Assembly: GCF_000497445.1 (NCBI RefSeq)
Contig: NZ_CM002285.1
Coordinates: 4,235,376-4,299,375, forward strand
Length of the DNA stretch: 64,000 nt
Direction of reading: 5' to 3'
Source of the DNA: Streptomyces roseochromogenus subsp. oscitans DS 12.976
GTDB lineage: Bacteria > Actinomycetota > Actinomycetes > Streptomycetales > Streptomycetaceae
Within the stretch, counting starts at the first letter, position 1; every line of letters begins with the position of its first letter. The notes beneath the pieces are model-generated. The model was not told the DNA's origin. It did not search any database and saw nothing but the letters and a program-made list of their open reading frames with translations. Below are positions 1 to 64,000 of this stretch, one piece after another. Made by a program: the position numbers and the translations under genes.

Positions 1-2
1 CG

Positions 3-698
3 GAGAATCGCATCCTACGCGCAGCGGCCCGGCGTCTCTTGGCACTCCCCGGGGTGCCGGCAACCTGCCGTCCCGAGCTCAGGCGGGTGATCGCCGCACT
101 CCCCGATGTGGAGGACGTGCCATCGACGCGGGCCTTGCCCGACTGGACTGCCAGCCCTGACAACGCGCGCTTGCGTATCGCAATCCGCCTCGGCGAGCTC
201 GTCCTGCGAGGAGCTTCGTACGAACTCGACGACGGCGGAACCGTCCCCGTGGACGGCCTGCTCATCAACATGGAAAAAGTTTTCGAGGACTTTGTCGCTG
301 TATCGCTCCGGGAAGCACTCCGTCCGTACTCCGGATATGTGATCACCGATGGCGGCCGCCACTTCCTCGACGAGGCGCACCGGATCCGCCTGCTCCCCGA
401 TGTCGTATGGTGTCGCGGCGACGGCACAGCTGCCGGGGTGGCCGACGCCAAGTACAAGTCCGACTCGGTGCGTGGCTTTCCAAACGCCGATCTCTACCAG
501 ATGGCGTCGTACTGCCTCGGTCTGGGACTCGACCGCGGGCACCTCATCTACGCTGCGGGTGAGAGACCAGCCCTCCGTCACGCCGTCCGGCACTCCGGCA
601 TTGAGCTCATCCAACACACCGTGCCGCTGGCTGCTGAGCCACCCACAGTACTCACCGCAATCTCACGAATCGCTGCCGCACTCGCTAACAAATCGTGA
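3..698 (+). CDS. mcrC: McrC-like subunit of an McrBC-type restriction system (5'-truncated by window edge)
   Basis: The frame is open to the left edge (reading ENRILRAAARRLL, the conserved McrC lead-in to its nuclease part), so the gene begins outside the window and only about 231 residues are seen. A PD-(D/E)XK-type catalytic arrangement is visible: PDVVW, then a short loop and ADAKYKS, followed by the YQMASYC stretch usual in this family. McrC is the nuclease partner of the GTPase McrB, which cuts DNA carrying modified cytosines; mcrB would be expected just upstream, outside the window. A TTG at 39 could start a short ORF, but the conserved upstream residues make this an internal codon. The GmrSD-like gene follows 156 bp downstream, so this is a restriction neighbourhood. 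Confidence 0.85.
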   Translation, partial: ENRILRAAARRLLALPGVPATCRPELRRVIAALPDVEDVPSTRALPDWTASPDNARLRIAIRLGELVLRGASYELDDGGTVPVDGLLINMEKVFEDFVAVSLREALRPYSGYVITDGGRHFLDEAHRIRLLPDVVWCRGDGTAAGVADAKYKSDSVRGFPNADLYQMASYCLGLGLDRGHLIYAAGERPALRHAVRHSGIELIQHTVPLAAEPPTVLTAISRIAAALANKS

Positions 699-854
699 TG
701 GTCGGACCAGAACACCGCAAGAAGGCTCAACAGCATCCCACCACCCGACCGTATTCCCCGCCGTCTTCCTGCCGAAGTTCATGGATCACGCCGTTCAGCT
801 ATAGCGGAGATCGCTACGGTAATAGCCTGGACGCGAGGGAGGGGACCCCAATCC

Positions 855-2705
855 ATGAGAGCGGACACGGTCGACCTGCGGCGGATCTTCGGCAGGGACG
901 TGCGCTACACGGTGCCGCTGTTCCAGAGGCCGTACGTGTGGAACCGGGACGAGAACTGGTCGGCCCTGTGGGAGGACATCCGCCGTACCGTCGAGCGGGC
1001 CGAGCAGGCGGCAGTGACCGGGGAGACGGTGGCACCGCACTTTCTCGGAGCGGTTGTCTTCGATGAGACCCCGTACCTTTCGTCAAGCCTGGAGACGCGG
1101 CAGGTCATCGACGGCCAACAGCGCCTGACAACACTACAGTTGTTCCTATTCGCGGCCCGCCTGTCGGCGGCGGCTCTCAACCACGAGCGCTCCGTGCGCC
1201 TGCTGAGTAAGTTCCTGGAGAACGACGAAGACCTGTTCGACCGCGCCCAGCATCCCGACCATCTCTACAAGGTCTGGCCGACCAATGCGGACCGTGACGA
1301 GTTCCGCGCGGTCATGCTCGGCCAGGGAGAGGGAGGACGGCTCGCCGAAGCCGTCGCCTACTTTCAGCAGGAGATTGACACGTGGCTGGCGGAAGCAGCT
1401 GAGCCGCAGGAGCGGCTGGGGATGCTGGTGCAGGCGCTGCGGGAACAGCTGCGTTTGGTCATCATCGACTTGGAAGAGCACGACGACGCGCAGGTCGTCT
1501 TCGAGACGCTGAACAGCCGCGGTACACCACTGGAGCACGCGGACCTGATCAAGAACCTGCTGTTCCGCGACGCCGAACGGGCCGGCGCGGACGTCGACCG
1601 GCTCTACAAAACGTACTGGGCGCCCTTCGACCAGGACGAATGGCGCGTTGAACAGACGACTGGCCGCATTACGCGAAGCCGCCTCGACGTGTTCCTGACG
1701 CACTGGCTCACGATGCGTACGCAGCGCGAGTTCACTGCCTCCGCCTTGTTCAAGGAGTTCGAGCGCTGGCTGCTCTCGTCTGCCGTCCCTACGGAAGACG
1801 TCTTTACCGAGCTGACGCGATACGCCGAGATCTATGACCTCATCGACGACCATCCGCTGCACGGCGTCGAGGGACGGTTCCTGTATCGGATGAAGGTCCT
1901 TCAGACCTCCACTCCGATGCCCCTGCTCCTCCTCCTCTACGGCCTGGACGAGTCCGTGCTGCCACTGGAGCGCCGACGGCGGGCGATCCGGGCCATCGAC
2001 AGCTACCTCGTTCGCCGGGCGGTGCTCAATCTCAGCACCCGCGACTACAACAACGTCTTCCGTGACCTGGTCGCGGCCGTAGCCCGACAACCCGACCGCG
2101 CGGACGAAGCCGTCATCAAGGCCCTGTCGGCAATGCAGGGCCACCACCGTCATTGGCCGAGCAACTCCGAGTTCCGTGCCTCGCTGGAACAGGACCCCAT
2201 CTACTCCCGCTTGGTCCGCCGCAGCGTACGCATCCTCCTGGAGGCACTCGAGGACGAGTTGCGCACCGACCACACCGAACAGCTCACTGTCCCCGTCGGC
2301 GAACAGGCCGGCACAAAGTTGACCATCGAGCACGTCATGCCGCAGAGCTGGCGCGACAACTGGCCGCCCCTTGAGAACGATCTGTCCGAAGGAGCCGACC
2401 GCGACGAACTGGTCCACACACTCGGTAACCTGACACTGGTCACCGCCCGCCTGAACCCCACCCTGGGCAACATGGCCTGGGAGGACAAGCGGCAGTGGCT
2501 CGGCAAGCACAGCCTGCTACGCCTCACCCACGGCACCTTGCTCAGTGCTCCACCGAACACTGACATCAGCGACTGGGCGACCACCTGGGACGAGCATCGA
2601 ATCCGTACGCGGGGCACGTACCTGGCCTCACTGTCCTTGGACATCTGGCCGCATGCCGACGATCTGCGCACCGACCCGTTGTCTTCCGAGCACGACAACA
2701 CGTGA
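855..2705 (+). CDS. GmrSD-type modification-dependent endonuclease (DUF262 + DUF1524 fusion)
   Basis: 616 aa, ATG start preceded by a GAGGGAGGGG ribosome site. The N-terminal DUF262 (GmrS/ParB-like) domain has IDGQQRLTTL near residues 84-94, and FETLNSRGTPLEHADLIKN follows near 216. The C-terminal DUF1524 (GmrD, HNH-like) domain shows IEHVMPQSW near 491 and LGNLTLV with downstream Asn and Lys near 523. Fused GmrSD enzymes are type IV restriction systems that use nucleotide hydrolysis to cut phage DNA with modified (for example glucosylated) bases; related DUF262/DUF1524 proteins also occur in other defence loci. Both halves look intact, so the protein is probably active. It follows mcrC in the same direction, but the 156-bp gap suggests its own promoter. 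Target specificity cannot be read from sequence. Confidence 0.88.
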   Translation: MRADTVDLRRIFGRDVRYTVPLFQRPYVWNRDENWSALWEDIRRTVERAEQAAVTGETVAPHFLGAVVFDETPYLSSSLETRQVIDGQQRLTTLQLFLFAARLSAAALNHERSVRLLSKFLENDEDLFDRAQHPDHLYKVWPTNADRDEFRAVMLGQGEGGRLAEAVAYFQQEIDTWLAEAAEPQERLGMLVQALREQLRLVIIDLEEHDDAQVVFETLNSRGTPLEHADLIKNLLFRDAERAGADVDRLYKTYWAPFDQDEWRVEQTTGRITRSRLDVFLTHWLTMRTQREFTASALFKEFERWLLSSAVPTEDVFTELTRYAEIYDLIDDHPLHGVEGRFLYRMKVLQTSTPMPLLLLLYGLDESVLPLERRRRAIRAIDSYLVRRAVLNLSTRDYNNVFRDLVAAVARQPDRADEAVIKALSAMQGHHRHWPSNSEFRASLEQDPIYSRLVRRSVRILLEALEDELRTDHTEQLTVPVGEQAGTKLTIEHVMPQSWRDNWPPLENDLSEGADRDELVHTLGNLTLVTARLNPTLGNMAWEDKRQWLGKHSLLRLTHGTLLSAPPNTDISDWATTWDEHRIRTRGTYLASLSLDIWPHADDLRTDPLSSEHDNT

Positions 2706-2903
2706 CGCTCACGATCAGCACTTTCATGCGAATTTGCTGCTGCAATACAAGCGCAGGTACGGCCACCACGCTGGCAGTCCACCGCCTGGGAGAAATCCGG
2801 GAGAAGATCTTCTCTCAGAGCCCTCGCAACGCCCCCCCGAGACCAACCACCACCAACGTCCTGACCTGCGCGTACACCATCGGTAGCAGGTGGACAACAT
2901 GAT
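2706..2903. other. Non-coding arm left of att copy 1
   Basis: No gene is seen. Parts of this stretch (for example GGGAGAAATC followed by GGGAGA and GATCTTC near 2788-2812) reappear with substitutions near 15235-15258, upstream of the second att copy. The homology of the two attachment regions therefore extends well left of the perfect 52-bp core. Confidence 0.6.
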
Positions 2904-2955
2904 CGAACCTCATTCGGGACGAAGAGGTCGTGGGTTCAAATCCCGCCACCCCGAC
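2904..2955 (+). repeat. Attachment-site-like direct repeat, copy 1 (tRNA-Pro 3' half)
   Basis: This 52-bp block is repeated perfectly at 15350-15401. From 2913 on it has the anticodon loop, variable region, T-arm (GGTTCAAATCC) and acceptor 3' strand (GCCACCCCGAC) expected for the 3' half of a Streptomyces tRNA-Pro, with CGG in the anticodon position. No 5' tRNA half exists upstream, so this is not a working tRNA. It is best read as the element-side copy of a tRNA-Pro attachment site used by a tyrosine integrase. An integrase remnant follows 83 bp downstream. Confidence 0.85.
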
Positions 2956-2961
2956 GCTGGT

Positions 2962-2997
2962 CAGAGGGCCAATCGCATGATCGCGATTGGCCCTCTG
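2962..2997. terminator. 15-bp stem hairpin between att copy 1 and int remnant
   Basis: A perfect 15-bp inverted repeat (CAGAGGGCCAATCGC and its complement) encloses a 6-base loop. It lies between the tRNA-like repeat and the converging integrase remnant and could stop transcription from both sides. An identical stem with one loop change follows att copy 2 at 15408-15443. Confidence 0.7.
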
Positions 2998-3037
2998 TCG
3001 TGCTCGGGGGGCCAAACAGGGGGCCAAACGAATTTGA

Positions 3038-3247
3038 TCAGGCCACCGCGTCCCTCTCTTCGGCGTCCTCCGTGTCCTCCCCTTCCTGATCTTCGGCGAA
3101 GATGTCATCCATCGCTTCGGCACCCTGCGTGATCACGGGCCGGAGCTGCTTGCGGTAGACCGCCTCTGTGGTCGCCTGACTGCTGTGACCGACCAAGAGC
3201 GCGATCCGTTCCAGGGGGATGCCGTGGTCGGAGAGCAGGGACACGAC
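3038..3247 (-). pseudogene. Tyrosine recombinase (integrase) C-terminal remnant 1
   Basis: About 69 codons of a phage/ICE-type tyrosine integrase survive. They include the box II stretch LLVGHSSQATTEAVYRKQLRPVI, with the nucleophilic Tyr and preceding His, and the acidic tail ending DAVA. Homology starts abruptly at VSLLSDHGIP, so the HxxR box and everything upstream are missing. The upstream side changes within a few bases into a beta-lactamase-like pseudogene on the opposite strand. The gene ends next to the att-like repeat, the usual place for int in actinobacterial integrative elements. It cannot be functional. Confidence 0.85.
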
Positions 3248-3960
3248 ATCGGCGCGGCAGTGTGCGTGTACCAGTACGGCCGATTGGTAGTGGACCTGTG
3301 GGGTGGCGTCGCCGACCCCGAGACCGGTCGGCCGTGGAGCGGGACACTCTGCAACTCGTCTACTCGGCTACCAAGGGGGCGACCGCGACCGTGGCACACG
3401 TGCCGGCCCAGCGCGGTGCGCTGGACCTGGACGCGCCGGTAGCCAAGTACTGGCCAGAGTTCGCCGCGATCGGCAAGGCGGACATCCCCGTACGCTGGCT
3501 CCTGTCCCACCAAGCCGGATTGATCGCACTGGATCAACCGGTACCGCTGAACGAAGCGTTGGCCTGGCATCCTATGGCGGCTGCCCTGGCTGCGCAGCGC
3601 CCTCTGTGGACACCGGGCACAGCGCACGGGTATCACGGTCGGACCTGGGGCTGGCTCGTCAGCGAGGTGATCCGCCGCGTGACTGGCCAAACGCCCGGCC
3701 GCTTCTTCGCCGACGAGATCGCTGCCCCCCCTCGGACTGGACTTCTTGATCGGGCTGCCGGCGGATGAACGCGACCGGGTCAGCCGCATGGTGTACCAAC
3801 GGCCGGACGTCGACCTCACCACCGTGCCCGTCGAGACGATTCCGGAGGAACTCCGTGAACTGGTCGCCGCCTGGCGCGACCCGAACTCATTCAGCAACAG
3901 GGCCTACGCGGTCACCGACCCCGCCCAGATCGACTTCGACGAACCCGAAGTGCAAGCCGA
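3246..3960 (+). pseudogene. Frameshifted serine beta-lactamase/esterase-like pseudogene
   Basis: Three reading frames together spell a class C beta-lactamase-like serine hydrolase. The first gives GAAVCVYQYGRLVVDLWGGVADPETGRPW; a frame change near 3340 leads into TLQLVYSATKGATATVAHV, with the catalytic SxxK as SATK. An extra C in a seven-C run near 3730 then shifts to GLDFLIGLPADERDRVSRMVYQRPD. Homology stops near 3960, well short of the roughly 380-residue family length, and the N-terminal start is also missing. The left end abuts the integrase remnant, so the gene was cut by the recombination that destroyed int. Confidence 0.8.
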
Positions 3961-4486
3961 CTTGGAAAGCGTGTTGGGGTTGGACCTTGGTACCGAGGGT
4001 CCGTGTCATCGTCCGCCTGACTGAGCCGGCCTGGCCGCGTGCTACGTCTTCGCCTCAGGATGCGGGCTTCGTGTGTGCGATGCGTGAACGGACTGCCCTG
4101 CATGGACAGGGCGCCCGTCCGCGAGTTTAGGGAGACACGGTGGCCCTCTCCACTCCCGGATTCACCCGAGCCGGTCTCACGTGCACCAACCCGGGGGACA
4201 AATGTCAGCCACGCGCAAAGAACGGCGAAGACGCCAGCATCGCCCTTCGGCTGCTCCTGCAAGCGCCACCGGCTCACGGCACGGTACCTTCAAGCTGGCT
4301 GACGTGCAGGGAGCCGACGATCCTAATGAAACACAACGTAGCTCACCTATCCCTCGGCGGCCGGGGATGGAGCCGATATCAGCCACGTTGCGATCCCGCG
4401 TTGGATGCTCATTCGCCATCGTGACACCCTGTGCCCTGCGTATCGTCATGTCCACCACGAAGCCGTCGCCTCACTGGGAGTCACAC
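3961..4486. other. Gene-free stretch before the lipoprotein gene
   Basis: No credible gene, RNA or strong repeat is seen on either strand. Overlapping frames here have no recognisable protein features. The stretch must contain the promoter for the operon starting at 4487, but no clear -35/-10 pair stands out. Confidence 0.5.
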
Positions 4487-5140
4487 GTGAACCGCCGCCC
4501 TCTGCTCATCGTGGCCGCGCTGACGAGCGCCGCAGCCTTTTCGCTGTCTGCCTGCAGCAGCGGCTCCAAGGACAAGGGCAATGACAAGATCGCGGGCGCC
4601 GGGAGCGGCGACACAACGCAGTCGGCGTCACCCAGCTCGAGCGCGTCGACCTCGGCCGATCGCCCGGCGATCTCTCTGCCGAGCGATGTGAAGGACGACT
4701 TCGAAAACTGGAAGGCGGGCGACCCCACGAAGGATGCGGTCCTCACCGACGCCGGTGGCGCGCAGAACGCCATGAACGACGCGATCCTCAAGGGCGATCC
4801 CAACACGTCGGCCATGTCCTTCTACTACAAGGACCAAGCCCTCGTCTCCACCGTGAAGTGGGTGCAGAAGTGGAAGGACGCCGGGCTCACCTTCACAGGA
4901 ACCACGTCCTACTTCAACCCGAAGGTCGAGATGTTCGGCAAGAACGCCGCCGGAGTCGTGTTCTGCTCGGACGAGACCAAGGCGTTCAACAAGAACCGCA
5001 AGACCGGCAAGGTCGACCACTCCGCGCCCGGCAAGGACGCGTTCGTGCTGTACAACATGCGTCTGGAGAAGAACGCCCAGGGCGTCTGGCAGACCGCAGT
5101 CGGAACGTCTGTGAGGGGAAGTCAGTCATGCATGCGCTGA
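4487..5140 (+). CDS. Putative lipoprotein upstream of the Rhs toxin locus
   Basis: 217 aa. A GTG start is chosen at 4487 because it has a GGGAG ribosome site and begins a clean lipoprotein signal (Arg-Arg, hydrophobic core, lipobox LSAC with the lipidated Cys at residue 23). An in-frame ATG at 4448 would only add a poorly predicted leader. After the Cys comes a Ser/Thr/Asp-rich linker, then a soluble domain (residues about 65-217) that I do not recognise. The reading frame overlaps the next secreted-protein gene by 13 bp, so the two are probably translated together. Position upstream of the WXG/Rhs toxin suggests a role at the cell envelope in toxin export or handling; that is inference only. 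Confidence 0.75.
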   Translation: MNRRPLLIVAALTSAAAFSLSACSSGSKDKGNDKIAGAGSGDTTQSASPSSSASTSADRPAISLPSDVKDDFENWKAGDPTKDAVLTDAGGAQNAMNDAILKGDPNTSAMSFYYKDQALVSTVKWVQKWKDAGLTFTGTTSYFNPKVEMFGKNAAGVVFCSDETKAFNKNRKTGKVDHSAPGKDAFVLYNMRLEKNAQGVWQTAVGTSVRGSQSCMR

Positions 5141-6168
5141 AGCGCTCCGGCACGCTCCTCGTCGGCGCGCTCGTCCTCGCTGGTGTCCTCGCGCCGAACC
5201 TGGCGTTCGCCACGGGGCCGGGCGGTTCCCAGTTCGACGTCTCGGGCGACAATCAGCAAGGTCAGAGCCAGTCCATCGGCTCGCGTATCTCCTTCCACGG
5301 GGCGACCCGTGGTTCCGACGGCGGCGACTCCGGAGGCTTGGCTCCAGTGACCAACTGGGCACCGCCCGCGTGCTGGTACGAGCCGAAGTGGAACCCTGAC
5401 GAGTTCGCCAAGCACTTCGAGAAGGAGTGGAACATCCCTGACGCCAGCGGGGTCGGCGAGGCTTACAACATGGCCAAGGACCACTTCCAGAACGGCAAGC
5501 CGTACAAGGACTTCAACAAGGCCGAGACCGGCAAAGGCATGTGGTGGGACGCGGTGCGGGATCCGGCACGGGAGAAGGCCGGCGATCCGGCGGCTTTCGC
5601 CTGCGACACCGCCACGTTCTGGGTGAAGAACGGGGAGACGCCCACCGTCAAGAACGCGGTCACCCCCGACGTTCTGGCTCAACTCGCATACAGCAGGATC
5701 AAGTTGCCCGACACAAAGGTGACGCTCGCTCCATCCGGCCCCACCAAGGTGAACCTGGCGACCTGGGCCTGGCTGGACAAGAAGGACTTCAAGCCGGTGT
5801 CGGTTACCGCCGAGCTGAACGTACCGGGGTGGAACCTCCAGGCCATCACGACCGCCAAGCCGATCTCACTGAAGTTGGAGCCCGGCACGCCGGATGCGAC
5901 GACCTACCCGGCCGGCGGCGAGTGCACGTTCAATGACGACGGCTCCATCGGCACGGCTTGGGCCCCAGGACTTGGGAACCAGGACCCGCCCTGTGGCATC
6001 AAGTACCTGCGTTCGTCCGCCGGCGGTTCCTTCCCTCTGAAGGCGACGATCACCTGGCAGGTCACCTGGACCGGAACGGGCCACCAAAACCCGACCGGCC
6101 TGCCCGACGGTGTGTTCGGCACGACCCAGAACGTCGTCGTTGAAGAAGCCCAGGCCGTCAACCGCTGA
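5128..6168 (+). CDS. Secreted protein of unknown function, paired with the lipoprotein
   Basis: 346 aa; ATG at 5128 with GAGGGGAAG upstream. A Sec signal peptide is clear (Lys-Arg n-region, Leu/Val/Ala core, likely cut after LAFA near residue 28). The mature part is polar, with tryptophan-rich segments and four cysteines (ACWYEP, FACDT, GGECTF, PPCGIK) that could form two disulfides. No enzyme motif was recognised. Its start lies inside the end of the lipoprotein gene, which suggests translational coupling. With the 103-aa protein and the Rhs toxin downstream in the same direction, it looks like part of a toxin-associated operon. Confidence 0.75.
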   Translation: MHALKRSGTLLVGALVLAGVLAPNLAFATGPGGSQFDVSGDNQQGQSQSIGSRISFHGATRGSDGGDSGGLAPVTNWAPPACWYEPKWNPDEFAKHFEKEWNIPDASGVGEAYNMAKDHFQNGKPYKDFNKAETGKGMWWDAVRDPAREKAGDPAAFACDTATFWVKNGETPTVKNAVTPDVLAQLAYSRIKLPDTKVTLAPSGPTKVNLATWAWLDKKDFKPVSVTAELNVPGWNLQAITTAKPISLKLEPGTPDATTYPAGGECTFNDDGSIGTAWAPGLGNQDPPCGIKYLRSSAGGSFPLKATITWQVTWTGTGHQNPTGLPDGVFGTTQNVVVEEAQAVNR

Positions 6169-6315
6169 GTACGAGGCCGGGCGTGCACGGCCGAGCGCGG
6201 ACGCCCGAACGCGCTTCACCGGTCCCTGGGAAGCATGGGATCGCGCATTGATCCCGGCCTTCCGGGCTCGCCATCATCACTTGCCCACACGGCACATCGG
6301 GGGAGTTGGTTTCGC

Positions 6316-6627
6316 ATGTCGGACTTGAAGAAGGAAGCCGACTCACTGCACAAGGCAGCCTCGGCGCTGGGCAAGGTCGGCCAGCACACGACCAAGCCGG
6401 TGCACGACTTCAAGGAAGCGGCCCATGACCTGTCCGCGCTCGGCGCCCTCGGCTCGCTCCTGGGCGTCAAGAATGACATACGCGACGGCATGAACACCCT
6501 CGCCAAGGTCACCGCCGGCCTGAACGAGGAGTGGCGGGACGAGACGAGCTTTATGGGCGAAGTCTCGGCCACCTTCGATCTGTTGGACCTCCTCCTCGCC
6601 GCCGAGACCGCAGCCAAGAAGAGCTGA
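6316..6627 (+). CDS. Small helical partner protein of the WXG/Rhs toxin
   Basis: 103 aa with ATG start and GGGGGAG upstream. The sequence is almost entirely charged/Ala/Leu amphipathic helix (MSDLKKEADSLHKAASALGK, then a hydrophobic LGALGSLLG turn), with EEW near residue 75. Size and helical character fit the small partners encoded just before type VII secretion (ESX/LXG-like) effectors, which pair with the toxin's own helical N-terminus. No canonical WXG is present. The toxin gene starts 6 bp downstream, so the two should be co-translated. Confidence 0.7.
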   Translation: MSDLKKEADSLHKAASALGKVGQHTTKPVHDFKEAAHDLSALGALGSLLGVKNDIRDGMNTLAKVTAGLNEEWRDETSFMGEVSATFDLLDLLLAAETAAKKS

Positions 6628-6632
6628 GCCTC

Positions 6633-9600
6633 GTGGTCGACTTGAATCCGCTCCACTACATCAACAAGATCAACCACGCCTTCGGCGACACCATGGCCAG
6701 CGGCCTGGAGTTCCTCGGCATCACCAACCCCGCCGTCGACCCCGACGGGGTACGTGAGATTGCCAAGAAGTGGCGCGCCCTGGCCAAGGGTCTGGATGAC
6801 GCCAGCCACGACGCGGAGTCGGCTCTGCGGGACGTGAGGTGGGAGGGCAAAGCAGCCAAGGCGTTCCACAAGCGCGCCAAGACCACGCGCACCAACGCGA
6901 ACCACACTGCCGATGCCCTCCACAAGGGCGCCGACGCCCTCGACAAGTACGCCAACGAAGCACACGAGTTGATCTCCCAGATCGGTGTCCTTGTCGCCGA
7001 GATCGCCGAGTTCGAGATCGCGGGCCTGGCCCTGTCCGTCCTCACCGCCGGACTGTCGGACGTCGCGTCGACCCTCGCCGCGGGTTCGCGCGCGATCAAG
7101 ATCATGGCGTTGATCTCGCGCATCGAGGAGTCCGGCTCCGTACTCGGGTCCACGATCCGCACGGTGATGGAGGCCATCCGCAACGTCGAGCGAGTCCTAA
7201 AGGCCCTCAGGGAGATCAAGGGCGTCGCCAAGGTCGGCAAACTCGCCGCCGACGGCATGAAGTTCACTGCCTTCGCCACCGCCCTCGAAGACCCCGGCGC
7301 CTTCAAAGACCCCGAGAAACTCGCCGGGATCCTCACCGAAGGCGCCCTTATGGGCATCGGCGGCGGCATGCTCGGCAAAGCCCTCGGCAAAGGACTCAAG
7401 GCCCTCAAGCCCAGCGAACTGTCCAAGCTGGCCAAGGCATTGGGGATGGGGGGAGGCGACCTCGCCCGCTTCAAGATACGCCCCGGAGAGCTGGAGAAGA
7501 TCGAGGCCGGCATTCCCAAATCGGAAGCGGAATGCCAACTGGACCCAATCGATGTAGCCACCGGCAGCATGCTGCTGCCGCAGGTCGACGTGGAGCTGGC
7601 CGCAGCACTTCCCCTGATCCTGGAACGCACCCACGTCTCCTCGTACCGCTGGGGCGGCTGGTTCGGCCCGTCTTGGGCCTCCACCCTCGACCAGCGCCTG
7701 CAGGCCGACGACGAGAAGATCACTTTCGCCGCTCCAGACGGCTCCCGACTGGTCTACCCCCACCCGGCTCCGAACGCCACGGAACCGGTGTACCCCGAGA
7801 CCGGCCCCCGTCTCCCCCTCACCTGGGACACCACGGTCGACGGCGCGCTGCGCGTCACCAATCCGGCCACCGGCCTGAGCTACGTCTTTCACAGCCCCCA
7901 GCCCACCGAGGACGACGAGGCCGTAGACCTCCCCCTGCAGTTCGTCGTCTCCCGCCACGGGCAGCGGATCACGGTCCACTATGACGACCGCGGCGCGCCC
8001 CTCAAGGTCACGCACTCGGCGGGCTACCACATCGGTCTCGACCGCCATGCCTCCTTGCCCCGCATCACGGGCCTGCGGCTGCTCGACCCGCAACGCCCCG
8101 AGGGCCGCAGCACGGCACTGGTGTCCTACGGCTACGACGAGCGCGGCAATCTGACCGAGGTGCGCAACTCCGCAGGTGTACCCATGTGCTTCACGTACGA
8201 CGCCGAGTACCGGATCACCTCGTGGACGGATCGCAACGCCAACACGTACTCGTACACCTACGACGACCGAGGCCGCGTAGTCCGCACCGAGGGCAGCGGC
8301 GGCTACCTGTCCGGAACCCTCTCCTACGACGACAGGACCCGTACCACCACGGTCATCAACGCCCTGGGCCACTCCACGACGTTCGAGCACAATGAGGCGT
8401 TTCGGCTGATCCGGCAGACGGATCCCCTCGGCAACACGACCCGCTACGAGTGGGACGCTGCGGGACGGCTGATCGCGACCACCGATCCGTTGGGCTACAC
8501 GACTCGGACGCATTTCAACGAGCTGGGCCAAGTGGTCTGCGCCATAGGGCCGGACGGCCGGGAGAACACGGCCGAGTACAACGAAGGTGGCCTACCAACG
8601 CTCATCACCGGCCCGGACGGGAGCATGTGGCGCCAGGAGTACGACGAGCACGGCAACCGCACCGCGGTCACCGATCCGTCGGGGTCCACCACGCGGTATA
8701 CCTACAACTCAGCCGGACAAGTGACCGCGTTGATCGATGTGCTCGGCAACGTGAGTCGAATTCGGTACAACAAGGCGGGCCTGCCCGTTGAGGTCACCGA
8801 TGCGCTGGGGGCAGTGACCTCGTACCAATACGACAGCATGGGCCGGCAGTCGGCCATCACGGACGCGGCAGGCAACACCACTCGGCTGGATTGGACTGTC
8901 GAGGGCAACCTGACACGTCGCACGAACCCTGATGGCACAAGCGAGACGTACACCTACGACGACGAGGGCAACCGCGTCGCTCTGACGGATCCGGTCGGCG
9001 GGGTCACACGCTTCGAGTACGGGGAATTCGATCTACTGGCGGCCCGCACTGATCCAGACGGCGCCCGATTCACGTTCACGCACGACGCGGAGATGCGGCT
9101 GACACAGGTCAGCAACCCACTAGGTTTTACCTGGAGTTATGAGTATGACCCGGCCGGTCGTCTGATCTCGGAGACAGATTTCGATGGCCGCACCCTGACC
9201 TACACCTACGACGCTGCCGGTCGCTTCATGTCTCGGACGGCGCCGCTTGGTCAGGTGACTGCCTACGAACTCGATGCCGCAGGCCGGATCATCGGCAAGG
9301 ACGTCGACGGCGAGCGCACTGCGTACACGTACAACACCGCTGGACAGCTCATAGCCGCGACGGCACCTTCCTCATCTCTCACATTGCAACTAGATGTCCT
9401 GGGCCGTGTCCTGGCCGAGACGGTCGAGGGGAACACCACCCGATATACCTACGACGCCCAAGGGCGGCGGTCCAGCCGTACCACTCCGAGCGGTGCGGTT
9501 ACCCGCATCACCCGCAATGCGGCAGGCAATATCACCGAGCTGGCCCTTGCCGGACACGCCCTCACCTTCACCCGCGACCGCCTCGACCGCGAAACCGATC

Positions 9601-11138
9601 GCGCCTTTGGCCCGCCCGCAGCCTCCGTGACGCTCAGCCGTGCCTTTGACAGCTCCGGCCGCCCTGTCATCCAGCAACTGGCCACCGCAGGAAGGACCCT
9701 GCGCTCTCGCGCCTACGCCTACCGACCGGACAGCATCCTTACCGCGATCACCGACCAACTCACCGGCGAACAGCGCACCATCTCCCTCGACCCGATCGGC
9801 CGACCGCTCAAGGTCACAGCGGAGGGCTGGAACGAGTCGTATGCCTACGACACGGCAGGCAACCAGACCAGCGCACAGTGGCCCGATACCGCCCCCCACC
9901 CCGAGGCTCGAGGTGAACGCTCGTATACCGGCACCCGAATACACTCCGCCGGAAGCGTTCGCTACGAATACGATGCGGCCGGCCGGATGGTCCTGCGCCA
10001 GAAGATGCGTCTGTCCCGCAAGCCCGACACCTGGCGCTACGAGTACAACTCCGAGGACCACCTCGTCGCCTGTACCACGCCTGACGGCACTATCTGGCGC
10101 TACAGTTACGATCCGCTCGGCCGCCGCACCGCCAAGCACCACATGGCACCTGACGGCGAAACGATCCAGCAGACCATCCACTTCACCTGGGACGGCACCA
10201 ACCTCGCTGAACAGACCGAGAGCGCCACGGGCATCATCACCACGTGGGAGTACAGCGACGAATTCCCCCTTGCCCAGCTCGAGCGGCGCGCCGGTCAGGA
10301 AGGGCTGACGCAGTCCGAGGTCGACGCCAGGTTCTTCGCCATCATCACCGACCTCGTCGGCACCCCGACGGAACTCGTTGACGAACAAGGCGAGATCGCC
10401 TGGCACTGCCGCACCACCTTGTGGGGCACCACCACCTGGAACCAGAACGCGTCCGCCTACACACCGTTGCGCTTTCCAGGTCAGTACGCCGACCACGAGA
10501 CTGGCCTGCACTACAACTTCTTCCGTCACTACGACCCCGACACGGCGCGCTTCGCCAGCCCCGACCCCCTCGGTCTCGACCCCGCCCCCAACCCCGTCAC
10601 CTACCCGCACAACCCCCACACGTGGAGCGACCCGCTCGGGCTCGTCCCGAAGGCGTGTTTCGAGACGGACGCCTACCTGTGGGACGGCAGCGTCAGACTC
10701 GGCAAACTGGACGATCTCGGGCGCCCGACCGGGGCCTGGGCAGCACTCCGTAAGGAGATCATGAAGGGCGGTAGCGGAGCTGCGGACTACATCTGGCCGC
10801 CCGGATGGCGCGGAAACGGCCGCCTCTTCAACGAGGCACGTGGTCACCTGCTGGCGAGGAAGCTTGGCGGCCCGGGGTCGGGTGAGAACGGCTACCGAAA
10901 CCTGGTCACATTGATGCAGAATCCGGTGAACACCCCGGTCATGCGTGGAATAGAGAAGGAGGTGTACAACGCGGTGGCGAAAGGTGAGAACGTTCAGTAC
11001 TCGGTCGTACCTGTCTACGAGGGAACAAACCCCATACCCACCAGGCTGGACATATCGGCGTACGGCAACCGGGGATTCAACCTGAGCCGCTCGCTGGAAA
11101 ACCCCTCCGCCGGCGTACGAATTCCTGTCCCCAAGTAG
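6633..11138 (+). CDS. Polymorphic Rhs/YD-repeat toxin with WXG-like N-terminus and endonuclease C-terminus
   Basis: 1501 aa from the GTG at 6633. Residues about 25-120 form an ESX-like helical region with a literal WEG (WXG) turn in VRWEGKAAKAF. A hydrophobic/amphipathic section and a Gly-Lys-rich stretch follow. A DUF6531 segment begins near 297 (DPIDVATGSMLLPQVD). Many YD repeats (YDERGNL, YEYDPAGRL and similar) run from about 495 to 1220. The RHS core hallmark is near 1280 (RFPGQYADHETGLHYNFFRHYDP) and ends with DPLGLVPK. The variable tip (about 1341-1501) carries RGHLLARKLGG, NLVTLMQNPVN and MRGIEKEVYNAV, matching bacterial DNA/RNA non-specific endonucleases (Endonuclease_NS_2 type). Such toxins are exported, and the tip kills competitors. 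No frameshift is seen. Confidence 0.9.
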   Translation: MVDLNPLHYINKINHAFGDTMASGLEFLGITNPAVDPDGVREIAKKWRALAKGLDDASHDAESALRDVRWEGKAAKAFHKRAKTTRTNANHTADALHKGADALDKYANEAHELISQIGVLVAEIAEFEIAGLALSVLTAGLSDVASTLAAGSRAIKIMALISRIEESGSVLGSTIRTVMEAIRNVERVLKALREIKGVAKVGKLAADGMKFTAFATALEDPGAFKDPEKLAGILTEGALMGIGGGMLGKALGKGLKALKPSELSKLAKALGMGGGDLARFKIRPGELEKIEAGIPKSEAECQLDPIDVATGSMLLPQVDVELAAALPLILERTHVSSYRWGGWFGPSWASTLDQRLQADDEKITFAAPDGSRLVYPHPAPNATEPVYPETGPRLPLTWDTTVDGALRVTNPATGLSYVFHSPQPTEDDEAVDLPLQFVVSRHGQRITVHYDDRGAPLKVTHSAGYHIGLDRHASLPRITGLRLLDPQRPEGRSTALVSYGYDERGNLTEVRNSAGVPMCFTYDAEYRITSWTDRNANTYSYTYDDRGRVVRTEGSGGYLSGTLSYDDRTRTTTVINALGHSTTFEHNEAFRLIRQTDPLGNTTRYEWDAAGRLIATTDPLGYTTRTHFNELGQVVCAIGPDGRENTAEYNEGGLPTLITGPDGSMWRQEYDEHGNRTAVTDPSGSTTRYTYNSAGQVTALIDVLGNVSRIRYNKAGLPVEVTDALGAVTSYQYDSMGRQSAITDAAGNTTRLDWTVEGNLTRRTNPDGTSETYTYDDEGNRVALTDPVGGVTRFEYGEFDLLAARTDPDGARFTFTHDAEMRLTQVSNPLGFTWSYEYDPAGRLISETDFDGRTLTYTYDAAGRFMSRTAPLGQVTAYELDAAGRIIGKDVDGERTAYTYNTAGQLIAATAPSSSLTLQLDVLGRVLAETVEGNTTRYTYDAQGRRSSRTTPSGAVTRITRNAAGNITELALAGHALTFTRDRLDRETDRAFGPPAASVTLSRAFDSSGRPVIQQLATAGRTLRSRAYAYRPDSILTAITDQLTGEQRTISLDPIGRPLKVTAEGWNESYAYDTAGNQTSAQWPDTAPHPEARGERSYTGTRIHSAGSVRYEYDAAGRMVLRQKMRLSRKPDTWRYEYNSEDHLVACTTPDGTIWRYSYDPLGRRTAKHHMAPDGETIQQTIHFTWDGTNLAEQTESATGIITTWEYSDEFPLAQLERRAGQEGLTQSEVDARFFAIITDLVGTPTELVDEQGEIAWHCRTTLWGTTTWNQNASAYTPLRFPGQYADHETGLHYNFFRHYDPDTARFASPDPLGLDPAPNPVTYPHNPHTWSDPLGLVPKACFETDAYLWDGSVRLGKLDDLGRPTGAWAALRKEIMKGGSGAADYIWPPGWRGNGRLFNEARGHLLARKLGGPGSGENGYRNLVTLMQNPVNTPVMRGIEKEVYNAVAKGENVQYSVVPVYEGTNPIPTRLDISAYGNRGFNLSRSLENPSAGVRIPVPK

Positions 11139-11163
11139 TCTGCAGCGCAATGCGAGGCCAGCA

Positions 11164-12177
11164 ATGCCCCGAACGACCCCGCCACGGCCGGTGGACATCG
11201 AAGCAGTCTTCCCTGAACTGGGCTCCCACCGACGAGGCTGCACTCGTCTCCACCCTCGTCCCGGCAACCCCAACGCCACCGACAATTCTATCGGCGGCCC
11301 GCTTCTGTGGCCTGCTGGCGAAGCGTGGCCGGCATGTCAGGAGCCGCACCCGCGGGATCGGGGCCGAAGCGTTGACGATATTCACGAGTGGCGTCGCATC
11401 CTGGCGGAGGCATGGCGCAGGTCTCCGGGCAGTGGGCCGACCCCAGAGGAACTCCAGCGCTTGTCCGTGCTTGAGCAAGAGCACCATGTCCCAGGGATCA
11501 CCGACACTCATCCGGTCCCGTTGCTGCCGCTGGCGCAGTTCTTCGCTCGGGATGTTCCGGGCCTCGCCGGGCCCGATGGAGCCGATGTGCTCCAGGTCCT
11601 GTGGTGCCCGTTCAGTGCACACGGAGATCTGGCCACACCGGGGATTCACCTCAGGTGGCGCAACTCGTCAAAGGTCGGTGAGCTCCTGGCGGAGCCTCCG
11701 CTCCCTGCGGTGATCGGTGACGACGAATACGTGCCGGAGCCCTGCGTTCTTCACCCCGAACCTGTCACGGAGCACGAGTACATCGGACTCCTGGATGCAG
11801 GTCTGCAGGAACGCATCTACGGATGGGAGGACGGGCAAGCCGAGGCCGACGAGTTCGAGGGCCACGAACCGCCTCGCTACCAGACGGACCTTTCCACGGC
11901 ACCTGGCTGGAAGGTCGGTGGGTTCGCGACCTGGGAGACCAGCGGCCCGTACCAAGTGGTATGCACCTGCGGTTCGCCGATGTGCCCCTTGCTGACCATC
12001 GCCAGCACAGAGTGGGAGGACGAGACCATCAGTTGGGTTCCAGTGGAAGACCGACACCTGGCAGAGGAATTCGAGGCGAATACCCCCACCCGCGTCACCG
12101 TGGGCAGAGGTGGCTCCCTCACCATCTTCACTTGCCCTACTGATCCCAGGCACCCACACCAGGTCACCCTGCAGTGA
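11164..12177 (+). CDS. DUF1963-like protein, candidate immunity protein for the Rhs endonuclease
   Basis: 337 aa, ATG with GAGG 7 bases upstream, starting 25 bp after the toxin stop. N-terminal features (RLHPRPGNPNATDNSIGGPLLWPAGEAWPAC, then PLLPLAQFFARDVPGL and LQVLWCPF) match the DUF1963/YwqG-like proteins common in Streptomyces. A CxC-x3-C cluster (CTCGSPMC) near residue 265 and Cys/His near the end could bind metal. Polymorphic toxins are nearly always followed by their immunity gene, and this is the only gene in that position. Many homologues occur away from toxins, however, so the immunity role is inferred from position. Confidence 0.7.
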   Translation: MPRTTPPRPVDIEAVFPELGSHRRGCTRLHPRPGNPNATDNSIGGPLLWPAGEAWPACQEPHPRDRGRSVDDIHEWRRILAEAWRRSPGSGPTPEELQRLSVLEQEHHVPGITDTHPVPLLPLAQFFARDVPGLAGPDGADVLQVLWCPFSAHGDLATPGIHLRWRNSSKVGELLAEPPLPAVIGDDEYVPEPCVLHPEPVTEHEYIGLLDAGLQERIYGWEDGQAEADEFEGHEPPRYQTDLSTAPGWKVGGFATWETSGPYQVVCTCGSPMCPLLTIASTEWEDETISWVPVEDRHLAEEFEANTPTRVTVGRGGSLTIFTCPTDPRHPHQVTLQ

Positions 12178-12421
12178 CCAACACATCGAAGATCAACGCA
12201 GTCCGGATGGCGACAGCTGGCCTGGTGTACGTCGTGGCGGCGACCTAAAACGCGCTGGTCACCTGGTCAGAGCCGTTCTTATCCGGTTGGCGCTCCAAGC
12301 ACCGCACCTCCATATCGGGGCGAAGACATGTAATCACCTCTGCAGCTCCGTCTGAATGCTGGCTTGCCACGGTGTCCTCGAGGCAGCGTAGATTGGCTCC
12401 AGCTGATCTTCAGGGGGAGCG
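12178..12421. promoter_or_regulatory. Upstream region of the STAND NTPase gene
   Basis: 244 bp without a credible gene; short frames are interrupted by stops. It must hold the promoter of the NTPase gene, whose ribosome site AGGGGGAG lies at 12412-12419. No operator-like palindrome was noticed. Confidence 0.4.
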
Positions 12422-15091
12422 GTGGCAGGGAGGGATCTTCGAACACTGTTCAGCTCGAACGACCGGAGCATATCCGCCAGCGAGGCGTTCACGAACCGGC
12501 AGGCGCAGTGGCAGGCGGTGACGGCCGGCCTCGCGGAGCACATACGGCACGTGACCCGTTCTGACTTCGACGTGGAGGACTTGGAAAGTCCCCGCCATAA
12601 CGTCCTCGTGTTCCACGGTGTGGGCGGGATCGGTAAGTCAACGCTCTCCCGCAAGATCGAGGCGTCACTCGCCCACAGTGAGCACCGCCCAGTGCAGTGG
12701 GAAGCGACATCTCACGAGGAAGGGATCCTGCCGGTCCGCATCGACCTCGCGCACGCCGCGGGCATGGACTTCGAGCGCGTCGTCCTCACCATCCGCCTTG
12801 CCATCGCCGCGCTCGGCGGGCCGATGCCGGCCTTCGACCTCGCTCTGCGCCGCTACTGGGAGCACAACCACCCGGGCGAACCGATCGAGGACTACCTGCG
12901 CAGGGGCGGGCTGCTGAGCCGCTTCAGCGCTGCTGCCGCTCTGCCTCAGCAGATGCAGTCCGCCCTCGGCGATGTCGCCCAGGCCCTGCTCCTGCCCGGC
13001 ACCGTCGGCAGCGCGCTCGGGCACGGAGCCGGAGCGCTCATCAAGGCGTTACGCGAGCGGCGCCAGTCCGTACGCGCCCTCGCCGGCTGCTCCCGCTTGG
13101 CCGACCTCCTGGAAGCCGAGCCCGACCTGGAAGCCCTCAGCTTCTACCCGCATCTTCTCGCCTGGGACCTGGCCCAACTCCCGGCTGACGAGCGCGTACT
13201 ACCCGTGATCCTTCTGGATACCTTCGAGGACACCGGCGACCGCACGCACCGCGACCTCGAACGCCTGCTCCAGCGCATCGTGTGGCTGATGCCCAACGCG
13301 TTCTTCGTCGTCACCGGACGCAACCGCCTTCAGTGGGCGGAAACGAGCCTGTCAGGCCAACTCGACTGGACCGGGCCGCACGCCTGGCCCGGCCTCGTCC
13401 CCGACACGACACCCACCCGGTCACGCGCATCCGGCCGTCAGATCCTGATCAGCGACTTCTCCCCCGAAGACTGCGAGGACTACCTGGCCCGCAGGCTCAG
13501 CCGCGACGGGCAGCCGCTGATCGACGAACCGGTCCGCCGGATCATCGCCGAGCGCTCCCATGGGCTGCCCCTGTACCTGGACCTGTCGGTCATGCGCTAC
13601 CTGGAGCTGCGGCGCAGCGGCCGACAGCCGCAGGTCACGGACTTCGACCACGACTTCCCCGCCCTGATCACCCGCACCCTCAGAGACCTGACCGCCGAGG
13701 AACGCCACGTACTCCGCTCGGTCAGCCTGCTCAACGCGTTCTCCGTGCCCCTGGCCACCCAAGCCGCCGGCATGCAGCATGATGCGCCGGCCCTGCGGTT
13801 GACCGAGCGCCCCTTCATCCGGGAGTCCCCCTCCGGTGTGTGGCCCTTTCATGTCCACGACCTGATCCGCTGCGCCATTCGCAACGCGGACGACGCCAGT
13901 GACGACCGCTGGTCGGAGCAGGACTGGCAGCGCGCGGCCCATCGCGCCTTCCACGCTCTGGAATCGCAGTGGCGCCAGGACCTGCGGCGCGACCGCGCCG
14001 TCCTGGTCGGCTGCCTCCAGCAAGGGCTGCTCCTCGCACGGACCTTCCGTCTCGATCTCGGCTGGCTCGGCGATGCAGCATTCCAGTACGTGGGGGACTC
14101 GATCTGGGAACCGCTGGTGCTCCCAGCCGACGATGCCGCGTCGTCGGACGGCCTGCAGACTGCTGCGGATGCCCTGGTGGAAACGCTCAGTGCCATCGCC
14201 CGGCGCCAGCACGAACACCGTGAACGCACCGTCAGTCGGCTCTCCGCCGTCCTTGCATCGGGGTTGCTCCCCGATGGACTGGTCGAACTGGCCGCGTACT
14301 ACCGGGCGAAGGCCCAGCGGGACCTCGGGCTGACCGAGGATTCTCGCCGCGGCATGCAGCATGTCGCGTCCGCCGGCGGTCGGCTCGCTTCCGCCGCACG
14401 ACGGGGCCTGGCGCACCTGAGCCGAGTGTCCGGAGACTTCCCTGCGGCGGTGGAGGCCGCCGGGAGGCTGGGCTGGGCGGGACGGCACCATCGGGTGCTG
14501 GGGGACGTGTGGTGGGTACAGGGAGACATGGAACGGGCGGCAGCCGCCTATCTGGCGGCCCGGAGCGAGGCCGAAGAACACGGTGTGGTCGGCGAGACCG
14601 CCGTGGCCCAGGCACACCTCGCCTTCGCCGTATCCTTCGTCGACCCGCTTCGGGCCGACGACGAACTCGACCTCGCGGACCGGCTGCTGTCGCCCCTGAG
14701 TCTGCGCTCCAACGAGATGACCGCTCACATCGCCGCACTCGTGCGCGACGCAGGATTCGCCGTAGACCTGCCTGACCGGGCGGCCGTCCAGCTCGCAGAA
14801 ATCGGCGTCTCCGGCATCTCCTACGCCGCGGCCAAACTACAACTGGCCCTGTGCTTCCACCACGCGGTCCTTGATGCCCAGGACAACCTCGCGGCTGACA
14901 TCGCCCGCTTGCGCGAACTCACACAAAACGGCTACTACGCCTACTACGTCGAAATCGCCCACTTCATGGGCGGCCTCCCACTGCCTCCGAATACCGTACG
15001 AGCACAATGGATCGACGGGGAACGACAGACCCGGGAACGATGGCGCAACATAGTACTGGGACGCCGCGATCACGTCGGTGGGGTTCGTTGA
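12422..15091 (+). CDS. STAND-type P-loop NTPase with helical-repeat C-terminus (possible defence protein)
   Basis: 889 aa, GTG start with AGGGGGAG ribosome site. Walker A is GVGGIGKST (residues 66-74). A Walker B/sensor pair is visible as VILLDTFEDTG (about 258-270) and FFVVTGRNRLQW (about 294-305), typical of AAA/STAND (NLR-like) ATPases. Residues about 470-860 are Ala/Leu/Arg-rich helical repeats of TPR-like style. Only about 60 residues precede the NTPase, so there is no room for a large N-terminal effector; any effector activity would need a partner or sit in the C-terminal part. It is the last gene before att copy 2. NLR-like STAND proteins are established anti-phage sensors, but this family assignment to defence is inference. 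Confidence 0.8.
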   Translation: MAGRDLRTLFSSNDRSISASEAFTNRQAQWQAVTAGLAEHIRHVTRSDFDVEDLESPRHNVLVFHGVGGIGKSTLSRKIEASLAHSEHRPVQWEATSHEEGILPVRIDLAHAAGMDFERVVLTIRLAIAALGGPMPAFDLALRRYWEHNHPGEPIEDYLRRGGLLSRFSAAAALPQQMQSALGDVAQALLLPGTVGSALGHGAGALIKALRERRQSVRALAGCSRLADLLEAEPDLEALSFYPHLLAWDLAQLPADERVLPVILLDTFEDTGDRTHRDLERLLQRIVWLMPNAFFVVTGRNRLQWAETSLSGQLDWTGPHAWPGLVPDTTPTRSRASGRQILISDFSPEDCEDYLARRLSRDGQPLIDEPVRRIIAERSHGLPLYLDLSVMRYLELRRSGRQPQVTDFDHDFPALITRTLRDLTAEERHVLRSVSLLNAFSVPLATQAAGMQHDAPALRLTERPFIRESPSGVWPFHVHDLIRCAIRNADDASDDRWSEQDWQRAAHRAFHALESQWRQDLRRDRAVLVGCLQQGLLLARTFRLDLGWLGDAAFQYVGDSIWEPLVLPADDAASSDGLQTAADALVETLSAIARRQHEHRERTVSRLSAVLASGLLPDGLVELAAYYRAKAQRDLGLTEDSRRGMQHVASAGGRLASAARRGLAHLSRVSGDFPAAVEAAGRLGWAGRHHRVLGDVWWVQGDMERAAAAYLAARSEAEEHGVVGETAVAQAHLAFAVSFVDPLRADDELDLADRLLSPLSLRSNEMTAHIAALVRDAGFAVDLPDRAAVQLAEIGVSGISYAAAKLQLALCFHHAVLDAQDNLAADIARLRELTQNGYYAYYVEIAHFMGGLPLPPNTVRAQWIDGERQTRERWRNIVLGRRDHVGGVR

Positions 15092-15349
15092 GCCGCAGTA
15101 CACGGTCTGCTGCTGCCAGGAGATTGCCCAGTTCTCCACAAGGCAGCGGCGACCCTGCCCGACTATCCAAGCGCAAATTCGCCGACGCAACGCGTCATGC
15201 AGACACGGCCAGCGTGCTGCCACACCACCCCTTTGGGAGAAATCTGGGAGATGATCTTCCCCCGGAGACGCGGCGAGCCCCTGCCGCACCAACCCAGACC
15301 AGCCTGCTGACCTGCACGTTTAGCAAGATCTTCAGGCGCCGATCTTGCC
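15092..15349. other. Non-coding arm left of att copy 2
   Basis: No gene is seen. From about 15235 the sequence is a diverged copy of 2788-2903, including GGGAGAAATCTGGGAGA and a GATCTTC element. It therefore belongs to the duplicated attachment region rather than to the NTPase gene. Confidence 0.55.
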
Positions 15350-15401
15350 CGAACCTCATTCGGGACGAAGAGGTCGTGGGTTCAAATCCCGCCACCCCGA
15401 C
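15350..15401 (+). repeat. Attachment-site-like direct repeat, copy 2 (tRNA-Pro 3' half)
   Basis: Perfect 52-bp match to 2904-2955, in the same orientation 12.4 kb away, with the same tRNA-Pro 3' half and no 5' half upstream. Similarity continues downstream with scattered changes through the hairpin and into the stop-codon region of the integrase remnant. With copy 1 it bounds the toxin/NTPase segment. Confidence 0.85.
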
Positions 15402-15407
15402 ACAGGT

Positions 15408-15443
15408 CAGAGGGCCAATCGCGTGATCGCGATTGGCCCTCTG
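15408..15443. terminator. 15-bp stem hairpin between att copy 2 and int remnant
   Basis: Same perfect 15-bp stem as at 2962-2997, with loop GTGATC instead of ATGATC. It sits between the tRNA-like repeat and integrase remnant 2. Confidence 0.7.
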
Positions 15444-15482
15444 TCATGCTTGGGGGCTAAACGGGGAGCCAAACGAATTTGG

Positions 15483-15728
15483 TCAGGCCACCGCGTCGCC
15501 CTCTTCGGCGGCCTCCGTGCCCCTCAGCTTCAGTCCGGCCTTCTTCACGATGGCCGTGGAGTCTCGCCGGACGTTCGCCGCGTCAAGCGGCTCGCCGCTG
15601 CCAGTCGTGAAGACGCGGCCGGTCGGGCTCCGCTCCTTCCCTTTCCCTCTCGATGCTCGCTCCTGCTTCTGCCATCGCAGGTGCTCTTCGAGGACGTCGA
15701 CCGCCTGCATCGGCAGAGCGATGGTCCG
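15483..15728 (-). pseudogene. Tyrosine recombinase (integrase) remnant 2, internal segment
   Basis: About 81 codons related to actinobacterial tyrosine integrases: RTIALPMQAVDVLEEHLRWQ, TGRVFTTGSGEPLDAANVRRD and IVKKAGLK, then a direct jump to the tail EEGDAVA. The catalytic C-terminal boxes (HxxR, box II, Tyr) that would lie between KAGLK and the tail have been deleted, and the N-terminal arm-binding part is also gone. Remnant 1 keeps precisely the region missing here, so the two copies decayed by different deletions. Confidence 0.8.
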
Positions 15729-15872
15729 GTCCTGGCCGGACTGTGTCCCCGGCCCGGCCGCCCCTGCCGCCGGCCTCGTCCCGCGGCAGGGGATGGCCGA
15801 ATCTCGTGGATCGCCGGACCGAGCCGGGTGATCGGGCCGCCGGCCGTGGTAGCCGACAGGTACGGTTTGGCC

Positions 15873-16601
15873 ATGGATGTTTCCGGAAGGAGTGCGGACG
15901 ACGTGAACACCAAGCTGCCGGAGGCCATCAAGGCCGCCGCGCGCCGCCTGCTGGTGGATCTGGGCGCCGGAGGGCTGTCCCTGGATGCCGTCGCCGCCGC
16001 CAGTGATCTTGCCGTCAGCGAGGTGGCAGGCGTCTTCCCGCACCGGAACGACCTGCTGACCGCGCTGGTCATCGATGCCTACAACGCCTCCGGCGCGGCG
16101 ATGGAGCAGGCCGACCAGGCCGCCCGGGACGCGCAGGCTTCGGCGGGGGTGCGGCTGCTGGCGGTGGCGCGGGCGCTGCGGACGTGGTCCTTCGCCAACG
16201 TGGCCGAGTTCACGCTGATCTACGGTTCGCCGGTCCCGGGGTATCACGCCCCGCAGGAGACGGTGCCGCCCGCCTCGCGCACCCCCGAGGTGCTGGGCGC
16301 CGTCATCCGCTCGGCGCTTCAGGACGGTGAGCTCACCCCGCCCCAGCGGCCGCTGCCCGGCCCGTCGGTGCTGCTGCCGACGGCCGTGGAGGTCTTCGGT
16401 GGGGCGCCTGAGGCTCCGTTCGCGGACCTCATCGAACGTGGCATGGTGCTGTGGAGCAATCTGATCGGGCTCCTGGTGTTCCAGGTCTTCAGCCGTACCC
16501 ACGACAGCGTCCAGGACCAGTCGGCCTTCTTCGACCGCGCCATCGCCGTGGCGGCTGAGGGGATCGGGCTCGTGGTTCCCTTGAGCGAGCACACCGACTA
16601 G
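15873..16601 (+). CDS. TetR-family transcriptional regulator
   Basis: 242 aa from ATG 15873. An in-frame GTG at 15903 with the stronger ribosome site GGAAGGAG is a real alternative start (232 aa). The N-terminal helix-turn-helix is recognisable (AAARRLLVDLGAGGLSLDAVAAASDLAVSEVAGVFPHRNDLLTALV); the C-terminal ligand domain has the WSFANVAEFTLIYGSPVPGY signature of a common actinobacterial TetR subgroup. It acts as a DNA-binding repressor in the cytoplasm. Only 41 bp separate it from the membrane protein gene downstream, so the two are probably co-transcribed and the regulator may control both. The effector ligand is unknown. Confidence 0.8.
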   Translation: MDVSGRSADDVNTKLPEAIKAAARRLLVDLGAGGLSLDAVAAASDLAVSEVAGVFPHRNDLLTALVIDAYNASGAAMEQADQAARDAQASAGVRLLAVARALRTWSFANVAEFTLIYGSPVPGYHAPQETVPPASRTPEVLGAVIRSALQDGELTPPQRPLPGPSVLLPTAVEVFGGAPEAPFADLIERGMVLWSNLIGLLVFQVFSRTHDSVQDQSAFFDRAIAVAAEGIGLVVPLSEHTD

Positions 16602-16642
16602 TTCTGTTCGCCGCGTGCGCGGCGCCGACGGGGAATCAAGCC

Positions 16643-17785
16643 GTGAACTCCATTAGAACCCTCTGCTTCGTCATAGCGGCGCTCTCGTCGTATGCCGCGC
16701 TCGTCTACCGGCTCACCCAGGTGCGTCACAGCTGGCGGGACAACGCCTACCGCACCCTGGTGATCACGCTGCTGTTGCAGTGCCTCACCTTCACGATGGG
16801 CGCCGTCGCCATGGGAAGCGAGCGCTTCCTGGGCGTCGGCAACCTCGCCATCCTCGTGATGCACGTCTCGGCGGTCGCTTTCTGCGTCAGCTCGCAGATC
16901 ATCCTGCTGCGCTGGGCGACCGCCGCCGAGGAGGCGGTGCGCAAGACCCGCTACTGGCTGATCGCCGGTATCGCCCTCAACGCGCTGCTGATCGGGCTCT
17001 TCCTGATCGCCGACGGCCCGGGGCGGCCGGCCTCGGACTTCAACAGCGGCAGCGGTCAGCCGCTGGTCCTCACCTACCTCTTGGTCTTCATCGTCTCCCA
17101 AGCGGTTCCGTGCGTCACCATCTTCCGCCAGTGCGGCCCCTACGCCCGGATGACCGACAAGGCCGAGCTGCGGCAGGCCCTGCACCTGCTCTCCGTCGCC
17201 GCGATGGTCCTCTTCCTCTACTGCCTGTCCAGGACCGTCAACATCCTCACCTCGGCGTGCGGGTTCGACATCGGCGTCTGGCAGCTCGCCGCCAACGTCT
17301 TCAGCGCGGTGGGCATCGCCACCCTCTCGCTCGCCCTGACGATCTCCTCCTGGGGACCGTCGGCCGGCAAGCTGCTGGAGTGGGCGCGCAGCTACCGCTC
17401 GTACCGGGCGCTGTACCCGCTCTGGCGGGATCTGTACGAGTCCTCCCCGGACATCCTGCTGGAGCCGCCGGGGGCCTCGGTCTCCGACCTCAACTACCGG
17501 CTCCACCGCCGGGTCATCGAGATCCGCGACGGATGGCGGGATCTGCGTCCCTACATCGAGCGCACGGCGGGCGGGACGCCCGGCGCGGACCGCGGGGCGA
17601 GCGATGAGTCCCGGCAGGCGCTGGCCGAGGCGGCCCAGATCCGGCAGGCCCTGCACGCCAAGCGCGTCGGCGTCGTCCCCGACGACAACAAGGACGCCGG
17701 CGACTTCGAGGACCGCGATACGAACAACTTCACGGCGGAAGTCGACTGGCTCACCAAAGTCGCATACGCGTATCGTAAACTCTAG
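16643..17785 (+). CDS. DUF6545 / MAB_1171c-family membrane protein
   Basis: 380 aa, GTG start. Seven hydrophobic segments fill residues about 5-240, each bounded by Arg/Lys. The soluble C-terminal part carries the family marker LYPLWRDLYESSPDI and RLHRRVIEIRDGWRDLRPYI. The family is often described as a putative transporter, but no transport activity is established. These genes commonly neighbour XRE and ImmA/IrrE-like genes in actinobacteria, as here: the XRE/peptidase pair starts about 400 bp downstream. A strong terminator follows at 17818-17861, so this gene ends its own transcription unit. Confidence 0.75.
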   Translation: MNSIRTLCFVIAALSSYAALVYRLTQVRHSWRDNAYRTLVITLLLQCLTFTMGAVAMGSERFLGVGNLAILVMHVSAVAFCVSSQIILLRWATAAEEAVRKTRYWLIAGIALNALLIGLFLIADGPGRPASDFNSGSGQPLVLTYLLVFIVSQAVPCVTIFRQCGPYARMTDKAELRQALHLLSVAAMVLFLYCLSRTVNILTSACGFDIGVWQLAANVFSAVGIATLSLALTISSWGPSAGKLLEWARSYRSYRALYPLWRDLYESSPDILLEPPGASVSDLNYRLHRRVIEIRDGWRDLRPYIERTAGGTPGADRGASDESRQALAEAAQIRQALHAKRVGVVPDDNKDAGDFEDRDTNNFTAEVDWLTKVAYAYRKL

Positions 17786-17817
17786 AACGCGGGCTAAGAT
17801 CACCCGCGTTGAGAGCT

Positions 17818-17861
17818 CCCGCCCCGGTCCGTTCCCCCGTCGGACCGGGGCGGGTTTTTTT
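17818..17861 (+). terminator. Strong rho-independent terminator
   Basis: A perfect 13-bp GC-rich stem (CCCGCCCCGGTCC and complement) with an 11-base loop is followed by seven T residues. It ends transcription of the TetR/DUF6545 unit. The loop itself contains the decamer GTTCCCCCGT that is repeated downstream. Confidence 0.9.
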
Positions 17862-17865
17862 CTCG

Positions 17866-17945
17866 GTTCCCCCGTTCCCCCGTTACCTGCGTTGTTCCCC
17901 CGTGTGTCCCGCAGGTCCCCCGTTGTTCCCCCGTTGTTCCCCCGT
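17866..17945 (+). repeat. Cluster of GTTCCCCCGT decamers
   Basis: Exact copies of GTTCCCCCGT start at 17866, 17874, 17894, 17925 and 17936, with a one-base-shorter variant at 17915 and a sixth exact copy in the terminator loop at 17831. Spacing is irregular (8-31 bp). The stretch is non-coding and pyrimidine-rich on the + strand. Confidence 0.8.
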
Positions 17946-18061
17946 ATTCACCTGTCGGACCGGACGCGATGTCCCCGTCCGGTCCTGGGCCGGCCCTTCC
18001 CCCGAGGGCCGGCCCAGACCGACATGGCCGGCAACCAACTCGGCTACCCCCGTAAGCAAAG

Positions 18062-18158
18062 TTAGCTGACAGCTATCGGCGGGATCCACGTTGACGGAGT
18101 CTCGGTCGATTGTCAACTGACGGCTAATCTGCGAAACTGGCGATTAGCCGAGGGCTAA
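18062..18158. promoter_or_regulatory. Three operator-like sites upstream of the XRE gene
   Basis: TTAGCCGAGGGCTAA at 18144-18158 is a perfect TTAGC/GCTAA palindrome 32 bp before the ATG. TTAGCTGACAGCTAT (18062-18076) and TCAACTGACGGCTAA (18113-18127) are weaker versions. The pattern TTAGC-n5-GCTAA repeated three times directly upstream of an XRE regulator suggests autoregulation by that protein. Confidence 0.65.
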
Positions 18159-18190
18159 CAGCCTGGGAGGTGACGGGAGGGAGACCCACA

Positions 18191-18631
18191 ATGTCCGAGA
18201 CTGAGGACCGGCCCAAGCTGGCGGTGCGTCTGGACAACCTCTTCAAGACGGTTCGTCCCAAGGGCAAGCACTGGACCAATGCCGAGGTGGCAGAGGAGCT
18301 GAAGCAGGCCAACCCCGAACTCCGCGTCGGGGGCGTGTACTTGTCGCAGTTGCGGACGGGCAAGCGGTCCAATCCCTCCCCGGACCTCCTGGAGGCGCTG
18401 GCGCGCTTCTTCGGCGTGTCGGTCGCCTACTTCTTCGACGACGAGGTCGCCGAGTCGGTGCTCAGCCAGGTCGCCGCCATCGAGGCGCTGCGGCAGGCGG
18501 GCGTCCGCTCGGTGGCGATGCGGGCGGCCGGGATGAAGAAGGAGAACCTCCAAGCCATCACCGCCATCATGGACCAGTACCGGCAGATGCAGGGCCTGCC
18601 GCCCGTCACCGACCCCACGGAGGGCGAGTGA
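18191..18631 (+). CDS. XRE-family helix-turn-helix regulator
   Basis: 146 aa, ATG with GGGAGGGAG upstream. The HTH-XRE domain spans about residues 10-80 (WTNAEVAEELKQANPELRVGGVYLSQLRTGKRSNPSPDLLEALARFFGVSVAYFF). A helical C-terminal tail of about 60 residues likely dimerises or binds a partner. This short-XRE type is often encoded beside an ImmA/IrrE peptidase, which starts 13 bp after this stop codon. The three palindromes upstream make self-repression likely. The peptidase may cleave or otherwise inactivate the regulator, as in ImmR/ImmA and DdrO/IrrE pairs; that is inference. Confidence 0.85.
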   Translation: MSETEDRPKLAVRLDNLFKTVRPKGKHWTNAEVAEELKQANPELRVGGVYLSQLRTGKRSNPSPDLLEALARFFGVSVAYFFDDEVAESVLSQVAAIEALRQAGVRSVAMRAAGMKKENLQAITAIMDQYRQMQGLPPVTDPTEGE

Positions 18632-18644
18632 GGAGCACAGGGGG

Positions 18645-19232
18645 GTGAGGGGCGTCAGGAAGGGCCGCGCGGCCGACCAGGACCGCCGCAGCCAGCTCAA
18701 GCGGCTCCGGAAGGCCGGCGCCCAGCGGATCATCGAACTCGATCTGCCCGAGGTCTCCGACGTCGCCGAACTCTGCCGCCACCTCAGCGAGATCCGGGAC
18801 CGTCCGATCACCCTGGTCCCGATGCAGATGCCCGCGTCACACCCGTGCGGCATATGGGTCGCCGCCCGCGACGAGGACCTGATCTTCTACGACGCCAACA
18901 CGACCAGCGCGCATCAGGAGCACATCATCTTGCACGAGCTGGGTCACATCATCTGCTGCCACCGCGGGGCGGGTTGGCTGGACGAGGCGAGTGCCCGCCT
19001 CCTCTTCCCCAACCTCGACCCCGACCTCGTGCGTGACATGCTCCTGCGCGCGACCTACGACGACGTCCAGGAGCAGGAGGCGGAGATCATCGCCTATCTG
19101 CTCTCCCAACGGGTGGGCAGCACCGCGGAACGGCACGGCGCACCCGCGGCCGGGGACACCGCAGGGCCCCAGGATGCCGCGGACGCCGGGAAGACCGCCA
19201 TGCTCAGCCGGATCGAACGCACCCTGATCTGA
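18645..19232 (+). CDS. ImmA/IrrE-family zinc metallopeptidase
   Basis: 195 aa, GTG start with GAGGAG upstream. The zinc-peptidase motif HELGH lies at residues 97-101, within IILHELGHIICCH, and a downstream acidic helix (EQEAEIIAYLL) fits the third ligand region of the family. Members of this family cleave paired XRE-type repressors after a signal and so switch on a gene set. It is encoded directly after the XRE regulator and should be co-translated with it. Its stop is 10 bp from the convergent PKS gene. The C-terminal 40 residues are low-complexity Ala/Gly/Asp. Confidence 0.85.
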   Translation: MRGVRKGRAADQDRRSQLKRLRKAGAQRIIELDLPEVSDVAELCRHLSEIRDRPITLVPMQMPASHPCGIWVAARDEDLIFYDANTTSAHQEHIILHELGHIICCHRGAGWLDEASARLLFPNLDPDLVRDMLLRATYDDVQEQEAEIIAYLLSQRVGSTAERHGAPAAGDTAGPQDAADAGKTAMLSRIERTLI

Positions 19233-19242
19233 CGTGAGGTAC

Positions 19243-22200
19243 TCATCCGCCCGCGGCCGCCACCTCCTCGGCCAGGATCGCCACGGCCCGTCGGATGTCG
19301 TCCTCGTGGTGCTCGCTGGTGACGAAGAACCGCAGCCGGGCGAGCCCCTCCTCCACGGCGGGGTGGAAGATCGGGTCGGCAATCACACCACGGTCGAACA
19401 GCCGGTCCGCGACGCGCAGAGTACGCGCCGAGCCGCCGAGGAGACAGGGCACGATCGGCGTGTGGGCGCTGGAGCCGGTCGCCAGACCGGCCTCGGTGGC
19501 CAGGCCGCGGAAGAGATCCGCGTTCCGCCGCAGCGTGCGCACCCGGTGCGGTTCCGCCTCGATCAGCTCGATGGCGGCCAGCGCCGCGGCCGCGTTGGCC
19601 GGGGTCAGGCCGACGCTGTAGACGAAGCCCGGCAGTGTGTGCCGCAGCCACCGCACCATCCGGGCCGAGCCACCGAGGTAACCGCCGCAACTGGCAAAGG
19701 ACTTGGAGAGGGTGCCCATCCACAGGTCCACGTCGGCACGGTCGACGCCGTGGAACTCACCGACGCCGCGGCCGCGTTCGCCCACCGTGCCGATGCTGTG
19801 CGCCTCGTCGACCATCAGCAGGGCGCCGTAGCGCTTCTTCAGCTCGACCACGGCGGGCAGGTCGACCACGTCGCCGTCCATGCTGTACGCGCCCTCGACG
19901 GCGATCAGCACCCGCCGGAAGCGGGACCGGTTCCGGCGCAGCACGTGTTCCAGCTGACCGATGTCCTCGTGGGCGAACGGGCGCCGCGCCGCGCCGGACA
20001 GGGTGATGCCCTGGAGGATGCTGTCGTGGGCCAGCGCGTCGTGCACCACGAGGTCCCCGGCGCCGACCAGGTGGCCTATCGCGGTGACGTTGGTGGCGTG
20101 ACCGCTGACCAGGGCCAGGCAGTCCCCGACGCCGAGGAAGGCGGCCAGCGCCCGCTCCAGCCGTACGGTCAGGTCCCGTTCGCCGGAGAGCACCCGGCTG
20201 GCGGAGACCGATGTGCCGTACCGGTCTATCGCCTGGTGCACGGCCTCGTTGACCGCCGGATGGCCGGAGAGTCCCAGGTAGTTGTAGCTTCCGAAGGACA
20301 GGTACGGCCGGCCGCCGATCACCGTGGTGTCACGGATGGTGCCCTGGTGCACCCGGAAGTACGGGAAGTCGGCACCCGTGTCGGCGATCGAGGTCAGCAG
20401 GTCCTCGAACCGCCCCACCTCGGGGAAGTCGTCGACGCACGCGGTGGCGGCGTCCCAGTGGGCCTCGGTCTGCCGGGGCAGTGGCGCCCCCGCGGCCGGC
20501 GGCTCCATGAGATGCGGGTCGACCAGCGCGATCAGGCGCTCGATGGTGAGGCCGGGCTGGAACATCTCGTCGGTGCGGAAGCCCGGTATCCGCTTGCCGA
20601 TGTTGACCTCCAGCTCCTGCAGCATCAGGGAGTCGAAGCCGAGGTCGGCCACCAGGGCCATCGGCTCGCTCAGGTCGGAGAGGGGGAAGACGCCGGTCCG
20701 CGAGACCTCTTCGAGTACGAGGGAGGCGGCGGCCGCGGTGCCGGTCCCCGGCGCCACCGCGAGCGCCGGCCCGGGCGGGGCGATCTGGGCGTGCTGAGCG
20801 GATCGCACCTGTCCGGCCATTGCGAGGGCCTGGGCGGGAGTCTCCACGACGGTGGGGGTGTCCTTGGCGGGGGAAGTCTCCGCGACGGCGGAAGTGTCCT
20901 CGGCCGGCGGAGTCTCCGCGGCATCGCGGGCGGAGTCGTTCACCACCCAGTGGCGGCGCGGGGCGAGCGGGCTGGGCGGCAGGGTGCACGGGGGTATCCG
21001 CTCCCCTTCCGGACGGAGCCCTGCGCCGCCGACCGCGTGCTCGGCGAGCCCGTCCGGCGTTCCGGTCCGGCCCGCCGCCACGGCGTCGGCCGCCGCGGTC
21101 AGCTTGGCAACGGCATCGGCGGCGTCCTCAGCCACCAGGGCGAGGCGTTCCGGAAGCGCGGCCCGGCGGGCCAGGGTGTCCGCCACCCCGGCCAGCGGAA
21201 GCCGCTCGCCGACGATGGTGTCGGACACTTCCCGGGCGTAACGAGCCAGCCCGGCCCGGTCACGGGCACTGAGGACGAGGAGGTGCGGCCTGCCCTCCGG
21301 TGCCGGGCGGGCAGGTGCCGCTGGGGGCTCCTCCACCACTACGTGGACGCCGGTGCCACCGAAGCCGAAGGCGCTCACTCCCGCCCGGCGCGGATGGCCG
21401 GATCCCGGCCATCGGGCCGGCGCCGTCGGGACGGTCAGCCCCGCGGCGTCGAGACCGGCCCGGTCGGCCAGGTCGAACTCCGGCTGCGGCGGTACCACTC
21501 CCCGCTGCACGGCCAGCACGGTCTTGATGAGCCCGGCCATCCCCGCGGCGTTGAGCGAGTGCCCGACCACCGCCTTCACCGCGCCGAGGAAGGCGGGGGC
21601 GCTGCGCACACCGCGCAGTTCGCGCAGCACACCGAGTTCGACCGGATCGCCGACCGCGGTCCCGGTGCCGTGCGCCTCCAGGTAGCCCACCGAGTCCAGG
21701 GGCACGCCCGCGTCCCGGTAGGCCCGGCGCAGCGTACGGAGCTGGCCGGCCGCCTGAGGATGCAGACCGCCCTGCACGGTCCCGTCGTTGGCCGTGCCCA
21801 CCCCGCGGATCACCGCGTAGACCCGGTCGCCGGCCGCCAGCGCGTCGGCCAGCGGCCGCAGCACCAGGATTCCGGCACCCTCTCCCAGGACGAAGCCGTC
21901 GGCCTGCGCGCCGAACGGCAGGCACCGGCCGCTGCGCGAGATGGCGCCGATCCGGCACAGCCCGACCAGCAGGTCGGGGGTGAGGACCAGTTGCGCACCA
22001 CCGGCGAGGGCGATCCGGCAGCGGCCGGCACGCAGCGCGAAGACGGCGTTGGCGACGGCCATCAGCCCGCCGGAACACGCCGAGTCCAGCGCATAGCTCT
22101 CGCCGTGCAGATCGAAGACCGAGCTGATCGTGTTCGGTCCCATGTTGAGCAGGAGCCCGGCCACGGACGTGCCGTGCAGCCCGTCGACCGCGCGGACCAT

Positions 22201-22737
22201 CTCCGGCCAGCGGGGATCAGCCGACCGCGCCCCGAACTCCCCGCCGGCCAGCTGCCGCATCCGGATCTGCATGAGGGAGATCTCGCGGTAGCCGCTCTCG
22301 GTGAGCGAGGTGATCACCGAGGTCTCCTCGCGGTCGAAGCCCTCGGTCTCCCACCCCGCGTCCTGGATCGCCTCACGGGCGAGGTCGATCAGCAGCCGGT
22401 GCTGGGGGTCCATGGACTTCGCCCGCCGTGGCGGGATGCCGTAGTGCGCCGCGTCGAAGTGGCCCACGTCCGGCAGCAGCGCCATGGTGTCCGTGTAGGC
22501 CGCGGAGGAGTCGCGGAGGCTGTCGCTGAGGAAGGCGGCGGTGCGCCACCGCGAGTCGGGAACGGGGGAGAACTGCGCCTGCGGGTCGGTGAGGAGCCGC
22601 CAGTACTCGTTGACGTTCCGTGCCCCGGGGAAGCGGCAGGCCATGCCCACGATCGCGATGTCCGCGGGCCGTGGTCCCGCCGTATCCACCGGTGAGGCCG
22701 GACCCGCTGCGGGATCGTTCGCTGTCACAGGTATCAC
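19243..22737 (-). CDS. Ketosynthase-ACP-alpha-oxoamine synthase hybrid polyketide enzyme (AT-less)
   Basis: 1164 aa. The ketosynthase domain (about 25-470) has all catalytic residues: Cys221 in DSACSGG, His356 in HGTGT and His393 in GHSLNAAG. Residues 485-600 look like the linkers that normally flank an acyltransferase (LLVLSARDRAGL through LPPSPLAPRRHWVV), but no AT with GHSxG lies between. An acyl carrier domain (about 673-745) has Ser703 in LGFDSLML for phosphopantetheine. The PLP-dependent alpha-oxoamine synthase domain (about 785-1160) shows VDEAHS and the Schiff-base Lys1012 in GTLSKSFAS. Expected chemistry: one extension, then decarboxylative condensation of the ACP-bound acyl chain with an amino acid to give an alpha-amino ketone, as ACP-AOS proteins do in prodiginine and saxitoxin pathways. 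The start GTG overlaps the SDR stop (GTGA). Confidence 0.88.
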   Translation of the reverse strand: MIPVTANDPAAGPASPVDTAGPRPADIAIVGMACRFPGARNVNEYWRLLTDPQAQFSPVPDSRWRTAAFLSDSLRDSSAAYTDTMALLPDVGHFDAAHYGIPPRRAKSMDPQHRLLIDLAREAIQDAGWETEGFDREETSVITSLTESGYREISLMQIRMRQLAGGEFGARSADPRWPEMVRAVDGLHGTSVAGLLLNMGPNTISSVFDLHGESYALDSACSGGLMAVANAVFALRAGRCRIALAGGAQLVLTPDLLVGLCRIGAISRSGRCLPFGAQADGFVLGEGAGILVLRPLADALAAGDRVYAVIRGVGTANDGTVQGGLHPQAAGQLRTLRRAYRDAGVPLDSVGYLEAHGTGTAVGDPVELGVLRELRGVRSAPAFLGAVKAVVGHSLNAAGMAGLIKTVLAVQRGVVPPQPEFDLADRAGLDAAGLTVPTAPARWPGSGHPRRAGVSAFGFGGTGVHVVVEEPPAAPARPAPEGRPHLLVLSARDRAGLARYAREVSDTIVGERLPLAGVADTLARRAALPERLALVAEDAADAVAKLTAAADAVAAGRTGTPDGLAEHAVGGAGLRPEGERIPPCTLPPSPLAPRRHWVVNDSARDAAETPPAEDTSAVAETSPAKDTPTVVETPAQALAMAGQVRSAQHAQIAPPGPALAVAPGTGTAAAASLVLEEVSRTGVFPLSDLSEPMALVADLGFDSLMLQELEVNIGKRIPGFRTDEMFQPGLTIERLIALVDPHLMEPPAAGAPLPRQTEAHWDAATACVDDFPEVGRFEDLLTSIADTGADFPYFRVHQGTIRDTTVIGGRPYLSFGSYNYLGLSGHPAVNEAVHQAIDRYGTSVSASRVLSGERDLTVRLERALAAFLGVGDCLALVSGHATNVTAIGHLVGAGDLVVHDALAHDSILQGITLSGAARRPFAHEDIGQLEHVLRRNRSRFRRVLIAVEGAYSMDGDVVDLPAVVELKKRYGALLMVDEAHSIGTVGERGRGVGEFHGVDRADVDLWMGTLSKSFASCGGYLGGSARMVRWLRHTLPGFVYSVGLTPANAAAALAAIELIEAEPHRVRTLRRNADLFRGLATEAGLATGSSAHTPIVPCLLGGSARTLRVADRLFDRGVIADPIFHPAVEEGLARLRFFVTSEHHEDDIRRAVAILAEEVAAAGG

Positions 22738-23675
22738 GCGGTACCGGCCAGTCGGTCACGCCACCAGTCCACAGTCGCCTTGACCTGCTCGTCCAGCGGG
22801 GTGGCCCGTACCTTGAAGGCGGCTTCGTACGCGCTCGCGTCGACCACGAAGGGACGGTCGAACTGGTACCGGATCTCCTTCATCTCGCGGATCAGCGGGG
22901 AGAGCAGCGACGCGACGGCGAGCACGGCCGGCGGGAGCGGGCGCACCGCGACCGGCCCCGTTCCCGACTCGGCGGCGAGGAGGTCGGCCATCTCCCGAGC
23001 GGACCGGGCGGGCTCGTTCGGTACGTGCCAGGCCCGGCCCCACGCCTGTTCCGCACCCGCGACCTCGACCAGGGCGCGGGCCACGTCGGGGAGGTAGCAC
23101 CAGCTGTGCGGGGCATCCGGGTCCCCGAACGTGGAGACCGGCTTGCCGCGCAGCAGCCGCGGCATGACCCGTTCGGCCAGGTGCCCGCCATCGGTCACAC
23201 CGGGCCCGAAGAAGTCCGAGGCCCGCACCTCGACCGCCTTGATCCGGCCCTGTTCGTGCAGTTCCCGGGCCTGCTGCCAGACGGCGGCGCGGATCCGCCC
23301 CTTGCGGCTGGTCGCCGCGAGCGGGAGTTCCTCGGTCATGGGGCCGTCCACCGGGCCGTAGCCGTAGAGGTTGCCCAGCATGACCAGGACGGCGCCGCTC
23401 GCCTCGGCCGCCGCGCAGAGCGAGGAGGCCAGCGGCGGCCACTCGTCCGTCCAGCGGTGGTAGGGCGGTCCGGCACAGTTGAAGATCGCGGCCGCTCCCT
23501 GCGCGGCCTCGCTCAGCCGCGTGCGGTCCGCCGCGTCGAACGCGAGATGCTCGATGCCGGGCTCGGGGCTTCGGCCCGACTTAGTCACGACCCGTACCGA
23601 ATGCCCCTTTTCGACCAGTAGTCGAGCGGTGGCCGCTCCGGCGGGCCCGAATCCTATGACGACGTAAAGACTCAC
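22734..23675 (-). CDS. NAD(P)-dependent epimerase/dehydratase-like SDR
   Basis: 313 aa. The N-terminal Rossmann fold has VIGFGPAGAATARLL (GxGxxG) at residues 6-20. An extended-SDR layout follows with NLYGYGP near 105, although the usual YxxxK is not evident: the region reads SRKGRIRAAVWQQARELHEQGRIKAVEVRASDFFGPGV. The substrate-binding C-terminal half ends DEQVKATVDWWRDRLAG. It is translated first and overlaps the PKS-AOS gene by 4 bp, so the two gene products should be made together. A likely role is reduction or modification of the amino ketone product; the absent Tyr-Lys pair means a non-standard reaction is possible. Confidence 0.8.
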   Translation of the reverse strand: MSLYVVIGFGPAGAATARLLVEKGHSVRVVTKSGRSPEPGIEHLAFDAADRTRLSEAAQGAAAIFNCAGPPYHRWTDEWPPLASSLCAAAEASGAVLVMLGNLYGYGPVDGPMTEELPLAATSRKGRIRAAVWQQARELHEQGRIKAVEVRASDFFGPGVTDGGHLAERVMPRLLRGKPVSTFGDPDAPHSWCYLPDVARALVEVAGAEQAWGRAWHVPNEPARSAREMADLLAAESGTGPVAVRPLPPAVLAVASLLSPLIREMKEIRYQFDRPFVVDASAYEAAFKVRATPLDEQVKATVDWWRDRLAGTA

Positions 23676-24215
23676 GCTCGCACACTAGCGCGGGGGTGCG
23701 CCGCCCTTGGAACGGATACCCAAGGGGGCGTCACCCCGAGGCCCTCCTCTGGCGGACGGAGGCCGCCCACCATACGCTGCCGGCGGCCGGCAGCACCTGC
23801 CCCTGAGCGCGGCGTCGGCCCGCTCGTGGACGGCACGGGCCTCGGGCACGAGAAGGCCGTGGTAGTCGTCGGCCGCGAAGAGAAGGTGCGGTACGACGCT
23901 CACGGCGCCACACCAGAGCACATAAGCCCAGGTCAGAAGCTATCTGACCGCCCAAGCTCCGTCGCGTCCCAGGCTGATGGCTCCGGCACCGTTGGCACGG
24001 GCGACGCTCTCGCCATCGTGGCTGGCTGTCGGCGGAGACCGCCGCTCCCGCCTCCGGTGTGCCCGTCCGGATGATGACCCGTGCTCCGGCATACGCAGGC
24101 TTCGCCTGTAGTGCCCACGCGGGAGATGAAGACGGAATTGGGGGGAACTCCACCGGAATCGTGTGGCCTTGGAGCGAAACTGGATCAACATGACGCACCA
24201 CCAGGGGGGTTGGCC
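23676..24215. other. 540-bp gene-free region upstream of the PKS operon
   Basis: No convincing gene on either strand. Frames that are open here have no domain-like features. It separates the leftward SDR/PKS operon from the rightward membrane-protein gene, so it must contain the PKS operon promoter. No repeat or terminator was recognised. Confidence 0.45.
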
Positions 24216-24695
24216 ATGGTTCAGGCCATCGGACAGGACAGCGCGCATCAGGAACAACCCGGTGGCGCGGCACCCGCGCACGCCACCGATCAGGCGGTGC
24301 TCATGGGCACCGCGCTCGTAGCGGCCTTCACGGTGAACAACGACCACAGCAACTGGGACTTCTCCGACTTCATGGTCGGATCAGCGCTGGTACTCATTCT
24401 GGCCGCCTACTACCGGCCTCAACGGCCGAGACAGCGCTGGGAGCGGCAACTGAAGGCCGGCGCGTTCGCATCCGTGGCAGCCCTGTGTCTGTGTGTGATG
24501 CTCGGTTGTCCCGAAAGCCTGATGTTCGGCGGCGACACCACCGACACCCGGCTCGTCCCCATCGGCTGGTGCGTGTTCACAGCGGCCCTGTATCTGCTGC
24601 ACTTCATCCAGCACGGCAGCGGCGGTGTGACCAGGCGCCTCACCGGGCTCCACGGCGTAGGCCGTCTCTCACGGATCGTCGTCCGGGGCAGGTGA
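24216..24695 (+). CDS. Small membrane protein of unknown function
   Basis: 159 aa from ATG 24216, chosen over upstream in-frame starts because AGGGGGG sits 10 bases before it. After a polar N-terminus (about 30 residues) there are four hydrophobic stretches: AVLMGTALVAAF, FMVGSALVLILAAYY, AFASVAALCLCVML and IGWCVFTAALYLLHFI. They are separated by charged loops, giving a four-helix membrane protein. No family function was recognised. It stands alone, with gene-free DNA on both sides. Confidence 0.6.
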   Translation: MVQAIGQDSAHQEQPGGAAPAHATDQAVLMGTALVAAFTVNNDHSNWDFSDFMVGSALVLILAAYYRPQRPRQRWERQLKAGAFASVAALCLCVMLGCPESLMFGGDTTDTRLVPIGWCVFTAALYLLHFIQHGSGGVTRRLTGLHGVGRLSRIVVRGR

Positions 24696-24772
24696 CCCCG
24701 GCAGGATCCTGCGGTACAGCAGCCGGATACAGCAACCGCAGCAACAGCCCCCTCCACGGGAGCGCCGGGCAG

Positions 24773-24901
24773 TCACGGTAGCTGGGCATGAGGACCGCCC
24801 TCGACCACATACGCAGGCCATGGGCCGTTCTCACTCGCAGAGCCGAGGGTGGCGAGTGAGCCCACGGCGGCGCCGAGCAGTGCAGCCGATCCAGCGTCCA
24901 T
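24773..24901 (-). pseudogene. Truncated small membrane-protein remnant
   Basis: The 42-codon frame begins MDAGSAALLGAAVGSLATLGSA, which resembles the N-terminus of a widespread Streptomyces membrane protein, then loses hydrophobic character and stops. The rest of such a protein is absent. It is probably a fragment, and it lies in an otherwise gene-free stretch (24696-25016). Confidence 0.35.
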
Positions 24902-25016
24902 GGCCTCATTCTGCCGACGGCCGGGTCTTAGCCGGCCGGCAACCTGGGCGGCCGTCGTATCTTGACCGCTGCCACCTTTCAGGACGAAGATCCTCCCGCC
25001 GATCAAGGGGGCTGTG

Positions 25017-25340
25017 ATGCTGCGGTTCATGGACTGGTCCATAGTCGCGATGGGATGCGCGCTGGTCCTCGCGAGTCTTGGCGTCCGGTGGTGGGAACGG
25101 GACAAGGGGCGGAAGGGAGCCGGCCTCGATCAGGGCAGGCGCTTCCCGGGAGCGTGGTTCCTGCTTCTCTTGGGCCTGGGGATGATAGGCGCCAAGGTGC
25201 CGGGACTGTTGTACGCGCCTCACCCCGTCGTCGTGATCGTGGACACTGTCAACGTCGTGTTGGCGGTCACAGTGCTGGTCTTGGTCCTTCGTGCGGGGCG
25301 TCGCTTCTCGTGGGCACGTGTTCCACGCGCCCACGAATGA
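25017..25340 (+). CDS. Small three-helix membrane protein
   Basis: 107 aa; ATG at 25017 preferred over the GTG one codon earlier because AGGGGGG then lies at normal distance. Three hydrophobic helices are visible (IVAMGCALVLASLGV, AWFLLLLGLGMIGAKV, VVVIVDTVNVVLAVTVLVLVL) with basic loops. Function unknown. Downstream, 25341-25573 shows no credible gene, only a short frame ending near 25541 with no recognisable domain. Confidence 0.55.
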   Translation: MLRFMDWSIVAMGCALVLASLGVRWWERDKGRKGAGLDQGRRFPGAWFLLLLGLGMIGAKVPGLLYAPHPVVVIVDTVNVVLAVTVLVLVLRAGRRFSWARVPRAHE

Positions 25341-25573
25341 CAGCAACGAGCGCGAACGGCGCCGGCACCCGACCCCCGAGCCGCCGGGGAGCTTCGGCCT
25401 CGCCCTTCGAGCGGCGCGCTCGACGTACTGACCCGCGAGACGATGAAGGGCACGTCGCGTCGCTACCTCCACCAAGGTGACTGGACGAAGCGCGGCCAGG
25501 CCGAACTGCGAACCATCAGGGCTGGCGGCGTACGGCGGTGATCACCAGCTCGGAGCGGTCCACCCTCGGCCGG

Positions 25574-26596
25574 TCAGCCGAGATGTTCCGCGTGCCCGCC
25601 CCGCATGCGGTGCTCGCAGCAGCCGTGCGGCGGCCTGAGGTGGGGGTCTTCGGGCCCCGAGGCGCTTGGCTGGGTGAGCGACGTGGCGCATTGGGCGCGT
25701 TGTGCGTCGTCGAGCATCTTGTCGCTGTCGGAGGTGGCGTTGGCCAGGCCGGCGCAGCAAAGGGTCAGCAGCAGGGCTCCGGCGGCGATGGGGAGGGTGC
25801 GGCGAGGCGGGGGAGGGGCCAGGAGGGCTCGGACCCGTTGGGGTACGGGGCCGCCGGTGACGGCGAGGTGCGGGGGGCTCGCCGTGCGGGGTGAGGACGC
25901 TAGAGCGGCCCGTCCGACGGCGCGGGCGACGACCCGCCGGCTGCCGACCCGCGCCGCCGCCTCCTCGTCGGCCCAGCGCTCCAGGGCGAAGCCGCCGGCT
26001 GCGGCCAGGGGACGCAGCAGCGGGTTGAGGGCCGCGGCCAGTCGCCACAGACTCTGGAACACGTGGTGCCGGCCGCGCAGATGGGCCCGTTCGTGTGCCA
26101 GCAGGGCCTCGCGTTCCTCGTTGTCGAGGCAGCGCAGCATGCCGCGTGACACCACGATGCGTCCGGGCGCACCGGGCAGGGCGAAGGCGTGCGGAGTGTC
26201 GTCGTCGACGACGACCAGCTCGCTGTCGCCGGACAGGCGAGCACACTCGCGCCGGGCCCACAGGAGGTGGCGGGCCTGTCGTACGGCGGCGAGGAGCAGG
26301 GAGGCGGTGCCCGCCAGCAGGACGAAGGCGCTGATGACCGCGACGTCGAGCAGGACCGGATCCTCGGCCCGCAGCGCCGGCACCGACCAACGGCCCTCCG
26401 CCGCCACCTCGGGGATCTGGGCGATCCCGGTGAACGCCAGGAGAGCCAGTGAGCCCGCCCAGCCGACCGTCGTCACCAGCGCGGTGCACGCCAGTGCCCA
26501 GGCCGCGGGACGCGGGGCGAGCCGACGAGCCAACCGCGGTGCGCACACGGTCAGTACGGCCGTGACGGCGAGCGGAACGTAGACGCTGATCAGCAC
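25574..26596 (-). CDS. M56-family (BlaR1-like) membrane zinc metallopeptidase
   Basis: 340 aa from GTG 26596, with AAGGGG upstream. Membrane segments at the N-terminus and near 85-105 flank a cytoplasmic loop with the zinc motif HERAH (in ALLAHERAHLRGRHH, about residue 170) and a third-ligand region ALERWADEEAA. One more helix (TLPIAAGALLLTLCCAGLA) lies near 285. There is no extracellular penicillin-binding sensor as in BlaR1; the C-terminus is only a His/Cys-rich tail. The gene follows blaI by 51 bp. M56 enzymes of this type are thought to relieve BlaI-family repression by proteolysis in response to an envelope signal. Confidence 0.85.
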   Translation of the reverse strand: MLISVYVPLAVTAVLTVCAPRLARRLAPRPAAWALACTALVTTVGWAGSLALLAFTGIAQIPEVAAEGRWSVPALRAEDPVLLDVAVISAFVLLAGTASLLLAAVRQARHLLWARRECARLSGDSELVVVDDDTPHAFALPGAPGRIVVSRGMLRCLDNEEREALLAHERAHLRGRHHVFQSLWRLAAALNPLLRPLAAAGGFALERWADEEAAARVGSRRVVARAVGRAALASSPRTASPPHLAVTGGPVPQRVRALLAPPPPRRTLPIAAGALLLTLCCAGLANATSDSDKMLDDAQRAQCATSLTQPSASGPEDPHLRPPHGCCEHRMRGGHAEHLG

Positions 26597-26647
26597 CGGC
26601 TCACCCCTTGCCGTACGGGCGGAACGCACACGCGGATCGGCACCCGC

Positions 26648-27073
26648 TCACCCCTTCTCGTCCCAGTTCCCGGCGCCGTCGCGGCTCTCGTGCCCGGACA
26701 GCAGCTGGTGCAGCAGTCGCTCGTCCCGTTGGGACAGCTCGGAGACGAATCGGGTCAGCACCGCCTCGCGGTCGGAGCCGCCCTCCAGGAGTGACTTCAT
26801 GCGCTGTGCGGTGTGGGACGCCTCGTCGCGGGCCGGCTCGTAGGCGTATCCACGGCCCTCCCTGTGCCGGACCAGCATCCCCTTGTCGTACAGCCGGGAC
26901 AGGATCGTCAGCACGGTGGTGTAGGCCAGATCGCCCGGCAGGCGCTCCAGGACCTGGCGCGCGGTCAGCGGACCGTCGGCGGACCAGAGGGCGGCGAGCA
27001 CGTTGCTCTCGAGTTCGCCGCGGGCCCGCCTGCCGGATGCGCCGCCGGCCTCGTCCTCCCTGGGGTGGTGCAC
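26648..27073 (-). CDS. BlaI/MecI/CopY-family repressor
   Basis: 141 aa, GTG start. The winged-helix domain is clear: GELESNVLAALWSADGPLTARQVLERLPGDLAYTTVLTILSRLYDKGMLVRHREGRGYAYEP (about 18-80). It is followed by the helical dimerisation part ending FVSELSQRDERLLHQLL. BlaI proteins bind TACA-type palindromes as dimers and are inactivated by the partner M56 peptidase, encoded next. Two matching palindromes lie 50-107 bp upstream, in the space shared with the divergent glycosyltransferase operon, so both the blaI-M56 pair and that operon are probably repressed by it. Confidence 0.88.
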   Translation of the reverse strand: MHHPREDEAGGASGRRARGELESNVLAALWSADGPLTARQVLERLPGDLAYTTVLTILSRLYDKGMLVRHREGRGYAYEPARDEASHTAQRMKSLLEGGSDREAVLTRFVSELSQRDERLLHQLLSGHESRDGAGNWDEKG

Positions 27074-27122
27074 CGTTCCTCTTTCCGTCGCTTTGCCTTC
27101 AGACAGGCTACCCGGCGACCTT

Positions 27123-27180
27123 CTACTAGTTGTAGGAGGTAAGCTCCGGGCTTTGAAGGGCGAACTACTACAACTTGTAG
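27123..27180. promoter_or_regulatory. Two BlaI-type operator palindromes
   Basis: CTACAACTTGTAG at 27168-27180 is a perfect 13-bp palindrome; CTACTAGTTGTAG at 27123-27135 matches it with one arm mismatch. Centre-to-centre spacing is 45 bp, a little over four helical turns. They sit between divergent blaI and the glycosyltransferase gene and resemble the TACA/TGTA half-sites bound by BlaI/MecI proteins. Confidence 0.8.
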
Positions 27181-27267
27181 TTTCGCTGTGCCCTTCCCAT
27201 GTCTCCTCCCCTTTCTCCTTCCCCGTTCTCTTCCCACGTGTCCTCCCATCTGCGCAGAGGAAAACCC

Positions 27268-28656
27268 ATGGCCAACCCCGGACTCACACTTCGGCGACAC
27301 AGGACCGCGGATGTTCTGCCGGCGCCCCGCACGGTGGCGATGTGCTCGGACCGGGTCGCGATCGTCTCGGCGAGTGTCGGCGCCGGCCACGACGGTGCCG
27401 CCGCCGAGCTGGAGCGCCGCCTCACGGCGGACGGGCTGGTCGTCGACCGGCACGACCTGCTGGACCTGCTGCCCGCCGGACTCGGCCGGGCCGTCCGGGA
27501 CGGCTACCACCGCATGCTCGTCCGGGCACCGTGGGCCTACCAGCGGCTCTACACCGGCACCGAGCGCGCCGGTGGCAGCGGCCCCGCGGCGCGCGCCCTG
27601 CTCCGCGCCGCCGAGGACCGCGTACTGCGCGCCCTGCACCCCGGCACCGGCACGGTCGTCTCCACCTATCCCGGAGCCAGCCGTGTGCTGGGCAACCTGC
27701 GCCTCGCCGGACGCCTGACCGCCCCGGTCGTCACCTACCTGACCGACTTCTCCGTGCATCCGCTGTGGGTGGCCGACGGTGTGGACGTCCACCTCGCGGC
27801 GCATGCCGTGCCCGCCGCCCAGGCGCGGGCGGCCGGAGCCCGGGACGTCCGGGTGTGCGGGCCGGTCGCCGACCCCCGGTTCCGCCCGTGCGGCACACCG
27901 GAACGCGACCGTGCCCGGGCCGGTTTCGGGCTGCCGTACGACGCCCCGCTGGCCCTGCTCGTCGCCGGGTCCTGGGGTGTCGGGCCCGTCCGGCAGGTGG
28001 CGCGCGAGCTGCGCGACTGCGGAGCCGCCGTCCCGGTCGTCGTCTGCGGCCGCAACGAGGCCCTGGCCCGGCAACTGGCCGCGGACGGGATCGAGCACGC
28101 CTACGGCTGGGTCGACGACATGCCCGGCCTGATGCACGCGGCCGACGTCCTCGTGCAGAACGCGGGTGGGCTGACCTCCCTGGAGGCGTTCGCCGCGGGC
28201 CTGCCCGTGGCCAGTTACCGCTGCATACCGGGGCACGGCCTGACCAACGCCGCCGCCCTGGACGAGGCGGGCGTCGCCGCCTGGATCCGTGACCCGGCCG
28301 ACCTCAAGAGCGTGCTGTGCGACCTGGTCGACGGCTCGCTGGGGCGGCAGCAGCGTGCAGCAGGGCTCGACCTGTTCGCACGGTCCGCGCACGACGGCCC
28401 GGCGGCCGAGATAGCCCGCGTCCACCGCTCGGGTCCGCCGCCCCTGCCCGCGCAGCCCGGCGCACGAAGGCGCGGCCGCCGGCGGCGGCTCGCGGTCACC
28501 GGTACGGTGGCCTGCGCGGTGTGGGCCTGCGCGGTCGGCACCGGGGTCGCGACGACGTACGACCCACCTGCCCTGCTGCACGCCCTCGGCCACAGCCTCG
28601 ACCCGGACCGCCTCGCGACCGGCCACGGCCACGCTCCGGAAGGGCGCCACTCGTGA
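27268..28656 (+). CDS. MGDG-synthase/MurG-like glycosyltransferase
   Basis: 462 aa, ATG 7 bases after AGAGG. The N-terminal half has VSASVGAGHDGAAAELERRL (about 28-47), the donor-fold opening of diacylglycerol glycosyltransferases. The GT-B C-terminal half has LLVAGSWGVGPVRQVAREL (about 230) and the nucleotide-sugar site NAGGLTSLEAFAAGLPVASYRCIPGHG (about 292-318). A basic stretch and single hydrophobic helix close the protein (about 415-440), which would anchor it in the membrane. It probably transfers a sugar from a nucleotide donor to a lipid or envelope acceptor. It overlaps the deacetylase gene by 4 bp and is divergent from blaI. Confidence 0.8.
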   Translation: MANPGLTLRRHRTADVLPAPRTVAMCSDRVAIVSASVGAGHDGAAAELERRLTADGLVVDRHDLLDLLPAGLGRAVRDGYHRMLVRAPWAYQRLYTGTERAGGSGPAARALLRAAEDRVLRALHPGTGTVVSTYPGASRVLGNLRLAGRLTAPVVTYLTDFSVHPLWVADGVDVHLAAHAVPAAQARAAGARDVRVCGPVADPRFRPCGTPERDRARAGFGLPYDAPLALLVAGSWGVGPVRQVARELRDCGAAVPVVVCGRNEALARQLAADGIEHAYGWVDDMPGLMHAADVLVQNAGGLTSLEAFAAGLPVASYRCIPGHGLTNAAALDEAGVAAWIRDPADLKSVLCDLVDGSLGRQQRAAGLDLFARSAHDGPAAEIARVHRSGPPPLPAQPGARRRGRRRRLAVTGTVACAVWACAVGTGVATTYDPPALLHALGHSLDPDRLATGHGHAPEGRHS

Positions 28657-29417
28657 CGACGCCCCGTCCGCTGCGGGCGGCCGCCCTGACCGCCACCGCA
28701 CTCGCGGCCCTCCACTGCGCACCCGTCATCTCCACCTTCGGCCCGCTGCGCAACCGCGTCATGCCCCGCCTCTCCGGCCGGGGCCGGCCGGACCACGTCG
28801 CGCTCACCTTCGACGACGGACCCGACCCCCTGTCCACCCCCTTCTTCCTGCGCACGCTCGACCGGCGCGGCGTGCGCGCCACCTTCTTCCTGCTCGGCAG
28901 CGCGGCCCACCGCTCCCCCGGCCTGGTGCGTGACATCGCCGCCGCGGGCCACGAGATCGGCATCCACGGCTGGCTGCACCGCCCCCTGCTGCTGCGCGGC
29001 CCGCGCGCCACCTACGACGACTTCGCCCGCGCCCGCGACACGGTCGCCGCGATCACCGGCGGCCCGCCCACGCTCTTCCGCCCTCCGTACGGGGTCATGT
29101 CCACCGCCGCCCATACGGCGGCCCGGCGGCTGGGCCTCACCCCGGTGCTGTGGACCTGCTGGGGCGAGGACTGGACGGCCCGGGCCACACCGGAGTCGGT
29201 CCACCGCACGGTGGTCTCCGGCCTGGACGGCGGTGGCACCGTCCTGCTCCACGACTCGGACTGCACCTCCGCCCCTGGCGCCTGGCGTTCGGCCCTGGGC
29301 GCCCTTCCCCGCATTCTCGACACCTGCGAGCAGCGGGGCTACGAGGTCGGCCGGCTGTCCGACCACGGGTGGGCCGGCAGCGCCGCGAGCCATGGCTCGC
29401 GGGCTCAGTCCGTCTGA
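28653..29417 (+). CDS. Polysaccharide deacetylase (NodB/CE4 family)
   Basis: 254 aa, GTG start overlapping the previous stop (GTGA). An N-terminal hydrophobic signal or anchor is followed by the NodB domain. TFDDGPDP (metal and catalytic Asp, about residue 52) is motif 1, HEIGIHGWLHR supplies the HxxxH-type metal ligands, RPPYG is motif 3 and LLHDSD is the late catalytic His motif. These enzymes remove N-acetyl groups from peptidoglycan or other amino-sugar polymers outside the membrane. Co-expression with the glycosyltransferase suggests that the two build and then deacetylate an envelope glycan or glycolipid under BlaI control. Confidence 0.88.
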   Translation: MTTPRPLRAAALTATALAALHCAPVISTFGPLRNRVMPRLSGRGRPDHVALTFDDGPDPLSTPFFLRTLDRRGVRATFFLLGSAAHRSPGLVRDIAAAGHEIGIHGWLHRPLLLRGPRATYDDFARARDTVAAITGGPPTLFRPPYGVMSTAAHTAARRLGLTPVLWTCWGEDWTARATPESVHRTVVSGLDGGGTVLLHDSDCTSAPGAWRSALGALPRILDTCEQRGYEVGRLSDHGWAGSAASHGSRAQSV

Positions 29418-30073
29418 GGCCGGGCCAGGCCGTGGTCGTAGGCGAAGATCACCGCCTGGACGCGGTCGCGGGCGCCGATCTTGGCGAGGACGCGGCCGAC
29501 ATGCGTTTTCACCGTGGACTCCGACAGGACGAAGCGGGCGGCGATCTCGCCGTTGGTCCAGCCCTTGCCGATGGCGACCAGGATCTCCCGTTCGCGGTCG
29601 GTCAGGGAGGCCAGTCGCGGGTCCTCGGCGATGCCGTCGGTGCCGGAGGGTACGAGGCGGGCGAACTCGTGGAGGAGACGGCGGGTGAGCGCGGGGGCGA
29701 TGACCGCGTCCCCGACCGCCACGGCGCGGATGCCCGCGAGCAGTTCCTCGGGCCTGGCGTCCTTGAGGAGGAAGCCGCTGGCTCCGGCGCGCAGGGCCGC
29801 ATGGACGTACTCGTCGAGGTCGAAGGTGGTCAGCACGAGGACGCGGGAGCGGTCGCCGGCGGCGACGATACGGCGGGTGGCCTCGATGCCGTCCATGCCC
29901 GGCATGCGTACGTCCATGAGGACGACGTCGGGACGCAGTTCGGCGGCCTTGCGCACGGCTTCGGCTCCGTGAGCGGCCTCGCCGAGCACCTCCGTCTCGG
30001 GCACGGAGTCGAGGAGCATGCGGAAGCCGTACCGCTGGAGCGGCTGGTCGTCCACGACGAGCACGGTGGTCAT
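29405..30073 (-). CDS. NarL/LuxR-type response regulator
   Basis: 222 aa. The receiver domain has DD at residues 8-9, the phospho-acceptor Asp54 in VVLMDVRMPGMDG, and Thr/Lys switch residues (LTTFD, LKDA). The LuxR-type HTH lies at the C-terminus (LTDREREILVAIGKGWTNGEIAARFVLSESTVKTHVGRVLAKIGARDR). The gene starts inside the kinase stop codon (ATGA overlap). Its last 13 bp overlap, tail to tail, the deacetylase gene. It probably controls the ABC exporter genes upstream in the same operon. Confidence 0.9.
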   Translation of the reverse strand: MTTVLVVDDQPLQRYGFRMLLDSVPETEVLGEAAHGAEAVRKAAELRPDVVLMDVRMPGMDGIEATRRIVAAGDRSRVLVLTTFDLDEYVHAALRAGASGFLLKDARPEELLAGIRAVAVGDAVIAPALTRRLLHEFARLVPSGTDGIAEDPRLASLTDREREILVAIGKGWTNGEIAARFVLSESTVKTHVGRVLAKIGARDRVQAVIFAYDHGLARPQTD

Positions 30074-31371
30074 CGGGCACCGCCCTGGGGTGCGAGGTCG
30101 AGAGCGGCCCGCACCGTCCATCCCGTACCGGCGGGACCCGCGCTGACGTGTCCGCCGTAGAGAGCCGCTCGTTCCCGCATGCCCACCAGGCCGTGTCCTT
30201 CCTCGTTCGCCGTGCCGGGACGGCCGGCCGGGACCGACGGGCCGGAGTCCTGGACGGTGATGGTCAGCCGCGTGTCCGCCACGACGATCGCCAAGTGTGC
30301 ACAGGCGCCCGCACCGGCATGCTTCAGGGTGTTCGTCAGGGCCTCCTGCACGATGCGGTAGACCGTGAGCTGCACCCCGCTGTCGAGGGCCTCGATGTCA
30401 CCGGCGGTGCGGTAGACGACCTCCAGGCCGGCGGCGCGCACGCCTTCGCACAGCGCGTCGATGTCCGCGAGCCCGGGCTGCGGGCTCAGCTCGGCCTCGC
30501 CCCGTCGGCCGTCCGCCTCGCGCAGCACGCCGAGCACCCGGCGCAGTTCGCCCAGCGCCTGCCGGCCGGTGTCGCCGATGAGGTGCAGGGCCTCCCTGCC
30601 CCGTTCCGGGGCGACGGCGGTGGCGTAGGCGCCTGCGTCGGCGAGGGTGATGATGACGGACAGGTTGTGGCCGACGATGTCGTGCATCTCGCGGGCCACC
30701 CGCGTCCGTTCGGCCGCGACGGCGAGTCTGCCGCGCTGGTCGCGTTCGATCTCCAGCCGGGCCGCGCGGTCCCGCAGCCCGGCCAGCTGAGCCCGCCGGA
30801 TGCGGATCATCAGGCCGAGCGCGAGGGCCGCGGTCGCCGTGCTGAGGAGGAAGAAGAGCGCGTCCCAGACCGACACCGCCGCCGACACCCGCGCCGCGAC
30901 CAGGCCGAGCGCACCCGCCATGACCACACAGGCCCATGGCAGCTGCCGTAGCCGCCCGTGCAGGGTCAGGCTGTACAGGGCGACGAAGAGGGCGACGTCC
31001 GCACGGAGTACGGCGCCGAGCGACCACTGCAGGACGAACACGGCCGAGACGGCGCCGAAGGCCACGGCGGGCGCCCGCCGCCGCCACAGCAGCGGCAGCA
31101 CCAGTCCGGCCTGGAGAGCCAGCATCCCGGCCGGGGGCAGCTGGGTGAACGCCAGGCGGAAGCGGCGGTGGCCGTCGCCGTCCCCGTCGGTCCCGATCCC
31201 GTGCAGCAGGTCCGGCAGGCAGAACATCAGGAAGACCAGGACCACCACCGCGGTGTCCAGCACCCACGGACGGTCCCGGTCGGCGTGCCGGAGCCGCTGG
31301 CCGGCCCGGCCGAGCCGGGCGACCAGCGGCCCCATCCCGCCGAGATCTTCGGTGGTCACGGAATTCACCAC
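30070..31371 (-). CDS. NarL-family sensor histidine kinase
   Basis: 433 aa. About five hydrophobic segments fill residues 40-190 without a large external sensor domain. The dimerisation/phospho-acceptor helix holds RVAREMHDIVGHNLSVIITLADAG, with the His of the HisKA_3 type. The ATPase part has QEALTNTLKHAG, DSGPSVP and GHGLVGMRERAALYGG. It pairs with the response regulator it overlaps by 4 bp. A gap of only 35 bp to the ABC permease suggests an ABC-sensor-regulator operon, an arrangement often used to sense envelope stress or antibiotics through the transporter. Confidence 0.88.
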   Translation of the reverse strand: MVNSVTTEDLGGMGPLVARLGRAGQRLRHADRDRPWVLDTAVVVLVFLMFCLPDLLHGIGTDGDGDGHRRFRLAFTQLPPAGMLALQAGLVLPLLWRRRAPAVAFGAVSAVFVLQWSLGAVLRADVALFVALYSLTLHGRLRQLPWACVVMAGALGLVAARVSAAVSVWDALFFLLSTATAALALGLMIRIRRAQLAGLRDRAARLEIERDQRGRLAVAAERTRVAREMHDIVGHNLSVIITLADAGAYATAVAPERGREALHLIGDTGRQALGELRRVLGVLREADGRRGEAELSPQPGLADIDALCEGVRAAGLEVVYRTAGDIEALDSGVQLTVYRIVQEALTNTLKHAGAGACAHLAIVVADTRLTITVQDSGPSVPAGRPGTANEEGHGLVGMRERAALYGGHVSAGPAGTGWTVRAALDLAPQGGAR

Positions 31372-31406
31372 ACCATGATGCGGTGCCGGTACGCGGACAT
31401 CGCCGC

Positions 31407-32267
31407 TCAGACGTCGCTGCGCAGCATCCGGTACGCCGCCCCCGCCAGCGCCAGCGCCGTCCAGCCGAGGAAGACCAGGAGCCCGGCGCCGGGCGACAGA
31501 GTGGTGGAGTCATGGGTCAGGGCGAAGATCGACTCGCCCGCGTGGCTCGGCAGATAGGGGTCGATGCCGCTCTGCCACGAGGTGGGCAGCAGGGAGATCA
31601 GCCCGGGTACCAGCATGAGGGCGGCGACCAGGACCGAGATACCGCCGGCCACGGACCGCAGCCACGCGCCCAGCGCGGTGCCGATCACACCGACCAGGCC
31701 CAGGTAGAGCCCGGCGCCCAGCAGGCTGCGTACGACGCCGGCATGGCCGAGGCCCAGGGCGGCGGGCGTGCCGGACACGATCTGGCTGCCGACGAGGAAG
31801 GCGACGAACGCGCCGACGGTGGCGACCACCAGCGCGACGAGCCCGTACACCGCCGCCTTGGACCACAGCACGGGCAGCCGGCGCGGCACGGCGGCCAGGG
31901 TCGAACGGATCATGCCGGTGGAGTACTCGCCCGCCGTGACCAGCACGCCGAGCACACCGAGGGCCAGCTGGGCGAAGTTGGTGCCGAAGAGGGACAGGCT
32001 CACGGCTGTCGCGGTGGCGAAGTCGCGGTCCATGTGACGGCCGGAGTCGAGGTTGGACTTGTAGTGGCTCGCGGCGATGACGCCGAAGGCGACCAGGAAC
32101 AGCAGGCCCAGGCCGAGGGTGATCCAGGTGGAGCGCAGGGACCAGAGTTTGGCCCACTCCGAGGACAGCACGCGCCGTCCGGTCACCCGGTAGCCGGGGC
32201 GGGGCGCGGCCGCCGGAGCGGTCTCGGGGGTCTCGGGGGTCTCGGGGGTTGCCGTGAGGGTGCTCAT
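31407..32267 (-). CDS. ABC-2 type permease
   Basis: 286 aa. A Pro/Glu/Thr-rich cytoplasmic start with TPETPETPET is followed by the EWAKLWSLRSTWITLGLGLLFL opening typical of ABC-2 exporters. Five more membrane helices run to residue about 280. It forms the membrane part of an exporter with the ATPase it overlaps by 4 bp. The cargo is unknown; linkage to a two-component system suggests antimicrobial peptide or drug resistance. Confidence 0.85.
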   Translation of the reverse strand: MSTLTATPETPETPETAPAAAPRPGYRVTGRRVLSSEWAKLWSLRSTWITLGLGLLFLVAFGVIAASHYKSNLDSGRHMDRDFATATAVSLSLFGTNFAQLALGVLGVLVTAGEYSTGMIRSTLAAVPRRLPVLWSKAAVYGLVALVVATVGAFVAFLVGSQIVSGTPAALGLGHAGVVRSLLGAGLYLGLVGVIGTALGAWLRSVAGGISVLVAALMLVPGLISLLPTSWQSGIDPYLPSHAGESIFALTHDSTTLSPGAGLLVFLGWTALALAGAAYRMLRSDV

Positions 32268-33202
32268 GCCGCGCTCCCGGAGGTGTCGGTGCCGGTCGTG
32301 GAGCCGTGGTACTCGACGGCGTCCCTGGTCAGTTCCATGAATGCCTCTTCCAACGACACCGCCTTCGTGGTCAGCTCGAACAGCGGGATCCCGTGCTCGG
32401 CCGCCTTCAGCCCGATCTCACGGGCGCTCGCCCCGGTGACCTGCAGTTCCTCGGTGCCGACGCGGCCGGTGATCTCCACGCCGGGTCCGGCCAGCAGGTC
32501 CCGCAGCCGGGCCGGGTCCTGCGTCGCGACCTTCACGGTGTCGCCGCCCGCCTCGCGGACCAGGTCCCGTACGGTCGTGTCGGCCAGCAGCCGTCCCCGG
32601 CCGACGATGATCAGGTGGTCCGCGACCAGGGCCACCTCGCTCATCAGATGCGAGGAGACGAACACCGTGCGCCCCTCGGCCGCGAGCGACGTCAGCAGGT
32701 TGCGGATCCAGAGGACACCCTCGGGGTCCAGACCGTTCACGGGCTCGTCCAGCATCACCGTCTGCGGATCGCCCAGCAGCGCGGCGGCGATACCGAGCCG
32801 CTGTCCCATGCCGAGCGAGAAGGCACCGGCCCGCTTCTTCGCGACGCTGCCGAGACCGGCGAGTTCGACGACCTCGTCGACCCGGCGGCGCGGAATGCCG
32901 TGGGTCAGCGCGAGCGCCCGGAGATGGTTGTAGGCCGAGCGGCCCGGGTGGATCGACTTCGCCTCCAGGAGCGCCCCGACCTCCTGCAGCGGCGCCTGAT
33001 GCCGGGCGTAGTGGCGGCCGTTCACCGTGACGGAGCCGCTCGTCGGCGCGTCCAGCCCGACGATCATGCGCATCGTCGTGGACTTGCCCGCCCCGTTGGG
33101 TCCCAGGAAGCCGGTCACCGTGCCCGGCCGCACGGTGAAGTCCAGGCCGTCGACAGCTGTCTTCTCCCCGTACCTCTTGGTGAGCTGCTGTGCGTCGATC
33201 AT
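32264..33202 (-). CDS. ABC transporter ATP-binding protein
   Basis: 312 aa. Walker A GPNGAGKST (about 34-42), signature FSLGMGQRLGIAAALLGDP, Walker B VMLDEPVNGLDPEG and the switch His in VFVSSHLMSEV are all present. The last 100 residues form the accessory domain seen in DrrA/BcrA-like exporters. It energises the ABC-2 permease encoded next. It is the first gene of the four-gene operon running leftward to the response regulator. Confidence 0.92.
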   Translation of the reverse strand: MIDAQQLTKRYGEKTAVDGLDFTVRPGTVTGFLGPNGAGKSTTMRMIVGLDAPTSGSVTVNGRHYARHQAPLQEVGALLEAKSIHPGRSAYNHLRALALTHGIPRRRVDEVVELAGLGSVAKKRAGAFSLGMGQRLGIAAALLGDPQTVMLDEPVNGLDPEGVLWIRNLLTSLAAEGRTVFVSSHLMSEVALVADHLIIVGRGRLLADTTVRDLVREAGGDTVKVATQDPARLRDLLAGPGVEITGRVGTEELQVTGASAREIGLKAAEHGIPLFELTTKAVSLEEAFMELTRDAVEYHGSTTGTDTSGSAA

Positions 33203-33329
33203 TCGCGTTCTCTCTCTCGGACCGCGGCGTCCGGCACGCCCGACGCCTCCTCCGCCACGCTAGGTCCGCGATCTTCCCGATCCGGTGGTACCGGGGGCTG
33301 AACAGTGGCGGGCGGGTGGTACCGGGGTA

Positions 33330-34223
33330 CTACGGTCCCGGCGCCGGGCCGCGGCGCGGGCCCGCCTCGGTCTGGCGGGCGTGGAAGAGGCCCCAGCGGA
33401 GCAGTCCGCGGTGGGTGATGTCCGCCCACAGCGGGAGGTTGGTCAGCAGGTCTTCCACATAGTCCGGGCTGATGACGGTCCGGAGCTCGGCCCTGCGGCG
33501 GTGCACCTCCTCGTCGAGGCGGGCGTAGTGGGTGGTGAGGTCCGCGGTGCGATCCTCGAAGCACGGCTTCAGACCGAGTGCGGACAGCTGCTCCAGGTAG
33601 AACGACAACGTCGCCAGGCTCCGCACGCCGAGCCGGGACAGCGCGGGCCGCAGGACCTCGTCCGGGGTCTCCTCGGCCGCCATGATGTCCGAGAAGACCA
33701 GCGCTCCGCCCGGCTTCAGCACGCGTACCGCCTCGGCCAGTGCGCGGTCCCGGTCCGTCACATGGCACAGGACCTCCAAGGACCAGACCACGTCGAAGCG
33801 GTCCGCGTCGTGGGGGAGGTCGCAGAGGGAGCCGGTGACGACCTCGACCAGGCCGTCCAGCCCCCGTCGGGCGTTCGCCGCGCGGTGCCGCCGGTTGTGC
33901 TCCTCGCTGAGGTCGAGGGCCACCACCCGGCAGCCGAAGCGCTCGGCGAGGGCGCGCGCCGAACCGCCGTACCCCGAACCGAGGTCGAGCACCGTGGCAT
34001 CCGGGCCGAGCAGATCCGCGACCCGGTCCGCGGCGTGCCGCACCGTGCGGCGCGAAGCATCCGCGATCGCCTCCCGCGCGTGGGCGTACAGGCCGATGTG
34101 GATGTCCTCACCGCCCCAGACGGCGTCGTAGAAGGCGTCGACATCGCTGGTTTCGTAGTAGCGGCGGGTCGTCTCCTCCTCGTGATCCGGTGTGCTGCTG
34201 CCGTGGCTGGTGTTGTCGGTCAT
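33330..34223 (-). CDS. SAM-dependent methyltransferase, sarcosine/dimethylglycine N-methyltransferase-like
   Basis: 297 aa. The SAM-binding motif is VLDLGSGYGGSARALAERFGCRVVALDLS (about 78-106), with VVWSLEVLCHV and LKPGGALVFSD as later class I motifs. The opening YYETSDVDAFYDAVWGGEDIHIGLY matches bacterial glycine/sarcosine/dimethylglycine methyltransferases that make the osmoprotectant betaine. The first enzyme of such a pathway is not seen nearby, so the methyl acceptor is uncertain. It is a single gene with the ABC operon ahead and decayed copper DNA behind. Confidence 0.78.
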   Translation of the reverse strand: MTDNTSHGSSTPDHEEETTRRYYETSDVDAFYDAVWGGEDIHIGLYAHAREAIADASRRTVRHAADRVADLLGPDATVLDLGSGYGGSARALAERFGCRVVALDLSEEHNRRHRAANARRGLDGLVEVVTGSLCDLPHDADRFDVVWSLEVLCHVTDRDRALAEAVRVLKPGGALVFSDIMAAEETPDEVLRPALSRLGVRSLATLSFYLEQLSALGLKPCFEDRTADLTTHYARLDEEVHRRRAELRTVISPDYVEDLLTNLPLWADITHRGLLRWGLFHARQTEAGPRRGPAPGP

Positions 34224-34317
34224 GGCGGATGAATTCCCGACATCGACGGGGACGATTCACCTCGCACACCCGGGGCCCGGTGGTCGTACGGCCACCGGGC
34301 CCCGGCCGGATGTTCGG

Positions 34318-34531
34318 CTACTGGTCGGCCGCCCGGAAGCGCCTCAGTCGCAGGCTGTTGCCGACGACGAAGACCGACGAGAAGGCCATGGCCGCGCCCG
34401 CGCACCGAACGCCCCTCGCCCTGCAGGCGCTTGACCACGTCCACCTTGTCCTGCGGCAGCACCTCGGCGATCACATGCTCCGGGGCGATGCCCAGCAGCC
34501 GGACATCCGGTTCCTCCTTGCGTCGAGTCTC
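34318..34531 (-). pseudogene. Internally deleted copper P-type ATPase (CopA) remnant
   Basis: One frame reads LGIAPEHVIAEVLPQDKVDVVKRLQGEGRSV, a piece of the CopA P/hinge region. After a junction near 34400 another frame reads GAAMAFSSVFVVGNSLRLRRFRAADQ, the normal CopA C-terminus. The hinge GDGVNDAPAL segment and last membrane helices that should lie between are gone, and everything upstream of the first piece is missing. Nothing here can work as a pump. Confidence 0.85.
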
Positions 34532-34544
34532 TACGGCGTTCCGT

Positions 34545-34643
34545 ATACCCGGTGGGGGTACCCAGAATGGCTTCCATGTATACCCCTCCCCGGTATCCAT
34601 CGCAAGACCCTCCGCCACTCGGGGCCATACCCATAGGGGGTAT
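34545..34643. promoter_or_regulatory. Three CsoR-like copper operator boxes
   Basis: ATACCCGGTGGGGGTAC (34545-34561), ATACCCCTCCCCGGTAT (34580-34596) and ATACCCATAGGGGGTAT (34627-34643) each have the ATACCC/GGGTAT arms and 17-bp length of actinobacterial CsoR sites. The third lies 75 bp before the DUF6153 gene start. Copper-responsive derepression of that gene is the likely result. Confidence 0.75.
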
Positions 34644-34718
34644 GGTGAAGTGCATGGAACCACCTCTGGACGCCCAAGAGCCGAGGAGTTTCCCGCCTCC
34701 CCGTAAGGTGGACCAGTG

Positions 34719-35240
34719 ATGGCCACGCAGCCCGCCTCCGGCACGGCCGGGGCCCGTATCCGCCCGGCGGTACGGCCCTGGACGCTGGTCGTGGTCCTGC
34801 TCGGGCTGTTCCTGATGCACGGCGGTCCGGCCGCGGCCGAGGGCGGCTGCCACGGGATGATGCAGGCCACCGCCGCGATGGGCTCACCGCCCGCCAGGAC
34901 ACCCGCCACGACGCCCAGCGCCTCGTCCGCCGCGATGGCTGCCACCGCACACGCCGCGACACCCGTCTCCATGGCCGTGCGCCCCTCCGGTCACCCCGAG
35001 GCGGCCGGCGGCAAGGCCGTCGTACGTGCGGACGGGACGACGGGCATGCGCGGTGCGCTGTGTCTGGCCACCACGCCCCGCTCCGAGATCCCGCCGCCCC
35101 CGATCGCGGCCACCGCCTTCGTGCTGCCGGCCGCCGTCCTGCTGACGTGGGCCCGGCCGGCCCGCGACGGCACCCGCCGCCGGGGTCCGCCCACCGGCGG
35201 CCGCCCTCTCCTCCTCCAGGTGTGCGTCGCGCGGACGTGA
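34719..35240 (+). CDS. DUF6153-type membrane protein, probably copper-regulated
   Basis: 173 aa; ATG 34719 is preferred over GTG 34716 because AAGGTGG is then 7 bases away. A signal-like helix (WTLVVVLLGLFLMHGGPAAA) precedes a Met/His/Ala-rich segment (CHGMMQATAAMG, MAATAHA, MAVRPSGH). A second helix (AATAFVLPAAVLLTWA) and a basic tail follow. Met and His residues are typical copper ligands. Position directly behind CsoR-like boxes and beside a His/Met-rich lipoprotein gene supports a periplasmic-side copper-handling role; no activity is established. Confidence 0.7.
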   Translation: MATQPASGTAGARIRPAVRPWTLVVVLLGLFLMHGGPAAAEGGCHGMMQATAAMGSPPARTPATTPSASSAAMAATAHAATPVSMAVRPSGHPEAAGGKAVVRADGTTGMRGALCLATTPRSEIPPPPIAATAFVLPAAVLLTWARPARDGTRRRGPPTGGRPLLLQVCVART

Positions 35241-35337
35241 CGGGACCCGCGGGCTCCGGCTCAGTGCCGGGGTCCTCGCGCAGGTCTCCCGATCACCCGC
35301 GCCGTCGTACGGCGCCCACCTGGAAAGACACACCGAC

Positions 35338-36249
35338 ATGTCGCAGCGTTTCCGCACGTCCCGCCGCGCCCTCATGGCGGCCGCCGCCACCGCGGCGCTC
35401 ACTCTGACCCTGGCCGCCTGCGGCGGGAGCTCAGGCTCCGGCACCGACCAGCACGCCGGCCACGGCAGCACGCCGTCCTCCCCGGCCCCGGCCGACGGCA
35501 TGGCGTCGATGCCGGGCATGGACCCCGCGTCCACCGGCAACGGCCTGGCCGCCGCGAAGGACGGCTACCGGATGACCTCCACCGCCGCCGCCCTCCCCGC
35601 CGGCCAGGCGACCGGGTACCGCTTCACCGTCACGGGCCCGGACGGCAGGCCGGTGACCGACTTCGCCGTCGACCAGACCAAGCGGATGCACTTCTACGCC
35701 GTCCGCTCCGACCTCAGCGGCTTCCAGCACGTGCACCCCACCATGACCGGTGACGGCACCTGGACCGCGCCGCTGGCCGCACTGCGGCCGGGCAGCTGGC
35801 GGCTCTACGCCTCCTTCACGCCGGACAGCGGTTCCGGCAAGGGCAAGGACCTGGTCCTCAGCCGCACCGTGAAGGTGCCCGGCATGGCGATGACCACTCC
35901 CCTGCCCAAGGTGTCCGGCACCACCACGGCCGACGGCTACACCGTGGCCGTACAGGGTGAGCCGATGGCCGGCATGGCCCACCAGCTGACCGCCACCGTC
36001 AGCAAGGACGGCAAGCCGGTCACCGACCTCCAGCCCTACCTGGACACCTACGCGCATCTGACCGCGTTCCACCAGGGCGACCTCGCCTTCGCGCACCTCC
36101 ACCCGGAGTCGAAGGCCGGCGGCGGCCACGGCGGTCCGACGCTGACCTTCCACGCCGAGTTCGCCCAGTCCGGGAACTGGCGTCTGTTCCTCCAGTTCCA
36201 GACCGGCGGCAGGCTGCACACCGCCGCCCTGACCCTGCACGTCGGCTGA
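35338..36249 (+). CDS. His/Met-rich lipoprotein, probably copper-associated
   Basis: 303 aa with Arg-rich start, hydrophobic core and lipobox LAAC (Cys28). The next 30 residues are rich in His and Met (DQHAGHGS, MASMPGMDP). Two similar beta-type domains follow, each with FTVTGPDGRPVTDF/ATVSKDGKPVTDLQ and a HVHP/HLHP motif (QHVHPTM, FAHLHPES), so the protein looks like an internal duplication. The outer-face location and metal-ligand motifs suggest copper binding or delivery. It is 97 bp after the DUF6153 gene in the same direction, followed by a strong hairpin. Confidence 0.72.
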   Translation: MSQRFRTSRRALMAAAATAALTLTLAACGGSSGSGTDQHAGHGSTPSSPAPADGMASMPGMDPASTGNGLAAAKDGYRMTSTAAALPAGQATGYRFTVTGPDGRPVTDFAVDQTKRMHFYAVRSDLSGFQHVHPTMTGDGTWTAPLAALRPGSWRLYASFTPDSGSGKGKDLVLSRTVKVPGMAMTTPLPKVSGTTTADGYTVAVQGEPMAGMAHQLTATVSKDGKPVTDLQPYLDTYAHLTAFHQGDLAFAHLHPESKAGGGHGGPTLTFHAEFAQSGNWRLFLQFQTGGRLHTAALTLHVG

Positions 36250-36257
36250 ACGCACCG

Positions 36258-36289
36258 AACGCCTTGGCCGCGACGGCGGCCAAGGCGTT
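36258..36289. terminator. Convergent hairpin terminator
   Basis: A perfect 14-bp inverted repeat (AACGCCTTGGCCGC and complement) with a 4-base loop sits between the lipoprotein gene and the convergent phosphatase-like gene. No long T run follows on either side, but position and stem strength fit a bidirectional terminator. Confidence 0.75.
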
Positions 36290-36309
36290 CGGGTCGGCTG
36301 TGGCGGGAC

Positions 36310-37158
36310 TCAGTGCCCGCTGATCGCGAGTTCGTAGTCACCGATCAGGTCGCCCAGCAGGGTTCCGGCGGTCAGGTCGCTGGTGACGTGGCCGGCCATG
36401 TAGAGGCGGGAGTAGAGGACCTGGGCCCGCATCCACTCGTAGTCCCCGGCCCGGTGCGGGGAGAGGGCGCTGAGGAAGGTGACGGCCGCGGCCGAGCGGG
36501 CCGCGTGCCGGGAGGGGTAGGAGTACGGGCCCTTGGCGCCGGGCTTGATGTGCTTGTCCGGGCGCAGGGTCGGGTCCAGGACGAACGGGGCCGGCTGCTT
36601 GTCCTTGGCCGCCAGCTGGTCGCTGATCGTCTTGGCCATCTTCAGGGCCGCCTTGAGCTCGGCCTTCTCTGCCGTGCCCTGCGCCGCGGGGATCAGCTCA
36701 CGCTGGTCGTGCAGGTACAGCTTCCAGATGTCCTTCTTGCCTTCGAGCTCCAGCCAGGTGGCCGCCTTCTTCCCGGCCGCCGTACGGGTCTTGGCGAGGG
36801 CCTGGTCCTGGTGGAGTTCGGCGGTGCGCTGCGCGCCCGCGGGCGGGGCGGGGATCTGCTGGGCGGCCCAGGCGGCGAACGCCTTGTCGTCGCGGGTGGT
36901 GCCGTGCGCCTTCTTCCACTGGGCGAAGAGGGTGTCGGCCTTCGCGCGCTCGGCGTCGGCCTGCTTGCCGATCGGGGCGATCTCGGCGTCGGTGAAGAGC
37001 GGCGGGGGCGGGTTCTGCTTGATCCGGTCGGTCGCCGAGAGCTTCTTCGAAGACGCCGTGGGGACCAGCTGCGGTCGCAGCAGGCCGAAGGCGGCGGCCG
37101 ACACGGCGAGCACGGCGATGATCGCGTACTGCCATTTGATCCGGCGCAGGACGTTCAT
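36310..37158 (-). CDS. PAP2/vanadium-haloperoxidase-superfamily phosphatase-like protein
   Basis: 282 aa. An N-terminal membrane anchor (WQYAIIAVLAVSAAAFGLL) is followed by a Lys/Ala-rich external domain. The PAP2 signature is split in the C-terminus: KGPYSYPSRHAARSAAAV carries the SxH motif near 216-230, and SRLYMAGHVTSDLTAG the R-x5-H motif near 255. These residues form the phosphate pocket in acid phosphatases and haloperoxidases. The gene is third in an operon with DUF4956 and VTC-domain genes (4-bp overlap with the VTC gene). An exported phosphatase acting on polyphosphate or a phospholipid would fit, as inference. Confidence 0.75.
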   Translation of the reverse strand: MNVLRRIKWQYAIIAVLAVSAAAFGLLRPQLVPTASSKKLSATDRIKQNPPPPLFTDAEIAPIGKQADAERAKADTLFAQWKKAHGTTRDDKAFAAWAAQQIPAPPAGAQRTAELHQDQALAKTRTAAGKKAATWLELEGKKDIWKLYLHDQRELIPAAQGTAEKAELKAALKMAKTISDQLAAKDKQPAPFVLDPTLRPDKHIKPGAKGPYSYPSRHAARSAAAVTFLSALSPHRAGDYEWMRAQVLYSRLYMAGHVTSDLTAGTLLGDLIGDYELAISGH

Positions 37159-37991
37159 GCGGCGGGGATCCTTTCCAGGAGCGGTGCGGGGCTCGTCCCG
37201 GTGGTGAAGTGGGCGCGGGCGAGCCGGCGTACGTCGTTGTCGGGCAGGCCGGGCGTGAGCAGTGACTGGCCGACGATGTACTTGCTGAGGGAGACGGGCC
37301 GGGCGCCCAGGTTCAGCAGGAGGCGGTCGGCGGGGGCGGGCCGGATGCCTCCCTTGGTCTCCACGAGGACGTGCCCCGGGTCAAGGCCGGCGGTGCGGTC
37401 CTCGTAGTGGCAGGTGAGGCCGCCGTCGAGGGTGACGCGGGTGCCGTGGTCCAGGTCGGCGAAGGCCGCGCGGACATAGCGGACCTCCGCGGCGGGGGAC
37501 AGGGCCGCGGTGGTGACGGGGATGTCCGCCCGGTGCAGCACTCCGTCGACGAACTCGGCGGCGGAGTCGTCCAGTTGCCCGTAGGCGTGACCAGGGATCC
37601 TGAGGGCGTGTTTGACGGTGGCGCCGCGGCCGTCCTTCGTCTTCACCTCCACCCGGCACAGCGCGTCCTCCGCGTACAGGCGGGTGCGGACCTTCCAGCG
37701 CCGGCGCCGGCCCTGGACATGGGCCCGCCAGGCGCCGAGCTGCGCGGTGTCGAAGTAGGTCGTGAGGTAGCTCGTCGTACGGCGGCCGGCCAGGTCGAGG
37801 ACGTGATGACTGTCGGCGAGCCGGGCGACGAGGTCGCGGGCGCGGTCGAGGGGGACCAGGTACTTGCGGTCGGTCCGGTGCTGCAGCGCGGCCACCGCGT
37901 CGACCTCGGCGAGCGTGGCACCGCGCAGCGCGGACAGGCCGAGGTCCACCGTTGCATCCGCCGCGAAATCCGCCGCGAAAGAGGAGGTCAT
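37155..37991 (-). CDS. VTC-domain (polyphosphate polymerase-like) protein
   Basis: 278 aa. VTC/CYTH-like features are visible: RTDRKYLVPLDRA near 39-51, SYLTTYFDT near 74, RWKVRTRLY near 98, RVEVKTKDGRG near 112, HYEDRTAGLDPGHVLVETKGG near 214 and LSKYIVG near 250. These basic and acidic strands form the tunnel in which eukaryotic Vtc4 makes polyphosphate from ATP. Bacterial homologues are often encoded next to DUF4956 membrane proteins, as here with ATGA overlaps on both sides. Synthesis or binding of polyphosphate at the membrane is the best guess. Confidence 0.82.
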   Translation of the reverse strand: MTSSFAADFAADATVDLGLSALRGATLAEVDAVAALQHRTDRKYLVPLDRARDLVARLADSHHVLDLAGRRTTSYLTTYFDTAQLGAWRAHVQGRRRRWKVRTRLYAEDALCRVEVKTKDGRGATVKHALRIPGHAYGQLDDSAAEFVDGVLHRADIPVTTAALSPAAEVRYVRAAFADLDHGTRVTLDGGLTCHYEDRTAGLDPGHVLVETKGGIRPAPADRLLLNLGARPVSLSKYIVGQSLLTPGLPDNDVRRLARAHFTTGTSPAPLLERIPAA

Positions 37992-38641
37992 CAGACGGTC
38001 ACCGGCTCGCGCGGCTCGGTGTCCCGGACGGGGGCCGCCTCGCCAGGTACGACGGGGTAGCGGGCGGCGACCCGGGTGGTCTCACGGACGTAGTCGACCT
38101 CGTCGACCTCGACCGACAGCGGCGTCTGACCGAAGCGGAACGCGATGTCCTGGGCGATCAGGGACGGGTCGTCGTAGATCCGGTCCAGGGTCAGTCTCAC
38201 CGTGCGGGCCGGGGGCTCGTAGGAGCGGGGGTCGTCCACCAGCAGGACCGCCACCAGCACCACCGCGTCCACCGTGATGACGAGCCAGTTGCCGCGGTGC
38301 GGCAGACCGGTGCACAGGGCGATGACCAGGGTCACGAAGGTGTAGGCGACGTCGCGCAGGGTGAAGGCGGCGCTGCGCAGCCGGACCAGGGAGAGGATGC
38401 CGAAGAGCCCGAAGCCGACCCCGGCGGGGAACTTGCCCGCGCTGATCGTGCTCATCGCCGCGAACAGACCGATGTTCAGCGCGACCAGGACCAGCGGCAT
38501 CGCCGGAGCGCTGGGGCGGCGCCGGTAGAGCCAGCCGACCAGGATCAGCAGGGCGACGACGTCAAGGCCGCCGCGGGTGACGAGGTCGGTCGGTGCGATG
38601 TGCTGGGTGATGCCCTTGGCGGCGAGCACCAGTGCGTTCAT
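37991..38641 (-). CDS. DUF4956 membrane protein
   Basis: 216 aa from ATG 38641; longer frames upstream are low-complexity. Four to five helices span residues 20-125 (LDVVALLILVGWLY, MPLVLVALNIGLFAA, VGFGLFGILSLVRLR, FTLRDVAYTFVTLVIALC, LVITVDAVVLVAVLLV). A soluble C-terminal part holds RTVRLTLDRIYDDPSLIAQDI. DUF4956 proteins are regularly paired with VTC-domain proteins, and the two are translationally coupled here. It could provide a membrane channel or scaffold. It is divergent from a two-component system 152 bp away. Confidence 0.82.
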   Translation of the reverse strand: MNALVLAAKGITQHIAPTDLVTRGGLDVVALLILVGWLYRRRPSAPAMPLVLVALNIGLFAAMSTISAGKFPAGVGFGLFGILSLVRLRSAAFTLRDVAYTFVTLVIALCTGLPHRGNWLVITVDAVVLVAVLLVDDPRSYEPPARTVRLTLDRIYDDPSLIAQDIAFRFGQTPLSVEVDEVDYVRETTRVAARYPVVPGEAAPVRDTEPREPVTV

Positions 38642-38793
38642 ATCTGTCCCTTCCGTCCCGGCACGTCGGACGGCGGACCGGTCGCGGCCCGCGGTGCACC
38701 GCGACCTGAAGGACGGTAGGGATCTCACATGAACAGACCATGAAGCCTTGCGCGGGTCCGGGGCCGACGCGGCCGGCGGTTAGCCTGGCCGGC

Positions 38794-39465
38794 ATGCACT
38801 ACCTGGTCGTCGACGACGAGACCCGCCTCACCGACCTCGTCGTCCGCTACCTCACCGAGTCCGGGCACACCGCGGAAGGCCGTTATGACGGACCGTCCGG
38901 CCTGTCCGCCGCCCGTGACCCCCGTCTGGACGGGATCCTCCTGGACGTGATGATGCCGGGCATGGACGGGGTCGAGGTGTGCCGGACGCTGCGCGACGAG
39001 GGCATCGACGTGCCGGTGATCCTGCTCACCGCGCGCGGCGCGATCAGCGAACGGGTCGCGGGGCTGGACGCCGGCGCCGACGACTACGTGGTCAAGCCGT
39101 TCGCCCTGGAGGAGCTGCTGGCCCGGCTGCGGGCGATATCCCGGCGCCGCCCCGACTGCTCCGGCCGCCTCCAGGTCGGCGACCTCGTCCTCGACCCCGG
39201 GCAGCAGCGCGCCTGGCGGGCGGACACCGAACTCGACCTGTCCCGGCGGGAGTTCGCGGTACTGCGGGTGCTGATGGAGCACGCCGGCCGACTGGTGACC
39301 CGGCTGCAGCTGCTCGACGAGGTCTGGGACGGCGAGACCGACCTGCGCAGCAACGCCATCGACGTCCACGTCTCCAAGGTGCGCGCGAAGGTCGACCGCG
39401 CCTTCGACCGTACGACGATCACGACCCTGCGCGGAAGCGGCTACCGGCTGGAGACCGCCCCGTGA
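38794..39465 (+). CDS. OmpR/PhoB-type response regulator
   Basis: 223 aa, ATG start. The receiver domain has Asp51 in ILLDVMMPGMDG, with acidic pocket DDE at 7-9, Thr in LLTARG and Lys in VVKPF. The winged-helix DNA-binding domain ends RTTITTLRGSGYRLE. Its kinase follows 138 bp downstream. The divergent DUF4956-VTC-PAP2 operon starts 152 bp upstream on the other strand, which makes that operon the prime regulatory target. Confidence 0.9.
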   Translation: MHYLVVDDETRLTDLVVRYLTESGHTAEGRYDGPSGLSAARDPRLDGILLDVMMPGMDGVEVCRTLRDEGIDVPVILLTARGAISERVAGLDAGADDYVVKPFALEELLARLRAISRRRPDCSGRLQVGDLVLDPGQQRAWRADTELDLSRREFAVLRVLMEHAGRLVTRLQLLDEVWDGETDLRSNAIDVHVSKVRAKVDRAFDRTTITTLRGSGYRLETAP

Positions 39466-39603
39466 CCCTGCCCGGCGGGTTTGGGGCCTGTCCGGCGGCT
39501 CCCGTCGCAGACGCGGGGGCCGGCACGCCCTCCCCCGGCGGCGTTGTCGTCGGCCGCCGGCTCCCCCACGCCCGGCTCCGCTCGCGCCTATGAGGTGCCG
39601 TCG
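39466..39603. repeat. Streptomyces intergenic GC-rich repeat segment
   Basis: The space between regulator and kinase holds CTCCCCCACGCCCGGCTCCGCTCG-like sequence (about 39561-39585), close in type to short interspersed elements found between many Streptomyces genes. A related inverted form occurs at 41055-41080. No gene is seen. Confidence 0.45.
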
Positions 39604-41001
39604 ATGTCCTGCGACATGATCCGCCGAACGGGCCCCAAGGCCTGGTTCGGGCGGCTGCCCGTCGTCACCCGTCTCGTGCTGGCCGTCGCCGTCACCATGT
39701 CCCTCGTGCTGACCGGAACGGCCGGACTGGTCTACTGCCGCGTCCAGACCGCCCTCGACCGGCAGCTCCACGACGACCTGGCCGCCTACCGGCACAGTCT
39801 CGACCGCGCCGTGCGCACCGGTACCGCGCTGCCGCCGGGCCCCAGCGGCAGCCTCTACCAGATCCTGGACACCCACGGCCGGGCGGTCGCCTCCAGCGCC
39901 GCCGTCGGCCACCGGGCCCTGCTCACTCCGGCCGAGCTGGACTCAGCCGTCCGCGGGCACATGGTGCGCCGCGACGTCGGCTCCCTGCTGCCGATCACCC
40001 CGGGCACGCTGCGCCTCCAGGCCGAACGCGTCAGGGCGGACGGAGCGACCCGCGTCATCGTCGCCGCCGTCCGGCGCGGGCACCGCGACGAGGCGCTGCG
40101 CGAACTCCTCGCCCAGCTCGCCCTCGCCTCCGGACTGACCCTGATCGCCGCCTCGTACGTCGGCTACCGCACGGCCCGCGCCGCACTGCGCCCCGTCGAG
40201 CGCTACCGCACCGCGGCGGCCACCCTCGCCGACGGCGCGCAGAACCTGCGCCTGGACGTGCCCGCCGACCGCGACGACGAGATCACCCGCCTCGGCCACA
40301 CCCTCAACCGCATGCTGGACCGCCTGGCAGCCTCGGCCGTCCGCGAGCGCCGGTTCGTCGCGGACGCCAGCCACGAACTCCGCACTCCGCTCTCCCTGCT
40401 GCGGGCCGAGGTCGACGTCGCGCTGCACCGTCCCCGCTCGGCCGAGGAACTCAACCGGACCCTGCGCTCGGTCGACGCCGAGGTCCAGCGCCTGATCGAC
40501 CTCTCCAACGCCCTGCTGGACCTGGAGGAACTCGGCAGCACCGACCACCTCACCCGGGCACCCGTACGACTTCCCGACCTGATCGAGACCGCCGTGGCCC
40601 CGCATCTGCGCGGCGCCGAACGGTCCGGCCGCGCCCTGACCACCGACACGGCGGACACGACCGTCGAGGTCGACACCCGCTGGCTGGTACCGGCCATCGG
40701 CAACCTCGTCGGCAACGCCCTGCGCCACGGAGACGGTGCCGTCCACGTCACGGCCACCGTCCACGGAGGCCGGCTGCGGCTGCACGTCACCGACGAGGGG
40801 CCGGGCTTCTCGCCCGAGTTCCTGCCCCGCGCGTTCGACCGCTTCGCCCGCGCCGAGGCGAGCCGCACCAGCGAGGGGTCCGGCCTGGGGCTGGCCTTCG
40901 TACAGGCGGTGGCTACGGCCCATGGGGGCAGCGCGCATGCGGAGAACTCGGAGAGCGGGGCAACCGTCACTCTCGAAATGCCGTGCGGATCAGTGTCCTG
41001 A
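39604..41001 (+). CDS. Sensor histidine kinase partner of the OmpR-type regulator
   Basis: 465 aa from ATG 39604, with GAGGTG 7 bases upstream. The first membrane helix (VLAVAVTMSLVLTGTAGLVY) is followed by a roughly 120-residue external sensor, a second helix (LLAQLALASGLTLIAASYVG) and a HAMP segment (RPVERYRTAAATLADG). The phospho-acceptor is in FVADASHELRTPLSLLR. The ATPase domain shows NLVGNALRHGDG, DEGPGF and GSGLGLAFVQAVATAHGG. All catalytic boxes are intact. The signal is unknown. Confidence 0.9.
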   Translation: MSCDMIRRTGPKAWFGRLPVVTRLVLAVAVTMSLVLTGTAGLVYCRVQTALDRQLHDDLAAYRHSLDRAVRTGTALPPGPSGSLYQILDTHGRAVASSAAVGHRALLTPAELDSAVRGHMVRRDVGSLLPITPGTLRLQAERVRADGATRVIVAAVRRGHRDEALRELLAQLALASGLTLIAASYVGYRTARAALRPVERYRTAAATLADGAQNLRLDVPADRDDEITRLGHTLNRMLDRLAASAVRERRFVADASHELRTPLSLLRAEVDVALHRPRSAEELNRTLRSVDAEVQRLIDLSNALLDLEELGSTDHLTRAPVRLPDLIETAVAPHLRGAERSGRALTTDTADTTVEVDTRWLVPAIGNLVGNALRHGDGAVHVTATVHGGRLRLHVTDEGPGFSPEFLPRAFDRFARAEASRTSEGSGLGLAFVQAVATAHGGSAHAENSESGATVTLEMPCGSVS

Positions 41002-41110
41002 AGGGGCGTGGGGCTGTCCGGTCTGCGGCTCCGCCGCGATGGGGGTCCCCGGGTTCGAGCGAAGCCGGGAACTCGGGGGAGCGACCAGCCACGACGAAGC
41101 CGCTGACGTC
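41002..41110. repeat. Streptomyces intergenic repeat between convergent genes
   Basis: GGGGCGTGGGGCTGT followed by GCGGCTCCGCCGC and then TCGAGCGAAGCCGGGAAC is the kind of repeat seen between many Streptomyces genes. It lies between the convergent kinase and MFS genes and contains the small hairpin GCGGCTCCGCCGC. A termination role is possible. Confidence 0.45.
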
Positions 41111-41119
41111 CGACGCCAT

Positions 41120-42277
41120 TCACCCCCCACGGCGAGCGAACGCCACCACCGCCCCCACCCCGACCAGAATCCCCAGCGCGCCGAAGCCGTGATTCAGCGT
41201 GGCACCCGAGGCAACCGCAGCCACCAGCAACGGCCCACCCGCGTCGCCGAGTTCGCGCCCGAGTTCCGCCGCACCCATGGTCTGCCCCAACCTCTCCTGA
41301 GGCGTCGCAGACACCAGCGCCGCGAAACCGAGCGGCGTGATCAGACCGGTCCCCACGCCGATCAGGGCGGCGGCGACCAGGATCCCGGTCAGGCCCGGCA
41401 GCATCGCGCAGACCAGCCCCGCGGCGGTGAGCGACAGCCCCGCGGCCAGACCGGAGCGGGCCGTGAGACGCCCTGCGTCGAGGGCCCGCCCGGCGCGCGG
41501 CTGTACGACGGCCGCGCACGCGGCGAGCAGCGACACCGCGGCCCCCGTGGCCACCGTGCCCAGCCCGGCGGCACGGCCGGAGACCGGCAGGAACCCGACG
41601 CCGACCGACAGGGCCGCGGTCGCCGCGGCCAGTGCCGACGTCGGCGCGAGGAAGGCCGGGTCGGCGAGCCGCCGGGCCAGGTCCAGCACGGTCTGCCGGG
41701 CCTTGGGCAGCGGAGGTACGACGGGTACGGCGAGCGCGGCCCATACGGCGACCGCCACGCCCAGCACCATCAGCACGGCGAACAGCAGCCGCAGGCCCCC
41801 GGCCCACACCAGCACTCCGCCGAGCAGCGGGCCGAGGGTGTAGCCGACGGACTTGTAGAAGCCGTAACTGCCGAAGGCGCGGCCGTGTCTGGCGGCCGGG
41901 TTGAGGCGGGCCACCAGTGCGGACGCGGAGGGCGAGAAGGCGGAGGCCGCGGCGCCCTGGCCGAGCCGGGCCGCCCACAGCCAGCCGGGGCTGTCCGCGA
42001 GCACGTACAGCGCGGACGCCACCGCGAACGCGACGAGGCCGCCGAGCAGCACCGGGCGGGCGCCGACGCGGTCGGCGAGGGTGCCGAAGACCGGTTTGAG
42101 GAGCACTTCGGCGCCGTCGTACAGGGCAAGCAGCCCGCCGAGCACGAGCAGCGAGGTGACCGCGCCCCGGGCGTGGCCGCCGAGGTTCGCGGCGATGCCG
42201 TGCGCGCCGAAAGCCGTGGTGAACCCGGCCGCGTACAGCGGCCACATCTGCCGGGCCGGAGCCGCCTGCACGGTCAC
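41120..42277 (-). CDS. MFS-family efflux transporter
   Basis: 385 aa with twelve hydrophobic helices. The family loop 2-3 motif is seen as GTLADRVGARPVLLGG (about 63-78), and a second copy-like pattern lies in loop 8-9 (RALDAGRLTARSGLAAG). The gene starts with GTG overlapping the ChrB-like stop by 4 bp (GTGA), so the two are made together. Substrate unknown; pairing with a ChrB-like protein recalls chromate or drug resistance loci, but this is not a ChrA transporter. Confidence 0.82.
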   Translation of the reverse strand: MTVQAAPARQMWPLYAAGFTTAFGAHGIAANLGGHARGAVTSLLVLGGLLALYDGAEVLLKPVFGTLADRVGARPVLLGGLVAFAVASALYVLADSPGWLWAARLGQGAAASAFSPSASALVARLNPAARHGRAFGSYGFYKSVGYTLGPLLGGVLVWAGGLRLLFAVLMVLGVAVAVWAALAVPVVPPLPKARQTVLDLARRLADPAFLAPTSALAAATAALSVGVGFLPVSGRAAGLGTVATGAAVSLLAACAAVVQPRAGRALDAGRLTARSGLAAGLSLTAAGLVCAMLPGLTGILVAAALIGVGTGLITPLGFAALVSATPQERLGQTMGAAELGRELGDAGGPLLVAAVASGATLNHGFGALGILVGVGAVVAFARRGG

Positions 42278-42882
42278 TGCTCGCCCTCACCGGTGCGGTG
42301 CAGCGCGGCGAAGACCCGCTCGGCGTAGTCCTCGCAGGCCGCCGCGCACTCCTTGAGCCGCTTGCCCGCGTCGGCCGCCTCCGGCGCGCCGAAGACGTCG
42401 CGGGCCGTCAGATCACGGTGCCAGCGCCGCAGCCGCTCCAGCGACTGCTCCTCTTCCTCCAGTTCGGCCAGGGTGAACTTGCCGATGCGGATCTCCTTGG
42501 CCAGCTCGGCCTCGAACTTGCCGCAGTCGGCGAGGAATTCGGTCCAGTCCTCGGAACGGGCCGCGGTGAACTGCGCCTGGAAGCGGGTGGCGTCCTCGGG
42601 ACCGCGCCCGGCGGCGTGCAGGGTGACGGCCTGTCCGCCCGCCTGCTCGGTCAGGGCGAGCGCCCGGCCGACGCCGTCCGCGAACACGGGCACGTCCGGT
42701 ACGGCCCACACGCCCTGGCCCAGGGAGAGCGCACCGGTCCGGCGCAGCTCCCGCCAGACCGCGACACGGTGCCGGGACGGCTCCGCGGGCACCTTGAGCA
42801 TGAGAACGAGCCAGCGACCCGCCGCTTCCTTGCCCTTCCCCCTGCCTTTTTCCGTGCCTTTTTCCGTGTGCTTGTTCGCCAC
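42274..42882 (-). CDS. ChrB N-terminal-domain-like protein
   Basis: 202 aa from GTG 42882. The upstream in-frame sequence lacks protein character, and the chosen start follows a TACA-type palindrome. After a short Lys/Gly/Glu leader (encoded by a tandem TTTTTCCGTGCC-like repeat) the family region reads WLVLMLKVPAEPSRHRVAVWRELRRTGALSLGQGVWAVPD, then a helical part rich in Glu (ELEEEEQSLERLRRWH). ChrB proteins are linked to chromate resistance regulation. Here only the N-terminal type domain is present and the coupled gene is an MFS carrier, so chromate is only one possibility. Confidence 0.72.
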   Translation of the reverse strand: MANKHTEKGTEKGRGKGKEAAGRWLVLMLKVPAEPSRHRVAVWRELRRTGALSLGQGVWAVPDVPVFADGVGRALALTEQAGGQAVTLHAAGRGPEDATRFQAQFTAARSEDWTEFLADCGKFEAELAKEIRIGKFTLAELEEEEQSLERLRRWHRDLTARDVFGAPEAADAGKRLKECAAACEDYAERVFAALHRTGEGEQ

Positions 42883-42890
42883 ATCAATGA

Positions 42891-42908
42891 ATGTAGCAGG
42901 CGTTACAT
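42891..42908. promoter_or_regulatory. Palindrome at the ChrB-like gene start
   Basis: ATGTAGCAGGCGTTACAT has perfect ATGTA/TACAT arms around an 8-base centre, and ends 9 bp from the ChrB-like GTG start. It could be the operator of the ChrB-like/MFS operon. Which regulator binds it is unknown; 42909-43003 has no gene. Confidence 0.5.
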
Positions 42909-43003
42909 CTGCCGGAGTATTGGCCCGGGCGGGTCGGTCGGCGAGGGAAGGATGGCCGACCCGCCCGGGGGTCACGGGGCTACGGCCCGCAAGCCGGCCG
43001 GGA

Positions 43004-44338
43004 TCACAGGCCCACGTCGCGGCTGCGGATGTCCGCCAGGGACTCGCGGCGGACCAGCAGACGGGCGAGGCCGTCGCGTACGGCGACCACGGGCGGGCGG
43101 CCGACCAGGTTGTAGCCCGAGGCCATGGACAGGTGGTAGGCGCCGGCCACCGGGACGGCGAGCAGATCGCCGGGCCGGGTGTCGGCGGGCAGCTCCACGT
43201 CCGTGGCCAGGACGTCGCCCGCCTCGCAGTGCCTACCCACCACCGTGACCCGGGCGCGCTCCGCCGCGCTGTGCCGGCCGATCAGGCGCGGCGCGTACCG
43301 GACGCCGTACAGGGCCGGGCGCGGGTTGTCGCTCATGCCGCCGTCGACGGCCACGAAGACATGGTCGCCGGTGTGCTTCACGGACAGGACGCGGTACACG
43401 GCGATCCCGGCGGGGCCCGCGATCGCCCGGCCCGGCTCGATGATCAGGCGGGGCACGGGGAGCCCGGCCGTGGCGCAGGCGTCGGCGAGTTCCGCGCGGA
43501 TCCTGCGCGCCAGCGCCGTCAGGTCCAGGGCCTCCTCGCCGGGCCGGTAGGCGATGCCGTGGCCGCCGCCGAGGTCGAGTTCGGGCAGCACCAGTCCGTG
43601 CTGCTCGTACAGCCGGCTCATCAGCCCGACCATGCGGCGCACGGCCACGAGGTACGGCTTGACGCTGGTGATCTGCGAGCCCAAGTGGCAGTGCAGGCCG
43701 GTGAGTTCGAGCTGCGGCTGGTCGAGTATCCGGGTGATGGCGTGCTGGGCGTAGCCGTCGGAGATGCTGAGGCCGAACTTCTGGTCGTCGGTGCCGGTGC
43801 GGATCTTCTCGTGGCCGCCCGCGCTGATCCCGGGCACCACCCGGACCATGACCTTCTGGTGGCCGTCGGGCCCGACGGCAGCGGCCAGCCGGGCGATCTC
43901 GGCGGGGCTGTCGATGACGATGCGTCCGACGCCGAGGCGCAGTGCGGTGTCCAGGTCGCGCGGGGACTTGGCGTTGCCGTGCAGCACGATCCGCTCGGCC
44001 GGAAAGCCGGTGGTGACGGCGAGTTCCAGCTCACCGGCGGAGCACACGTCCAGCCCCAGTCCCTCCTCGTCCATCCAGTGGGCCATGGCCCGGCACAGGA
44101 ACGCCTTGGCGGCGTACAGGACTTCGGCGTCGGGGAAGGCGTCCAGGTAGGTACGGCAGCGGTCGCGGACCTCGGCCTCGTCCAGGACGTAGACGGGGGT
44201 GCCGAAGCGGTCGGCGATCTCGGCGAGCGGTACACCGCCCACGGTGAGGTCGCCGTGCGGCGGTTCGGTGGTCGACACGGGCCATACCGACAGCTCGGCG
44301 GCCCCGGTGAGGGCGGTGGGTTCGTGAACCGTGGCCAT
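43004..44338 (-). CDS. lysA: Diaminopimelate decarboxylase-like PLP enzyme
   Basis: 444 aa, the usual LysA length. The PLP lysine is in VLYAAKAFLCRAMAHWM, about residue 73, and HCHLGSQI near 219 contributes to the PLP pocket. GGGHGIAY (phosphate loop), EPGRAIAGPAG and the C-terminal CEAGDVLATDVELP with GAYHLSMASGYNLV (substrate Cys and Tyr regions) are all present. LysA makes L-lysine from meso-diaminopimelate. In Streptomyces the main lysA is usually next to hom-thrC-thrB; this copy sits alone with an SAV_915 gene 14 bp upstream. It may therefore be a second or specialised decarboxylase. Confidence 0.88.
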   Translation of the reverse strand: MATVHEPTALTGAAELSVWPVSTTEPPHGDLTVGGVPLAEIADRFGTPVYVLDEAEVRDRCRTYLDAFPDAEVLYAAKAFLCRAMAHWMDEEGLGLDVCSAGELELAVTTGFPAERIVLHGNAKSPRDLDTALRLGVGRIVIDSPAEIARLAAAVGPDGHQKVMVRVVPGISAGGHEKIRTGTDDQKFGLSISDGYAQHAITRILDQPQLELTGLHCHLGSQITSVKPYLVAVRRMVGLMSRLYEQHGLVLPELDLGGGHGIAYRPGEEALDLTALARRIRAELADACATAGLPVPRLIIEPGRAIAGPAGIAVYRVLSVKHTGDHVFVAVDGGMSDNPRPALYGVRYAPRLIGRHSAAERARVTVVGRHCEAGDVLATDVELPADTRPGDLLAVPVAGAYHLSMASGYNLVGRPPVVAVRDGLARLLVRRESLADIRSRDVGL

Positions 44339-44351
44339 CTCGCTGCCCCTC

Positions 44352-44690
44352 TCAGGCGATCCGCAGCGCGGGAATCTCGGACGGGACCGGCATGACCGGC
44401 GCGGGGGCCGCGGCGGTGAACTGCGGGTCCACCGTGAGGGCGGTGACGCCGAGCGGGGCGGTCAGCGCGCGCAGGGCGGGCTCGGCGAGGCGGATCCACG
44501 CCTGTCCGGCGCCGAGCGTGGTGGTCAGCCGGCGCTCGGAGGTGAAGCCGACGGCCGTACGGTCGCCGAGCGGCGTGCGGAAGAGCCGGGCCGCACACCC
44601 GGAGGGCCCCGGCCGGACCGGGACGTACAGGAGTCCGGCCGGGAAAGGATCAGAGGGCTCGGGGTCTTCGCCGTAGCGGAGTTCTGCCAT
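44352..44690 (-). CDS. SAV_915-family protein
   Basis: 112 aa from ATG 44690. The family core is seen: DPFPAGLLYVPVRPGPSGCAARLFRTPLGDRTAVGFTSERRLTTTLG, then a helical Ala/Leu segment and the end VTALTVDPQF. Function is not known for the family. It is 13 bp upstream of the decarboxylase gene in the same direction and probably co-transcribed. A four-hexamer element at 44801-44849 lies 111 bp upstream, so this unit may share regulation with the potassium genes. Confidence 0.75.
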   Translation of the reverse strand: MAELRYGEDPEPSDPFPAGLLYVPVRPGPSGCAARLFRTPLGDRTAVGFTSERRLTTTLGAGQAWIRLAEPALRALTAPLGVTALTVDPQFTAAAPAPVMPVPSEIPALRIA

Positions 44691-44800
44691 GGGGTGCCTC
44701 CCGAAAGGCAGCGCGGGTGGGATCTGGGGCCCCGGACGCGGGGAGGCGGACCGGGGCTCGGTCCCGACGTTATGCCCGGTGTCCGGGGGGCCGGCGGCCC

Positions 44801-44849
44801 CTGACGTGACGCTGACGCCGACCCGGACGACCTTGACGGCACGCTGACG
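44801..44849 (-). promoter_or_regulatory. Four-hexamer box 1 (proposed KdpE-type site)
   Basis: On the + strand CTGACG occurs at 44801, 44812 and 44844, and TTGACG at 44833. This is two direct-repeat pairs with 11-bp spacing, the pairs 32 bp apart. The same geometry occurs at 53780, 55801 and 59936. It lies between the divergent SAV_915/lysA unit (left) and the universal stress protein gene (right). Confidence 0.65.
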
Positions 44850-44962
44850 CCGCTGGCGGGAGTGGCTGGAAGGAGCCGTCAGAAGGGTGTCAGGAACGGG
44901 CGTTCGGGCTGTTCGAGAACGGCGCGGCGCGGTCTCATGGAAGGGATTTCCAGGAGGAGCTG

Positions 44963-45529
44963 ATGTCCGAGTACCGCCCGCCTGCGGCCGCCCGGGTCGT
45001 GGTGGGAGTGAGCGGCTCGCTGGGCGGTGCGACCGCCCTGAGCCGGGCCGCCGTGGAGGCCAGGCGCCGGGGAGCGGAGCTGTGGCCGGTGCTGGCGTGG
45101 GAGCCGCCGGAGGGGGATCTCGCCGCGCGCAGGTTCCCGGCGGCGACCGCCCTGGTCCCGGAGTGGGAGCGGCTGGCGCGCGAACGGCTCGTCGAGGCGC
45201 TGCGTGCGGTGTTCGGCGGCACGGACACCGGGCAGCCCGGACAGGCGCTGGTCGTCCGGGGCGCGCCCGGGCCTGCGCTGGTACGGACCGCGTCCCGCGA
45301 GGACGACATCCTCGTCGTCGGTGCGGGGCGGCGGGGCCGCCTTCACCGGGCACTGTGGCCGTCCGTCAGCCGCTACTGCCTCGCCCACGCGACGTGCCCG
45401 GTCCTCGCGGTGCCACCGTCGCCGTTGCAGGCGGAACTGACGGCCGTACACCGCCGGAACGCCTGGCGGCTGCGGCTGAACACCGGCCATCTGGAACGGG
45501 AGTTGCACATGGTGCCGCCGGAGTCCTGA
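44963..45529 (+). CDS. Universal stress protein family protein
   Basis: 188 aa, ATG with AGGAGCTG upstream. One Usp domain: VVVGVSGSLGGATALSRAAVEARRRGAELWPVLAW at the start and the nucleotide-binding loop VVGAGRRGRLHRALWPSVSRYCLAHATCPVLAVP near 115-148. The G-x2-G-x9-G pattern is present in the form G-R-R-G. A 40-residue C-terminal extension ending RLNTGHLERELHMVPPES is longer than the family norm. Usp proteins bind ATP and respond to stress. It converges on kdpD, and a four-hexamer box lies 114 bp upstream. Confidence 0.85.
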   Translation: MSEYRPPAAARVVVGVSGSLGGATALSRAAVEARRRGAELWPVLAWEPPEGDLAARRFPAATALVPEWERLARERLVEALRAVFGGTDTGQPGQALVVRGAPGPALVRTASREDDILVVGAGRRGRLHRALWPSVSRYCLAHATCPVLAVPPSPLQAELTAVHRRNAWRLRLNTGHLERELHMVPPES

Positions 45530-45637
45530 ACGGTTGCCACGCACACCGGTGCCGGCGGGGTGCCGCTCTCTGCGGGACGGTCGCCGCCCTGCGGTACGGC
45601 TGCCCGCGGCTACGGCGCGCATGAGGGTGCGGCGACT

Positions 45638-45680
45638 GCAACTCCCCAGGGGCGCGGGGAACTGCGCGACCAGCCCACGA
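45638..45680 (+). repeat. Ubiquitous Streptomyces intergenic repeat
   Basis: CAACTCCCCAGGGGCGCGGG followed by AACTGCGCGACCAGCCCACGA is the very common repeat between Streptomyces genes, here in the convergent space between usp and kdpD. Its inner part can fold (CCCCAGGGG). The rest of 45530-45686 holds no gene. Confidence 0.6.
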
Positions 45681-45686
45681 CTGCCG

Positions 45687-48224
45687 TCAGCCGCCCGACA
45701 CCACAAGCCCCCCAGGACGCTCGCGCTCCGGCGCGGTCGGGACAGCGAGCACCATGGTGAGACCCCCACCCGGCGTGTCCTCGGCGAGCAGCGTGCCGCC
45801 GACCGCCTCGGCGAACCCTCGGGCGACGGCGAGGCCCAGCCCGACCCCCACCCCCCGCGGAGCGTCCCCGTAGCGCTGGAAGGGTTCGAAGATGCGGTCC
45901 TTGGCCTCGTCCGGGACGCCCGGACCGCGGTCCACGACCCGCACCTCGACCCGGTCGGCGAGGGCGCTCGCGGAGACCAGGACCGGCTCCCCCGGCGGGC
46001 TGTACTTGACGGCGTTCTCGACGACGTTCGCGACCGCCCGCTCCAGCAGGCCCCGGTCGACGTACACCATCGGCAGGGTCTCGGGGATGTCCAGCTCCAC
46101 GCTGTCCTCGGGCACCCCGCCGAGCGCCATCGGCACGACCTCGTCCAGGTCGCTCTCCCGGATGATCGGGGTGACCGTGCCCGTCTGGAGGCGGGACATG
46201 TCCAGGAGGTTGCCCACCAGGTGGTCGAGCCGGTCGGCGCCTTCCTCGATGGCCTCCAGCAGATCCGCCTGGTCTCTCTCCGACCACTCGACGTCGTCCG
46301 AACGCAGCGACGTGACCGCGGCCTTGATACCGGCGAGCGGGGTACGCAGGTCGTGGCTGACGGCGGCCAGCAGAGCGGTGCGGATGCGGTTGCCCTCGGC
46401 CAGTTCCCCGGCCCGGTCGGCCTCGCGCTGCAGCCGCTGGCGGTCCAGGACGACGGCGGCCTGTGCGGCGAACGCGGCCAGCACCCGCCGGTCGGCGGCG
46501 GGCAGCACCCGGCCGCGCAGGGACAGGGCCATGTGGTCGCCGACGGGTACGTCGACGTCCGCGTCCTCCGGGATCCGCGCGGGCTCAGGGCCCACACTGC
46601 CGGCGCACGTCCACGGTGCCGTCTCGCCGGTCCGCTCCAGCAGGGCCACCGACTCCATCCCGAAGGTCTCGCGGACCCGCTCCAGCAGCGCCTCCAGGGT
46701 CGTTTCGCCGCGCAGGACGTGCCCGGCGAGGAAGGAGAGGATCTCCGACTCGGCGCGCAGCCGCGCCGCCTGATGGGTGCGGCGGGCGGCCTGGTCCACC
46801 ACCGAGGCCACGGACGCGGCGACGCCGAAGAACACCGCGATGGCGACGATGTTCTTCGGGTCGGCGATCGTCCAGGTGTGCACCGGCGGGGTGAAGTACC
46901 AGTTCAGCAGCAGCGATCCGACCACCGCCGAGGCCAGCGCCGGGAACAGGCCGCCGAGCAGGGCCGCCGCGACCGTCAGGGTCAGGTACAGCAGCATGTC
47001 GTTGGCGAGGCCGACGTCCGGGGCGGCGCCGGTGAGGAGCCAGGTGAGCGGGACCGGGCCGAGCACGCCCACGACCCAGCCCCAGATGACCCGGGGGCGA
47101 CCGAGCCGGGCACCGCGCGCCACCGGCAGTCCGCGGCCCTTGCCGACCTCGTCGTGGGTGATGAGGTGGACGTCGAGGTCGGGGCCGGAGTCACGCGCGA
47201 CCGTGGCGCCGACGCCGGGCCCGAAGGCGTACTGCCAGCTGCGGCGGCGGGAGACGCCGAGCACGATCTGGGTGGCGTTCACGCCCCGCGCGAAGTCCAG
47301 CAGGGCGACGGGTATGTCGTCGCCGACGACATGGTGGAAGGTGCCGCCGAGGTCCTCCACGAGGGTCCGCTGGACGGCCAGCTCCTTCGGGGAGGCCGAG
47401 GTCAGACCGTCGCTGCGGGAGATGTAGACGGCGAGCACCTCGCCGCCGGCGCCCTTCTCGGCGAGCCGCGAGGCACGCCTTATCAGGGTGCGCCCCTCGG
47501 GGCCGCCGGTCAGGCCGACCACGATCCGCTCCCGCGAACCCCAGATGGTCGACACCCGGTGCTCGCGTCGGTACTCGTTCAGATACTCGTCGACCCGGTC
47601 CGCCACCCACAGCAGGGCCAACTCCCGTAGCGCCGTGAGGTTTCCGGGCCGGAAGTAGTTGGACAGGGCCGCGTCGACCTTGTCCGGCTTGTAGATGTTG
47701 CCGTGCGCCATACGGCGGCGCAGCGCCTGGGGCGACATGTCGACCAGCTCGATCTGGTCGGCACGGCGTACGACCTCGTCGGGGACGGTTTCCTGCTGCC
47801 GCACCCCGGTGATCGACTCGACCACGTCGCCCAGCGACTCCAGGTGCTGGATGTTGACGGTCGAGATCACGTCGATCCCTGCGGCGAGCAGCTCCTCCAC
47901 GTCCTGCCAGCGCTTGGCGTTGCGCGAGCCGGGGATGTTGGTGTGCGGCAGTTCGTCCACGAGCGCCACCTGGGGGCGGCGCGCGAGGACGGCGTCCACG
48001 TCCATCTCGGTGAAGACGGTGCCCCGGTACTCCAGTTCCCTGCGCGGCACCTGTTCCAGGCCGTGCAGCATCACCTCGGTGCGGGGCCGGTGATGGTGTT
48101 CGACGAAGGCCACGACGCAGTCGGTGCCCCGCTCGATACGGCGGTGTGCTTCCGACAGCATCGCGTACGTCTTGCCGACGCCGGGTGCCGCGCCGAGGTA
48201 GATCCGGAGCTTGCCGCGTGCCAT
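45687..48224 (-). CDS. kdpD: KdpD sensor kinase of the potassium-responsive two-component system
   Basis: 845 aa. The N-terminal KdpD domain has Walker A GAAPGVGKT (11-19), then the Walker B-like VALVDELPHTN and the conserved VISTVNIQHLESL. A Usp-like domain follows (VVGLTGGPEGRTLIRRASRLAEK, about 230-370). Four short helices of the DUF4118 type span about 390-500 and a GAF-like segment about 520-620. The kinase core has VSHDLRTPLAGIKAAV, NVVENAVKYSPPG, DRGPGVP and GVGLGLAVARGFAEAVGG. It senses low potassium or osmotic stress and phosphorylates KdpE. It is transcribed after kdpE, 15 bp apart. Confidence 0.95.
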   Translation of the reverse strand: MARGKLRIYLGAAPGVGKTYAMLSEAHRRIERGTDCVVAFVEHHHRPRTEVMLHGLEQVPRRELEYRGTVFTEMDVDAVLARRPQVALVDELPHTNIPGSRNAKRWQDVEELLAAGIDVISTVNIQHLESLGDVVESITGVRQQETVPDEVVRRADQIELVDMSPQALRRRMAHGNIYKPDKVDAALSNYFRPGNLTALRELALLWVADRVDEYLNEYRREHRVSTIWGSRERIVVGLTGGPEGRTLIRRASRLAEKGAGGEVLAVYISRSDGLTSASPKELAVQRTLVEDLGGTFHHVVGDDIPVALLDFARGVNATQIVLGVSRRRSWQYAFGPGVGATVARDSGPDLDVHLITHDEVGKGRGLPVARGARLGRPRVIWGWVVGVLGPVPLTWLLTGAAPDVGLANDMLLYLTLTVAAALLGGLFPALASAVVGSLLLNWYFTPPVHTWTIADPKNIVAIAVFFGVAASVASVVDQAARRTHQAARLRAESEILSFLAGHVLRGETTLEALLERVRETFGMESVALLERTGETAPWTCAGSVGPEPARIPEDADVDVPVGDHMALSLRGRVLPAADRRVLAAFAAQAAVVLDRQRLQREADRAGELAEGNRIRTALLAAVSHDLRTPLAGIKAAVTSLRSDDVEWSERDQADLLEAIEEGADRLDHLVGNLLDMSRLQTGTVTPIIRESDLDEVVPMALGGVPEDSVELDIPETLPMVYVDRGLLERAVANVVENAVKYSPPGEPVLVSASALADRVEVRVVDRGPGVPDEAKDRIFEPFQRYGDAPRGVGVGLGLAVARGFAEAVGGTLLAEDTPGGGLTMVLAVPTAPERERPGGLVVSGG

Positions 48225-48239
48225 GTCGTTCCTAGGGGG

Positions 48240-48923
48240 TCATTCCTCGAAGCGGTAGCCCATGCCGGGCTCGGTGATCAGATAGCGGGGCTGGGAGGGG
48301 TCCGTCTCCAACTTGCGCCGGAGCTGGGCCATATAGACCCGCAGATAGTTGGTCTTGTTGCTCTGCGAGACCCCCCAGACCTCCTGGAGCAGCTGTTTCT
48401 GGGTGATCAGCCGGCCGGGGTGGGTGACCAGAATCTCCAGCAGATGCCACTCGGTCGGGGTCAGCCGTACGTCCCGCCCGGACCGTACGGCCTTCTTGGC
48501 GAGCAGGTCGAGGCTGAAGTCCGCCGTCTCGACCAGCGTCGTCTCGGGGACAAGCGGGGTGTCCCCGGTACGGCGGACCGCGGCCCGCAGCCGGGCCAGG
48601 AGTTCGTCCATGCTGAACGGCTTGGTGATGTAGTCGTCCGCGCCGGCGTCGAGGGCGGCCACCTTCTCGTCGGAGGCCTGCCGGGCGGACAGGACCAGCA
48701 CCGGCACACGGCTCCAGCCACGAAGACCCTTGATGACGTCGACGCCGTCCATGTCGGGCAGGCCGAGGTCCAGCAGGACCACGTCGGGCTGACGTGCGGC
48801 GGCGAGCCGCAGGGCCGTGGCACCGTCGGGGGCGGCGTCCACGCCGTAGTGCCGTGCCTGCAAGTTGATGACGAGGGCCCGTACGAGCTGCGGGTCGTCC
48901 TCCACCACGAGCACCCTGGTCAT
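48240..48923 (-). CDS. kdpE: KdpE response regulator
   Basis: 227 aa. The receiver has DD at 9-10, phospho-acceptor Asp52 in VVLLDLGLPDMDG, Ser in VLSAR and Lys in ITKPF. The winged helix contains LTPTEWHLLEILVTHPGRLITQKQLLQEVWG and SNKTNYLRVYMAQLRRKLE, the residues usual in KdpE, ending GMGYRFEE. It activates kdp transcription when potassium is low. It lies between kdpC (88 bp upstream) and kdpD. OmpR-family regulators bind direct repeats about 11 bp apart, which fits the boxes proposed in this window. Confidence 0.95.
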   Translation of the reverse strand: MTRVLVVEDDPQLVRALVINLQARHYGVDAAPDGATALRLAAARQPDVVLLDLGLPDMDGVDVIKGLRGWSRVPVLVLSARQASDEKVAALDAGADDYITKPFSMDELLARLRAAVRRTGDTPLVPETTLVETADFSLDLLAKKAVRSGRDVRLTPTEWHLLEILVTHPGRLITQKQLLQEVWGVSQSNKTNYLRVYMAQLRRKLETDPSQPRYLITEPGMGYRFEE

Positions 48924-49011
48924 GGGTGTGTGTCTCTCCTGTCATGGCTGCGGGAGCCGGCACCCCGAGTACCCCGAGGTGCCGGCTCCCGTTGCGAATC
49001 GCGTAAGGCCG

Positions 49012-49719
49012 TCACCTCTTGGCCACGAGGTCCTTGAGCGCGATGTTGAGTTCGAGGACGTTCACCTGCGGCTCACCGATGAAGCCGAGGGTGCGTCCCT
49101 GGGTGTTGTCCTTGACGAGCTTCTCCACCGCGGCGACGGACAGCCCGTTCTTCGCGGCGACCCGGTGGACCTGGAGTTCGGCGTACTCCGGGGAGATGGC
49201 CGGGTCCAGTCCGGAGCCGGAGGAGGTGACGGCGTCGGCGGGGACGTCGGACGGCTTGACCGTGTAGCCCGGGACGGAGTTGTCCTTGACCACGGCGGCC
49301 TTGGCTGCGAGCACCTGGGCGCAGAGCGTCTTGTCCGCGGGCTGGTCCGGGCACTTGCCGTTCACCGCGCCGCTGTCGGCGGAGAGGTTGGTGGCGCCCG
49401 ACACGAGCAGCTTGTACTGCGTGTTGACGCTGTTCGCGCCGAGGCCGTTGGCCGGGCGGCCCTGGAACCACTTCAGGTCCGGGTCCGGGGTGTCCTGGCC
49501 CTTCTTCAGCGGCAGGTTGTACGACTGCCCGATCAGGGACGAGCCGGCGACCTTGCCGTCCGCCTTGATCTCGGAGCCATTCGCCTTGTTGTTGAACAGC
49601 GCCTGGGCGATGCCGGTGACGACCAGCGGGTAGATGACGCCGGTCACCAGGGTCAGCACGAGGAGGGCCCTGAGGCCCGCCCCGAGCAACCGTGCGGTGT
49701 TCGTTACGGAGTTGTTCAT
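49012..49719 (-). CDS. kdpC: KdpC subunit of the high-affinity potassium ATPase
   Basis: 235 aa; a single N-terminal helix (LGAGLRALLVLTLVTGVIYPLVVTGIAQALF) and an external domain with KGQDTPDPDLKWFQGRPANG, PADAVTSSGSGLDPAISPEYAELQVHRVA and the C-terminal LGFIGEPQVNVLELNIAL, all hallmarks of KdpC. It stabilises the KdpFABC complex and increases its ATP affinity. It starts 5 bp after kdpB ends. An Asp/Ala/Lys-rich stretch of about 40 residues (NLSADSGAVNGKCPDQPADK) is an insertion common in actinobacterial KdpC. Confidence 0.95.
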   Translation of the reverse strand: MNNSVTNTARLLGAGLRALLVLTLVTGVIYPLVVTGIAQALFNNKANGSEIKADGKVAGSSLIGQSYNLPLKKGQDTPDPDLKWFQGRPANGLGANSVNTQYKLLVSGATNLSADSGAVNGKCPDQPADKTLCAQVLAAKAAVVKDNSVPGYTVKPSDVPADAVTSSGSGLDPAISPEYAELQVHRVAAKNGLSVAAVEKLVKDNTQGRTLGFIGEPQVNVLELNIALKDLVAKR

Positions 49720-49724
49720 GGCGA

Positions 49725-51863
49725 TCAGCCGATTCCGGGAATGAGGGAGATGAGCAGGTCGATGATCTTGATGCCGATGAAGGGCGCGATCAGGCCGCCG
49801 ATGCCGTAGATCCCGAGGTTGCGGCGGAGCATCTTGTCGGCGCTGAGCGGCCGGTACCGCACCCCCTTCAGGGACAGCGGCACCAGCGCGATGATGATCA
49901 GCGCGTTGAAGATGACCGCCGAAAGGATCGCGGAGTTGGGCGAGGACAGGTGCATGATGTTCAGCTTGTCCAGGCCCGGGTAGACCGCCGCGAACAGGGC
50001 CGGGATGATCGCGAAGTACTTCGCGACGTCGTTGGCGATGGAGAACGTGGTCAGCGCACCGCGCGTGATCAGCAGCTGCTTGCCGATCTCGACGATCTCG
50101 ATGAGCTTGGTCGGGTTGGAGTCGAGGTCGACCATGTTGCCGGCCTCCTTGGCGGCCGACGTACCCGTGTTCATCGCCACGCCGACGTCCGCCTGCGCGA
50201 GGGCCGGGGCGTCGTTCGTGCCGTCACCGGTCATGGCGACCAGCTTGCCGCCGGCCTGCTCCCGCTTGATGAGGGCCATCTTGTCCTCGGGGGTGGCCTC
50301 GGCGAGGAAGTCGTCGACGCCCGCCTCCTCGGCGATCGCCTTCGCGGTCAGCGGGTTGTCACCCGTGATCATGACCGTCTTGATGCCCATACGGCGCAGT
50401 TCCTCGAACCGCTCCCGCATGCCTTCCTTGACGACGTCCTTCAGGTAGATGACACCCAGCACACGGGCACCCTTGTCGTCGTTCACGGCGACCAGCAGCG
50501 GGGTGCCGCCCGCCTCGGAGATGCGGTTCGCGATCGTGTCCGCGTCCTCGGCGACGGTGCCGCTCTGCTCCTTCACCCAGGCGATGACCGAGGCCGTGGC
50601 ACCCTTGCGGATCTTGCGGCCGTCGACGTCCACACCCGACATACGGGTCTGGGCGGTGAACTCGATCCACTCGGCATGCGCCAGCTCGCCCTGGTGGCGC
50701 TCGCGCAGCCCGTACTTCTCCTTCGCCAGGACGACGATGGAGCGGCCCTCGGGGGTCTCGTCGGCCAGCGACGACAGCTGGGCCGCGTCCGCGACCTCGG
50801 CCTCCGTCGTACCGCGCACCGGCACGAACTCGGCGGCCTGCCGGTTGCCGAGCGTGATCGTGCCGGTCTTGTCCAGCAGCAGCGTGGAGACGTCACCGGC
50901 GGCCTCGACCGCGCGGCCCGACATGGCCAGCACGTTGCGCTGCACCAGGCGGTCCATGCCCGCGATGCCGATCGCGGACAGCAGGGCACCGATGGTGGTC
51001 GGGATCAGACAGACCAGCAGGGCGACCAGCACGACCATGGTCAGGTGCGTGTGGGCGAAGGTCGCGAACGGCGGCAGGGTCGCCACCGCCAGCAGGAACA
51101 CGATGGTCAGCGACGCCAGCAGGATGTTCAGCGCGATCTCGTTCGGCGTCTTCTGCCGGGCCGCGCCCTCGACCAGGTTGATCATCCGGTCGATGAAGGT
51201 CTCGCCGGGCTTCGTCGTGATCTTGATGACGATCCGGTCGGAGAGGACCTTCGTACCGCCCGTGACGGCCGAGCGGTCACCGCCGGACTCACGGATGACA
51301 GGGGCGGACTCACCGGTGATGGCCGACTCGTCCACCGAGGCGACACCCTCGACGACGTCACCGTCGCCGGGGATGATGTCACCGGCCTCGCACACCACCA
51401 GGTCACCGATGGTCAGCGCAGTACCGGGCACCTGCTCCTCGGACGTACCGTCCGCGAGCAGCCGGCGCGCGACGGTGTCGGTCTTGGCCTTGCGCAGGGT
51501 GTCGGCCTGCGCCTTGCCCCGGCCCTCAGCGACCGCCTCCGCCAGATTGGCGAAGATCACCGTCAGCCACAGCCAGGCGCTGATCGCCCAGCCGAACCAG
51601 TCGCCCGGGTGCTGGAAGGAGAAGACGGTGGTCAGGATGGAGCCGACCCACACCACGAACATCACGGGCGACTTGACCATCACCCGCGGGTCGAGCTTGC
51701 GGAACGCGTCCGGCAGCGACTTGACGAGCGCCTTGGGGTCGAAGAGGCCCGCTCCGACACGGCCCTCGTCAGGCTTGTGCCCGGTGGGGACGTCACTGTG
51801 CGGCGCCCGGGTGGGAGTGGCTGTGGACATGGAGTCCTCTGAGTTCTCTATGCGGGTGGTCAT
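49725..51863 (-). CDS. kdpB: KdpB catalytic P-type ATPase subunit
   Basis: 712 aa from the ATG overlapping the kdpA stop (ATGA, GGAAGGG 8 bases upstream); an in-frame ATG at 51830 with its own GAGG is an alternative. Phosphorylated Asp331 lies in [10 protein letters not shown]. The actuator motif is [14 protein letters not shown] (about 177-190) and the hinge motif [18 protein letters not shown]. The selectivity helix has [11 protein letters not shown], all as in potassium-transporting P-type ATPases. It hydrolyses ATP to drive potassium that enters through KdpA. All catalytic motifs are intact. Confidence 0.96.
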
Positions 51864-53524
51864 CACGCCAGCCCTTCCGCGAGCGGGCCGAGAGCCAGGG
51901 CCGGGAAGTACGTGAGACCGGTGATGATCAGGATCGCGCCGACGAGCAGGCCGGTGAACAGCGGCTTCTCGGTGCGCAGGGTGCCCGCGGTGACCGGGAC
52001 CGGCTTCTGCTCGGCGAGCGAGCCCGCCAGCGCCAGCACGAACACCATCGGCAGGAAGCGGCCGAGCAGCATCGCGAGACCGGTCATGGTGTTGAACCAG
52101 TCGGTGTTCGCGTTCAGGCCGGCGAAGGCCGAGCCGTTGTTGTTCGAGGCCGAGGTAAAGGCGTACAGGACTTCGGAGAAGCCGTGCGCGCCGGAGTTCA
52201 GCATCGAGTGCGGCGGAGTCGGCAGGGCCATGGAAGCCGCCGTGAAGACCAGCACCAGGGCGGGGGTGATGAGGATGTAGCAGGCGGCGAGCTTCATCTC
52301 GCGGCCGCCGATCTTCTTGCCCAGGTACTCGGGGGTACGGCCGACCATCAGACCGGCGATGAACACCGCGATGACCGCCATGATCAGCATGCCGTAGAGG
52401 CCGGAGCCGGTGCCGCCGGGCGCGATCTCGCCCAGCATCATGCCGAGCATCGCGATGCCGCCGCCGAGGCCGGTGAAGGAGGAGTGGAAGGAGTCCACCG
52501 CGCCGGTCGAGGTGAGTGTGGTCGAGGTCGCGAAGATCGACGAGGAGCCGATGCCGAAGCGGACCTCCTTGCCCTCCATCGCGCCGCCCGCGGCCTGCAG
52601 CGCCGCGCCGTGGTGGGCGAACTCGCTCCACATCATCAGCGCGACGAAGCTCAGCCAGATGGTGAACATCGTGGCGAGGATCGCGTAACCCTGCTTCACG
52701 TTGCCGACCATCACGCCGAAGGTGCGGGTCAGCGAGAACGGGATCACCAGGATCAGGAAGATCTCGAGGAGGTTGGTGAACGGCGTGGGGTTCTCGAAGG
52801 GGTGGGCGGAGTTGGCGTTGAAGTAGCCGCCACCGTTCGTGCCGAACTCCTTGATCGCCTCCTGCGAGGCCACCGCGCCGCCGTTCCACTGCTGCGAGCC
52901 GCCCATGAACTGGCCGACCTCGTGGATGCCGGAGAAGTTCTGGATGACGCCGCAGGCGACCAGGATCACCGCGGCGATCGCGGCACCCGGCAGCAGGATG
53001 CGCAGCGTGCCGCGCACCAGGTCGGACCAGAAGTTGCCCAGCTCACCGGTGCGCGAGCGGGCGAAGCCGCGCACGAGGGCGACGGCGACGGCCATGCCGA
53101 CGGCGGCGGAGACGAAGTTCTGCACGGTCAGACCGGCGGTCTGCACAACGTGCCCCATCGCCTGCTCGCCGGAGTACGACTGCCAGTTCGTGTTCGTCAC
53201 GAACGACACGGCCGTGTTGAACGACTGCGCCGGGTCGACCGACGAGAAGTTCATCGAGCCGGGCAGCACGCCCTGCAGCCGCTGCAGCAGGTAGAGGAAG
53301 AGGACGCTGGCGGCCGAGAAGGCGAGGACACCGCGCAGGTATGCGGGCCAGGTCATCTCGGTGTCGGCGTTGGCACCGATGGCCTTGTAGATCCACTTCT
53401 CGACGCGCAGATGCCCCCGCGAGGAGTAGACCTTGGCCATGTAGTTGCCGAGAGGAACGTAGGCGAGCGCCAGTGCGCCTATGAGGGCGAGCAGCTGGAG
53501 CACGCCGGCGAGTTCGGGACCCAT
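51863..53524 (-). CDS. kdpA: KdpA potassium-binding channel-like subunit
   Basis: 553 aa, with ten or more membrane helices. The start [27 protein letters not shown] is typical, and pore segments are visible as [26 protein letters not shown] with [34 protein letters not shown] and neighbouring glycine-rich loops. KdpA is related to Trk/Ktr channels and selects potassium outside the cell. The gene overlaps kdpB by one base pair pattern (ATGA) and begins 8 bp after kdpF. Length equals the family norm. Confidence 0.96.
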
Positions 53525-53532
53525 GTCTTGTC

Positions 53533-53622
53533 TCAGAACCTCTCCGGGTAGATCAGGGCGAGGACGAGGTAGCCCAGCAGGGCGACGGCCACGACCAGGC
53601 CGACAATGTTCTCGACGGTCAC
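53533..53622 (-). CDS. kdpF: KdpF small stabilising subunit
   Basis: 29 aa: one membrane helix ([26 protein letters not shown]) starting from GTG 53622. KdpF peptides of this length and the ending YPERF are standard in KdpFABC complexes, where the peptide fills a groove at KdpA. The start codon overlaps the stop of the preceding micro-ORF (GTGA), and kdpA begins 8 bp after the stop. Confidence 0.92.
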
Positions 53623-53702
53623 AGCTTCGTCACCCCCTTGGCGACGAGGGCCACCAGCGCGAAACCCGCGAGCACGGCGACGACGAAGGCCAGATCGGCC
53701 AT
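53619..53702 (-). CDS. 27-aa membrane micro-ORF leading the kdp operon
   Basis: ATG 53702 follows AGGAG by 6 bases. The peptide [20 protein letters not shown] plus AKGVTKL is one hydrophobic helix with a basic end. Its stop overlaps the kdpF GTG start, so it is coupled to kdpF. Good ribosome site, coupling and clean helix argue that it is a real gene. It may be a second small Kdp-associated subunit or a leader peptide that sets kdpF translation. Confidence 0.75.
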
Positions 53703-53779
53703 CGCGAACTCCTGGAGTGAGGTTCGGTTGAAACGGACGGTACGAGGAAAACGTCTCCTTGGCGGGATCCGGCCGCCCG

Positions 53780-53828
53780 TTGACGGGGCTCTTACGGGTG
53801 CCCGTATGGCTTTGACGGGACTCTTACG
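53780..53828 (-). promoter_or_regulatory. Four-hexamer box 2, kdp promoter (proposed KdpE site)
   Basis: The 17-bp units TTGACGGGGCTCTTACG (53780-53796) and TTGACGGGACTCTTACG (53812-53828) differ by one base and are spaced 32 bp; within each, the hexamers are 11 bp apart. They lie 78 bp upstream of the first micro-ORF of kdp. Position upstream of the classic KdpE target makes this the reference site for the motif. Confidence 0.75.
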
Positions 53829-53882
53829 CCGACTGCCCCCTACCGGCGGGTAAGGGACAGTGACCGTCGGTGACCTGGCTCA

Positions 53883-55724
53883 CTACAGCCGGAAGCGCAG
53901 CCGGCAGATCACCGCGTCCGTCTCCCGGCGCACCGCGTGTGCCACGACCGCGCCCCGCTGGTTCTGCAGCAGGCGCTGCCACAGCCGCTCCGGCTCGGCC
54001 TCCGGGATCAGCACCGTGACCTGGGTACCGGGCTCGGCGGCAGCCACCTCACGGACGTACGCGGCGATGGGGCGCCCGAGCGTGCGGCGCTGGCAGGACA
54101 GCCGTACCAGCGGCACCCCGGGGTCCCAGTCCGCCCAGGCGCGCTCCAGCGCGTGCAGGTGGGCCCGGTCCTCGGGGTCCGGATAGCACACGGTGACGGC
54201 CCGGACCTCGTCACCGAGGGAGGTGGCGGCGGTGAGCGCCTCCGAGGTCAGCCGGGACAGCGTGGACACCGGGACGACCACCAGCGAGCGCTCGCGGTGC
54301 GGGACCTCGGGGATGCGACCGAGCCCGAGCCGCTCGCCGATCCGGCCGTAGGCGCGGTGCACGGTCTCGAAGGCGGCCACCAGCAGCGGCAGGGCGATGA
54401 CGATCAGCCAGGCACCTTCCTCGAACTTGCTCGCCGTGACGACGACGGCGGCGACACCGGTGAGGACGGCACCGAACCCGTTGAGCAGCGCCTTCCCGCG
54501 CCGGCCCCGGCCCCGCTCCAGACGCCAGTGCCGGACCATGCCCACCTGGGCGATGGTGAAGCCGACGAAGACACCGATCGCGAACATCGGCACCAGGGTG
54601 TTGGTGTCACCGCCGGAGAAGACCAGCAGCGCGGCAGAGACGACGGCGAGCGCGAGGACGCCGTGCCGGTGCACCTGGCGGTCGGCCTTCAGCGCGAAGA
54701 CGTGCGGCGCGTAGTTGTCACGGGCGAGCAGCTTCAGCAGCACCGGCAGCCCGCCGAAGGAGGTGTTCGCGGACAGCGCCAGCAGGATCATCGTCGCGAA
54801 CTGGATGACGTAGAAAGCCCAGTTGTGGCCGAGCGCGGCGTCCGCGAGCTGGGCGAGGACCGTGACGCCCTCGACGGGCTGGAGGTGGAAGCGGCCGATC
54901 AGCACCGACAGGCCGATCAGCATCAGGCCGAGTACGGCGCCGAGGGCCACCTCCGCACGCTGGGCCCGGCGCACCCGCGGCACCCGGAAGGAAGGGACGG
55001 CGTTGGCGATGGCCTCCACGCCGGTCAGCGCGGCGCACCCGGAAGCGAAAGCTTTCAGCAGAAGGAGCGCGCCCACGCTGGAGGCGTTGTCCGCGACGAC
55101 GGAGGCGTGTCCGGCCGCGGTCACCGTGCTCACGGGGTGGGAGCGGAACAGCCCGACAACGATCAGTACGAAGACCGAGCCGACGAACACCACCGTCGGC
55201 ACGATGAACGCCTTCGCCGACTCCACGATGCCGCGCAGATTGACGCCCGTGATCAGCGCGAGCACCGCCAGGCACAGCCACAGCCGGTCGCCGTAGAGGG
55301 AGGGGAAGGCGGAGGTCAGGGCCGCCACGCCCGCGGTCACCGCGACCGCGACGTTGAGCACGTAGTCCAGCACCAGCGAGGCGGCGGCCACCAGGCTCGT
55401 GCGCGCGCCCAGATGCGTCTTCGCCACGGCGTACGACCCGCCGCCGTCCGGAAAGGCCGCGATCACCTGCCGGTAGGAGGCCACCAGCACCGCCAGCAGG
55501 GCGGCGATGGCCAGCGTGACCGGCATCGTGAAGCCGAGGCCGTGGGCGCCCGCGGCGGCGAGGACAAGGACGATCGCCTCGGGGCCGTAGGCCACCGACG
55601 CCATCGCGTCCAGCGACAGGGCCGCGAGCCCCGTGACGGCGGTCAGCCGGTGACGCTCGCCGGTATCAGGCGGCTCCTCGCCGGCGGGGACGGCATCCGG
55701 CTGCTCGGTGGTCAGGACGGACAT
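53883..55724 (-). CDS. kimA: KimA-like APC-superfamily potassium importer
   Basis: 613 aa from ATG 55724. The start TAVTGLAALSLDAMASVAYGPEAIVLVLAAAG and later SYRQVIAAFPDGGGSYAVAKTHLG, KAFASGCAALTGVEAIANAVPSFR and ANTSFGGLPVLLKLLARDNYAP closely follow Bacillus KimA (YdaO). Twelve helices run to about residue 450, then a cytosolic domain of about 160 residues (ERSLVVVPVSTLSRLTSEALTAATSLGDEVRAVTV) as in that family. KimA is a proton-coupled high-affinity potassium importer regulated by c-di-AMP in Bacillus. A four-hexamer box 77 bp upstream and the kdp genes next door support a potassium role here. Generic amino-acid permease is the alternative name. Confidence 0.85.
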   Translation of the reverse strand: MSVLTTEQPDAVPAGEEPPDTGERHRLTAVTGLAALSLDAMASVAYGPEAIVLVLAAAGAHGLGFTMPVTLAIAALLAVLVASYRQVIAAFPDGGGSYAVAKTHLGARTSLVAAASLVLDYVLNVAVAVTAGVAALTSAFPSLYGDRLWLCLAVLALITGVNLRGIVESAKAFIVPTVVFVGSVFVLIVVGLFRSHPVSTVTAAGHASVVADNASSVGALLLLKAFASGCAALTGVEAIANAVPSFRVPRVRRAQRAEVALGAVLGLMLIGLSVLIGRFHLQPVEGVTVLAQLADAALGHNWAFYVIQFATMILLALSANTSFGGLPVLLKLLARDNYAPHVFALKADRQVHRHGVLALAVVSAALLVFSGGDTNTLVPMFAIGVFVGFTIAQVGMVRHWRLERGRGRRGKALLNGFGAVLTGVAAVVVTASKFEEGAWLIVIALPLLVAAFETVHRAYGRIGERLGLGRIPEVPHRERSLVVVPVSTLSRLTSEALTAATSLGDEVRAVTVCYPDPEDRAHLHALERAWADWDPGVPLVRLSCQRRTLGRPIAAYVREVAAAEPGTQVTVLIPEAEPERLWQRLLQNQRGAVVAHAVRRETDAVICRLRFRL

Positions 55725-55800
55725 GGACGCGTGCTCCTTATTTCCTTGCGTGCGCGGGTGCACCCAGGTTCTGTCTGTTTACGCCCGAGTCCGACTTCTC

Positions 55801-55849
55801 CTTGCGGCATCTTCGCGCCCAACCGGTCGACCTTGACGTGATCTTGACG
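55801..55849 (-). promoter_or_regulatory. Four-hexamer box 3, upstream of kimA
   Basis: TTGACG at 55833 and 55844 form an exact 11-bp direct repeat. At -32 from each lie CTTGCG (55801) and TTCGCG (55812), degenerate versions of the upstream pair. The box starts 77 bp before the kimA start and has the same orientation to the gene as box 2. No c-di-AMP (ydaO) riboswitch was recognised here. Confidence 0.65.
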
Positions 55850-55866
55850 GGCTTCGGCCCGACACC

Positions 55867-56044
55867 TCAGCCCCTCCGGTTCTGCGGATGCGGCTGCACT
55901 CCCGTCATGAGGATGTCCACACCGCGCCGAGTCGTGGCCAGGACCACCCGGTCACCGGCCCGCGGCACCGACGGCCCCGACGGCGAGCACCCGCCACTCG
56001 TTCTCCCGGAACGCCTCGTGCACCGAGCGCCCCGGTGCGTTCAC
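55867..56044 (-). pseudogene. Short frameshifted remnant after the DUF4118 gene (RCK/TrkA-C-like tail?)
   Basis: A GTG overlapping the DUF4118 stop (GTGA) opens a frame reading VNAPGRSVHEAFRENEWRVLAVGAVGAAG that stops at once. The next frame continues GDRVVLATTRRGVDILM and then stops at 55867. The two together resemble the end of a TrkA-C/RCK domain (VLAV, then GDRVVLAT). It looks like a third cistron broken by one frameshift and shortened at its front. The family assignment is tentative. Confidence 0.35.
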
Positions 56045-56838
56045 CTCCGCGCCGGGCCCGCCGTGTCCAGCGCCGCCCCCGTCTGGTCGGCCAGGGTCAC
56101 CGCCACCAGGCGGGCCTGGAGCGGTAGTACGGGGCCCGGGCCGGGGGTGAGCATGAAGCGGCCGACGTAGTGGCCGTTGCCGTAGGTACGCAGCTCGATC
56201 TCGCCCTCGGGCCAGCCGTCGGTGTCCGGATTCCAGGTGCGCCGGCCCACCGTGACACCACCGTCCGTCTCCAGCCGCGGCGGCTTTCCCAGCAGGGTGC
56301 CGTACTCGAAGCGGCAGGCGCGCAGGCCGAGGAGTTCGGTCAGCTCGCGGCGGACGTGGTCCACCACGATGTCCGCGGAGTTTGCCGTCTTCGCGAGGTC
56401 CGCCGTGCGGTGGATGCGGGCGAGATGGGCCGCGTCGGTGACCGTGACGACCTCCAGCCGACGTGCCCGGGCGGCCAGTTGGGACACGAGGACGCCGACG
56501 GCCAGGAGCAGCACCGCCGTCTCGATGTCGGCGGACGCGGTGATGTCGAAGGTCTCGTACGGCCGTGTCAGGAAGAAGTCGAACCAAGCCGCCGCCGACA
56601 GGGCCGCGGCCACTCCCGCCGTACGGCTGCCGAGCGCGGCCACCGCGACGACCACCACGACGAGGATCAGCGCCGCGTTCGTGTGCGTCACGCTCGTACG
56701 GAACGGGACGAGAACGAGGGCCACCAGGAAGGGGGCGACGAAGGCCGCCGCCAGGGCGAGCCGGTCGCGCAACGGCCAGGCCCACACTACGCGGGCTTCC
56801 GTACGGAGCGGCTTCCAGATGCCGGTCACAGCGCTCAT
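56041..56838 (-). CDS. DUF4118 membrane sensor-like protein without a kinase domain
   Basis: 265 aa. Residues about 25-130 form the four-helix KdpD-type membrane module (LALAAAFVAPFLVALVLVPF, NAALILVVVVVAVAALGSRTAGVAAALSAAAWFDFFLTRPYETF, IETAVLLLAVGVLVSQL). Next comes a helical linker and a GAF-like domain (TADLAKTANSADIVVDHVRRELTELLGLRACRFEYG). There is no His-kinase or ATPase part. It starts inside the stop of the second KdpD gene (ATGA), so the two are co-translated. It may act as an additional membrane sensor or a modulator of that kinase. Confidence 0.8.
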   Translation of the reverse strand: MSAVTGIWKPLRTEARVVWAWPLRDRLALAAAFVAPFLVALVLVPFRTSVTHTNAALILVVVVVAVAALGSRTAGVAAALSAAAWFDFFLTRPYETFDITASADIETAVLLLAVGVLVSQLAARARRLEVVTVTDAAHLARIHRTADLAKTANSADIVVDHVRRELTELLGLRACRFEYGTLLGKPPRLETDGGVTVGRRTWNPDTDGWPEGEIELRTYGNGHYVGRFMLTPGPGPVLPLQARLVAVTLADQTGAALDTAGPARR

Positions 56839-59800
56839 CAAGGGCCTCCTACGCTCTGCTCGGACGCTTCGGCACCCACCCGCCGGCCCGCGAACGGCAG
56901 CGACACCACCATGGTGAGGCCGCCGCCCGGAGTGTCCTCGGGGCTGAGGGTGCCGTTCATCGCCTCGGTCAGGCCGCGCGCGAGGGCGAGGCCGAGGCCG
57001 AGTCCCGTGGTGTTGTCGGTGTCGCCGAGCCGCTGGAACGGCTCGAAGAGGCGGTCGCGGCCATCGGCGGGGAGTCCGGGCCCCCGGTCCACCACCCGCA
57101 GCTCCACCCGCCCGGCCAGGACACTGGCGGTCACCAGCACCTGTTTCCCGGGCGGGGTGTGCCGGGCGGCGTTGCCGACCAGGTTGGCGATCACCCGCTC
57201 CAGCAGCGGCGGATCGGCCAGCACCGCGGGGATGCCCTCCATGTCCGTCACCCGCACCCCGGGCACATCGGCCAGCGCCAACGGCAGCACCTCTTCCAAA
57301 GTGGTGGCCCGCAGGTTCAGGGTGAGGGCGCCCGCCTCCAGCCGGCTGAGGTCGAGGAGGTTCTCCACCAGGCGGTTGAGCTTGGCCATGGACTCGTCGG
57401 CGGTGGCGAGGAGCTCGTCGCGGTCCTCGTCGCTGAAGGCGACGTCGCGGCTGCGCAGCGAGGTGACGGCGGCCCAGCCGGCGGCCAGCGGCGTGCGCAG
57501 GTCGTGACCGACGGCCCGCAGCAGGGCGGTGCGCAGCCGGTCGGCGGCCTTCACGGGTTCCACTTCGGCGGCCGCCTCGGCCAGCCGGGCCCGCTCCACC
57601 GCCGAGCCGACGTGCGCGGCGAACGCGGCCAGGACGCGCCGCTCGGAGGAGGAGAGGGTACGACCGCGCAGCACCAGCCAGGCACCGGGGCCGGCGGGGA
57701 CGGCCGTGGCTCCGGCAGCATGGGAACCGGCCACGTGAGGCACGACCGTAGGGGACCCGCACGCATCGGCCCCGGCCACGTGGAGGCCGGCCGAAACGAA
57801 CACCGCCCCAGAGGAAGCGGAATGGAACCCGGCCGCGCGAGGCCCACCCGCCTCGGACCCGGCCGCGTGCGGCCCGGCCTCATGGGACCCGACCGTGTGG
57901 GACCCAGCCGCATCGGCCCCCGCCACGTAAGACCCACCCATATCAGCCCCGCCCACATGGGACCCAGCCCCATCGACCCCCACCACGTAAGACCCACCCG
58001 TATCGGCCCCGGCCACATGAGGCCCAGCCCCATCGACCCCGCCCACATGGGACCCAGCCCCATCGCCCCCGCCCACGCAAGACCCACCCATATCGGCCCC
58101 GCCCACATGGGACCCGGACGCGTGGGACCTGACCACGTGCGACCCGAACACCTGGGCCCCGCCCGCATCGAGCCCGCCCGCATCGAGCCTGCCCGGGTCG
58201 AGCCTGCCCGCATCGGGCCCGGCCGCGTCGGGTGGCTCGTCCACCAGGTCCGCCGACTCCATGCCGAAGGTCTCGCGGGTCCGCTCCAGCAGCGCCGGGA
58301 TGGTCGCCTCGCCGCGCACGATGCTGCCGGCCAGGGACGACATGGTCTCCGCCTCGGCCGTGGCCCGCGCGGAGCGGCGCGACAGCCGCAGGGAGCGGTC
58401 CACGACCGCGGCCACGATGGCCGCGACGACCGCGAACACCGTCAGCCCCACCAGGGCGTTGGGATCGTTCAGCGTGAAGGCACCGATGGGCGGGATGAAC
58501 CAGTAGTTGAGCAGCAGGGACGCCGTCACCGACGCGATCACCGCGGAGGCGACCCCGCCTATGCACGCCACGCCCACCACGGCCAGCAGGAACAGCAGGG
58601 CCTCGCTGGTCAGGTTCAGCGTGCCGCGCAACTGGGCGAGGAGGGCGGTGAGGAGCACGGGCAGCACCAGTCCGGCCACCGGTCCGGCGATCAGCCGGGC
58701 GGTCGACAGCGTGCGCCGCCTGGACGGCAGGAGGGTTCCGCGGCCGGCCCGCTCATGGGTGACCCGGTGGACGTCGATGTCCCCGGACAGCTCGGTGACC
58801 GTCTCCCCGGTGCCGGGCCCCGTCAGGAACCGCGTCAGCCGCCCCCGTCTGCTGGTGCCGAGGACCAGCTGGGTGGCGTTCTCGGCACGCGCGAACTCCA
58901 CCAGGGCGGTGGCCACGTCGTCGCCGACGACCGAGTGGTAGCTGCCGCCCAGGTCCTCCACGAGCCGGCGCTGCCGGGCCAGCGAGGCGTGCGAGACGCC
59001 GGCGGCGAGGCCGTCGCTGCGCGCCACGTGCACGGCCAGCAGATCCCCTCCCGCGGACCGGTCGGCGATCCGGGCGGCCCGCCGTACGAGCGTGTCGCCC
59101 TCGGGCCCGCCGGTCAGCGCGACGACGACCCGCTCCCGGGTCTCCCACACCCGCCCGATCCCGTGCTGCGACCGGTACTCCTGCAGGGCCTCGTCGACCC
59201 GGTCGGCCGTCCACAGCAGCGCCAGCTGGCGCAGGGCCTGAAGATTGCCGGGTCGGAAGTAGTTGGCGAGCGCGGCGTCGATCTTCTCGGGAGCGTAGAT
59301 GTTCCCGTGCGCCATGCGCCGGCGCAGCCCCTCGGGGGGCATGTCCACCAGCTCGATCTGCCAGGCGCGCCGTACGACCTCATCGGGCACGGTCTCGTGC
59401 TGCGGCACCCCCGTGATCTTCTCGACGACGTCGTTGAGGGACTCCAGGTGCTGGATGTTCAGCGCGGTGATCACCTCGATACCGGCGTCGAGCAGGGCCT
59501 CGATGTCCTGCCAGCGCTTGGGGTTGCGGCCCTCGCCGGGGACGTTGCTGTGCGCGATCTCGTCGACGATCGCCACCTGCGGCCGGCGGGTCAGGACCGC
59601 GGCCAGGTCCATCTCCTGGAACTGTCCCCCGCGGTAGCTGCAGCTCGCCCGGGGGACGGTGTCCAGGCCGTCGAGCATCGCCTCCGTGTGCGGGCGGCCG
59701 TGGCACTCCGCGAACCCCACCACCACATCCGCCCCGCGGGCGGCACGGCGCCGCCCCTCGTCGAGCATCCGGTAGGTCTTGCCGACCCCCGGGGCCGCGC

Positions 59801-59840
59801 CGAGGTAGACCTTCAGTCGTCCGGGCCGTACGTCACTCAT
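56838..59840 (-). CDS. Second KdpD-like sensor kinase with a repeat insertion
   Basis: 1000 aa from ATG 59840. The layout is that of KdpD: Walker A GAAPGVGKT (14-22), VITALNIQHLESL, a Usp-like domain (VVALTGGPEGDTLVRRAARIAD), and a membrane module with LNYWFIPPIGAFTLNDPNALVGL near 460. The kinase core has VGHDLRTPLAAGWAAV, NLVGNAARHTPPG, DRGPGLP and GLGLGLALARG. It differs from the first KdpD by an insert of about 175 residues (about 534-709) with five-residue periodicity in the GAF-like region before the kinase core. No response regulator gene is adjacent, so it may signal through KdpE. It is coupled to the DUF4118 gene. Confidence 0.9.
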   Translation of the reverse strand: MSDVRPGRLKVYLGAAPGVGKTYRMLDEGRRRAARGADVVVGFAECHGRPHTEAMLDGLDTVPRASCSYRGGQFQEMDLAAVLTRRPQVAIVDEIAHSNVPGEGRNPKRWQDIEALLDAGIEVITALNIQHLESLNDVVEKITGVPQHETVPDEVVRRAWQIELVDMPPEGLRRRMAHGNIYAPEKIDAALANYFRPGNLQALRQLALLWTADRVDEALQEYRSQHGIGRVWETRERVVVALTGGPEGDTLVRRAARIADRSAGGDLLAVHVARSDGLAAGVSHASLARQRRLVEDLGGSYHSVVGDDVATALVEFARAENATQLVLGTSRRGRLTRFLTGPGTGETVTELSGDIDVHRVTHERAGRGTLLPSRRRTLSTARLIAGPVAGLVLPVLLTALLAQLRGTLNLTSEALLFLLAVVGVACIGGVASAVIASVTASLLLNYWFIPPIGAFTLNDPNALVGLTVFAVVAAIVAAVVDRSLRLSRRSARATAEAETMSSLAGSIVRGEATIPALLERTRETFGMESADLVDEPPDAAGPDAGRLDPGRLDAGGLDAGGAQVFGSHVVRSHASGSHVGGADMGGSCVGGGDGAGSHVGGVDGAGPHVAGADTGGSYVVGVDGAGSHVGGADMGGSYVAGADAAGSHTVGSHEAGPHAAGSEAGGPRAAGFHSASSGAVFVSAGLHVAGADACGSPTVVPHVAGSHAAGATAVPAGPGAWLVLRGRTLSSSERRVLAAFAAHVGSAVERARLAEAAAEVEPVKAADRLRTALLRAVGHDLRTPLAAGWAAVTSLRSRDVAFSDEDRDELLATADESMAKLNRLVENLLDLSRLEAGALTLNLRATTLEEVLPLALADVPGVRVTDMEGIPAVLADPPLLERVIANLVGNAARHTPPGKQVLVTASVLAGRVELRVVDRGPGLPADGRDRLFEPFQRLGDTDNTTGLGLGLALARGLTEAMNGTLSPEDTPGGGLTMVVSLPFAGRRVGAEASEQSVGGP
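57715..58240 (-). repeat. Pentapeptide-periodic (15-bp) repeat tract inside the second KdpD gene
   Basis: About 35 units of a five-residue pattern near (A/G)G(S/A/P)(H/D)(V/M) are encoded, for example AGSHV GGADM GGSYV AGADA. At DNA level the unit is 15 bp and many neighbours differ by only a few bases, with near-identical 30-45 bp blocks (for example those around 57985 and 58045). The opposite strand is also an open Pro/His-rich five-residue repeat. It lies between KdpD domains that are otherwise ungapped. Confidence 0.88.
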
Positions 59841-59935
59841 CGCCGCCGACGCGCTCCGCTCACTGATCCAACTCCCCGTCACGGGAGGGTTTCTCCCTTC
59901 AAGGAAGCCGCTTCGCGGGGCGGCAGGTTCGATTG

Positions 59936-59984
59936 TTAGCGATTCTTTGGCGTCACCCCCGTGGACCTTGACGCTGTCTTGATG
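59936..59984 (-). promoter_or_regulatory. Four-hexamer box 4, between kdpD2 and the antiporter gene
   Basis: TTAGCG (59936), TTGGCG (59947), TTGACG (59968) and TTGATG (59979) repeat the 11/21/11 spacing seen at the kdp promoter. The box lies 96 bp upstream of the kdpD-like gene and 95 bp upstream of the divergent antiporter gene, so it could serve either. Confidence 0.6.
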
Positions 59985-60078
59985 CGATCTGGCCCGATAG
60001 GGTGAGGGCAGGTGTGCCGGGAAGTCTGGTCGGCCGGGAAGCCGAAGCGGCTCCCCGTGGTAGCCCCAGGGGGACGGC

Positions 60079-61653
60079 ATGCGCAGCGTCGGTACGGTAC
60101 TCGCCCTCGTGGTCCTCGCCACGGTGGTCGCCACCTTCGCGCGCCGCTGGCGCATTCCCGCCCCCTCCCTGCTCGTGGTCGCCGGTCTCGCCGTGGCCCT
60201 GCTGCCGGGCACCCCGCAGATTCAGATCAGCCCGCAGATCATCGGCCTGGTCGTCCTCCCGCCCCTGCTGTACGCGAGCGCCGAGGACATGCCCTGGCGG
60301 GAGCTGCGCGCGGTGTGGAAACCGGTCGGGATCCTCGCGATCGGGCTGGTACTCGCGTCGGCGGCCGCGGTCGCCGCGGTGGCTGCCTCGGTCACTCCTC
60401 TGTCCTGGCAGATGGCGTTCGTCCTCGGCGCGGTACTGGCCAGCACCGACCCCGTAGCCGTGACCGCGCTCGGCCGCCGCCTCGCCCTGCCCCCACGCGT
60501 GCAGGTCCTGGTCCAGGCCGAGAGCCTGTTCAACGACGCGACCTCCTTGGTGCTGGTCCGGGTGGCGGCGGGCATCGCCATCGCCTCGGCCGCCGCGGAC
60601 TGGGGCTCGGCGAGCGGGGAGTTCTTCGTGCTCGCGGGCGGCGGCACGGTGATCGGGACAGCGGTGGCCGGAGTGATCACCCTGATCCGCCGTCGCACCG
60701 AAGATCCGGTCCTGGAGACGGTGATCGCCCTGGTCACGCCGTACGCCGCGTACCTCCTCGCGGAGGCGGCACACACCTCCGGCGTGACCTCGTGCGTGGT
60801 CGCCGGGGTGGTGCTGGGCGGCAGGGGCGACCGCCTCACCAACGCCCGCATCAGACTCCAGCTGCATGCCGTGTACGGCACGGTGGTGTTCCTGCTGGAG
60901 AGTGTGGTGTTCAGCTTGATAGGGCTGGCACTCCCCGGGGAGGTACGGGCTCTGGCGGACGGCGACCGTTCCTGGCCCCTGTACGCCCTGGCCGTCGCTG
61001 CCACCCTTGTCGCCGTGCGACTGCTCTGGCTGGCCCCCCTGTCGGCGGTGGTCCAGCGCAAGGGCGGGATCGGCCGGCTGAACTGGCGGATACCGATGGT
61101 GCTGACCTGGGCAGGCACGCGCGGTGTGATGCCGCTGGCCGCCGCGCTGTCCATCCCGGAGGTCGCGAAGAACGGCAGCCCGCTCACCGACCGCCCCCTG
61201 GTCCTGGTCCTGACCACATCGGTCGTAGTGGTCACCCTGGTCGTCCAGGGCTTCACCCTCGCCCCCGTCGTCCGCGCCTCCGGCATCGCCCTGGAGCCCG
61301 CGCACACCGCCCGCGAGGAGGCCCAGGCCCGCTCCCACCTCGCCCACGCCGGCCTGGCCCGCCTGGAGGAACTCGCGGAACTGGAGGTCGTACCCGACGT
61401 CGTCCTGGACCGCCTGCGTCGCGGCCTCACCGCCCGCCTCGACGACGCCCGCGACCGCCTCGCCGACAACGGCACCGACGGCGCGGGCAGGGAGTCCGCC
61501 GACCGCGTCTACCGCCAGCTCCGACGCGACCTGATCGCCGTCGAGACGGGTGAGCTGCAGCGCCTGTACGACGCCCACACGATCAGCGACACGACCCGCC
61601 GGCGCCTGCAGCGGGCCCTGGACCTGGAAGAGGCGCGGCTGTCGGACGTCTGA
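60079..61653 (+). CDS. CPA1-family sodium/proton antiporter
   Basis: 524 aa, ATG start. Ten to twelve helices include the ion-binding segment LGAVLASTDPVAVTALGRRL (about 116-135) and SLFNDATSLVLVRVA with the conserved ND pair (about 152). LNWRIPMVLTWAGTRGVMPLAAALSIP is the usual late CPA1 motif. The last 110 residues are a charged helical cytosolic tail (REEAQARSHLAHAGLARLEELAELEVV). It exchanges sodium (or potassium) for protons at the membrane for pH and ion balance. Divergent from the kdpD-like gene and sharing a candidate box with it, it belongs with the ion-homeostasis block. Confidence 0.9.
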   Translation: MRSVGTVLALVVLATVVATFARRWRIPAPSLLVVAGLAVALLPGTPQIQISPQIIGLVVLPPLLYASAEDMPWRELRAVWKPVGILAIGLVLASAAAVAAVAASVTPLSWQMAFVLGAVLASTDPVAVTALGRRLALPPRVQVLVQAESLFNDATSLVLVRVAAGIAIASAAADWGSASGEFFVLAGGGTVIGTAVAGVITLIRRRTEDPVLETVIALVTPYAAYLLAEAAHTSGVTSCVVAGVVLGGRGDRLTNARIRLQLHAVYGTVVFLLESVVFSLIGLALPGEVRALADGDRSWPLYALAVAATLVAVRLLWLAPLSAVVQRKGGIGRLNWRIPMVLTWAGTRGVMPLAAALSIPEVAKNGSPLTDRPLVLVLTTSVVVVTLVVQGFTLAPVVRASGIALEPAHTAREEAQARSHLAHAGLARLEELAELEVVPDVVLDRLRRGLTARLDDARDRLADNGTDGAGRESADRVYRQLRRDLIAVETGELQRLYDAHTISDTTRRRLQRALDLEEARLSDV

Positions 61654-61928
61654 CAGGATCCCCGCCCCGCGACTCCACGGGACCCGGCTGCTTCCGTAAC
61701 CGCGCTGACGCCTCCGCCCTGCGTCTGCCTGGGCGCCGTCCGGCTGTTCTGGAACCTGCGGCAGATCAGCGGACGAACCGGCCGGCCCGGCCCGACGGGC
61801 CTCCGCGTGATCGCCGTCCTGTACGTAGGGCCTGCCCCACCTCATCCCCGGGGGCTTGTCGGCGTGTCTGCGGCCGGCCGAGCGTGATCCGCTGTTCGCA
61901 CGTGAATCGCGCGAGAGAAGGCGGACAG

Positions 61929-62576
61929 TTGAAGGCACGGATCGGATACGCCGCGTGGGTCGCAGGCGTGGTGCAGTTCTTCATTGCCCACGGGATCGTC
62001 GAGTCGGCGTGGGCAAGGCCGTACAGCTGGGCGCGGAACAACATCAGCGACTTGGGTAATGCCCACTGCGCCATGCAGTCGGAACCCGCGCCACGCTACA
62101 TATGCTCGCCCGAACACGGCCTGATGAACGCCTCGTTCATCGCTCTGGGGACGCTCCTCGTCGTCGGTGTCGCCTCGACCGGTGCTCTGTGGCGCAAAAA
62201 CGCGACCGCGATGGCCGCCCGGTGCCTGCTGGCCTGCGCCGGCGTGGGATTCGCGGTGGCCGGACTGGCACCCGCCGATGTCCACGAGAATCAGCATGTC
62301 CTGGGTGCGCTGCTCATCATGGCCCTCGGCAACACCGGGCTTCTGCTGGCGGGACTCGGCCTGACGGACGATGTGCCGGGACCGCTGCGCTGGGCGACCA
62401 GCCTGCTGGGAGCAACGGCGATCACGGCCTTCGTGCTCTTCCTCTCCCACCGCTGGCTCGGACTCGGGATGGGCGGCATGGAACGGGTAGCCGTGTTTCC
62501 CCTTCTGGTGTGGGCGCTGTCAGCCGGTGTCCGCGGCCTGTTCGTGCGGCCGGACGGAGCCACCCGCCGGGCCTGA
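61929..62576 (+). CDS. DUF998 membrane protein
   Basis: 215 aa from the TTG at 61929, chosen because GAAGG lies 8 bases upstream and the first helix follows at once; GTG 61902 and GTG 61884 are in-frame alternatives. Six helices are visible. Family features are the RPYSWARNNISDLGNAHC loop after helix 1, the SPEHGLMNASFIALGTLL second helix and VHENQHVLGALLIMALGN. Cys residues in the first external loop could form a disulfide. The function of DUF998 is unknown. The gap before it (61654-61928) has no gene. Confidence 0.75.
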   Translation: MKARIGYAAWVAGVVQFFIAHGIVESAWARPYSWARNNISDLGNAHCAMQSEPAPRYICSPEHGLMNASFIALGTLLVVGVASTGALWRKNATAMAARCLLACAGVGFAVAGLAPADVHENQHVLGALLIMALGNTGLLLAGLGLTDDVPGPLRWATSLLGATAITAFVLFLSHRWLGLGMGGMERVAVFPLLVWALSAGVRGLFVRPDGATRRA

Positions 62577-62609
62577 CCCGGCCGGCCGAGCGCTTGTCGA
62601 GCACCGCTG

Positions 62610-64000
62610 TCAGCCGAACTCGGCCAGCCTCGGGCGCAGCCCCAGCAAGGTCAGCAGGGCGGCCGCCCCCACCAGCCCGCCCGCCCACGGCAGCAGATCG
62701 CTCACCGCCGAGCGGCCGTCCTGCACGGACGACGTGAAGTGGGCGCGGTTGATGTCCGTCACCTGGTCCAGGGCGGACATCCAGGCGCCGAAATGGACGT
62801 TGGAGGTGCCCGGTTCCCAGCCCATGCAGAACTCGACCGCCTCGCGTTCCTTGCCGGATGCGAACAGGGCGCGGATCTTGCGGTCGTCGCGCTGGTAGAC
62901 GGCGTACGACTCGACCGTCTTCTCGGCCGCGTCCCGCTCGCCGGAGAAGGTGATGTTGTCCAGCTCGCGACGGAACTCGCCGGTGAAGCGCAGGTCGTGG
63001 TGATCGGCCTGGTACACCTGCCAGGTGGTGGCCAGTTGCGCGTCGTACGTCGACAGGGTCGCACCCTTGAGGCCGTACAGCTGCTGGGACTTGGCCAGGA
63101 ACGTTTCCTCGTACTGTGAGCTGCGCTCGAGGTCGAGCAGATAGCGGCTCTCGTCCGCGTTGGCGTCGTAGGCGATGGCGCGGGCGCGGGAGAGGGCGAC
63201 GACGGAGTCGAAGGCGTCGTGGCGGGCCACGCGCAGGTGCGTGGCCGAGGCGGACAGCAGCTGGGTGCCGAGGATCACCGCGAGCAGGGTGGAGAGCGTG
63301 GCCGCCAGTACGCCGGGGTTGAGGATGCGGTGGAAGCGGCGGAACAGGTACCACTGCAGGACACCCAGCACCGCCAGCAGCATGGCGCCGAGTGCGAGCA
63401 GGGCGGTGAGCTGTGTGGAGAGGGTGGAGTGGGTTGAGGTGTACTCCGCCTCGAAGGCCTTGTCGTTCGAAGACACCAACGTGTTTGCAGCGGGGAGGAG
63501 TTGGGTGCGCAGGAGGTCCGTGGCGCGGCGGTAGTCGGCCAGGGCGGCCGGTTTGCCGCCGTGGTGGCCGTCGTTCTCCAGGGCCCGGCCGATCAGTTCC
63601 TGGTACTCGGCGAAGCCGTCGGTCAGCGACTCCACGGTCTTCTCGTCGGCCGGGCTGCCCTGTGCGGCCACGGCGAGGGTGCGCAGGTCGTGGCCTATCG
63701 CGCGGCGGGCGTCGCCGTAGAAGCCGACGGCTTTGGTGTACGGGGTCTGCAGCCGGCCGTTTCCCGCATCGCCGTTCGACAGCAGGATGTTGGCGGCCTG
63801 GGCGTCCATGTCGTTGAGGGCGAGGTCGAGGTCGGCGGCGCTGGTCGTGCGCGGTGCGTCCCGGCCGCTCACCCGGTCCCAGGTGCCGTTCAGCGCGAGC
63901 CCCGCCACGAGCAGCAGCCCGGCCACGGCGGCGGCCAGCAGGAGCGCGGCCGCGCGCAGAAGGCGCAGCCGCGCGGGCACGGTGGCCCAGTAGCGGCGGC
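62610..64000 (-). CDS. Four-helix membrane protein with external helical domain (5' end probably outside window)
   Basis: A GTG at 63980 would give 456 aa, but the frame stays open to the window edge (RRYWAT before it), so the true start is probably outside. Helices lie at the N-terminus (LLRAAALLLAAAVAGLLLVAGLAL), near 190-210 (LTALLALGAMLLAVLGVLQWYLF), near 225-245 and near 430-448. Between them are two external four-helix-bundle-like regions similar to chemoreceptor sensor domains. Topology resembles GlnX-type proteins that act with PknG kinases in actinobacteria; whether a kinase gene follows to the right cannot be seen. Confidence 0.65.
   Translation of the reverse strand, partial: RRYWATVPARLRLLRAAALLLAAAVAGLLLVAGLALNGTWDRVSGRDAPRTTSAADLDLALNDMDAQAANILLSNGDAGNGRLQTPYTKAVGFYGDARRAIGHDLRTLAVAAQGSPADEKTVESLTDGFAEYQELIGRALENDGHHGGKPAALADYRRATDLLRTQLLPAANTLVSSNDKAFEAEYTSTHSTLSTQLTALLALGAMLLAVLGVLQWYLFRRFHRILNPGVLAATLSTLLAVILGTQLLSASATHLRVARHDAFDSVVALSRARAIAYDANADESRYLLDLERSSQYEETFLAKSQQLYGLKGATLSTYDAQLATTWQVYQADHHDLRFTGEFRRELDNITFSGERDAAEKTVESYAVYQRDDRKIRALFASGKEREAVEFCMGWEPGTSNVHFGAWMSALDQVTDINRAHFTSSVQDGRSAVSDLLPWAGGLVGAAALLTLLGLRPRLAEFG

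Follow-up and report, generated by a model that had tools for sequence, protein, structure and literature searches.

A predicted double KdpE-type operator at potassium-transport promoters of Streptomyces roseochromogenus

The potassium cluster of Streptomyces roseochromogenus subsp. oscitans DS 12.976 raises the question of whether a single regulator reads several of its promoters. The DNA analyzed here, referred to as the window, is a 64,000-nucleotide stretch of contig NZ_CM002285.1. A sequence-only reading of it had proposed that TTGACG-like hexamers recur at offsets 0, 11, 32 and 43 at four promoters, all in the same orientation to a leftward gene that starts 77-111 bp away, and that these promoters form a local regulon of the KdpE encoded amid them, with two dimers per site and a universal stress protein among the targets. 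The features that bear on this question are listed in window coordinates; the bits given for each pair of hexamers were obtained with a matrix described in the following sections.

43004..44338, minus strand, lysA-like PLP decarboxylase gene
44355..44690, minus strand, gene of a SAV_915-domain protein, the nearest one downstream of the 44801 site
44801..44849, minus strand, predicted SAV_915-lysA operator, all four hexamers near consensus (pair at 44833, 18.8 bits; pair at 44801, 7.9 bits)
44963..45529, plus strand, usp, universal stress protein gene, divergent from SAV_915
45687..48224, minus strand, kdpD, sensor kinase (KdpD, Usp, DUF4118, HisKA and HATPase domains)
48240..48923, minus strand, kdpE, response regulator with a receiver and a winged-helix DNA-binding domain (Trans_reg_C)
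49012..49719, minus strand, kdpC
49725..51860, minus strand, kdpB (the scanned stretch; start codon approximate)
51863..53524, minus strand, kdpA
53619..53702, minus strand, kdpF-like frame of 27 amino acids that opens the operon (identified by eye)
53780..53828, minus strand, predicted KdpE-type operator of kdpFABC, both pairs strong (53780, 25.4 bits; 53812, 29.7 bits)
53883..55724, minus strand, kimA-like K+ importer gene (Pfam AA_permease_2; the name KimA is that of the sequence-only reading)
55801..55849, minus strand, predicted kimA operator, distal pair strong (55833, 16.5 bits), gene-proximal pair degenerate (-13.2 bits)
56838..59840, minus strand, kdpD2, second full KdpD-type sensor kinase (1000 amino acids, HDLRTP at 779)
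59936..59984, minus strand, predicted kdpD2 operator (distal pair at 59968, 8.5 bits; gene-proximal pair, 0.1 bits)
60079..61653, plus strand, CPA1-type Na+/H+ antiporter gene, divergent from kdpD2

Layout of the sites and the genes they face

Reading of the sequence confirmed hexamers at the four offsets in all four named sites: TTGACG/CTTACG/TTGACG/CTTACG at 53780, CTTGCG/TTCGCG/TTGACG/TTGACG at 55801, TTAGCG/TTGGCG/TTGACG/TTGATG at 59936, and CTGACG/CTGACG/TTGACG/CTGACG at 44801. At each site the hexamers lie on the same strand and, as counted by eye, 76-110 bp from the start of the leftward gene (kdpF 53702, kimA 55724, kdpD2 59840, SAV_915 44690), which agrees with the earlier distances but for a one-off difference in counting. 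On the coding strand the consensus of the 17-bp unit is CGTMAR-N5-CGTCAA. The kdpFABC site reads CGTAAG-N5-CGTCAA-N15-CGTAAG-N5-CGTCAA; the kimA site has a distal CGTCAA-N5-CGTCAA and a degenerate proximal CGCGAA-N5-CGCAAG, while the kdpD2 site consists of CATCAA-N5-CGTCAA followed by the weak pair CGCCAA-N5-CGCTAA. Both of these weak proximal forms are kept in relatives.

The kdpE gene is located amid the sites, as had been claimed, next to kdpD and kdpFABC. The kdpD2 site lies in an intergenic region common to the divergent antiporter gene, and the SAV_915-lysA site in one common to the divergent usp gene. The latter site faces SAV_915 and the lysA-like gene, which is presumably co-transcribed with it; usp, like the divergent antiporter gene, is at most a possible target.

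TANNGT-like elements were found 27-29 bp after the proximal unit in four of five membrane-protein promoters, and at 39 bp in the fifth; by eye, the SAV_915 promoter has TAACGT at a similar distance. With this placement the proximal dimer of a bound regulator would abut the promoter.

Recurrence above chance and conservation in relatives

A half-site score applied to both strands gave 21.6, 21.6, 19.6 and 18.9 for the four sites. The next unrelated place in the window scored 15.9, and above it were only 53748 and 44769, which are two of the sites shifted by 32. None of 80 strands shuffled in 4-base blocks reached 18.8, and the maximum over 718 coding windows of 400 bp taken from relatives was 17.0 (the null maximum). 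Since this score was composed after the consensus had been seen, an independent test was added using a matrix built, without the window, from the 60 dimers of kdp promoters in 30 relatives. With both strands of the window ranked, six of the eight dimers took places 1-4, 7 and 8; the pairs that failed under this relatives-only matrix were the gene-proximal ones of kimA and kdpD2.

The sequence-only reading had named random frequency across the genome as the outcome that would speak against it. For a strict motif this outcome was contradicted by the scan of 41 genomes described below (90 matches versus 10 reversed). In the 9.78-Mb genome itself YTKACG-N5-YTKACG has 24 matches versus 3 for the reversed pattern, and eight of the 24 fall inside 23 kb at this locus, five of them within the window. 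Looser forms were dominated by noise, with 71 matches versus 94 reversed for the relaxed dimer YTKRCG-N5-YTKRCG and 212 versus 171 for CGTMWGRRNNCCGTCAA with two mismatches; they lack a useful excess over the reversed controls, and only the strict forms are informative. Arithmetic on the 71 relaxed matches places two dimers exactly 32 bp apart at only three positions genome-wide, 44801, 53780 and 65415. The last of these is a fifth complete site (genome position 4300790), 1.4 kb beyond the window end. Its neighbours are, on one side, a GlnX-family gene beyond a masked stretch and, on the other, an orphan KdpB paralogue 69% identical to the KdpB of the window. Exact matches to CGTMWGRRNNCCGTCAA number four in the genome: two at kdp, one at the fifth site, and one at 8127449, upstream of a small membrane-protein gene that adjoins a Usp gene. 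Among the strict matches outside the cluster in this genome, a target was assigned for 8127449 only.

For comparison we used 80 kdp loci, the best 80 of 591 relatives, selected independently of the motif. The near set comprises 32 loci (L025-L056) with 76-92% KdpA identity; L057 was left out because its upstream region reads N. The distant set comprises 47 actinobacterial loci (L058-L104) with an identity of 61-68%. Six are kdp copies from Streptomyces, and 46 of the 47 had enough upstream sequence. In the near set, the four-hexamer layout reached 21 or more of 24 points in 30 of 32 promoters and 20, at the same place, in L054; it is absent from L053. When 13 half-site spacings were compared, 11 bp was the unique best in 32/32 near and 29/46 distant upstream regions, and among 49 dimer-dimer spacings 32 bp was the unique best in 31/32 near and 36/46 distant promoters, leaving 10 of the 46 distant loci with another result (spacings of 21, 22, 42 and 43 were excluded as side products of the two periods). 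All four counts were 0 in 78 control stretches taken from inside kdpA, and on the opposite strand they were 2/32 and 12/46 for 11 bp and 5/32 and 6/46 for 32 bp. Scores of at least 19.5 were obtained for loci in, for example, Mycobacterium, Nocardia, Actinomadura, Streptosporangium, Nonomuraea and Microbacterium; a number of further loci stayed at the null level.

The layout was also found in syntenic relatives upstream of kimA (11/12, and the twelfth, L053, shows it in its sequence), kdpD2 (8/8) and SAV_915 (7/8), these counts coming from a scan for the best layout that had no separate null. Outside this synteny, 23 near-full-length KimA matches of at least 75% identity were available in 80 other genomes, and 19 were analyzed as 900-bp stretches. 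Each of the 19 exceeded the null maximum, with scores of 17.7-19.7 in the 520 bp before the gene, and 18 had 32 as their best dimer spacing. In 13 cases kdpA and kdpE are both remote from kimA, either on a different contig or over 1 Mb distant; for three drafts, G048, G059 and G062, the contig with kimA stops after 5-45 kb, and linkage farther out may exist. That the kimA site is kept without a nearby kdpA or kdpE argues against the common layout having arisen by simple local duplication. In 10 of 20 kimA stretches a layout scoring 17.6-21.6 was seen on the other strand too. The one KimA paralogue scanned (56% identical; one of four at 55-56%) scored 13.3 and lacks the layout. A four-part site at the promoter of the 38% core KimA was rejected, as 0/12 such promoters exceeded 17.0 (best 15.3); four of the 12 (L133-L136) have a single dimer-like match of 8.4-14.9 bits about 205-220 bp upstream.

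The hexamer TTGACG resembles the -35 consensus, and on a G+C-rich strand such hexamers could be promoter elements or chance occurrences. Apart from that general likeness, the data leave this explanation hardly any probability: the 11/21/11 spacing is fixed in many genera, the motif is strand-asymmetric, it is missing inside kdpA, no shuffled strand reproduced it, and half-sites such as CGTAAG or CGTATG are unlike a -35.

Identity of the binding regulator

The best of 104 families for the window KdpE was NCBIfam KdpE (NF007820), with 242 bits, below the equivalog cut-off of 325. The residues equivalent to the E. coli KdpE DNA contacts R193, R200 and T215 are conserved in the protein, and were kept in 27, 27 and 25 of 27 aligned KdpE sequences (E. 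coli and the window included). The closest described site is that of M. smegmatis, where KdpE was footprinted and gel-shifted on the 22-bp kdpFABC sequence CCGTAAAGAAACCATCAAGGCC (PMC5401905). This sequence contains CGTAAA-N5-CATCAA, which belongs to the same half-site family and has the same 11-bp spacing and orientation as the coding-strand motif at kdp. The passages of that paper available to us map one dimer, describe no second unit 32 bp away, and name kdpFABC as the sole target, whereas several targets are predicted here; they also state that the site has no noticeable similarity to other KdpE sites (PMC5401905). By eye, however, its reverse complement TTGATG-N5-TTTACG resembles the E. 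coli kdpFABC site TTTATA-N5-TTTACA, a single dimer as far as described in the text of PMC3264566 (structures 4KNY, 4KFC and 3ZQ7). The half-sites of the window thus resemble, again by eye, the M. smegmatis site directly and the E. coli TTTAYA on the opposite strand. In E. coli K-12 the motif precedes kdpF by 99 bp on the coding strand, and its hexamers read toward the gene, whereas the actinobacterial ones read away from it, as in the M. smegmatis motif as printed; the polarity is inverted. In this way the KdpE sites of mycobacteria and enterobacteria, described in print as unlike each other, may be united as one motif on opposite strands.

Evidence from unlinked loci comes from the core kdpDE genes found in most Streptomyces. 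Of twelve such loci, 11-15 kb long, 10 cover the start of kdpD; each of these has as its top matrix match a single dimer 78-143 bp upstream of kdpD (CATCAG-N5-CGTCAA in seven, CGTCAG-N5-CGTCAA in three), on which basis autoregulation is predicted. Footprinting by phylogeny, the M. smegmatis match, the contact residues and this unlinked core site are the grounds for the KdpE reading; homology and the M. smegmatis site make KdpE most likely the binder.

OmpR-family regulators bind direct repeats (PMC3264566, in the text available), and KdpE is related to MtrA and PrrA, so another member of the OmpR/PhoB family, e.g. MtrA, PhoP or GlnR, could use these 11-bp repeats. We consider this improbable: kdp, kimA and kdpDE loci are where the strict matches concentrate, KdpE of M. 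smegmatis binds the same repeat, and the motif occurs at kdpDE itself. A more serious alternative, if still an unlikely one, is that the main binder is the KdpE of the core genome, the cluster copy being redundant or serving for fine-tuning. This genome carries such a second KdpE, 76% identical to that of the window, and both keep the three contact-residue equivalents; KdpE was detected at E<=1e-60 in 79 of 81 Streptomyces genomes, mostly as a 72-81% form, the kimA site persists where no KdpE is near kimA, and the same dimer is present at the core kdpDE promoter. On the other hand, kdpE follows kdpC in many near kdp loci, and the core promoter has only one dimer, with CATCAG as the first half-site in 7/10, which may indicate a different preference.

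With these alternatives weighed, we consider it very probable, on sequence grounds, that the element is a KdpE operator at which two dimers three helical turns apart would activate K+ genes. Operators of this type are known already; the double, phased and inverted architecture and a Streptomyces KdpE regulon appear new, being absent from the matches listed in the literature searched. E. coli ybfA was dropped as a KdpE target; three papers mention both names, and in the one searched further ybfA occurs only in a reference title. According to the sections consulted of a 2023 review, KdpDE had not been analyzed in any Streptomyces model, and unpublished data cited there indicate that S. venezuelae can develop without it and does not need it to grow in 0.5 M NaCl or KCl (PMC10117811).

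Predicted operation and extent of the regulon

In the KdpE-operator reading, each 17-bp unit, with its half-sites 11 bp apart, would accommodate one KdpE dimer head to tail, and the 32-bp distance between units, about three helical turns, would align two phosphorylated dimers along the same side of the helix immediately before the promoter, so that the downstream gene would be activated when K+ is scarce. The putative targets are kdpFABC, kimA, kdpD2, SAV_915-lysA and the fifth site by the orphan KdpB paralogue and, elsewhere, the core kdpDE genes, by autoregulation, and the small membrane-protein gene beside another Usp. One signal would probably turn on several K+ importers and a second sensor together. 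The earlier idea of two units per site applies fully to kdp, where both pairs are strong, and must be modified for kimA and kdpD2, which combine a stronger and a weak pair; this difference suggests graded activation, with responses differing between the promoters, and the degenerate proximal pairs at kimA and kdpD2 might not bind at all. The result is a defined predicted operator, a list of putative targets that spans K+ importers of two kinds, a second sensor, autoregulation and a Usp-adjoining membrane protein, and a precise architectural prediction in its 32-bp phasing and inverted polarity.

The kimA gene is among the Bacillus K+ importers under c-di-AMP riboswitch control. No Rfam family matched the window at gathering thresholds, and a riboswitch at kimA was rejected on that account; control here appears to be response-regulator based. 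Coordination of K+ importers at the level of transcription would nonetheless be common to the operator described here and to the Bacillus riboswitches, as these are presented in the text of PMC6488665. Control by c-di-AMP through the Usp domains of the sensors is not supported by motif comparison: the binding motif given for KdpD is (A/G/C)XSXSX2N(Y/F) (PMC8214093, in the portion available), and by eye KdpD1 reads YISRSDGL, with SXS present and the A/G/C and N positions unmatched, while KdpD2 reads HVARSDGL, in which even the first S is missing.

The extent of the regulon was evaluated with CGTMWGRRNNSCGTCAA, which has 90 matches in 41 genomes versus 10 for the reversed pattern. Fifty-five of them (57 if a KimA fragment in G001 omitted from the list is included) lie within 15 kb of a gene for KdpE or for KimA of at least 55% identity, neighbourhoods that make up about 0.65% of the sequence, and all 11 pairs of matches less than 200 bp apart are separated by exactly 32 bp. 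Eight of the 41 genomes have no match, and in ten other actinobacterial genomes the strict dimer showed no clear excess (87 matches versus 76 control). Conservation, the M. smegmatis match, the contact residues and the core kdpDE site support the earlier proposal of a KdpE regulon but not its local scope: a wider regulon is predicted, with sites elsewhere in the genome at core kdpDE and at the Usp/membrane-protein locus. It is conceivable, though we hold it a little less probable than its opposite, that actinobacterial KdpE has an ancient phased double operator whose polarity, opposite to that of E. coli, would imply contact with a different face of RNA polymerase; the strength of the proximal pair would then order Kdp, KimA, the second KdpD and the accessory proteins under a self-regulating sensor-regulator pair.

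Thirty-five CGTMWGRRNNSCGTCAA matches are distant from KdpE and KimA genes, and 20 regions containing 21 of these were fetched. Twelve of the 20 have no convincing target, a possible one being UbiE at L164 and L176; other neighbours in the distant regions include BaxI, a lipase, an AA-permease and Band_7, and at L163, which is among the 12, only the flanking ORF is common to the Usp/membrane-protein locus. The remaining regions are three kdp loci (L165, L173, L182), one SAV_915-lysA locus (L180), and four copies of the Usp/membrane-protein locus (L170, L171, L174, L175). In three of the syntenic loci (L043, L044, L046) the product of the gene divergent from kimA is a small membrane protein similar, by eye, to the Usp-adjoining one.

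Genes at the window end

An orphan paralogue that shares 69% identity with KdpB lies just beyond the window end (region L105), and none of the other kdp reference genes had a match in the 20 kb covered, which are partly N. A dimer-like match to the predicted KdpE operator (17-bp pair of half-sites 11 bp apart) is found upstream of the paralogue itself (L105:1855, 12.9 bits). A GlnX-family gene is located downstream of the masked stretch that comes after the fifth site, a complete four-hexamer site.

Features at the window end
window 62610-63980, signal-transduction membrane protein of the GlnX family (247.7 bits for NF058618, slightly below the 250 cut-off)
L105:2001-4265 (genome 4301001-4303265), orphan KdpB paralogue (TIGR01497, 998.7 bits)

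Residues ~540-708 of the second KdpD-type sensor kinase, KdpD2 (window 56838-59840), have no alignment to orthologues among the matches listed.

KimA promoters and a Usp-adjacent gene

Single dimer-like matches (8.4-14.9 bits) were present ~205-220 bp upstream of the gene in 4 of the 12 core 38% KimA loci.

Dimer-like matches upstream of core 38% KimA
L133:6768
L134:6770
L135:4719
L136:7429

A conserved small membrane protein with the N-terminus MEH or MER is encoded next to a Usp gene in L021 (904-1644), elsewhere in the same genome, and in L170, L171, L174 and L175; its gene is preceded by a KdpE-type site and, near the ATG, a TANNGT element. Pfam assigned no family to the two versions scanned (L171 and L021).

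Repeats near other genes

In E. coli K-12 a second KdpE-like repeat, TTGATGGTTTATTTACA, lies between kdpF and ybfA, ~188 bp before kdpF. By eye, it shares 15 of 17 positions with the M. smegmatis KdpE site when that site is reverse-complemented. It could serve ybfA; no test of this repeat was found in the papers searched.

Strict motif matches at L164:1484 and L176:1469 are close to orthologous ORFs in two genomes, and the L164 copy of the ORF resembles UbiE-type methyltransferases.
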